A stretch of DNA of 22,716 nt, from positions 1-22,716 of the IMG/VR virus record IMGVR_UViG_3300010155_000105; one strand, given 5' to 3'. A program made the translations under genes and the position numbers. Below the pieces are notes generated by a model. The model made no database searches and was not told the origin of the DNA. It worked only from the letters and a program-made list of their open reading frames with translations. Origin of the DNA: a virus. Every line of letters begins with the position of its first letter. Within the stretch, counting starts at the first letter, position 1. Below, one piece after another: positions 1 through 22,716 of the stretch.

Positions 1-225
1 AATGGATTTATGATTTTCAGTCCAGTATCTCCTGCAGATTTACAGAAACTCAAGAGTTTATGTGAACCAGCAGGCTGGTCTGCACATACTTTCGAAGCAG
101 GCTTCGATTCCAAAACAGGTGCCGCAAAAGGCGGCAACACCTGGTTCGGACTCAAATCCGCTGAGAAAGAATTAGGCATCGATGAATTGATGACGCAAGC
201 GTCACAAATTACACCGAAGGCCTAA
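1..225 (+). CDS. C-terminal fragment of an unrecognised protein, higher GC
   Basis: The reading frame is open from the first base of the window and ends at TAA (223-225), so this is the 3' end of a gene that starts upstream; the ATG at 10 is probably internal. The visible ~74 residues are soluble and contain a Gly/Ala/Lys-rich stretch around GAAKGGNTWFGLKSAEKELG. No family was recognised. Base and codon use differ from the rest of the window: GGC, CTC, ACC and TCC codons are common and GC is close to half, against about 30% elsewhere. Together with the strong terminator directly downstream, this would fit a highly expressed structural gene or a differently derived segment. Both readings are inference. 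Confidence 0.6.
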   Translation, partial: NGFMIFSPVSPADLQKLKSLCEPAGWSAHTFEAGFDSKTGAAKGGNTWFGLKSAEKELGIDELMTQASQITPKA

Positions 226-249
226 GTCTTCTCATTGCTTCTCAGTATG

Positions 250-282
250 CCTCTCCACACTATATGTGTGGGGAGGTTTTTT
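250..282 (+). terminator. Rho-independent terminator
   Basis: An 11-bp stem (250-260 with 266-276, one G-U pair) with a 5-base TATAT loop is followed at once by six T (277-282). It lies 25 bases after the stop codon of the fragment ending at 225 and isolates that transcript from the AT-rich genes that follow. Confidence 0.93.
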
Positions 283-296
283 ATATATAATGTAAT

Positions 297-317
297 ACAT
301 ACAGCAATTATGTATGT
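297..317. promoter_or_regulatory. Inverted repeat between terminator and first early gene
   Basis: ACATACA (297-303) and TGTATGT (311-317) form a perfect 7-base inverted repeat around a 7-base spacer. A TATAAT lies just before it (286-291), but I see no convincing -35 box at the right distance. It could be an operator, part of a promoter region, or a small hairpin in the leader of the gene at 371. The site is the only clear signal between 283 and the ribosome binding site near 355. Confidence 0.35.
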
Positions 318-370
318 GTTTAGAGATTTAATTAAAGTAAAAGAGATAGAAGAAAAGGAGACTAAATGTT

Positions 371-559
371 ATGGCTAATCAAATCTATAGGTTACAGAAT
401 CATAGTATTATTAAGGCTGTTAAGAAGAAACCTAAGCCTTATAATGTCGTTAATCGCAATAGTATGTCTGTTACAGGTGTTAACGCTATTAATACGTTAG
501 ATGCAATGAAGAAAGGTAGAGTATACTTCAATTGCAATAATGTTAGGATTATTAAGTAG
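371..559 (+). CDS. Small basic phage protein, unknown function
   Basis: A 62-residue basic, soluble protein with no family recognised. The ribosome binding site AAGGAG (355-360) sits 10 bases before this ATG. A second ATG at 366 is only 5 bases from the same site and opens another frame of 44 codons, rich in Leu/Ile and ending TAG at about 500. The two frames compete, and 371 was preferred because its product is longer and has ordinary composition. The stop is TAG, and reading past it would add only three residues before TAA. It is the first gene after the terminator at 250-282, so probably an early gene. Confidence 0.55.
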   Translation: MANQIYRLQNHSIIKAVKKKPKPYNVVNRNSMSVTGVNAINTLDAMKKGRVYFNCNNVRIIK

Positions 560-576
560 TTTAGCAATTAAATAGT

Positions 577-602
577 CTAGGGTATACTCAGGTATACCTT
601 AG
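577..602 (+). other. Strong hairpin after the small early gene
   Basis: An 11-bp stem with a single G-U pair and a four-base TCAG loop (GGTATAC/GTATACC core). No T-tract follows, so it is not a standard intrinsic terminator. A transcript-stabilising or processing hairpin is likely. Confidence 0.55.
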
Positions 603-642
603 GCTATAATATCGCCTTTAAATAGGCATTTTAGTACAAATT

Positions 643-761
643 TAGATAGATGAGGAGCTATGTAGACTCATAGGCTAAGGCTTGTAGGGTGTGTTATCGT
701 CATTTTATTATGGCTCAATGATAACAAAGGGACATCTGTAATGATGTGTGTAATCTATCTA
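643..761 (+). other. Long folded intergenic element before the tRNA
   Basis: TAGATAGAT (643-651) pairs perfectly with ATCTATCTA (753-761), enclosing about 100 bases. Inside, GTTATC...ATT pairs with AATGATAAC with a small bulge. No open reading frame with a ribosome binding site was found between 560 and 770. With the hairpin at 577-602, the tRNA and the element at 850-946, this accounts for the gene-free stretch from 560 to 978. The element may be a non-coding RNA or a tRNA-processing leader. Confidence 0.4.
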
Positions 762-773
762 TTAATATTCAAT

Positions 774-849
774 TGCGGAGGAGTGAAACGGTTCACGTCA
801 GGCTCATAACCTGGAAACAGCAAGGTTCGACTCCTTGTCTCCGCAACCA
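774..849 (+). tRNA. tRNA with CAU anticodon (Met, or Ile2 if modified)
   Basis: A cloverleaf can be drawn by eye. The acceptor arm is 775-781 with 838-844, extended by T774-A845. The D-arm is GTGA/TCAC (783-786, 793-796). The anticodon stem is 798-802/810-814 with loop CTCATAA and anticodon CAT at 805-807. The T-arm is CAAGG/CCTTG with loop TTCGACT (826-832). An encoded CCA ends at 849. The first pair is not the C-A mismatch of bacterial initiators, so elongator Met or a lysidine-modified Ile tRNA is more likely. The short D-loop and the apparent 8-bp acceptor are slightly unusual. Confidence 0.88.
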
Positions 850-946
850 ATTGAGAGCCAATAACTAGTCCTGTATTAGCTGTATCTCAAAATATAGGTT
901 TAGCCTAACGAGCTCTACAGGCAAAGGAATATGTGAGGCTCTCAAT
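850..946 (+). other. Folded leader element with 10-bp closing stem
   Basis: ATTGAGAGCC (850-859) pairs perfectly with GGCTCTCAAT (937-946). An inner stem CCTGTA (870-875) / TACAGG (916-921) and a small TAGG/CCTA hairpin lie inside. The element begins directly after the tRNA CCA end and stops 32 bases before the start codon of the HNH gene at 979. The 5' shoulder AGCCAATAACTAG is nearly repeated in the element at 1811. It may be a processed small RNA or a 5' leader structure. Confidence 0.6.
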
Positions 947-978
947 AGATTTTATAATAAAAGACAAAGGAAACTATC

Positions 979-1392
979 ATGTATAATCAAAGAACAATAC
1001 AAGGTATTAAAAATTTAAAGATGAGGTCATACACCAAAATAGGTGATATTAAATCATTAGCAAGAAGAAGAGAATTACATAGAATAGACCCTAGAGTAAA
1101 GATATTTAGTAATATAAAATGTAGAACAAAAAGACCTTTTGAATTTAAAACTAGTAAAGAATTACCAGTAGTACCAAAGGTATGTCCTATATTAAATATA
1201 CCTATGTTTGTTGGAGATATAAAATCAACAGATAATAGTCCTACATTAGATAGAATAGATAATAATAAAGGCTATATTAAAGGTAATGTTCATTGGATTT
1301 CAAGAAAGGCAAATCAAATGAAGAGTAATGCTAATTTTAAAGAGATAGAAATGTTATATAATTTTATGAAATTAAAAGAAGGAGGGAAATAA
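979..1392 (+). CDS. HNH-type (putative homing) endonuclease
   Basis: The 137-residue basic protein carries the signature SPTLDRID, then GYIKGNVHWIS, then an ANQMKS tail at residues 87-116. This is the compact HNH/His-Me-finger arrangement seen in many free-standing phage endonucleases (Asp91, Asp94, Asn103, His105, Asn112). CPILNIP at 69-75 precedes it, as is usual in these proteins. The family makes site-specific double-strand breaks or nicks and often behaves as a mobile, selfish gene. The start has a GGAAAC ribosome binding site close upstream and follows the folded element ending at 946. The gene below starts two bases after its stop. Target and mobility are inference. Confidence 0.82.
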   Translation: MYNQRTIQGIKNLKMRSYTKIGDIKSLARRRELHRIDPRVKIFSNIKCRTKRPFEFKTSKELPVVPKVCPILNIPMFVGDIKSTDNSPTLDRIDNNKGYIKGNVHWISRKANQMKSNANFKEIEMLYNFMKLKEGGK

Positions 1393-1393
1393 T

Positions 1394-1678
1394 ATGTTAA
1401 GTTTATTCTTTTCATTTTTAGTAATAAATAATGGTTATCAAGCAGCATATGTAAATGTTAATGAAATACAAGCCATTGAAGTAGTAGATATAGATGATGA
1501 TAGTGGTATTTTAACTATCACATTAAAGGGAAATAAAGTAGAAAATTTAGCATTTAAATGTATTGACAAGAAATTATGGGAACAAACCAAAGATTTCTTA
1601 GTTAAATGTACATATGATTTAAGTAATATTGTGTCAAACAAACACTTAGATGTTAAATTAAATAAGGACCAATTCTAA
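1394..1678 (+). CDS. Small phage protein, unknown function
   Basis: A 94-residue protein with strong ribosome binding site AGGAGG (1380-1385) eight bases before ATG. The first ~11 residues are hydrophobic (LSLFFSFLVI), followed by YVNVNEIQAIE and alternating beta-type segments. The pattern resembles small one-domain phage proteins that begin with a 'YVN.d.I..I' strand, but I cannot name the family. The stop overlaps the next start (TAATG), which suggests translational coupling to the 44-residue ORF at 1678. Confidence 0.65.
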   Translation: MLSLFFSFLVINNGYQAAYVNVNEIQAIEVVDIDDDSGILTITLKGNKVENLAFKCIDKKLWEQTKDFLVKCTYDLSNIVSNKHLDVKLNKDQF

Positions 1679-1812
1679 TGTATAATAATTATTGTCCTTA
1701 TAAAACAAAAAAGGAATTAGTAAATTGGGCTAGTCAACGGTTTAACCGTTCTAAATCTCATTACCAAGAGATGCCAAAAAATAGGCTTTATGCGATATAT
1801 TATAATTGCTAG
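1678..1812 (+). CDS. 44-residue phage protein with 'MPKNRLYAIYY' tail
   Basis: It starts at the TAATG overlap with the preceding gene and ends at TAG (1810-1812). The pattern is KKELVNWASQRFNRSKSHY then MPKNRLYAIYYNC. I recall this layout (a short helix followed by 'MPK.qLYAIYf') from small conserved phage proteins of unknown function. The stop codon lies at the base of the long hairpin that begins at 1811. The frame stays open for 52 more codons beyond the TAG, but that stretch is dominated by the hairpin and is not protein-like. Confidence 0.65.
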   Translation: MYNNYCPYKTKKELVNWASQRFNRSKSHYQEMPKNRLYAIYYNC

Positions 1813-1903
1813 CCAACAACTAGAGTAGATGATTATAGTTTCCTTTCCCCTACAACACTAGGGTTTAAACTATTATCTACTCTAGTAATATTTAGAATTG
1901 GCT
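1811..1903 (+). other. Long stacked hairpin
   Basis: Four nested helices are visible: AGCCAA (1811-1816) with TTGGCT (1898-1903), CTAGAGTAGAT (1820-1830) with ATCTACTCTAG (1875-1885, 11 bp perfect), ATAGTTT (1835-1841) with AAACTAT (1867-1873), and CCCTA (1848-1852) with TAGGG (1859-1863). The 5' shoulder AGCCAACAACTAG matches the element at 850 with one change. TTGGCT can alternatively contribute to the adjoining element at 1903, so two exclusive folds are possible. Confidence 0.7.
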
Positions 1904-1960
1904 GGCACACCCAATACAGAAGAGAAAGAGACTGCAGTGCTCATTATGTGAAGTGTGCCA
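1903..1960 (+). other. Folded leader element with 8-bp closing stem
   Basis: TGGCACAC (1903-1910) pairs perfectly with GTGTGCCA (1953-1960). The interior has AATACAG after the 5' stem and ATTATGTGA before the 3' stem, shoulders that resemble those at 850-946 and 9997-10072. It ends 35 bases before the start codon of the gene at 1996. Confidence 0.55.
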
Positions 1961-1995
1961 ACATTTAATTATAATAATCAAATAAAGGAGATATT

Positions 1996-2286
1996 ATGTC
2001 AAATAACATAATAACAATAGAAAAGAATGTACCTATTCCAGAATTAACTAGAGGACCTGGTAGTTGTGGTAAATATAAATTTGTTGAAGAAAATATGGAA
2101 GTAGGTGATAGTTTTGTAGTAAATGGAAATACTCCTGATATTACACCTAAAGCTTTAAAATCTTGGGTATATAATAGGAAAAGGAAAGCAAGAAAATTGT
2201 CTTTAAGAAGAAGAACTTATGCAACAAGAACGCTTTCAGGAACTTGTTCTAATCCAACATCTATTAGAGTTTGGAGAATTAGTTAA
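1996..2286 (+). CDS. Small phage protein of the 'KNVPIPE..RG' type
   Basis: A 96-residue protein with AAAGGAG seven bases before ATG. It has the pattern KNVPIPELTRG, KYKFVEENMEVGDSFVV, a basic helix (KSWVYNRKRKARKL) and a C-terminal VWRI. I recall this as a widespread small phage domain in which 'MEVGDSF.V' and 'RVWRi' are the fixed points; its function is not known to me. The insert of basic residues 55-75 suggests nucleic-acid contact (inference). A possible GTG-started ORF follows directly. Confidence 0.7.
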   Translation: MSNNIITIEKNVPIPELTRGPGSCGKYKFVEENMEVGDSFVVNGNTPDITPKALKSWVYNRKRKARKLSLRRRTYATRTLSGTCSNPTSIRVWRIS

Positions 2287-2451
2287 GTGGATTTAGAATA
2301 TATAGAAGATAAGATAGATGTATTCATTGAGAATAGCATCAAAGAAAAAAAACTAAGGAGAAAAATAAATTATGCGAAAATATTATGTAAAAGAGCTAAT
2401 ATTAGTGTTAATGTTCATTTGGATGGTAACAGCAACAACACAAATAAGTAA
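2287..2451 (+). CDS. Possible small ORF with GTG start
   Basis: GTG at 2287 directly follows the TAA of the previous gene, with GGAG about 10 bases upstream, and opens 54 codons (MDLEYIEDKIDVFIENS...). The first 28 codons fill the gap to the next gene. The remaining half overlaps the gene at 2372 in another frame. It could be genuine but short, or chance. Low confidence. Confidence 0.28.
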   Translation: MDLEYIEDKIDVFIENSIKEKKLRRKINYAKILCKRANISVNVHLDGNSNNTNK

Positions 2452-2710
2452 AGTATCAAACATAATTGTAGACAAAACTGAAGAATTGCAAGAAATGCGT
2501 GATGATATAACACGATTATATTCTTTTATTCATGAGTTACATGAAATTGTTTATAATTTAAAGAATAATATTGAAGATTTTGAAGGTTTAGATGCTTTAA
2601 GTTTTAATGATGCATTTGGACAAATGAGACAAGAATATGGGGCACATCACCTATTTGAATGGAGAGGTCGCTTATTCACAACAGATGTAGAAGATGAAAG
2701 GAACCAATAA
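2372..2710 (+). CDS. Membrane-anchored coiled-coil protein
   Basis: A 112-residue protein. Residues 8-21 (ELILVLMFIWMVTA) form one hydrophobic segment after a basic N-terminus, so an inner-membrane anchor or signal anchor is likely. Residues 30-68 are a predicted helix/coiled coil (VDKTEELQEMRDDITRLYSF). The C-terminus has SFNDAFGQMRQEYGAHHLFEW then RGRLFTT, a pattern I recall as 'sF..AF..aR...G....F.WrG..Y.T' from phage and mobile-element proteins. AAGGAG precedes the start. It lies just upstream of the Ubl gene (2713), only two bases separating stop and start, so the two are probably co-translated. Confidence 0.65.
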   Translation: MRKYYVKELILVLMFIWMVTATTQISKVSNIIVDKTEELQEMRDDITRLYSFIHELHEIVYNLKNNIEDFEGLDALSFNDAFGQMRQEYGAHHLFEWRGRLFTTDVEDERNQ

Positions 2711-2712
2711 CT

Positions 2713-2922
2713 ATGGCAGATACAAGAAATATTAACTTGTTAAATAATGGAGAATTTACATCAAGAGATGTGACTTCTTCTAATGTTGGAGAGCTTAGAA
2801 ATGAGCTTGAGATACCAACTGATGCTAATGTAAATGTTGGCGGTACTATTAGACAAAACGATTTCGCTTTGGAAGATGGTGCTTATGTAGCATATACAAG
2901 CAATGATAAAGTTGGTGGATAA
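2713..2922 (+). CDS. Ubiquitin-like beta-grasp protein with C-terminal Gly-Gly
   Basis: A 69-residue protein. The order is strand (RNINLLNN), strand (EFTSRDV), helix (NVGELRNELEIP, 24-35), strand (ANVNVGG), then FALEDGAYVAYTSND and a final KVGG. This is the MoaD/ThiS/ubiquitin-like layout, where 'vgeLR..L.ip.da.v.V.G' and 'L.DGD.V....' are family hallmarks. It ends exactly in Gly-Gly, so no proteolytic maturation is needed before activation. The genes that follow encode E2-like, JAMM and E1-like proteins, exactly the partners expected. Likely role: a modifier adenylated by the E1-like protein and joined to a protein target. Target unknown; conjugation (rather than sulfur transfer) is inferred from the presence of an E2. 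A 120-base gap containing a folded element separates it from the E2 gene. Confidence 0.82.
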   Translation: MADTRNINLLNNGEFTSRDVTSSNVGELRNELEIPTDANVNVGGTIRQNDFALEDGAYVAYTSNDKVGG

Positions 2923-2933
2923 TCATTAATCAT

Positions 2934-3023
2934 TAAATAAAAACGAGGTTCAAGAGATATACTTGAGATGGTGGTGCGGAGTATAGGTAACCAGGAGAAT
3001 GTCCTGCGTGTAGTTTTTATTTA
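2934..3023 (+). other. Folded element between Ubl and E2 genes
   Basis: TAAATAAAAAC (2934-2944) pairs perfectly over 11 bases with GTTTTTATTTA (3013-3023). Inside are TCAAG/CTTGA (2950-2954, 2962-2966) and CAGGA/TCCTG small hairpins. It starts 11 bases after the Ubl stop and ends 19 bases before the E2 start codon. A processing or stability element that separates Ubl expression from the enzymes is a reasonable reading. It is not a standard terminator. Confidence 0.6.
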
Positions 3024-3042
3024 GTATAAATTAGGAGATATT

Positions 3043-4506
3043 ATGGAATATTTCAATGGAATAAGAGAGGTTGATGTCTCTGATATTGATTGTTTAAAGA
3101 ATATGACACAAGAGACAGCAAATGCAATAGCAACAGGTCCACAAGACGCTTTCTTTACATTATTAGATAGATTTAATGATGATTTAAATTATTATATAAA
3201 TGATACAATAGATGTTACAGACAAATGGAACTGGAAACCAGGAACATATGATAAAATAGATAAAATGATACTAAAAAAACTCAATTTTAGTAAAAAATCA
3301 AATGGCATCTATAATAAAATTAGTAAAATAAGAGAAAGAAGTAATTATTTAAACTATGTGATGAGAAATGCTCAAGAACTAGAAATTCAAAAGTATAGAT
3401 TAAAGCAATCTGGTTTAAGTAAGAATGTTAATATTGCTGATTTTCAAGACAAAGCTAATAAATTAGTAGATACAATAAATACACAATGCAGTTTAGTAAA
3501 TGATTTAACTGAAGGCAAAGTAATTATTACATCTTATATTAGCGATAATTTTGATAATAGATTAACACCAATATATTTAGATATTAAAATGTATGGATTA
3601 ACATTATCTATTCATTCTGGTGATTCATCAATACAGGATATAAGGTTACAACCTATTCATTTAATAATGAAATATCCATTTAGACATTATATTAACAATC
3701 TAAGCACAAGCTGGAAAATTGTTGGAGAATACGGAGAAAATGATGTTAATATCAGATTTCCATATATATCAACATCTTATAGAGAGTATGACAATAGTTT
3801 TGGAACTGTATGTTTAGATAAATATAATGATGATATTAAAAAATCATTTATGAAATTAGACTATATTCAAATGGCTATGCATTTAATGAATTGGGCTCAA
3901 TATTATCATATAAATCATTCTAATCCTTATAATAACCTAAAGTTTCTTCATTATGGATTACCAAAAGGATATTCTAAAGAATATAGAAGTACTTTATCTA
4001 GCATTGAATCTGACTGTGCATCTAGAATAGCTCGTATATACCGTCCAGACGATTCTATCACTTATTATAATGAGTTAGAAGATAATACTTCTATTTGTAA
4101 TGGTATTGAATGTCAATTAAAGAGTAGTTGTAATGCATTTTCAGACAAAGATATTATTATGAATCATATTTCAAATCAATCAGATGAACATTGTCAAATT
4201 GAATCAATGATAGGACATATAGTTGAATATATTAATTCAATAGAAGAACGTAATAAAAGTTTTATCGCAGAAGAATCAGTTTATTATCTTGGTTGTGATT
4301 TTGGTGAACCATTTATTGAATTTCTATTTAGATGTATATATCAATGGTGTACTCCATTTAAAGGCGATGAAAGTATAAAAGCTTTTTATAAGCAACTTGT
4401 TCGTTATTATCATTATGAAACAAATGGTGTTGAAATTGAAAGAAATGAAGATGAAATTAAACAAGAAATGTTAGCATGGGCTACAAACCCAGAAAGGATG
4501 GGATAA
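3043..4506 (+). CDS. Large E2-like (ubiquitin-conjugating fold) protein
   Basis: A 487-residue protein with TTAGGAG seven bases before ATG. Residues ~1-150 are helical. Residues ~160-305 look like an E2/UBC fold: beta-strands, then FPYIS (239-243), FGTVCLDKYNDD (253-264) with candidate catalytic Cys257, a helix (LDYIQMAMHLMNWAQYY) and SNPYNN (293-298). This matches the 'HPhi...G.iCLd...........sPYn' order of E2s, including prokaryotic ones. Residues 305-487 form a C-terminal extension with several cysteines (352, 357, 363, 384, 418, 431, 436) that might bind metal or act in transfer; this is speculation. Typical E2s are ~150 residues, so this is unusually long. Its stop is one base from the JAMM gene start. 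No E3 is visible; the flanking domains might select targets. Confidence 0.72.
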   Translation: MEYFNGIREVDVSDIDCLKNMTQETANAIATGPQDAFFTLLDRFNDDLNYYINDTIDVTDKWNWKPGTYDKIDKMILKKLNFSKKSNGIYNKISKIRERSNYLNYVMRNAQELEIQKYRLKQSGLSKNVNIADFQDKANKLVDTINTQCSLVNDLTEGKVIITSYISDNFDNRLTPIYLDIKMYGLTLSIHSGDSSIQDIRLQPIHLIMKYPFRHYINNLSTSWKIVGEYGENDVNIRFPYISTSYREYDNSFGTVCLDKYNDDIKKSFMKLDYIQMAMHLMNWAQYYHINHSNPYNNLKFLHYGLPKGYSKEYRSTLSSIESDCASRIARIYRPDDSITYYNELEDNTSICNGIECQLKSSCNAFSDKDIIMNHISNQSDEHCQIESMIGHIVEYINSIEERNKSFIAEESVYYLGCDFGEPFIEFLFRCIYQWCTPFKGDESIKAFYKQLVRYYHYETNGVEIERNEDEIKQEMLAWATNPERMG

Positions 4507-4507
4507 A

Positions 4508-5401
4508 ATGGAACTAGATAAACTATTTTATATACCAGAGAAAGACTGGTATGAGCTTCAAGGATGGGCTACAATAGCTTATGATGAAGACAAGAATGAA
4601 ATATCAGGACTGATGACAGCAATACCTCAAAAAGATGGTAGATATAAACTCTGTGATGTAGAAATCCTTAAACAGGAGAATACAGGGTCAAATACCACAT
4701 TAGATGGTGATGCTGTAGCTGCGTATAAGATGAAATATGCTATGAAATACCAAAATAAAAGTATGAAATATGTTTGGTGGCATTCTCATCATACTATGGA
4801 TGCGTTTTGGTCAGGAACTGATACAAATGAGATTGATGAATGGAAAAATAGTAGTTTTTCATTAGCTTTAGTAATTAATCTTAAACAAGAGTATAAATTC
4901 AGAGTAAGTATTTGGAATGCTTGTGGATTACCTGTAGAACAACACTATGATATTCCTTTAACTGTAGAGAGAAAGAATGGTGTAAAGGTTACAGATAAGA
5001 TGAAAACTCTTTATGAAGAACTTTGTGATAGTCCTACTTATGGTGGTAATATAAGGCAAACTGGATTTAATTACAATAATCATCTTGTTAGAACTAATAA
5101 TGCTCATTTGGAAATGGAAAATGCTTTCACTGAAACTGTTGAGAAATTAGATAATCTAAATGATAGCTTTATGGAAGCAGGGCTCAATGTTAAGCAATGG
5201 CAATCAGCAATTAATGATATGAATAAGATTCTTAAAGAAAAGAAATTTCCATTTAGCATTAAAGAACCAAAAGGCTCTAAACAAGAGATTATTAATAAAT
5301 TAATGGTTACTATATCAGGAGATATGATTAAGTGGGAAGATGAAGCTATAAAGAATCAAGTAGAACAAAGTTATATCTGGGGAGGTACATATGGATATTA
5401 A
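4508..5401 (+). CDS. JAMM/JAB-family metallopeptidase
   Basis: A 297-residue protein. The JAMM motif is complete: Glu31 (NEISGLM), then WHSHHTMDAFWSGTD giving His92, His94, Ser102 and Asp105 in exact H-x-H-x7-S-x2-D spacing. Members are zinc isopeptidases or peptidases that trim Ubl precursors or remove Ubls from targets. Because the neighbouring Ubl already ends in Gly-Gly, deconjugation or quality control is the likelier role here. Residues ~165-297 are a helical extension (EMENAFTETVEKLDNLNDSF) that is not part of the minimal JAB fold and may bind the E1 or E2. It starts one base after the E2 stop and overlaps the E1 gene by 11 bases, so the three are translated as a unit. Confidence 0.9.
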   Translation: MELDKLFYIPEKDWYELQGWATIAYDEDKNEISGLMTAIPQKDGRYKLCDVEILKQENTGSNTTLDGDAVAAYKMKYAMKYQNKSMKYVWWHSHHTMDAFWSGTDTNEIDEWKNSSFSLALVINLKQEYKFRVSIWNACGLPVEQHYDIPLTVERKNGVKVTDKMKTLYEELCDSPTYGGNIRQTGFNYNNHLVRTNNAHLEMENAFTETVEKLDNLNDSFMEAGLNVKQWQSAINDMNKILKEKKFPFSIKEPKGSKQEIINKLMVTISGDMIKWEDEAIKNQVEQSYIWGGTYGY

Positions 5402-6053
5402 TAGTCGTTCAGCAGGAATTATTGACTGTTTAACTGATTATACATTTCATATACTTGGATGTGGGGCTATTGGTAGCTCTGCATCCACTCAACTTGCTAG
5501 AATGGGAGCTGATAAATTTGTATTATATGATAATGATATAGTTGAATCAGCAAATGTAGGAGTATCACAATATACATTATATGATGTAGGTCATGCTAAA
5601 GTACATTCTTTAGAAACTAAACTTAAAGATATTAATGACCTTACAGAAATAGTATGTGAAGATGGATTGTTTAAAGAGTTATTATATAAAGGAAACAATC
5701 AAGATATAGTTATTATAGGATTTGACAATATGAAATCAAGACTAGATGCTGTATCTGAATGTTCTAAATATAAACTTAAATTGTTAATTGATGGTAGAAT
5801 GGGTGCTGAACATTACCAACAGTATACATTTGCTAAACCTAATTACAATGATTACATTAAAACTTGGTATGCGGATAAAGATGGAAGTAGTGAACCTTGC
5901 AATATGAAAGCTACAAGTTATTGTTCAAACATGTCAGGGAGTTTTATAGCAAATACCATTCGTAAAGTGTTGACTCGTCAACCTTATGAAGTCGCTTTGT
6001 CATTTAATTTTCCCACTATGACAGTAGAGAAAAATACTTGTTATAAAGCTTGA
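5391..6053 (+). CDS. E1/ThiF-like adenylating enzyme
   Basis: A 220-residue Rossmann-type protein. ILGCGAIGSSAS (21-32) is the nucleotide-binding loop and YDNDIVESANVGVSQ (46-60) the acidic D-x-D region. Lys70, and FDNMKSR (111-117) carry the remaining family positions. Candidate catalytic cysteines are Cys170 (SSEPCNMKATSY) and Cys178. It is shorter than ThiF/MoeB (~250). The usual 'N..RQ' arginine finger is replaced by NVGVSQ, which is odd and may mean an arginine is supplied in trans by a partner. It starts inside the JAMM gene (11-base overlap), has GGAG about nine bases upstream and ends in TGA. Role: adenylation and thioester capture of the Ubl ending at 2922. Activity is inference from motifs and neighbourhood. 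Confidence 0.87.
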   Translation: MDINSRSAGIIDCLTDYTFHILGCGAIGSSASTQLARMGADKFVLYDNDIVESANVGVSQYTLYDVGHAKVHSLETKLKDINDLTEIVCEDGLFKELLYKGNNQDIVIIGFDNMKSRLDAVSECSKYKLKLLIDGRMGAEHYQQYTFAKPNYNDYIKTWYADKDGSSEPCNMKATSYCSNMSGSFIANTIRKVLTRQPYEVALSFNFPTMTVEKNTCYKA

Positions 6054-6071
6054 AATATTGTAACTTAGGAG

Positions 6072-6119
6072 GCTGGAGAGAGGTAGTTGCCGTAATAAAT
6101 CTAGAGCCCTCTCTCTAGC
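6072..6119 (+). other. Strong hairpin before the recombination-replication genes
   Basis: GCTGGAGAGAGG (6072-6083) pairs over 12 bp with CCTCTCTCTAGC (6108-6119), with one G-U pair and a 24-base loop. It begins 18 bases after the E1-like stop and ends 37 bases before the Sak4-like start. No T-tract follows, so a 5' leader or processing site rather than a terminator is likely. Confidence 0.68.
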
Positions 6120-6156
6120 ACCCTTTCGTCATCGTAAAATAAGAAGGAGAAATGAT

Positions 6157-6843
6157 ATGGCTTTGAAAAAAGTTAAAAGAAAAATTGTTTCTGAAAATCC
6201 TAAAAGTTTGTTATTATATGGAGCTCCTAAAGTAGGTAAAACATCTATTTTAAGTAAATTGGATGGTTGTCTAATTATAGATACCGAACAAGGAGCTAAT
6301 ATGATAGAAGGATATATAGAAACAGTAAATAACAGAGAAGAGTTAATAAAACTTCTAGAAAATGCTCAAAAAGGACATGATTATAAATATGTCGCTATAG
6401 ATACAATAGACAGAATAGCAGATTGGGCTGAAAAAGCAGTTTGTGAAGCCGAAGGTGTTACAAATGTAGCAGATTTAGCATTTGGTAAGGGCTTTGGTAT
6501 GGTAAGAGAAAAAGTGCTAAATACAGTATCTATAGTTAAAGAAATATTTCCTCATGTTATTATTATTGGACATAGGAAATGGGCTAAAGCAATAGTAGAA
6601 ACTAAAGCTATAGTAGAGCCAGAAAGCTTGAATTTAACAGGTAAGTTAAAGAATATGTTAATGGCAGATTGTGATGCTATAGGATATGTGTATAGAGATG
6701 AAGATAAAGGTAAATTAATGGTAACCTTTAAATCAAACGATGCACTAGAAGCAGGTAGTAGAAGTCCTCATTTGGCAGGCAAAGAAATGGAATTTAAATG
6801 GAATCTTATATATAAGGAGAAGAAAAGAAATGGCCATATTTAG
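6157..6843 (+). CDS. Sak4-like RecA-fold ATPase (AAA_24 type)
   Basis: A 228-residue protein with Walker A GAPKVGKT (22-29), an IIDTEQGA segment after it (40-47), Walker B YVAIDTID (78-85), and FPHVIIIGHRK (131-141) as the sensor strand. This is the arrangement of phage Sak4/AAA_24 recombinases, which with a phage ssDNA-binding protein promote strand annealing and recombination-linked replication. Length fits the family. AAGGAG precedes the ATG. It stops at TAG 14 bases inside the next gene, which encodes a likely ssDNA-binding partner. Confidence 0.87.
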   Translation: MALKKVKRKIVSENPKSLLLYGAPKVGKTSILSKLDGCLIIDTEQGANMIEGYIETVNNREELIKLLENAQKGHDYKYVAIDTIDRIADWAEKAVCEAEGVTNVADLAFGKGFGMVREKVLNTVSIVKEIFPHVIIIGHRKWAKAIVETKAIVEPESLNLTGKLKNMLMADCDAIGYVYRDEDKGKLMVTFKSNDALEAGSRSPHLAGKEMEFKWNLIYKEKKRNGHI

Positions 6844-7432
6844 ACCAGAAATGAACAGTGGAAGCAGTAGCTTCTATGGAGTATGTGAAATAGCAATTAA
6901 AGGATTTAAAGATAGAAGTTCTGAATTTGATTGGGCTGATATATTTATTGATGTAATTGTTAATCAAAAAGGTAGTGAATACACTAGGAATATTAAAGTA
7001 GCAGGTTCAGTAGAAAAGGATACAGATGGTAATATTACTGGTGGTAGTGTACTTAAAAGAATGTATGTTTTCTTTGATGCTATTGGATGTAAAGCAGGAT
7101 TAAATATTAAGGGTGAATGGGAAGATGAAAAAGGCGAAAAGATTAAAGATATTGGTAAATATTTAGAAGATAATTTCGTAGATGTTACATTTCCTGATAG
7201 TGGAATAAATTATAATTTCATTGCTTATGTTTATAAAGAAAAGCCAAAGAAAGAAGGCGATAAAGCCTGGACAAGAGTATATCATAAAATATATTCAAAT
7301 AATAAAGCTAATGTTGAAAAATTACTCAAAGATGTTACTTGGTTAAAAGGTAGAGGAGTAATTAAAGAAGCTACTGATATACCTGCTAATAGTGGGAATT
7401 CATTACAAGGAAGTGGATTGTCTAATTTATAA
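6830..7432 (+). CDS. Probable single-stranded DNA-binding protein
   Basis: A 200-residue protein, overlapping the Sak4-like gene by 14 bases and the primase-helicase gene by one (TAATG). It is beta-rich in the first 150 residues (YGVCEIAIKGFKDRSSEFDW, ADIFIDVIVN) and has a flexible, Ser/Asn-rich C-terminus (NSGNSLQGSGLSNL). Position between Sak4 and the primase-helicase is where phages place their SSB. The fold is not provable by eye and the tail lacks the classic acidic SSB end. An alternative is a Sak4-associated protein of unknown function. Confidence 0.55.
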   Translation: MAIFRPEMNSGSSSFYGVCEIAIKGFKDRSSEFDWADIFIDVIVNQKGSEYTRNIKVAGSVEKDTDGNITGGSVLKRMYVFFDAIGCKAGLNIKGEWEDEKGEKIKDIGKYLEDNFVDVTFPDSGINYNFIAYVYKEKPKKEGDKAWTRVYHKIYSNNKANVEKLLKDVTWLKGRGVIKEATDIPANSGNSLQGSGLSNL

Positions 7433-9195
7433 TGTTTGTTGAGATTGCACGAGGGACTCCAGCTAATAGAGGTATGTTGATACCATATAATATGATAAAT
7501 AACTATATGGAGCCGACACAAGCTTTATATCGTTCAGTATATCTCTATGGGCAGGACGCTAAAGATTATGTTGATAAAACAGATTCTCTAAAGAATTTCT
7601 TTGGCATTAGAAGTATAGATAAAATCCCTGTAGATATTGATAAAGGTGATAATTCAAATGAAAAAACTCTTGATATATTAAGGAGTATTATGCTAGAGCT
7701 AGAAGAAGCAGGGATTGGTTGTGGAAGCTTCCAACCTTACTTCTCTGGTTCTGGATATCATTTGATGTTATCAGGAGAATTATTCAATTTCAAAGCAAGT
7801 CCTGATTTACCTTATATAGTCAAACAAACCATGAATAAACTTATGCCTGATATAGATTTAAGTATTTATATGAGAACAGGTATATATAGAGTACAGCATA
7901 CTCCTAATCAGAAAACTGGGCTATTTAAAATTCCATTGACTCGTGAAGAAACATTTTCGTTAAATCCAAGTCAAATATTTGAATTAGCCAAAGAACAAAG
8001 ATTCGATTTTAAATATCATGATTTAGAAGCTAATAGTGAATTAGAAGATAGGGTTATAACAGAAGTACCTGATATTAGAGTATTTAATAAAATATCAGAA
8101 CCAACAACATTAATTCCTTGTGTACAGTCTATGTTAAATAAAGGACCACAGCAAGGGAAAAGACATATAACAGCTATGAGAATTGCAAGTCATTTTAAAA
8201 GACACGGCATTCCAAGTCATTATGCTAAATTATCAATGCTATATTGGAATAATAAAAGTATGAATGAAACATCTGTTAATGAACTAGTAGAAAATGTATA
8301 TAATAGAAATTATAGATATGGATGCCAAGATAAAATAATGCTTGAACATTGTAAAACTCAATGTATTTATTTTAGAAGAAAGGATTATTTTGTTAATGTT
8401 AAAAATGCCTCGGAAATGCAACAAGAGCTAAAAGATAGACTAACTACTGATTTTACAGGAAAGACTATTAATTTAGGGAAAATGTTAGGTGTAGATAAAG
8501 AATCTATTATATATCCAGGTGAATTAGTTACAATATTTGGACCAACAGGTTCTAATAAAACTACATTTGCTCAGAATATAGCATTAGGTGTTGATTTTGT
8601 CAATAATTGCATAGTAAAAGAATGGCAAATACCAACATTATTCTTAAGTTTAGAGTTATCTTCTTGGTATGTGCATAGAAGACATCTTCAAATAGTTTCT
8701 GGAAAATCAAAGGAAGAAGTAAATCACAACTATGATGAGTTATATAAACATCATAAAAATGAATTAGAACATTTAGTTGTGCAGACGATTAGCCCTACAG
8801 TAGAGGGTATTTCAGATAAAGTTAGAGAAATACAACCATCATTGGTAGTCGTAGACTATATAGATTTAGTAGATACTCCACCTCATGTGAGGGGAGAATA
8901 TGAAAAAATAAAATATATAAGTCATGGATTATCTAATTTGGCTGTGAATAATGATTTAATCATTATACAAGTATCGCAAGTATCTAGAGAATATAGTAGA
9001 AACGAAGTCTTAGACCTGTATGCAGGTAAGGGTTCTGGTGCAATAGAAAATGCTTCAAGAAAAGTGATTGGACTTAATGGACAATCTAGTAGTAAGATAA
9101 GAACATTGAAATTATTCAAAAACACCGATGGAGAACTCTTTGATACAACTGTTGAATGGACACCTAACTTTAGAATGAGGAGAAGTTATGAATAA
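7432..9195 (+). CDS. AEP primase - DnaB-type helicase fusion
   Basis: A 587-residue replication protein. The N-terminal half looks like an archaeo-eukaryotic primase: VDIDKGD (67-73) as the metal-binding D-x-D, SGSGYHLM (105-112) as the s-x-H motif, and YRVQHTPNQKTGLFKI (152-167). Cys230, Cys298, Cys307 and Cys311 are spaced like the Fe-S ligands of primase large-subunit-type modules. The C-terminal half is a RecA/DnaB helicase: GPTGSNKT (370-377), LSLELS (405-410), LVVVDYIDLV (471-480) and IIIQVSQVSRE (509-519). The glycine before the Walker A lysine is Asn, an unusual change. Expected roles are primer synthesis and fork unwinding. It follows the SSB candidate with a TAATG overlap. Confidence 0.85.
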   Translation: MFVEIARGTPANRGMLIPYNMINNYMEPTQALYRSVYLYGQDAKDYVDKTDSLKNFFGIRSIDKIPVDIDKGDNSNEKTLDILRSIMLELEEAGIGCGSFQPYFSGSGYHLMLSGELFNFKASPDLPYIVKQTMNKLMPDIDLSIYMRTGIYRVQHTPNQKTGLFKIPLTREETFSLNPSQIFELAKEQRFDFKYHDLEANSELEDRVITEVPDIRVFNKISEPTTLIPCVQSMLNKGPQQGKRHITAMRIASHFKRHGIPSHYAKLSMLYWNNKSMNETSVNELVENVYNRNYRYGCQDKIMLEHCKTQCIYFRRKDYFVNVKNASEMQQELKDRLTTDFTGKTINLGKMLGVDKESIIYPGELVTIFGPTGSNKTTFAQNIALGVDFVNNCIVKEWQIPTLFLSLELSSWYVHRRHLQIVSGKSKEEVNHNYDELYKHHKNELEHLVVQTISPTVEGISDKVREIQPSLVVVDYIDLVDTPPHVRGEYEKIKYISHGLSNLAVNNDLIIIQVSQVSREYSRNEVLDLYAGKGSGAIENASRKVIGLNGQSSSKIRTLKLFKNTDGELFDTTVEWTPNFRMRRSYE

Positions 9196-9388
9196 AATTA
9201 TAAAAATAATCGTTATTGATGATGCCTATTTATTATACCTATTTAATCATATTTTAATAGGAATGATAAATAAAAGAGATGAAGGAATAGCAAAAGGAAT
9301 AGTTATAGGAATATGGAGATTCCAATTTCAAATAACTCTTGGATATTCTGATAAATTACATAGAATAAGTGAAGTTGGGCAAGCTTAA
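9188..9388 (+). CDS. Small protein of unknown function
   Basis: 66 residues, starting 8 bases before the primase-helicase stop and ending in a TAATG overlap with the HNH gene. AGGAGAAGTT precedes the start. The N-terminal half is hydrophobic (IIKIIVIDDAYLLYLFNHIL) and the rest has alternating charged and aromatic residues. No family recognised. The two-sided overlap supports expression as part of the replication operon. Confidence 0.6.
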   Translation: MNKIIKIIVIDDAYLLYLFNHILIGMINKRDEGIAKGIVIGIWRFQFQITLGYSDKLHRISEVGQA

Positions 9389-9876
9389 TGAAAAATAAGA
9401 TAAAAAATAGTTCTAGGGGACGAAAGTCCCCTAGTAATATAACTCGCTGGGAAAAGATATTTAAAAGAAAATTGAAGAGATTTCATAAACATTTTGCTAA
9501 AAAGACTTTTCATAGATTAATGAAAAAATCTTCAACATTAAGGTCAACATTAAAAAGAAGGAGTAGAGAATATGAAGTGGAATTTGACATATCATTGGAA
9601 GAAGTTCGTGAATTATTATATAGATTTTATGGACATACCTGTAATTATTGCGATGCGCGTTTGTTGGTTAACAATATGGTATGCGACCATATCCTTCCTT
9701 TGTCTATGGGGGGTAGTTCAGTTCCTAAGAATCTTCAAATGATATGTATGAGATGTAATACAAGAAAAGGACCTTTAACTAATAAGAATTTTAAAAGAAT
9801 ACTTAAATGGCTTTCGCATCAAGATGAAGAATTAAGAAAATATGTTTTAAAGAAAATGGCTAGTAAAGATTTCTAA
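9388..9876 (+). CDS. HNH endonuclease with two Cys pairs
   Basis: A 162-residue basic protein. The first 65 residues are Lys/Arg-rich. The HNH core follows: CNYC (85-88), CDHILPLSMGG (99-109) with Asp100-His101, KNLQMICMRCNTRKG (114-128) with Cys120, Cys123 and Asn115. This is the McrA-like zinc HNH layout. It lies at the end of the replication operon, where such genes often sit as mobile elements or packaging/recombination nucleases. A perfect 9-bp hairpin with a GAAA loop (9413-9434) lies inside codons ~9-16. TAATG overlaps occur at both ends. Confidence 0.88.
   Translation: MKNKIKNSSRGRKSPSNITRWEKIFKRKLKRFHKHFAKKTFHRLMKKSSTLRSTLKRRSREYEVEFDISLEEVRELLYRFYGHTCNYCDARLLVNNMVCDHILPLSMGGSSVPKNLQMICMRCNTRKGPLTNKNFKRILKWLSHQDEELRKYVLKKMASKDF
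9413..9434 (+). promoter_or_regulatory. GAAA-capped hairpin inside the HNH gene start
   Basis: CTAGGGGAC and GTCCCCTAG form a perfect 9-bp, G-C-rich stem closed by a GAAA tetraloop, in a region that is otherwise strongly AT-rich. It begins 25 bases after the HNH start codon. It would be very stable in the transcript and may slow translation or transcription of the nuclease, or mark an RNase cleavage site. Confidence 0.6.
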
Positions 9877-9992
9877 TGAGAAGTGCAAGTGAATCAAAAT
9901 TTAGAAAAGGATTAAGTAATAAGTTAACAATTTTGATTATTTTGTGGATATTTGACAAATTAATTATGCTGTTAATGTTATGGTTTTTATAA
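9876..9992 (+). CDS. 38-residue single-span membrane peptide
   Basis: It starts at the TAATG overlap with the HNH stop and ends at TAA. After a basic N-terminus (MRSASESKFRKGLSNK), residues 17-38 are almost wholly hydrophobic (LTILIILWIFDKLIMLLMLW), fitting one membrane span. No family recognised. The translational coupling and fitting end just before the folded element at 9997 support it, but its small size keeps confidence moderate. Confidence 0.5.
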   Translation: MRSASESKFRKGLSNKLTILIILWIFDKLIMLLMLWFL

Positions 9993-9996
9993 TAAT

Positions 9997-10072
9997 TAGG
10001 GCAGAGACAATATAGCAAAATTGGGGAACTAATATTAGGATTTCAATATGTTAATCTCTAGTCTTTGCCCTA
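9997..10072 (+). other. Folded leader element with 12-bp closing stem
   Basis: TAGGGCAGAGAC (9997-10008) pairs with GTCTTTGCCCTA (10061-10072), with a single G-U pair. The interior has AATATAG after the 5' stem and CAATATGTTA before the 3' stem, similar to the shoulders at 850-946 and 1903-1960. It ends 21 bases before the start codon at 10094. Confidence 0.62.
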
Positions 10073-10093
10073 GTCGGAATTAAAGGAGGTTGT

Positions 10094-10240
10094 ATGAATA
10101 AAAGAACATGGGGCAAAGGGATTACTAAATATTGTCCTAAAAAGAAGGTTTGTTGGTCAATGTCAAAATCAAACCAATTGGTTATATATAAAGAATTTCC
10201 AAGTTATGGTCTGGAAAGAAAGGAAATACCTAATGAATAA
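10094..10240 (+). CDS. 48-residue basic protein, unknown function
   Basis: It has the best ribosome binding site in the window (AAAGGAGGT, six bases before ATG, 10082-10090). The product starts MNKRTWGKGITKYCPKKK and is basic with two cysteines (14, 20). It is the first gene after the folded element and overlaps the next gene start. No family recognised. Confidence 0.6.
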   Translation: MNKRTWGKGITKYCPKKKVCWSMSKSNQLVIYKEFPSYGLERKEIPNE

Positions 10241-10613
10241 TGAAAATAATAGTCTTATAAAATGTGGAAATATAGTAAAAAGTAAAAACGGAGATAATTT
10301 AATAGGAAGTTTTAGAGGGAAACCTCTTTGGATTATATTTGAAAATGATTTTTATGAAGAAGATATGAATCAAGAATTTCCAAATGAGCATTATAAAAGT
10401 AAAGCTATGGTTCCAAGATATAGAATTCATAAAAATCGAAGACCTGCTGGTTATATGTTTGTAAGAAAAAATGTTAAAAACGAAAAATATTTAACTTGTA
10501 TATTGAAAAATAACTATAAAAAATATTTTATTTTTGATTTAAATAGGGATTTTTCAATAAAAGAAAATAGTTATATACATTTTGACGTAAGAGGAGATTT
10601 TAGCAATGATTAA
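10233..10613 (+). CDS. Phage protein of unknown function
   Basis: 126 residues from the ATG at 10233, which has AAAGGAAAT eight bases upstream and overlaps the end of the 48-residue gene. The frame also has an ATG at 10206 without a good ribosome binding site, so the shorter form is preferred. Contents are mixed beta (SFRGKPLWIIFENDFYEED) with a basic middle (YRIHKNRRPAGYMFVRKNVK). No family recognised. It overlaps the nuclease gene by eight bases. Confidence 0.65.
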   Translation: MNNENNSLIKCGNIVKSKNGDNLIGSFRGKPLWIIFENDFYEEDMNQEFPNEHYKSKAMVPRYRIHKNRRPAGYMFVRKNVKNEKYLTCILKNNYKKYFIFDLNRDFSIKENSYIHFDVRGDFSND

Positions 10614-11043
10614 TACAGGAGCATTTATGTCTGAAGAGAAATTAAGAGAATATCAAGGTAAAAATTTAAAAGAATTAAAGAAATTTGACATTGATTTGGA
10701 TTTTGGAACACAATACGAACAATCTTTGGCAAATATACTTAAACTAGGTAAAATAGAAGTTAAAACTGAGAGAGATAAATGGAATAAAACCCGTAATATT
10801 GCCATAGAACTTACATGTTCTGGTAAATTTAGTGGACTTAATGCAACTGAAGCTGATTATTGGGCTCATATTTTAACTTTGAAGGGTGATATAAAAGGTA
10901 TTATATTATTACCAGTGGCAAAACTAAAAGAAATAGTAAAATTTAGTGTTATGGATGGCAATGGTAAAGTTGTCATGGGAGGAGATAATAATGCTAGTGA
11001 AATAGCATTGATTCCACTAGAAGATTTGGCAAATGGTTTTTAA
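10606..11043 (+). CDS. PD-(D/E)XK-type nuclease-like protein
   Basis: Up to 145 residues. DLDFGTQYE (30-38) followed by GKIEVKTERDKW (48-59) gives the D...E...E-V-K signature of PD-(D/E)XK nucleases, with Glu51 and Lys53 as core residues. The later pattern RNIAIELTCSGKFSGLNATE then ADYWAHIL is one I recall from a recurrent phage nuclease-like family ('TGN.aiE....gk.SGl.tT.ADyw'). Substrate unknown; phage relatives are thought to act in recombination or DNA processing. Two starts are possible: 10606 (GGAG nine bases away) or 10627 (AGGAG five bases away). The gene overlaps the next by 11 bases. Confidence 0.75.
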   Translation: MINTGAFMSEEKLREYQGKNLKELKKFDIDLDFGTQYEQSLANILKLGKIEVKTERDKWNKTRNIAIELTCSGKFSGLNATEADYWAHILTLKGDIKGIILLPVAKLKEIVKFSVMDGNGKVVMGGDNNASEIALIPLEDLANGF

Positions 11044-11236
11044 GAGAAATAAAGAGTATTATGCTGAATTAAAAGAGGAATCACAAGATATGTGGATAGC
11101 TCAGCATCCCTTATTTATTAGTGGCAATCAAGGGCTATTCCCATTCTTTTCTACAGATAATAGACATGGTTTATTTTCAAAAAATCACAAAGGTTTAATC
11201 CTAAGAAATATTAAAGAGGAAAAATGGGATATTTAA
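11033..11236 (+). CDS. Small protein of unknown function
   Basis: 67 residues, starting inside the nuclease gene and overlapping the next gene by 13 bases. Aromatic-rich (MWIAQHPLFISGNQGLFPFF). No family recognised. The overlaps on both sides are the main support. Confidence 0.5.
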   Translation: MVFKRNKEYYAELKEESQDMWIAQHPLFISGNQGLFPFFSTDNRHGLFSKNHKGLILRNIKEEKWDI

Positions 11237-11517
11237 ATAAGAAGGATTATGGAAAAATAAGAAAATTAATAGAAACATTTCTAGATAATCCTATGTTAAT
11301 CGATAATTTATTTAAAACAATAGTATTGTTTTTAGAAACTAAAAATGAAATTCCTACAGAAAAAGAAAAAATTAAAATTAATATTAGACCTAATAGTTTA
11401 GCTACTAAAAGAGTAGAAAAAGAAATTGAAAGAGCTGATGAATCTTTAAAAAGATTCTCAAATAAATTATTAAAGGAAAATGCTAAAAAGAGGCAACACA
11501 GTAGAATTGCTCAATGA
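11224..11517 (+). CDS. Helical basic protein, unknown function
   Basis: 97 residues, mostly helical by composition, with a basic C-terminal half (RVEKEIERADESLKRFSNKL). AAGAGGAAAA precedes the ATG. Stop is TGA and it overlaps the zinc-finger gene that follows by 38 bases. No family recognised. Confidence 0.6.
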   Translation: MGYLNKKDYGKIRKLIETFLDNPMLIDNLFKTIVLFLETKNEIPTEKEKIKINIRPNSLATKRVEKEIERADESLKRFSNKLLKENAKKRQHSRIAQ

Positions 11518-11716
11518 GCGTGAATTTTCAACCTGCAAGATTTGTGGAAAAACAAAGTATCAAACTATTTATAAATTTCAATACGCTCAATATATACCAG
11601 ATTATATACCAGAAATTTTAATTCCTGTATGTAGAAAATGTGTATATAAAGAAGTTTATGGAAACAAAGGTTATATTAAAAAAATGAAGGAGAGAACGTT
11701 AGATGGCAAACAATAA
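11480..11716 (+). CDS. Small two-CxxC zinc-finger protein
   Basis: 78 residues with CKIC (19-22) and CRKC (51-54), a four-cysteine zinc-binding arrangement typical of small phage zinc ribbons or treble clefs, followed by a basic tail (KEVYGNKGYIKKMKERT). The annotated ATG is close to its AAAGGA site; a later non-ATG start is possible because the first 17 residues overlap the preceding gene. DNA or protein binding is inferred from the finger only. Confidence 0.62.
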   Translation: MLKRGNTVELLNEREFSTCKICGKTKYQTIYKFQYAQYIPDYIPEILIPVCRKCVYKEVYGNKGYIKKMKERTLDGKQ

Positions 11717-12008
11717 GCCTAGTGTTAAAAAAAAGCCTACAATTAAAGAGATGGCTTCAGTTGTTATTACTATAAATGACAAATTACATGAAATGATATC
11801 AACTGTAAATCAACTTGATAGGGTGTTAGGTATGTATATTACAATGAAGGGTGATAATGACGAATTAAATAAGTTTATAAATAAAGAAATGAAAAAAGCG
11901 AAGGAACGTTATGACGCAGAGCAAAATGAAAAAGCTAATTCAGAAGATATTTCTGGAGATACAGACGGTGAGGGGAGCGGGACAGAAGGAGTACGCAAGA
12001 AAAAGTAA
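11703..12008 (+). CDS. Small coiled-coil phage protein
   Basis: 101 residues. It starts KKKPTIKEMASVVITINDKL and continues with helix (STVNQLDRVLGMYITMKGD) and a charged tail (EDISGDTDGEGSGTEG). The 'kPTikEMa.vv..i..kL....vd.vl..Y..mkgd' layout is one I recall from small conserved phage proteins of unknown role. AAGGAG lies 10 bases before ATG. It overlaps the following gene. Confidence 0.65.
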   Translation: MANNKPSVKKKPTIKEMASVVITINDKLHEMISTVNQLDRVLGMYITMKGDNDELNKFINKEMKKAKERYDAEQNEKANSEDISGDTDGEGSGTEGVRKKK

Positions 12009-12213
12009 TAATGCTTTTGCTAACTTTGAAAGAGTTGGTAAAAACTTAGAGTTATCGCGTGAAGATGTTTTGCTTGTTTATTTATTAAAGCATATAGATG
12101 GTATATGTTCATTTGTCAAAGGCCATAAATCGCAAAGAGAAGACATTAGAGGAAGAATTACTGACGCTATTGTGTATCTTTGTCTTTTGTGGGGGATGGT
12201 AGAAGATGATTAA
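11968..12213 (+). CDS. DUF1599-like (nucleotide modification associated) protein
   Basis: 81 residues from a GTG at 11968 with GGAG ten bases upstream; an ATG at 11911 in the same frame would add 19 non-conserved residues that overlap the preceding gene, so the GTG is preferred. The pattern GQKEYARKSNNAFANFERVG, then LKHIDGICSFVKG and IRGRITDAIVYLCLLW fits the compact helical family 'G..YA...d.f.NF......KH......g......i..Ri.D..nYl.Ll', which I know as DUF1599, linked to nucleotide modification. Biochemical role is not established here. Confidence 0.68.
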   Translation: MRGAGQKEYARKSNNAFANFERVGKNLELSREDVLLVYLLKHIDGICSFVKGHKSQREDIRGRITDAIVYLCLLWGMVEDD

Positions 12214-12388
12214 ATGCCCTGTATGTAAGGAATTAATAGGACCTAATGCTCCTGTTTATAAAGTATCAAGAGGTTTTGTAGATGTTGAAGGAGTATTTTA
12301 TGAAGATATAGGAGTTATATTTCACCAAGAATGTGCCGATTCAATAGAACCTTATTCTACATTAGAAGAAGATTTACAAAATAGTTAA
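12206..12388 (+). CDS. Small C-C-H-C zinc-binding protein
   Basis: 60 residues with CPVC (4-7) and FHQEC (39-43), giving a Cys-Cys-His-Cys set typical of a short zinc knuckle or treble clef. It starts 8 bases before the preceding stop. It is the last plus-strand gene and its stop overlaps the stop of the convergent minus-strand gene by four bases (12385-12388), so no separate terminator fits between the two gene blocks. Confidence 0.65.
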   Translation: MIKCPVCKELIGPNAPVYKVSRGFVDVEGVFYEDIGVIFHQECADSIEPYSTLEEDLQNS

Positions 12389-13257
12389 CCTATAAACTTC
12401 ATCAAATTAAATAATCCTCCCGAAGTTGGATATCCATATTTTTCAGTTTGATTTAATATAACCCTAATTAAATCATCATGATATTTTCGAACTTCCAGTA
12501 AATTTTGTGGATGAATTGGACCACTTCCAACATCACCTAATAATCTAGCAACAAAATCACCTTGAGGATAACCTGTTTCTGGAGTTCTACCAGGCTTAGG
12601 ACTTAGCCTTGAATGAAATACTCCTTGACCTCTAGCCATATCTCTATAACGAATATCTCCACCTAAAGCTTTATCTATAGCATGAGTAACTTTATCAGGT
12701 CTTGTTCTTCGAGATAAATTAAATATTCTCATTCCTGCAGGAGTATCATATACTCTAAATTTACTTCCTTTATCAGCTTTTACATAGTCTAATAAATTAT
12801 TTAAAGCCTCTTTTCTTGCCTTTTGTTTAGGTCCTTTAAATACAACTTGTGATATATGATGAGAAAAAGGGTCTTCCCAATCTATATCTACCATAGGAGT
12901 TTTTTTCATACCTGTAAAATAAATTGGATTAGCTTTCTCCGTTTTTTTATTATACATAATCCCTTTTCTTACAGTAATATTTTTTGTGGGGTATTTAATT
13001 TGTTCCATTTCTTTTCTTCGAACAGTATCCCAAAAAACCTTTGCATGGGTTTCTTTTGAAGTTAAAGGTAATTGGTCTCTAAATATACCTATACGAGGAT
13101 TTGCTCTAGTAATTTTAGAAGCAGTTATTATAGCTTTATTTCTAGTTCTAGTTCCAGAAATTTCATGAGCTAATTGCTGGCCTAATTTTCTAGTTTCAGG
13201 ATTTTTTAATGCATTAGCAGCAAGCCTTGTAAGTTGTTTTATTAACCAAAGTGGCAT
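12385..13257 (-). CDS. 290-residue late-block protein, unrecognised family
   Basis: Starts at the TAATG overlap with the extended giant gene and has AGGAG ten bases upstream. The N-terminus (WLIKQLTRLAANALKN) resembles the amphipathic starts of virion proteins. VDIDWEDPF (123-131), FRVYDTPAGMRIF (167-179), LGGDIRYRDM (198-207) and FHSRLSPKPGR (214-224) stand out as fixed points. I have seen 'vy.T..G.R.f' plus 'LG.Dp.Y......F..RlsPK' in uncharacterised proteins. The D-x-D followed by these motifs vaguely recalls primase-polymerase folds, but I would not assign that. It is probably co-transcribed with the giant protein. Confidence 0.75.
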   Translation of the reverse strand: MPLWLIKQLTRLAANALKNPETRKLGQQLAHEISGTRTRNKAIITASKITRANPRIGIFRDQLPLTSKETHAKVFWDTVRRKEMEQIKYPTKNITVRKGIMYNKKTEKANPIYFTGMKKTPMVDIDWEDPFSHHISQVVFKGPKQKARKEALNNLLDYVKADKGSKFRVYDTPAGMRIFNLSRRTRPDKVTHAIDKALGGDIRYRDMARGQGVFHSRLSPKPGRTPETGYPQGDFVARLLGDVGSGPIHPQNLLEVRKYHDDLIRVILNQTEKYGYPTSGGLFNLMKFIG

Positions 13258-13496
13258 TAATATTTAACTCCTACTCCAGGAAGTTTATATCTTTCACCCT
13301 TTTCTATAGCTTCTTTCTTTTTTCTTCTCTGTCTTGCCAAATCTTGAACAGGTAAGCCAGCAACTTTTTCTATAACTCTTGTAGGATTATGAATTAAACC
13401 TTGGTCTGGTTGAGCAATATCTCTTATCATTCTACCAAAAGGAAATAAAGTCCAAGCAGTATATTCGCTAAATTTACTATAATCATCATCAATCTA
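13257..13496 (-). other. In-frame extension of the giant gene past TAG
   Basis: After the TAG at 13494-13496 the same frame stays open for 78 codons to TAA (13257-13259). The product begins IDDDYSKFSEYTAWTLFPFG, continues RMIRDIAQPDQGLIHNPTRV and ends in a basic tail. It is clearly protein-like: 'YT.WT.FPFGR..RDi' and 'NP.RviEK.aGLP' resemble the C-terminal ends of large phage virion proteins and read on naturally from the upstream residues. No ribosome binding site or early start codon exists for independent translation (the first Met is at 13430 without a site). Its TAA overlaps the next ATG. Options: a nonsense mutation, a sequencing error, or readthrough/suppression. Confidence 0.7.
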
Positions 13497-16400
13497 TTGT
13501 CTTAAAGCTGATACAGGGAATCTAGCAATAGGAGGAGTGATTACTTGTAATGGAGCTATTTTACTAGGATACATACCAAAGAAAGCCTTATCTCTTTCTT
13601 TTTCATCTCCAAATAACCATTCTGAAGTATCTTGAAACCAATTCCATGGAGATGGTAAAGCATTGTCAAATAAACTAAAGGTAAACATATTAGCAAGTGC
13701 TAATACAAATAAATCAATTTCCATAGTTCTTTTATATCTTTGGAATGCTTCAGAACCTGGTTTAAAACCATATAATTTTGCTCCTCTCATGATATCATTA
13801 CGAAAACGGGCACTATTCCAAGCGAAAAGCTGAAACCTAGACATAACCTTACCTAAAGCAGTTCTTGCGAAGAAAGGCCTAAATGGAGCCTCATATAGGA
13901 ATTGTGTAGCTTTTACACCTTTTTTACCCATTTCTATTAAAAATGGATGGTCAGGGTTTCTTATAGCTCCTCCATACCTTTCCCAAGCCCTAATATAATG
14001 AGCCATAAAAGCATCTCTTCTAAGCATTCTTTCTGGAACAGACATAAATTTAGATGCTAATCGTGTAACTTCTTCACCTAAATTATATTTCTTGCCTAAT
14101 GAACGAATCTCTTTTCTTGCAATAGGGTCATTAGAATTAATCTTTTCAGATAATTCTCCAACAAAATCTTGTATATTTTTCTTACTTACTTCTCTTCCTA
14201 ACCCTAATTCATGGACAAGAAACTCTGGAACAACACCTTTACTAATAACAAATTTTTCTACATCTTTCATAGAAGTCCAATTATGATTAATTCTTTGTAA
14301 ATATTTAATATTTCTTGCTTTTCTTAAAGCAGTTAATCCTGCTGACTGAATAGTATGTAAACTACCTCCCCATATATTAGTAATAGATGATTTTGGATGA
14401 GCGAGTAATGATGCTAATTCCCATTTAGCCTCTAGATTTGACCAAGCTCTTATATCTTGGTAAGTAAAATCTTTTAATTCCTCTGGCAACTCACCTTCCC
14501 TAATGCCTAATTTTTTTCTTATTTTATTAACTCTATCTAATACTTTATTATCAGCAAACCAAGCATAAGGAGTTCCTTTTATTTTCATTTTTGGGTCATT
14601 ATAAATTTCCTCTGGAATAATATCAGGTTGTCCCATAGCTCCTTGAACATATAATTTAAAAAATTTATCCCATCTTTTAGCAAGTTCTGGTCCAAATTTC
14701 TTAGACATTCTATGATAAGATTTGTCAAGTACATCTCTTGACATTATTTGTGTTAACTGTCTATAATAAGTTTGAGTTAGATTTCTTGTATATGCATTAA
14801 GCACATTTATATCAGTAGCCCAACCAGCAATATGTCCTTTCCTAGAAAACATAGAACCAAATTTTTGGTTCATATTTGTCCATTTAATATCAGTTTTTTC
14901 TTTCTCTTTCTGTTTTTTCTTAATATCAGCTATATCTTTATAAGCTTGTTCCATATCAAGAACATCAATTCTATCCCAATCTTGCATATCTTGAAATTCC
15001 CAATCACCAGTTAAAGTTTTATGTCTAACAGTTATATTAGCTATTTGCTTTTTTTTCTGTTCTTCAGTTAAATCAGGTCTTTGTCTTATATATTCGATAG
15101 CTTTTTGCATAGACCTTTCAGCTTGTGACCTACTAAAAAACATATGAGGCCAATAAGCTTCAGGATTCCTTTGTCCAGTTTTACCAATATGCATTGCTTC
15201 AAAATCTTCTTTATATTTTCCCTTACTTAAATCAGCCATCATTGAACGAGCCATGTGTCTCATACCATCAATGCCAAGTTGTACAGGAATATCCTGACCT
15301 TTTTCAAGAGCATTACCCATATCTTTGACAAATTTTCTCCAATTCATTTTAGGTTGAGTCTGTTCTACACCATCATAATAAATACCAGTTCCATATTTGT
15401 CTTTCTCTATATATTCATCACGCATGGATTTGTCTCCAACTATCAATTTATGATATTCTTCAAACTTTTTAGTCAATTTATCTCTAATGCCTATTAGATT
15501 ATTTTTCTTACTTCCAAAAACTATTTCTTGCCCACTAACAGTAACTCTCTCACCAGCATCATTAGTTAAAGTAAACTTTTGTTTTCTAAGTTTTTCCCAA
15601 TTATGCTTTTTCGCTGCCTCTCTATAAGAAGTATCATAATTTTTTTTCCACATATCTTTTATAGGTTGAAGTTCATCAGTTTTATCAATAGATTCTTTTT
15701 CGCCTTTTTCTCTTCCTCTAACAGCAATATCGAATAACGCTTCTCCTTCTTTTAATTCTCTAATATTAAGAAAATCAGCTTCAGTTTTAGAAGCTAATTC
15801 TTCTGCTTTAGCAGTAGCAAGACTACCTGATTTATGTACCCAATTTTGTAAAATTTCTAAAAAATAAGTGGGTCTTCTAATTGGACGAGCTTTAGCAGTA
15901 CCATCCTTAGTTAAAAAATAACCTTCTTCCTTTAACCATTTTATATCATAAGCCATTAATTCTCTATTAACAGATTCTGGAAACATCCACCAATACCTTC
16001 TCTTAATTTCAGGTGCACCTTTTTTACCAAACATTTTCTGAAACATAGTACCACTTTCAACTTCTTCTAAAAATTCATTAACTAATATAAAATCTTGTCT
16101 ATTCATTGTATTTAAATCTTTAGCTCTACCAGTAGCTTCAAACATTATACCACCTAAAACTTCATTAAGATTATTACCAAGTTTATTGTTATGTTTCTTT
16201 AAATTAGAAGCCAAACGAACCATCAATTCTTTATCTTTTTGAGTTATATCTGCCTTTTTAATACCAGCATATGCTTCTCCTCTTAAAACACCTTCAACCA
16301 TATCATCAACTTCAGAAACTTCTCCTATATTATTTTCTTTAGCTGCTTTATTAACATTTTCAATTTCTTTATTAATATCTTTAGAACTAGGTACTTTCCA

Positions 16401-19400
16401 AGTATCTACAAGAGCATCATTCATCATTTCAAAATGGTCTCTCATAGCTTTAGAAGAAACAGCTTGAGAATTAAAGCCAACTCTACTTAATCTAGTATCT
16501 GCAGATTCATTAATTGCTTGAGTGATAACATCTAATACAGCAGGATTATATATTTTTAGATTTATTTTACTTAATAAATTTTGTAATTCTTGAACTTTAC
16601 CTCTTTTTAAACTACCTATTAAAAGATGGTCAAATAATTCTTTTTCAGAATCATTCTTTAAACCCCTTTTAAAAATTATAATCTCATCATCAATTTTCTT
16701 TTGGTCCCAAGAAGCAGACCTTTTATCCCCAAGTAATTCTTTCTGTTTGGGAATTTGTCCTTTTTCTTTAGCAATATAATCATCAACATAATCAAATGCT
16801 TTTTGTAAATCTTGTTCTTCCTCAGTTCCTAAATAAGCATCATATTTAACTTTTCTTCTTTCTTTGACATTTAAGTAACTTCTTGTCTTAATTTGTTCAA
16901 CTTTTCGAGTAATATAATCAATTCTAGTACCAGTTAATTCCCCAGTTCCCTTAGTTCTATCTAGTATTCTTTTAATATTTAAAATTGTAGATATATCTGC
17001 CAAATCATTAGATAGAAAATCTTCAGCTTGTCTAGCCAATAAACTTAAATGAGATAATCTTTTCTTCTCATTAAAGAACCAAGTATCTGGTTTAATATAT
17101 TTTTTACCACTTTTTGTAGTTGTAATACTATTATTTATATCTTTCATAACCTCTTTAGCCCATATAGTTCCTCTAATAGCATCAAGATAATTTATTAGTC
17201 CTCTAGTAGAAGTATCAGCAGCAAGCCTTCTTCTTACATCTCTATCAAATAATTTATTTTTAACTATTACATCTATATGGTTATTATAAGGCACTTTAAA
17301 TGAACTTCTATCCATATGCTTTCTTAACCAATTAAATTTAACACCAGTTATTTTATTAATTTCATCATAATAATCTTTAATACGCACTCTATCAACTCTA
17401 TTAAATATACTATCAGACCAATCTAATCCTTCTAATGTACTTACCATTTTTGGTAGCATAGTATTTATTTGCTTAGGGTCTAAATTAGCAATAGAAGAAG
17501 CTAGTTCATTAACTTCATCCATAGTAAATCTTCTACCTTCAGCATAGTTTCTACCAAAATAAGCACTATTCATATTTTTAAATGTTTCAACTAATCCTTT
17601 TTTTAATTGCCAATTTTTTAATTTAGATTCAGCACCTTTAGGAGCATTTTCAAATCTTTTTGTTTTTGGATTGTAAACTTCTACTTTTGATATATTAAAA
17701 TAAGCATCATGTAAACTTTTAAAAAAGAAATTAGAATCTTTCAATCCAACTTCATCTAATGGGTCAGATGCAAAAGCTATTTGAGCTCTTGTTAAATCCC
17801 TTTGTCTTTTTCTCTCACTATCTGATTCTTTAGGCGTTCTTGTAACTCTATAAGTTTTTTTAGAAAATTTATCATAAAAATTATATCTATCAATTTTACC
17901 ATCAGCTTCCATTAGAGCACTATATGAAGACTTTAAAACTTGTGCATTAGATACTGCAACACCAAGTCTATTTCTACCATCAACAGCTCCTTCAGATGCT
18001 TTTATCCTAGAATAAGGAGAAAAATATAAGGCTTTACTTGTCTTTAAAGGATTATCTTTTCCTGCACCTAATGTTAATTCATCTCTAAATGCATCTTTAT
18101 TATTTTGAACATCCCTTTTAGAACCTTTTCCTTCATAAAATTCTTCTTTTTGTGCGTGTATAGCTTCTTTCCAAGATTTTTTCATACCATAGCCTTTGCC
18201 ACTTTCTGCTCTACCACCAAAATAGACAAATGCTTCATCACCATCTAAATCAGCACCACCTAAAGCTCTCATAGTTCTTGCATGCATCATGATACCATGT
18301 CCTTCTCTATCAGTAAATCCTTTAAAAGTTAATCTATGAGCACCAGAAATACTATCCATAGGAACACGAAGAACAACAGCATCAAATACTTCTTGTGCTA
18401 TATCTTTATATTCAGCTGAATCTTTTAATCTCCATAATTTACCTAAAGGAATATGTTTATCATTAGGTAATTTAATTAAAGTATCTTTATATGCATTATC
18501 TAAATAGAAAATAGTATCATTTGTATTTAAATCTTTAAAATCTTCTTGCATCCATTTATCATAAGGTCTTATTCTAGCAACGGCAGAATTATCTACACTT
18601 GGCCTTGTAGTTGATTTGACAAAATAATTATGTAATACTGCAGCTTTATAATCTCTAAGATACTTATGCATATATCCAGAATATGCAGCCTTACCTTCCA
18701 TTGCTGCTTTTTCTCCTACAAATGCAACTTGTTTTAGCATATTATCAATAGGAGATATTGCTTGTTTCATATCACTTAATGTATTAGCTCTTTCTGCAGC
18801 AGTAATTTCACCTTCTTGAAATTGCATTTCAATATCTTTTTCTATAATTCTAATCATTTTTTGCATAGCTCTTTCAGCAAATAATTCAGCTCCAGGAGTT
18901 TTTAATGCTTTAATAAGGTCTGTTGTTCCTAAATTTTCTAAATTTTCTACCAAATCATCTACTACATTTCTATCAAGAGTCTTTAAATAATTATCTAGTT
19001 TAGTATTATATGTATCATTACCCTTAAATGATTTTTGTATAATCTCTTGATGTATATCACTAATGATAGATTTGTCTATTGTTTCATAACCATATTGATG
19101 AAGATTAGTAAATAATTGCTTTACCCATATTTGCTTTTGTAACATATGAGGAGTATTTGTTACAGATGTAGTATACTTAATACTACCAGGATTTAGGTTG
19201 TAAATAGGTGTTTTTCCTATATCTAAACCACCTGTAGTTTCAGTTAAAGGTTTAAATGTATCTGTTGCTTCATCATATACTTGCTTATTAAATGCAGCCC
19301 ATTCTATTTTAGACCTTACTGGGTCAAAGTAATCCTTAGTTTTACCTGTACGTGCATTTACTGTCATAAATGCACCCCCTCTTCTTGTAATCATTTTCGA

Positions 19401-22400
19401 AGTACCTACTCTAGGGTCAGTAGGATTAGGATTATCTACATAATCTTCCCATTCTCTTTCTATAGCTCTAGAAGATTTAATAATTTTCTGTATATACTTA
19501 TTTACTGTATAATCTCCTGCTGTTCTAGTGCCATATTGCTTAGCAGAAGAAGTCATCACCATCATATGAAGACCTTTTCTTGCCATTTCCTTACTAGCTT
19601 GTTTACCAGCAGTATGCATCATATATTTACCAAGTAATGCTCCATGTTCAGAATTTGGGTCTATAATAAATGATTTATTTTGTCCTGATACAGGATGAGC
19701 AGCATCTTCATTAATAACCCTAATAATGTCATCTCTTACTATAATAGCTCCATCAACATGTTCAGGTAAATCTACGTTTTTAGCTAATAAGCTAGATAAT
19801 TTACTCTTTTTAGGGTCCTTGATGAGAACATAATTAAAATCTCCATTATTTAAATCATTAATAGCCTTGTTTTCTTTTTGCAATTCAGTTAATCTATTAG
19901 AAATAAAGTTTTTATCACCACTATATCCACCCATTAACCATATTTGTGCTCTTTTATTATAAGCTATAGCATTAGCAATAAAACCTTCACCTGGCTCATC
20001 AGGATTATGCTTCATAATCTTTTCTATATTTTCAGGAGTATTTTTCAAACCATTTAAAGATAATTCATATAATACATTTGAATGTAACATTTTATCAAAT
20101 GCTTCACTAGAAATACCTAATTCTCTTCTAGCTGCATCTTTATCGTTTGCAAGTAATGAAGAATAATTTTTATCAACTTTTTTTAATTCTTTTCGTACTT
20201 TAGTTATATAAGTTCCAATTTTAGTTTTAGATGAGCTTTGAGTTTTTGGATGGAATTTGACAAATACCAACCTTCCTTTATCCCCTTGCCCTCCAAGAGC
20301 ATACATATTATGCTCATTATACATTCTATTAATGATATCTTTTTTAACACTTATTACCTTAGCTTCAGCTTCTTTTTTAGACAATTCTTCAGTATGTCTA
20401 TAATATTCAAATAATCTATCTAAAGGAACATCTACAGGTAGTCCATTCTTCTTTTTTCCTGTAACAGTATCAAATATAACTAAAGGAGTTCTAAATTCCT
20501 TTCCACCATATGTTCCTCCTTCAGCTCTAAATATATCTTCAATTAATTTAGGAGATTCTATTTGCCTTAAAGGATTGCCTGCTAAGCTAACAGGATTATC
20601 TGGATGAGTAATTTGTAATAATGAGTTGCCATAGCTCCTAACATATGTAACATTTTGACCTAAATTTTCAACAGTAAGCCATCTCCTAACTTGTTGCTTT
20701 GCAATATCAGATAATTTGCCAAATTCTTTTTCCATATCTTTAATTGCTTCTAAAGATTTGACATCTTTATCACCCTTTTTAATATATTTTCTAATAATGT
20801 CTTCTGTTATTCTTCCTAATTCTAATATTTTATTCCTTCTATTACTAGAATCTTTCCATATATCTTTTAAATTCTCAGTAGCAAATCTTTCTGATTTTTG
20901 CATTAAAGGGAAATCATCAGCTTTCATTCCAGTATCTACAACATCAGAAGATTCGACAATTTCACCAGTAATTTCATCAATATATCCAGTAGGACCTAAC
21001 TCTTTTAAAACTTTTATTTCCCCTCTAAGACTTTCTATTTCTTTTTGCTCTTCCTTTATTATAGCTTCTAAATCTTTTAACCTAATTTTATCAACTTTTC
21101 CTTCATTAATAACTTCTTGCATATCTAAAATATTTTTCTCTTTAGTATCAATTTCTGCTGCTTTTCTTTTTTGTGCTTGTAAATTCTTTTGACCATATTT
21201 TTTAACTGGAGTAGGGACAGTTCTCACTTCTTTAGGTTGTTCTGGAGCTTCGCCAAATGTTTCTCTTGCAACACTTTTAATAGCTTCTTTACCAGCTTTT
21301 GTAATTCTATTATAAGTTTTTCCTTTATATTTATGAGGAATAGGACCTAGTAATGCGGGATTTCTTGTCAATTTAGGTACTATATTTTCACCCATTGGGG
21401 TAAATCTATTAGCATTATGGTTCCATTCATACCATCTTTGTTGTTTTTTAGATTGGTCAAAGACATATATTTTATCTAATCCTTTATCTATAGCCATTTG
21501 AATACCCCAACCTGGAGCTCCCTTAACACTTCTACCATTTAAATGTGCATCTTTACCAGTTCTACCAGTATCTATTTCTCCAATGGCAAATACACTACCA
21601 GCTTTCTCTATTTGCCAAGCATTTTTTAAGATTCCTTCATAACTTTGAGGAATAAGTTTACTAATATCTCTATTTAAAATTTCATTAGCTTTATCTACTA
21701 CAAAAGCCTTATCATATAATTCATCTATAGTTAAATCTCTTTGTATTGAAGTTGTAGGTATTTTACCTGCTTTGTATCTTTTTTCATAATCATAAATTTT
21801 ATCGGGAGTAAGATATTGTATAACGGGTACACCATATTTATCCATTACTCTAGCCCATTCAGTTTCAACTTCAGGAGAACCTCCAGAAGTAGCTACATTA
21901 ATATCTTCGTGAGCCTTAGTTTTTGTTCTTCTTTGACGACCTTTTCTAACTGCATGTAAAACTCTATATCCAACATCTTCAATTTTATCTTCAGGTATTT
22001 GGTCTAATATACCCAATAGTTTCATTTCATAATATGCCATACCCTTATTATATGCTTCTTCAGGATACATTTTTCTCCATAATTTAGTAGCTTCATCTCT
22101 AACTATTTCAGGCTCTTTTTCCCATCCTTCAATTAATTCAGGGTCTCTTTCTATATCTAATTTAATATCTTTTTGTTTTTTATCTGTACCAGTAGCTTGT
22201 TCTACTCCTCTTTGTACTACTTTATGAGCACGAGCTCTAGACCAAGGCATTTCCTTGCCACCAAAATAAGCACCAAGCAAGTATTCATATACTTGCTCTG
22301 GAGTAGTAGCTCCTCTAGCAGTAGAAGGCATTCCCATAAATATAGAACCAGATAATGCTCTTAAAGCCTTATCTCCTGCTTTAGTTCCTGGGATTATATT

Positions 22401-22716
22401 ACCTATACCTCTAAATACACCACCTGCAACTGCTCCTCCTGCAAAACTATGCATCATTTCATCTACACCACCCCATATAGAGGATATAGAACTAGCAACT
22501 CCTAAATGAAATGCTCCTTCTGCCATATGTTTAGCTTTTTCTCCAAGCATAAATTTACTAGCAGTATCTACAGCTTTAAATCTACTTCCTGTACTAGATT
22601 TAAGAGCAGGTCTAATTACAGATTCTTTAGCATGCTTTGTAACCCAATCAGCTCCTCTCATTGGAATAGATTTTAATCCACCAATTGCCCTAGAAGCCTC
22701 AAGTAGTCTTTTAGAT
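13494..22716 (-). CDS. Giant polyvalent virion protein with RNA polymerase-like core (5' partial)
   Basis: The frame is open to the window end, 18 codons beyond the ATG at 22661, so the N-terminus is missing; numbering here is from that Met (3,055 residues). Residues ~45-115 are Gly/Ala-rich and hydrophobic. Residues ~355-415 form a Rossmann-like segment (GWGIQMAIDKG, then IYVFDQ to 403). Residues ~487-553 are a coiled coil. QNKSFI and LLGKYMMH (Lys1012) mark a possible first polymerase barrel. GGADLDGDEAF carries D-L-D-G-D at 1471-1475; the stretch before it (VVLRVP, EGHGIMMH) lines up with the NADFDGD context of cellular beta-prime, where the aspartates bind catalytic Mg. The C-terminal ~300 residues (IWGGSLHTIQSAG, RPFFARTALGKVMSRF, a hydrophobic stretch 2984-2999) look like ejected virion proteins. 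Likely injected with DNA to transcribe early genes. Polymerase activity is inferred from local motifs. Confidence 0.78.
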   Translation of the reverse strand, partial: SKRLLEASRAIGGLKSIPMRGADWVTKHAKESVIRPALKSSTGSRFKAVDTASKFMLGEKAKHMAEGAFHLGVASSISSIWGGVDEMMHSFAGGAVAGGVFRGIGNIIPGTKAGDKALRALSGSIFMGMPSTARGATTPEQVYEYLLGAYFGGKEMPWSRARAHKVVQRGVEQATGTDKKQKDIKLDIERDPELIEGWEKEPEIVRDEATKLWRKMYPEEAYNKGMAYYEMKLLGILDQIPEDKIEDVGYRVLHAVRKGRQRRTKTKAHEDINVATSGGSPEVETEWARVMDKYGVPVIQYLTPDKIYDYEKRYKAGKIPTTSIQRDLTIDELYDKAFVVDKANEILNRDISKLIPQSYEGILKNAWQIEKAGSVFAIGEIDTGRTGKDAHLNGRSVKGAPGWGIQMAIDKGLDKIYVFDQSKKQQRWYEWNHNANRFTPMGENIVPKLTRNPALLGPIPHKYKGKTYNRITKAGKEAIKSVARETFGEAPEQPKEVRTVPTPVKKYGQKNLQAQKRKAAEIDTKEKNILDMQEVINEGKVDKIRLKDLEAIIKEEQKEIESLRGEIKVLKELGPTGYIDEITGEIVESSDVVDTGMKADDFPLMQKSERFATENLKDIWKDSSNRRNKILELGRITEDIIRKYIKKGDKDVKSLEAIKDMEKEFGKLSDIAKQQVRRWLTVENLGQNVTYVRSYGNSLLQITHPDNPVSLAGNPLRQIESPKLIEDIFRAEGGTYGGKEFRTPLVIFDTVTGKKKNGLPVDVPLDRLFEYYRHTEELSKKEAEAKVISVKKDIINRMYNEHNMYALGGQGDKGRLVFVKFHPKTQSSSKTKIGTYITKVRKELKKVDKNYSSLLANDKDAARRELGISSEAFDKMLHSNVLYELSLNGLKNTPENIEKIMKHNPDEPGEGFIANAIAYNKRAQIWLMGGYSGDKNFISNRLTELQKENKAINDLNNGDFNYVLIKDPKKSKLSSLLAKNVDLPEHVDGAIIVRDDIIRVINEDAAHPVSGQNKSFIIDPNSEHGALLGKYMMHTAGKQASKEMARKGLHMMVMTSSAKQYGTRTAGDYTVNKYIQKIIKSSRAIEREWEDYVDNPNPTDPRVGTSKMITRRGGAFMTVNARTGKTKDYFDPVRSKIEWAAFNKQVYDEATDTFKPLTETTGGLDIGKTPIYNLNPGSIKYTTSVTNTPHMLQKQIWVKQLFTNLHQYGYETIDKSIISDIHQEIIQKSFKGNDTYNTKLDNYLKTLDRNVVDDLVENLENLGTTDLIKALKTPGAELFAERAMQKMIRIIEKDIEMQFQEGEITAAERANTLSDMKQAISPIDNMLKQVAFVGEKAAMEGKAAYSGYMHKYLRDYKAAVLHNYFVKSTTRPSVDNSAVARIRPYDKWMQEDFKDLNTNDTIFYLDNAYKDTLIKLPNDKHIPLGKLWRLKDSAEYKDIAQEVFDAVVLRVPMDSISGAHRLTFKGFTDREGHGIMMHARTMRALGGADLDGDEAFVYFGGRAESGKGYGMKKSWKEAIHAQKEEFYEGKGSKRDVQNNKDAFRDELTLGAGKDNPLKTSKALYFSPYSRIKASEGAVDGRNRLGVAVSNAQVLKSSYSALMEADGKIDRYNFYDKFSKKTYRVTRTPKESDSERKRQRDLTRAQIAFASDPLDEVGLKDSNFFFKSLHDAYFNISKVEVYNPKTKRFENAPKGAESKLKNWQLKKGLVETFKNMNSAYFGRNYAEGRRFTMDEVNELASSIANLDPKQINTMLPKMVSTLEGLDWSDSIFNRVDRVRIKDYYDEINKITGVKFNWLRKHMDRSSFKVPYNNHIDVIVKNKLFDRDVRRRLAADTSTRGLINYLDAIRGTIWAKEVMKDINNSITTTKSGKKYIKPDTWFFNEKKRLSHLSLLARQAEDFLSNDLADISTILNIKRILDRTKGTGELTGTRIDYITRKVEQIKTRSYLNVKERRKVKYDAYLGTEEEQDLQKAFDYVDDYIAKEKGQIPKQKELLGDKRSASWDQKKIDDEIIIFKRGLKNDSEKELFDHLLIGSLKRGKVQELQNLLSKINLKIYNPAVLDVITQAINESADTRLSRVGFNSQAVSSKAMRDHFEMMNDALVDTWKVPSSKDINKEIENVNKAAKENNIGEVSEVDDMVEGVLRGEAYAGIKKADITQKDKELMVRLASNLKKHNNKLGNNLNEVLGGIMFEATGRAKDLNTMNRQDFILVNEFLEEVESGTMFQKMFGKKGAPEIKRRYWWMFPESVNRELMAYDIKWLKEEGYFLTKDGTAKARPIRRPTYFLEILQNWVHKSGSLATAKAEELASKTEADFLNIRELKEGEALFDIAVRGREKGEKESIDKTDELQPIKDMWKKNYDTSYREAAKKHNWEKLRKQKFTLTNDAGERVTVSGQEIVFGSKKNNLIGIRDKLTKKFEEYHKLIVGDKSMRDEYIEKDKYGTGIYYDGVEQTQPKMNWRKFVKDMGNALEKGQDIPVQLGIDGMRHMARSMMADLSKGKYKEDFEAMHIGKTGQRNPEAYWPHMFFSRSQAERSMQKAIEYIRQRPDLTEEQKKKQIANITVRHKTLTGDWEFQDMQDWDRIDVLDMEQAYKDIADIKKKQKEKEKTDIKWTNMNQKFGSMFSRKGHIAGWATDINVLNAYTRNLTQTYYRQLTQIMSRDVLDKSYHRMSKKFGPELAKRWDKFFKLYVQGAMGQPDIIPEEIYNDPKMKIKGTPYAWFADNKVLDRVNKIRKKLGIREGELPEELKDFTYQDIRAWSNLEAKWELASLLAHPKSSITNIWGGSLHTIQSAGLTALRKARNIKYLQRINHNWTSMKDVEKFVISKGVVPEFLVHELGLGREVSKKNIQDFVGELSEKINSNDPIARKEIRSLGKKYNLGEEVTRLASKFMSVPERMLRRDAFMAHYIRAWERYGGAIRNPDHPFLIEMGKKGVKATQFLYEAPFRPFFARTALGKVMSRFQLFAWNSARFRNDIMRGAKLYGFKPGSEAFQRYKRTMEIDLFVLALANMFTFSLFDNALPSPWNWFQDTSEWLFGDEKERDKAFFGMYPSKIAPLQVITPPIARFPVSALRQ

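Follow-up and report, generated by a model that had tools for sequence, protein, structure and literature searches.

The cassette lies in a viral genome fragment, IMG/VR record IMGVR_UViG_3300010155_000105, whose 22,716 nt were analysed as a single stretch (hereafter, the window). A check of the ORFs in the window recovered, at positions 2713-6053, the four adjacent same-strand genes that a first-pass annotation had placed there, arranged on the + strand in the order Ubl, E2-like, JAMM and E1 (Table 1). The E2 stop and the JAMM start are separated by 1 nt, and the end of the JAMM gene overlaps the start of the E1 gene by 11 nt. A hairpin occupies the gap between the Ubl and E2 genes. It matched no Rfam family; a comparable stem occurs in most of 38 distinct Ubl-E2 gaps, with pairing preserved despite sequence changes.

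Table 1. Features of the cassette and its constant downstream neighbours
Feature	Position	Strand	Basis or remark
Ubl, 69 aa, C-terminal Gly-Gly	2713..2922	+	AF2 model, Foldseek, conservation, dN/dS
Intergenic hairpin	2932..3025 (arms 2932-2946 and 3011-3025)	+	17 nt upstream of E2 start
E2-like protein, 487 aa, candidate catalytic Cys257 (codon 3811-3813)	3043..4506	+	conservation, motif, AF2, BFVD
JAMM/MPN+ metallopeptidase, 297 aa	4508..5401	+	Prok-JAB, profile, invariant residues
Minimal E1/ThiF-type adenylating enzyme, 220 aa	5391..6053	+	ThiF, profile, conserved residues
Sak4-like ATPase (outside cassette)	6157..6843	+	phrog_124 2e-32; same place in relatives
Primase/DnaB-like helicase (outside cassette)	7432..9195	+	phrog_19 6.3e-28, primase phrog_16345 8.4e-18

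Identity of the four proteins

Profile searches clearly identified the predicted products of the last two genes. The E1/ThiF-like enzyme of the first-pass annotation matched ThiF in Pfam (1.3e-18), its best scores among the models searched were to ThiF and MoeB, and its own profile retrieved MccB, UBA5, UBA6, Cap2 and BubCD. The GxGxxGS motif together with D47, D49, N55, K70 and D112 was found in 80/80 homologues, so that the nucleotide-binding and metal-site residues of E1/ThiF adenylating enzymes are in place, but the Arg that usually comes after the conserved Asn is absent. Cys170 and Cys178 are present in 78 of the 80 homologues, and the protein is without an E2-recruiting domain. The JAMM profile retrieved Rpn11/PSMD14, and a Pfam search gave a Prok-JAB match (8.4e-5; 22.9 bits, slightly below the 25-bit cut-off). 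The perfect motif spacing claimed for this protein was confirmed: it carries the E...HxHx7SxxD motif of JAMM/MPN+ isopeptidases as E31...H92-S-H94-x7-S102-x2-D105, and all five residues are invariant in 71/71 unique homologues.

Because neither the Ubl nor the E2-like protein matched any family in the Pfam search, their identification required structure, alignment and context. The AF2 model of the Ubl (pLDDT 83) has a strand-strand-helix-strands arrangement, and its top Foldseek matches in the PDB were a ThiS-like protein, ubiquitin and SUMO, which supports a predicted beta-grasp fold. As had been proposed, the protein ends exactly in Gly-Gly (SNDKVGG), and K-(V/T/S)-G-G is kept in all 54 unique homologues. 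Some of these extend 1-11 residues beyond the Gly-Gly, so that the diglycine of ubiquitin-like modifiers is either bare or would be exposed by processing; such tails fit maturation of the Ubl by the JAMM peptidase.

The proposed E2-like protein with candidate catalytic Cys257 stood in part. Cys257 is kept in 63/64 unique homologues and lies in a motif of the HPN...G-x-x-C-L type found in the UBC/E2 superfamily, here HP(Y)...G-x-V-C-L-D...NP with HPY in place of HPN. The AF2 model (pLDDT 84) has an order of elements compatible with a UBC fold, and in BFVD it matched a protein of E2-slot size from the crAss-like phage cr128_1. However, no solved E2 was matched in the PDB, either by the E2 profile or by the full-chain model in Foldseek. 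An E2 consensus had its best match at GTVCLD, but 11/200 shuffles reached an equal score, and we did not count it as evidence. Cys257, the motif, the operon slot and the cr128_1 fold match nevertheless support the assignment of this gene product as E2-like.

Conservation of the cassette and its neighbourhood

A scan of viral sequences retrieved 325 E1 relatives; all relatives and counts are based on metagenomic contigs. Co-occurrence was counted only in loci with room for the missing gene or genes. By this measure the Ubl gene was present in 45/45 loci retrieved by E1, E2 or JAMM, and all three partner genes were present in 34/34 loci retrieved by the Ubl. Gene order never varied, either in the 45 testable loci of the first set or in the 34 of the second. 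Neither outcome named beforehand as contrary to the first-pass reading was seen, since the Ubl is modelled as a beta-grasp and the four genes are kept together in relatives. The profiles, the Ubl model and the co-occurrence counts bear out the claim that this phage carries a complete Ubl-E2-JAMM-E1 cassette. For each of the four genes dN/dS is below 1; it is lowest for the Ubl (0.02-0.16), and E2 is the fast-evolving member. The constancy of the Ubl C-terminus, of Cys257 and of the gene order excludes a chance origin.

The cassette had also been said to sit among phage replication genes, and it does: in the source phage it adjoins primase/helicase and recombination genes, with the Sak4-like ATPase and primase/DnaB-like helicase genes downstream, and this position is fixed in relatives.

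Cassettes with the order beta-grasp-like, E2-slot, JAMM and E1 were also found in Crassvirales (Steigviridae) and Flavobacterium phages, where they adjoin primase and uracil-DNA glycosylase genes and where the E1 bears a thiamine biosynthesis annotation. In hhalign comparisons with the source phage, their E1 aligned at 99.9% probability (8e-33) and their JAMM at 96.8% (2.7e-10). Their Ubl and E2 counterparts had no profile link to those of the source phage (weak for E2), and they differ in form: the Ubl-like domain makes up the N-terminal part of a protein of 200-290 aa that carries KSG(A/G) and no terminal GG, and the E2-slot protein has the motif HSHV...PC.G. The fold match to cr128_1 concerns this slot. 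A search of open-access papers for crAss-like phages with ThiF yielded little or nothing.

A bacterial operon in Calditrichota (MWJR01000211.1, L129 and relatives) has the four genes in identical order. Its E1 (3.4e-25) and JAMM (3.6e-15) aligned with those of the source phage in hhalign, and its Ubl ends in VKGG plus 1-3 residues but is ThiS-like. The Calditrichota E2 differs in its motif (HPH...ICWGN) and cysteine-rich C-terminal region. In favour of the E2 assignment, its top PDB match was a Ubc enzyme (E 0.39) in which the HPN, Cys and N..DP positions line up. Searches with UQ_con and Prok-E2_D in this group gave a weak result or none. The source-phage E2 aligned to it in the right motif register with poor E-values, a weak link. 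Judged by gene order and by the E1 and JAMM alignments, the Crassvirales, Flavobacterium phage and Calditrichota cassettes are homologous to that of the source phage.

Comparison with other Ubl systems

Bil (BilABCD), an anti-phage bacterial operon, likewise comprises Ubl, E2, JAMM and E1 genes (PMC11354881). BilA has two Ubl domains, BilD has inactive and active adenylation domains and a Cys domain, and BilB has a CEHH motif (PMC11354881), whereas the phage cassette encodes a single-domain 69-aa Ubl and a 220-aa E1 and has no CEHH spacing after Cys257; we therefore rejected Bil. The composition nearest to that of the phage cassette is found in the PRTRC cassette and in type 6d operons (Iyer 2006), which have a stand-alone Ubl with a C-terminal Gly, an E2-like protein, a JAB and an E1 (PMC1779556), but the additional helical gene found in type 6d does not occur separately in the phage. 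The PRTRC models scored far below cut-off (PRTRC_A 15.6 bits against 101.8; PRTRC_ThiF 26 against 144.75), and this candidate was also rejected.

Type II CBASS (Cap2/Cap3), which pairs a CD-NTase with a fused E1-E2, was rejected because the phage E1 is a separate gene that matches only the E1 part of the PADLOC E1-E2 models; no nucleotidyltransferase was found among the window proteins scanned. The 6A-MBL type, with a fused cap2_3 and a metallo-beta-lactamase partner, was rejected at 41.7 of 320 bits, the phage genes being separate. By the features tested, then, the cassette is not Bil, PRTRC, CBASS or 6A-MBL. Lambda/T1-type phages also encode both a Ubl (TAPI) and a JAB peptidase (TAPK) (Iyer 2006, PMC1779556), but in a tail gene cluster, with the JAB fused to NlpC/P60 and without E1 or E2.

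Proposed role during infection

We consider it probable, from sequence and structural models, that the cassette is a complete, phage-owned and reversible Ubl-conjugation system that is kept next to the replication genes and has phage or host proteins as its targets. Tailed Ubls would be trimmed to Gly-Gly by the JAMM; the source phage encodes its Ubl in the mature form. The minimal E1 would adenylate the C-terminal glycine of the Ubl and probably form a thioester, for which Cys170 is the best candidate. The E2-like protein would accept the Ubl on Cys257 and, having large variable helical parts and no visible E3 alongside, would attach it to targets, and the JAMM would take it off again. Because the cassette lies beside replication genes, the targets are most likely phage-replication proteins or host proteins met during takeover, and its constant place there makes a function inside the cell, in takeover or replication, more likely than one in virion maturation. 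The wider proposal, to which we give even weight for and against, is that a complete and self-sufficient system for Ubl conjugation and deconjugation belongs to the core of the replication module in a large group of P22/podovirus-like phages, with a sister form in crAss-like gut phages, and modifies replication or host proteins during infection.

The four functions and their order, shared with bacterial operons including anti-phage Bil (PMC11354881), could instead point to superinfection exclusion, in which Bil-like tagging of structural proteins spoils the particles of competitors; a fast-evolving E2 would suit changing targets. We think this unlikely, since the cassette is present in every testable relative, fixed beside replication genes rather than in a variable accessory locus, and the phage would need to spare its own virion. 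Counter-defence, with the Ubl, E2 or JAMM as a decoy or deconjugase against host Bil or CBASS Cap2/Cap3, seems more doubtful still: defences use like chemistry (PMC11354881) and a JAMM alone could undo host conjugation, but a decoy needs neither an E1 and E2 with near-invariant catalytic residues nor trimmable tails, and the complete co-conserved set suggests the phage's own use.

Least probable is a sulfur-carrier pathway of ThiS/MoaD type or for tRNA thiolation, in which the ThiF-like enzyme makes a Ubl thiocarboxylate after the JAMM exposes Gly-Gly; the ThiF/MoeB scores, the ThiS-like top fold of the Ubl and the name given to crAss E1 in records, thiamine biosynthesis protein, speak for it, but the scanned window proteins include no sulfurtransferase or biosynthetic partner, and the E2-like gene, conserved Cys included, is always alongside. 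The reading of the E1 as a thiamine gene was rejected likewise, no thiamine or sulfur partner having been found and JAMM and E2 always accompanying it.

Bacterial Ubl-conjugation operons have been studied as anti-phage defences. If phages do conjugate Ubls reversibly with a complete set of their own, protein tagging would be at work on both sides, and phages themselves would use a chemistry that is known chiefly from eukaryotes and from bacterial defence. The open-access papers searched contained no description of a phage with the four components together. The crAss-like link makes the idea testable in a cultured phage, crAss001 of Bacteroides, in which the E1 currently bears the name thiamine biosynthesis protein.

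Organisation and co-conservation of the cassette

The cassette is best explained as phage-owned reversible Ubl conjugation, the chemistry of which we infer from conserved catalytic residues and from co-conservation of the four genes. A phage-borne Ubl-E2-JAMM-E1 conjugation set had been proposed in the first-pass annotation, and all four ORFs were recovered at the same coordinates of the window (an IMG/VR virus record, 22,716 bases long), all on the plus strand. The tight coupling of the last three genes was likewise confirmed, with a 1-nt gap between E2-like and JAMM genes followed by an 11-nt overlap of JAMM with E1. No convincing family match was obtained for the Ubl or the E2-like protein in Pfam, PHROGs, PADLOC or NCBIfam.

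Features of the window and their coordinates
Feature	Position	Strand	Description
Hairpin	1819-1886		arms 1819-1833 and 1872-1886; upstream of gene at 1996
112-aa protein	2372-2710		immediately upstream of Ubl
Ubl	2713-2922	+	ORF
Hairpin	2932-3025		between Ubl and E2
E2-like	3043-4506	+	ORF
JAMM	4508-5401	+	ORF; Pfam Prok-JAB 8.4e-5, just below curated cut-off
E1	5391-6053	+	ORF; Pfam ThiF 1.3e-18
HNH/endonuclease VII-like protein	9388-9876		HNH_5 1.1e-11; phrog_1035 2.4e-18
3055-aa ORF	13494-22661	-	GGADLDGDE motif

With the E2-like protein as query we retrieved 10 viral contigs, which carried the same genes followed, where the contig was long enough, by a Sak4-like ATPase, a 200-aa gene and a primase/helicase. 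Profile scans yielded 325 viral relatives for E1 (the best 80 of which were kept), 76 for JAMM and 15 for E2. Forty-five distinct loci had a complete E2 preceded by 900 nt or more of sequence, and the Ubl gene was present in every one, in unchanged order and strand; because Ubl played no part in retrieving this set, its presence is no retrieval artefact. In the reverse test, E2, JAMM and E1 followed in order in 34/34 Ubl-retrieved loci with enough room.

The Ubl-E2 gap measures 1-260 nt in most relatives and 1025 nt in one locus (L117, 2573-3597). In the window it holds a long hairpin with a variable interior that ends close upstream of the E2 start. Pairing is kept across relatives while the arm sequences change (for example TTAAATGAGAGCC/GGCTCTCATTTAA and TTAAGGGGGAC/GTCCCCCTTAT), and the hairpin, which had no match in Rfam, is missing where the genes lie 1-2 nt apart (L022, L036, L043, L062, L071 and L072). 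A second strong hairpin lies further upstream in the window.

Conserved residues and predicted folds

K-(V/T/S)-G-G was kept in all 54 unique Ubl proteins. The majority, including the window Ubl, end at Gly-Gly, and the remainder extend 1-11 residues (tails such as QA, C, IV, SSC, MTYYIKYSK and VTIVRFKVKLK). Locus L005 lacks a tail while L006 has one, although their DNA is otherwise almost the same in that region; L009 is also tailed. Judged from these termini, a JAMM-matured modifier would look like this. The window Ubl is encoded already mature, and therefore JAMM there would act in deconjugation only. The Ubl model (AlphaFold2, 40 sequences; pLDDT 83) is a beta-grasp fold whose top Foldseek matches in the PDB include ThiS-like Mth1743, archaeal ubiquitin, ubiquitin variants, SUMO and ThiS.

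JAMM metal-site and catalytic residues were kept in 71/71 homologues, and the profile matches Rpn11/PSMD14 (5e-5). In E1, GCGAIGS, D47, D49, N55, K70, D112 and R117 were kept in 80/80 sequences and C170 and C178 in 78/80, with profile matches to MccB, UBA5, UBA6, Cap2 and BubCD. C170 is the better thioester candidate because the E1s of crAss phages and Calditrichota have a cysteine aligned with it. The E1s of all three groups (window family, crAss and Calditrichota) lack the usual arginine after the conserved Asn.

Only P240, C257, P295 and C357 were near-invariant among 64 unique E2-like sequences, the sole exception at C257 being a 284-aa fragment (L061, 34 bits). These positions sit within HPYIS...YGxVCLDxYxDDI...LMxWAQYYNxxxSNPYN, and the UBC active site of E2 enzymes is HPN...G-x-I-C-L-D...NP, which the conserved motif reads like. 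In the E2-like model (pLDDT 84), a long helix is followed by consecutive strands, the cysteine and finally helices, an arrangement compatible with a UBC core embedded in helical extensions. A Foldseek search with the full chain did not find a solved E2. Against viral models, the matches past near relatives were CrAss-like ctDAq1 (2.0e-3), A0A1B0WLX5 (2.5e-3) and, from phage cr128_1, a 435-aa protein (8.3e-3). By length, this protein corresponds to the product of the cr128_1 cassette gene flanked by the Ubl-like and JAMM genes, likewise 435 aa.

Related cassettes in phages and bacteria

Among bacterial operons, type 6d (Iyer and colleagues, PMC1779556) was closest to the window cassette in composition. 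We rejected Bil, as the features given for it in PMC11354881 were not matched, and PRTRC, as scores fell far under its cut-offs. CBASS type II and 6A-MBL were rejected since the cassette has neither their fused proteins nor their partners.

E1 searches of named phages matched Crassvirales and Flavobacterium phages, most of these proteins being annotated as thiamine biosynthesis. The genes so labelled in five such loci (L012, L142-L145) look like Ubl-cassette E1s, and the label is probably wrong because of this resemblance. The five E1 loci encode a protein whose beta-grasp-like N-terminus ends in KSG(A/G), a 394-444 aa protein, JAMM and E1, and adjoin primase and uracil-DNA glycosylase genes. 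Aligned to the window family with hhalign, they gave 8e-33 for E1 and 2.7e-10 for JAMM; the E2 and Ubl links were not significant in profile comparison.

A JAMM-profile scan of genome contigs, resting on two peptide patterns that detect only fairly close relatives, found one locus; it belongs to a Calditrichota MAG and has all four genes in window order (hhalign to the window family: E1 3.4e-25, JAMM 3.6e-15). This type of E2 occurred in 10/39 genomes of the MAG's group, with the full set wherever the locus was long enough. For the core of this bacterial E2, the top PDB match was a Ubc enzyme (2onu) in which HPN, Cys and the N..DP element all aligned in register; with an E-value of 0.39, the match is suggestive and by itself not significant.

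Selection and genomic neighbourhood

Pairwise dN/dS against the window gene was 0.02-0.16 for Ubl, 0.14-0.34 for E1, 0.24-0.38 for JAMM and 0.51-0.72 for E2, where near-saturation of synonymous sites in distant pairs makes the ranking usable and the values not. A slowly evolving Ubl with a rapidly evolving E2 is consistent with chemistry that stays the same as targets change. The unvarying neighbourhood of the cassette favours a role inside the cell, during takeover or replication, over one in virion assembly. In a 52-kb relative (G001), the portal gene (phrog_156) and the gene for the major head protein (phrog_1328) are encoded on the strand opposite the cassette and replication genes.

The 112-aa protein next to Ubl has a hydrophobic N-terminus and is fast-diverging, and was found in several relatives. 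The HNH/endonuclease VII-like gene, downstream of the helicase, is kept in relatives. The 3055-aa ORF had no match in Pfam, PHROG or PDB; its GGADLDGDE motif, also found in giant ORFs of the viral contigs G001, G002 and G004, resembles the motif by which multisubunit RNA polymerases bind metal.

Follow-up and report, generated by a model that had tools for sequence, protein, structure and literature searches.

The locus described here raises the question of whether a viral gene of unusual length encodes an E2 enzyme and, if so, how such an enzyme would choose its targets when no E3 gene accompanies it. The window, that is the whole stretch of 22,716 nucleotides that was analysed (IMG/VR virus record IMGVR_UViG_3300010155_000105, positions 1 to 22,716), carries a 487-residue reading frame for which no family match was obtained in Pfam, NCBIfam, PHROG or PADLOC, while a sequence search of the PDB with the profile of this protein was also without match. 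As no library family was available, the E2-like call was tested through homologues and structure. Judged from its homologues, structural model and gene context, the gene is predicted to encode, very probably, the E2 enzyme in a pathway of ubiquitin-like conjugation that the phage carries, and the genes concerned are the following.

2713..2922, plus strand: ubiquitin-like protein (Ubl) of 69 aa with a beta-grasp fold, ending in SNDKVGG (AlphaFold, Foldseek, homologues)
3043..4506, plus strand: E2-like protein of 487 aa (homologues, AlphaFold2 model, VIA-align)
4508..5401, plus strand: JAB/JAMM metalloprotease, predicted Ubl-processing/deconjugating enzyme (Prok-JAB, 8.4e-5, just under the curated cut-off)
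5391..6053, plus strand: E1/ThiF adenylating enzyme of 220 aa (ThiF PF00899, 1.3e-18)

The Ubl gene, the product of which terminates in K-V-G-G, lies immediately upstream of the E2 gene; a single base separates the E2 and JAB genes, and the first 11 bases of the E1 gene overlap the 3' end of the JAB gene. Upstream of the Ubl gene is a 112-aa reading frame with an N-terminal hydrophobic segment (2372-2710), which close relatives also retain.

Homologues were gathered from viral contigs with E2, Ubl, E1 and helicase queries, and the E2 family thus assembled comprises 70 distinct full-length DNA sequences, corresponding to 61 non-redundant proteins whose identity to the window E2 falls to 16%. 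Such length is typical of the family, all 61 members measuring between 427 and 670 residues; the family lies outside every library searched, and its proteins are roughly three times as large as an ordinary E2. Only four residues, i.e. Gly32, Gln34, Pro240 and Cys257, are fully invariant. On the basis of the alignment and the structural model, the following parts of the protein can be distinguished.

3043..3432, plus strand: residues 1-130, helical N-terminal region (alignment, model)
3433..3957, plus strand: residues 131-305, UBC (E2) core (model; E2 matches over 133-307)
3757..3768, plus strand: residues 239-242, FPYI, in place of the HPN motif (alignment)
3811..3813, plus strand: codon of Cys257, the predicted thioester cysteine (invariant in 61/61)
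3958..4503, plus strand: residues 306-487, helical C-terminal region, the fastest-evolving part (model, dN comparisons)
4015..4131, plus strand: C325-x26-C352-x4-C357-x5-C363, predicted metal-binding motif (homologue alignment)

The N-terminal region contains two near-invariant stretches, G32-P33-Q34 and T59...W62-N-W64-x-P66-G67. In the AlphaFold2 model, which was built on the 61-sequence alignment (pLDDT 87.5, pTM 0.76), residues 15-155 are all helical, the UBC elements follow, and helices again extend to the C-terminus. The UBC elements appear in the order long helix, four-strand meander (160-212), active-site loop and two helices (259-270 and 274-286). In the VIA-align comparison the E2 fold falls on residues 133-307 and the best match is UBE2K (2o25; Z 5.8, 135 residues, 3.9 A); the great majority of the 50 rows are E2/UEV chains, and no row exceeds a middling score (Z < 8). 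A Foldseek comparison of the whole E2 model with the PDB returned no significant match, so that the UBC match comes from VIA-align only; in view of the middling Z values and the silence of Foldseek, the fold call leans jointly on how consistent the VIA-align matches are, on Cys257 being invariant and on the neighbouring genes. With moderate strength, residues ~133-307 are modelled as a UBC fold. The original prediction of an E2-like core is therefore upheld by the AlphaFold2 model and by the dominance of E2s among the VIA-align matches, although the boundaries given for it (160-305) are better drawn at ~133-307. It had also pointed to Cys257 as the residue whose conservation should be checked, and this cysteine is present in 61 of 61 homologues; neither a variable Cys257 nor a non-UBC model of the core was encountered.

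The surroundings of this cysteine deviate from the eukaryotic pattern. The HPN tripeptide is replaced by FPY in the window E2, the eukaryotic His and Asn being absent, and the family pattern at residues 239-242 is H/F/Y-P-Y-I/L/V, with Pro240 in 61/61 and Tyr241 in 56/61 homologues, and with H (22), F (21) or Y (3) at position 239 among 46 sequences. It has been reported that HPN is not universal among prokaryotic E2s (PMC1779556). Eukaryotic E2s such as UBE2K, Ubc13 and UBE2E1 share with the window protein the UBC fold (133-307) and a cysteine located after an H/F-P-x motif, whereas the window protein exhibits no significant sequence match to them, lacks HPN and possesses large added N- and C-terminal regions.

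The remaining members of the gene set are each recognizable. JAB residues E31, H92, H94, S102 and D105, i.e. the JAMM residues, are invariant in 91-94 homologues. In E1 the nucleotide motif is invariant (homologue sets of about 90-103 sequences), as are C170 and C178 (102/102 homologues), and the protein is a single short adenylation domain, without the extra domain by which large E1s recruit an E2. Relatives of E1 were found in more than 300 stretches of viral contigs, and alignment scans for E2 and E1 across about 85,000 prokaryotic (bacterial and archaeal) genomes produced no relative. The motif K-x-G-G occurs in 62/62 distinct Ubls, being terminal in 39 of these and followed by 1-60 unrelated residues in the other 23; such tails imply processing and favour a JAB-mediated step, while the window Ubl stops at GG and would need no trimming.

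The arrangement of the four genes is strictly maintained. The order Ubl-E2-JAB-E1 was observed in 124 loci (a figure that includes overlapping stretches of the same contigs; the full-length E2 DNA sequences number 70 when counted as distinct), it is shared by all related loci of sufficient length, and no other order was seen. Where relatives of the adjacent helicase have sufficient sequence on the upstream side, E1 was found in 55/55 and JAB in 47/47, and the cassette is thus core, not accessory, in this phage lineage. Three of the helicase-relative loci (L255, L256 and L258) first seemed to be without E2, yet at the expected place they carry a small protein ending in S-G or S-G-V together with a divergent E2, a protein of 500-578 aa with the motif HPHI/L...C-x-G. 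Their E2 profile aligned exactly at the active site with that of the window family (hhalign 84%, E 7.7e-6), Cys257 being matched to the Cys of HPHI..CMG in these bridge sequences, and also, weakly (E 0.023), with crAss gp78 at H-x-H...C-x-G. In four further loci (L162-L165) JAB and E1 are present, but neither E2 nor Ubl was detected ahead of them by profile; these are probably divergent copies.

On the 3' side of E1 there are genes for Sak4, an unnamed SSB-like protein and a primase-DnaB helicase. The unnamed gene, located between Sak4 and primase-DnaB (6830-7432), encodes a conserved protein of 200 aa that also occurs in relatives and has no family match; its position suggests a single-strand DNA-binding protein. 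This setting points to a use of the cassette early in infection, with replication or host proteins as its targets. The last 9 kb of the window are filled by a 3055-aa reading frame on the opposite strand (13494-22661, minus strand), which has no match in Pfam and none of significance in PHROG.

Equivalent cassettes are present in crAss001-like phages and in the cultured Flavobacterium phage Fpv1. The window E1 is ~30% identical to ThiF-like proteins of crAss001-type phages and of Flavobacterium psychrophilum phages. In crAss001 and seven related records the genes follow each other as gp79 (ubiquitin-like N-terminal domain), gp78 (E2-like), gp77 (JAB) and gp76 (E1), while in Fpv1 a Ubl-like domain ending in K-S-G-G and continued by ~200 residues (gp58) is accompanied by gp57, which carries HSHL...FCIG at the E2 position, by gp56 plus gp54 (JAB), and by gp53 (E1). 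The crAss001-like (Steigviridae, Asinivirinae) and Fpv1-like phages therefore share with the window Ubl-like, E2-like (with H-S-H...C-x-G), JAB and E1 proteins in the same order and in the replication region, but their Ubl, in contrast to that of the window, has the form of an extended precursor (K-I-K-S-G-A... in crAss, ...K-S-G-G-R in Fpv1). The JAB profile match between the window family and the crAss001/Fpv1-type phages is firm (E 6.5e-9), whereas E2 sequence similarity to crAss is marginal (hhalign E 0.025; core score 25 versus a maximum of 18.6 in 100 shuffles). In a structure search of BFVD the window E2 was linked to the cr128_1 gene at the E2 position with a probability of 0.98, the matched protein and that gene agreeing in length at 435 aa, and it matched other crAss-like proteins as well. 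The INPHARED phages gave no tblastn match to E2, JAB or Ubl, and the Prok-E2_D Pfam model gave none on crAss genomes. Public annotations of the crAss001 and Fpv1 cassette genes read thiamine biosynthesis, metalloprotease or hypothetical. In the published papers searched, few of which came from subscription journals, no description of a phage-encoded Ubl-E2-JAB-E1 cassette was found, and two crAss papers make no mention of ubiquitin.

The gene set and order, folds, conserved residues, Ubl tails, rates of evolution and core status were computed here, and the catalytic steps that can be proposed are inferred. JAB would trim Ubl past Gly-Gly in the lineages that have tails. The small ThiF-type E1 would then adenylate the C-terminus of Ubl and hand it on as a thioester, perhaps via Cys170 or Cys178, and transfer to Cys257 of the UBC core may follow, as indicated by fold, invariance and context. 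Without an E3 gene, the E2 flanks may dock E1 and choose targets; given that E1 has no E2-recruiting domain, the conserved N-terminal region (GPQ and W-N-W-x-P-G) is a candidate for docking E1. JAB may finally reverse the modification. In its full form, our tentative reading, to which we assign a probability of about 0.4, is that a large group of phages, ranging from uncultured marine ones to crAss001-like gut phages, possess an ancient, core and reversible Ubl pathway which serves their own infection cycle, with an E2 that combines the activities of an E2 and a target-selecting ligase and has a diversifying C-terminal region. A full pathway for tagging proteins seems to be core to the genomes of hundreds of marine phages and, as homology indicates, of some cultured ones. 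In bacteria, operons of the ubiquitin-like kind have chiefly been known as defences against phages or as cassettes on plasmids, and here the full set belongs to the phage core. If functional, it would mean that phages run their own reversible protein tagging in infection, for which the cultured relatives crAss001 and Fpv1 allow direct testing; if true, this reading also bears on E3-free target choice and on the origin of bacterial ubiquitin-like defences.

Alternatively, the genes may constitute a phage-borne defence of the Bil or CBASS type, which tags the proteins of competing phages or arms the host against superinfection. BilABCD is a bacterial anti-phage defence composed of an ISG15-like Ubl, an E2, a JAB and an E1 (PMC11354881), and hence the same four gene kinds come together in one set as in the window (PMC11354881). 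A crAss E1 matches BilD (2.5e-5), the window E1 matches part of the CBASS E1-E2 (Cap2) models in PADLOC (1.6e-15), and the E2 C-terminal region evolves fast, all of which would be in line with a defence role. On the other hand, BilA is a two-domain ISG15-like protein and the Bil E1 is larger, whereas the window has a single 69-aa Ubl, and Bil protein models do not match the window Ubl, E2 or JAB. The CEHH motif of BilB consists of Cys138, Glu144, His146 and His151 (PMC11354881), and no conserved Glu or His occurs at those offsets past Cys257 in the window E2 family; because this motif and a tandem Ubl are absent, the cassette was not filed as Bil. Type II CBASS Cap2/Cap3 resembles the window in having a related E1 adenylation domain, a JAB partner and no E3 (PMC10097602), but Cap2 is a fused E1-E2 that conjugates cGAS itself, as opposed to separate proteins, a dedicated Ubl and no nucleotidyltransferase in the window. 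Considering furthermore that the cassette is core in its lineage and sits inside the replication module, a defensive function is rather unlikely.

A pathway of sulfur transfer is a second alternative, in which Ubl and E1 would act like ThiS/ThiF or MoaD/MoeB, JAB would trim the carrier and the supposed E2 would be a sulfur-accepting or docking protein. The AlphaFold model of Ubl is a beta-grasp (pLDDT 83) to which Foldseek assigned a probability of 1.00 in the PDB for structures of Mth1743 (1ryj; E 6.6e-4, TM 0.69), ubiquitin (in 7k5j; TM 0.64), ThiS (2lek; TM 0.68) and TtuB, and Ubl models accordingly resemble ThiS, MoaD and TtuB as well as ubiquitin. The weak sequence likeness of Ubl is to ThiS/MoaD sulfur carriers as much as to ubiquitin, one remote Ubl (L268) reaches ThiS PF02597 at 2.9e-4, and E1 is itself a short single-domain ThiF. 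Against this, the surroundings contain no rhodanese, cysteine desulfurase, thiazole or molybdopterin gene, a partner with an E2 fold and an invariant cysteine is present throughout, and Iyer et al. set E2-bearing operons apart from sulfur-transfer operons (PMC1779556), which makes this explanation improbable. Operon type 6d of Iyer et al. 2006 contains Ubl, E2-like, JAB and ThiF genes plus an alpha-helical partner gene (PMC1779556); type 6d/PRTRC and the window thus share four protein kinds and a small Ubl that stands alone and has Gly at its end (PMC1779556), the difference being that type 6d has a separate alpha-helical partner gene while the window-family E2 itself reaches 427-670 aa.

The window cassette has weak matches in NCBIfam to PRTRC_ThiF (4.9e-6) and PRTRC_A, and the PRTRC_B (E2) model does not match the window E2; hhalign also gave none, with only two PRTRC_B sequences used. 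Within those two sequences, PRTRC_B gained no profile support as the parent family of the window E2, and the cassette was not filed as PRTRC. A search for PRTRC_B in two plasmid records gave no match and is uninformative, the gene order of the two Deinococcus PRTRC loci examined differs from that of the window cassette, and the plasmid ThiF matches inspected in detail belonged to CBASS, PRTRC, thiamine or other operons and not to a Ubl-E2-JAB-E1 cassette.

Returning to the proposal of a core phage pathway with a target-selecting E2, rates of evolution were estimated as dN/dS from 14 independent close pairs, the pooled all-pair values having been set aside because they include saturated distant pairs. 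Values are 0.02-0.17 for Ubl in most estimable pairs, mostly 0.03-0.29 for E1, intermediate for JAB (0.10-0.34) and loosest for E2 (0.11-0.60), Ubl and E1 being the most tightly constrained by purifying selection. Within E2, dN of the C-terminal region (306-470) exceeds that of the UBC core in 14/14 pairs (Wilcoxon P = 6e-5). Absence of a separate E3 gene, as originally noted, extends to the cassette of every relative examined, and the suggestion that the extra regions provide target choice gains from this fast C-terminal region, which is consistent with such a role; since dN/dS is rarely >1, relaxed constraint would give the same pattern and fits it equally.

The suggestion of ligase-like transfer through the C-terminal cysteines was not supported. 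E2 has 11 cysteines, of which eight and not the seven first counted lie past residue 305 (325, 352, 357, 363, 384, 418, 431 and 436). Half of these eight (Cys384, 418, 431 and 436) show no conservation and the others form the pattern C-x(~26)-C-x4-C-x5-C, which is complete in 49/61 homologues and resembles a metal site; on sequence grounds, the simplest reading of C325/C352/C357/C363 is likely a structural metal site. Cys357 is near-invariant (60/61) and outlasts its partners, being still there in the 8/61 homologues without Cys325, Cys352 and Cys363, and a special role is hence possible. One such role would be to accept Ubl from Cys257 ahead of the target in the manner of HECT/RBR ligases, which would make the protein an E2/E3 hybrid, and the lack of an E3 gene would agree with it; however, Cys357 is the third cysteine of the metal-like motif in 49/61, residues 306-375 evolve faster than the core, and the motif was not found by eye in the remote cassettes L255, L256 and L258, so that a hybrid mechanism seems doubtful at best. 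The four-cysteine motif was not seen in the crAss001-like and Fpv1-like E2s either. It is highly unlikely that the E2-like protein is a catalytically dead (UEV/RWD-like) scaffold for E1 and JAB, as the loss of the HPN His and Asn and the weak structural match might suggest, considering that Cys257 and Pro240 are among the only four fully invariant residues in homologues down to 16% identity.

Some of these loci contain inserted or interrupted genes. Two HNH-type endonuclease genes (979-1392 and 9388-9876) flank the cassette and the replication region in the window. In cr106_1 (L200, 725-1928) an HNH endonuclease gene is inserted between the Ubl-like domain and the C-terminal extension, and in Fpv1 (L133, 2668-4960) an HNH endonuclease gene on the opposite strand splits JAB into gp56 and gp54 in an intron- or insertion-like manner. 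In one further locus (L039, 4024-4727) the E1 frame is split into two overlapping reading frames, reflecting a frameshift mutation or a sequencing error.
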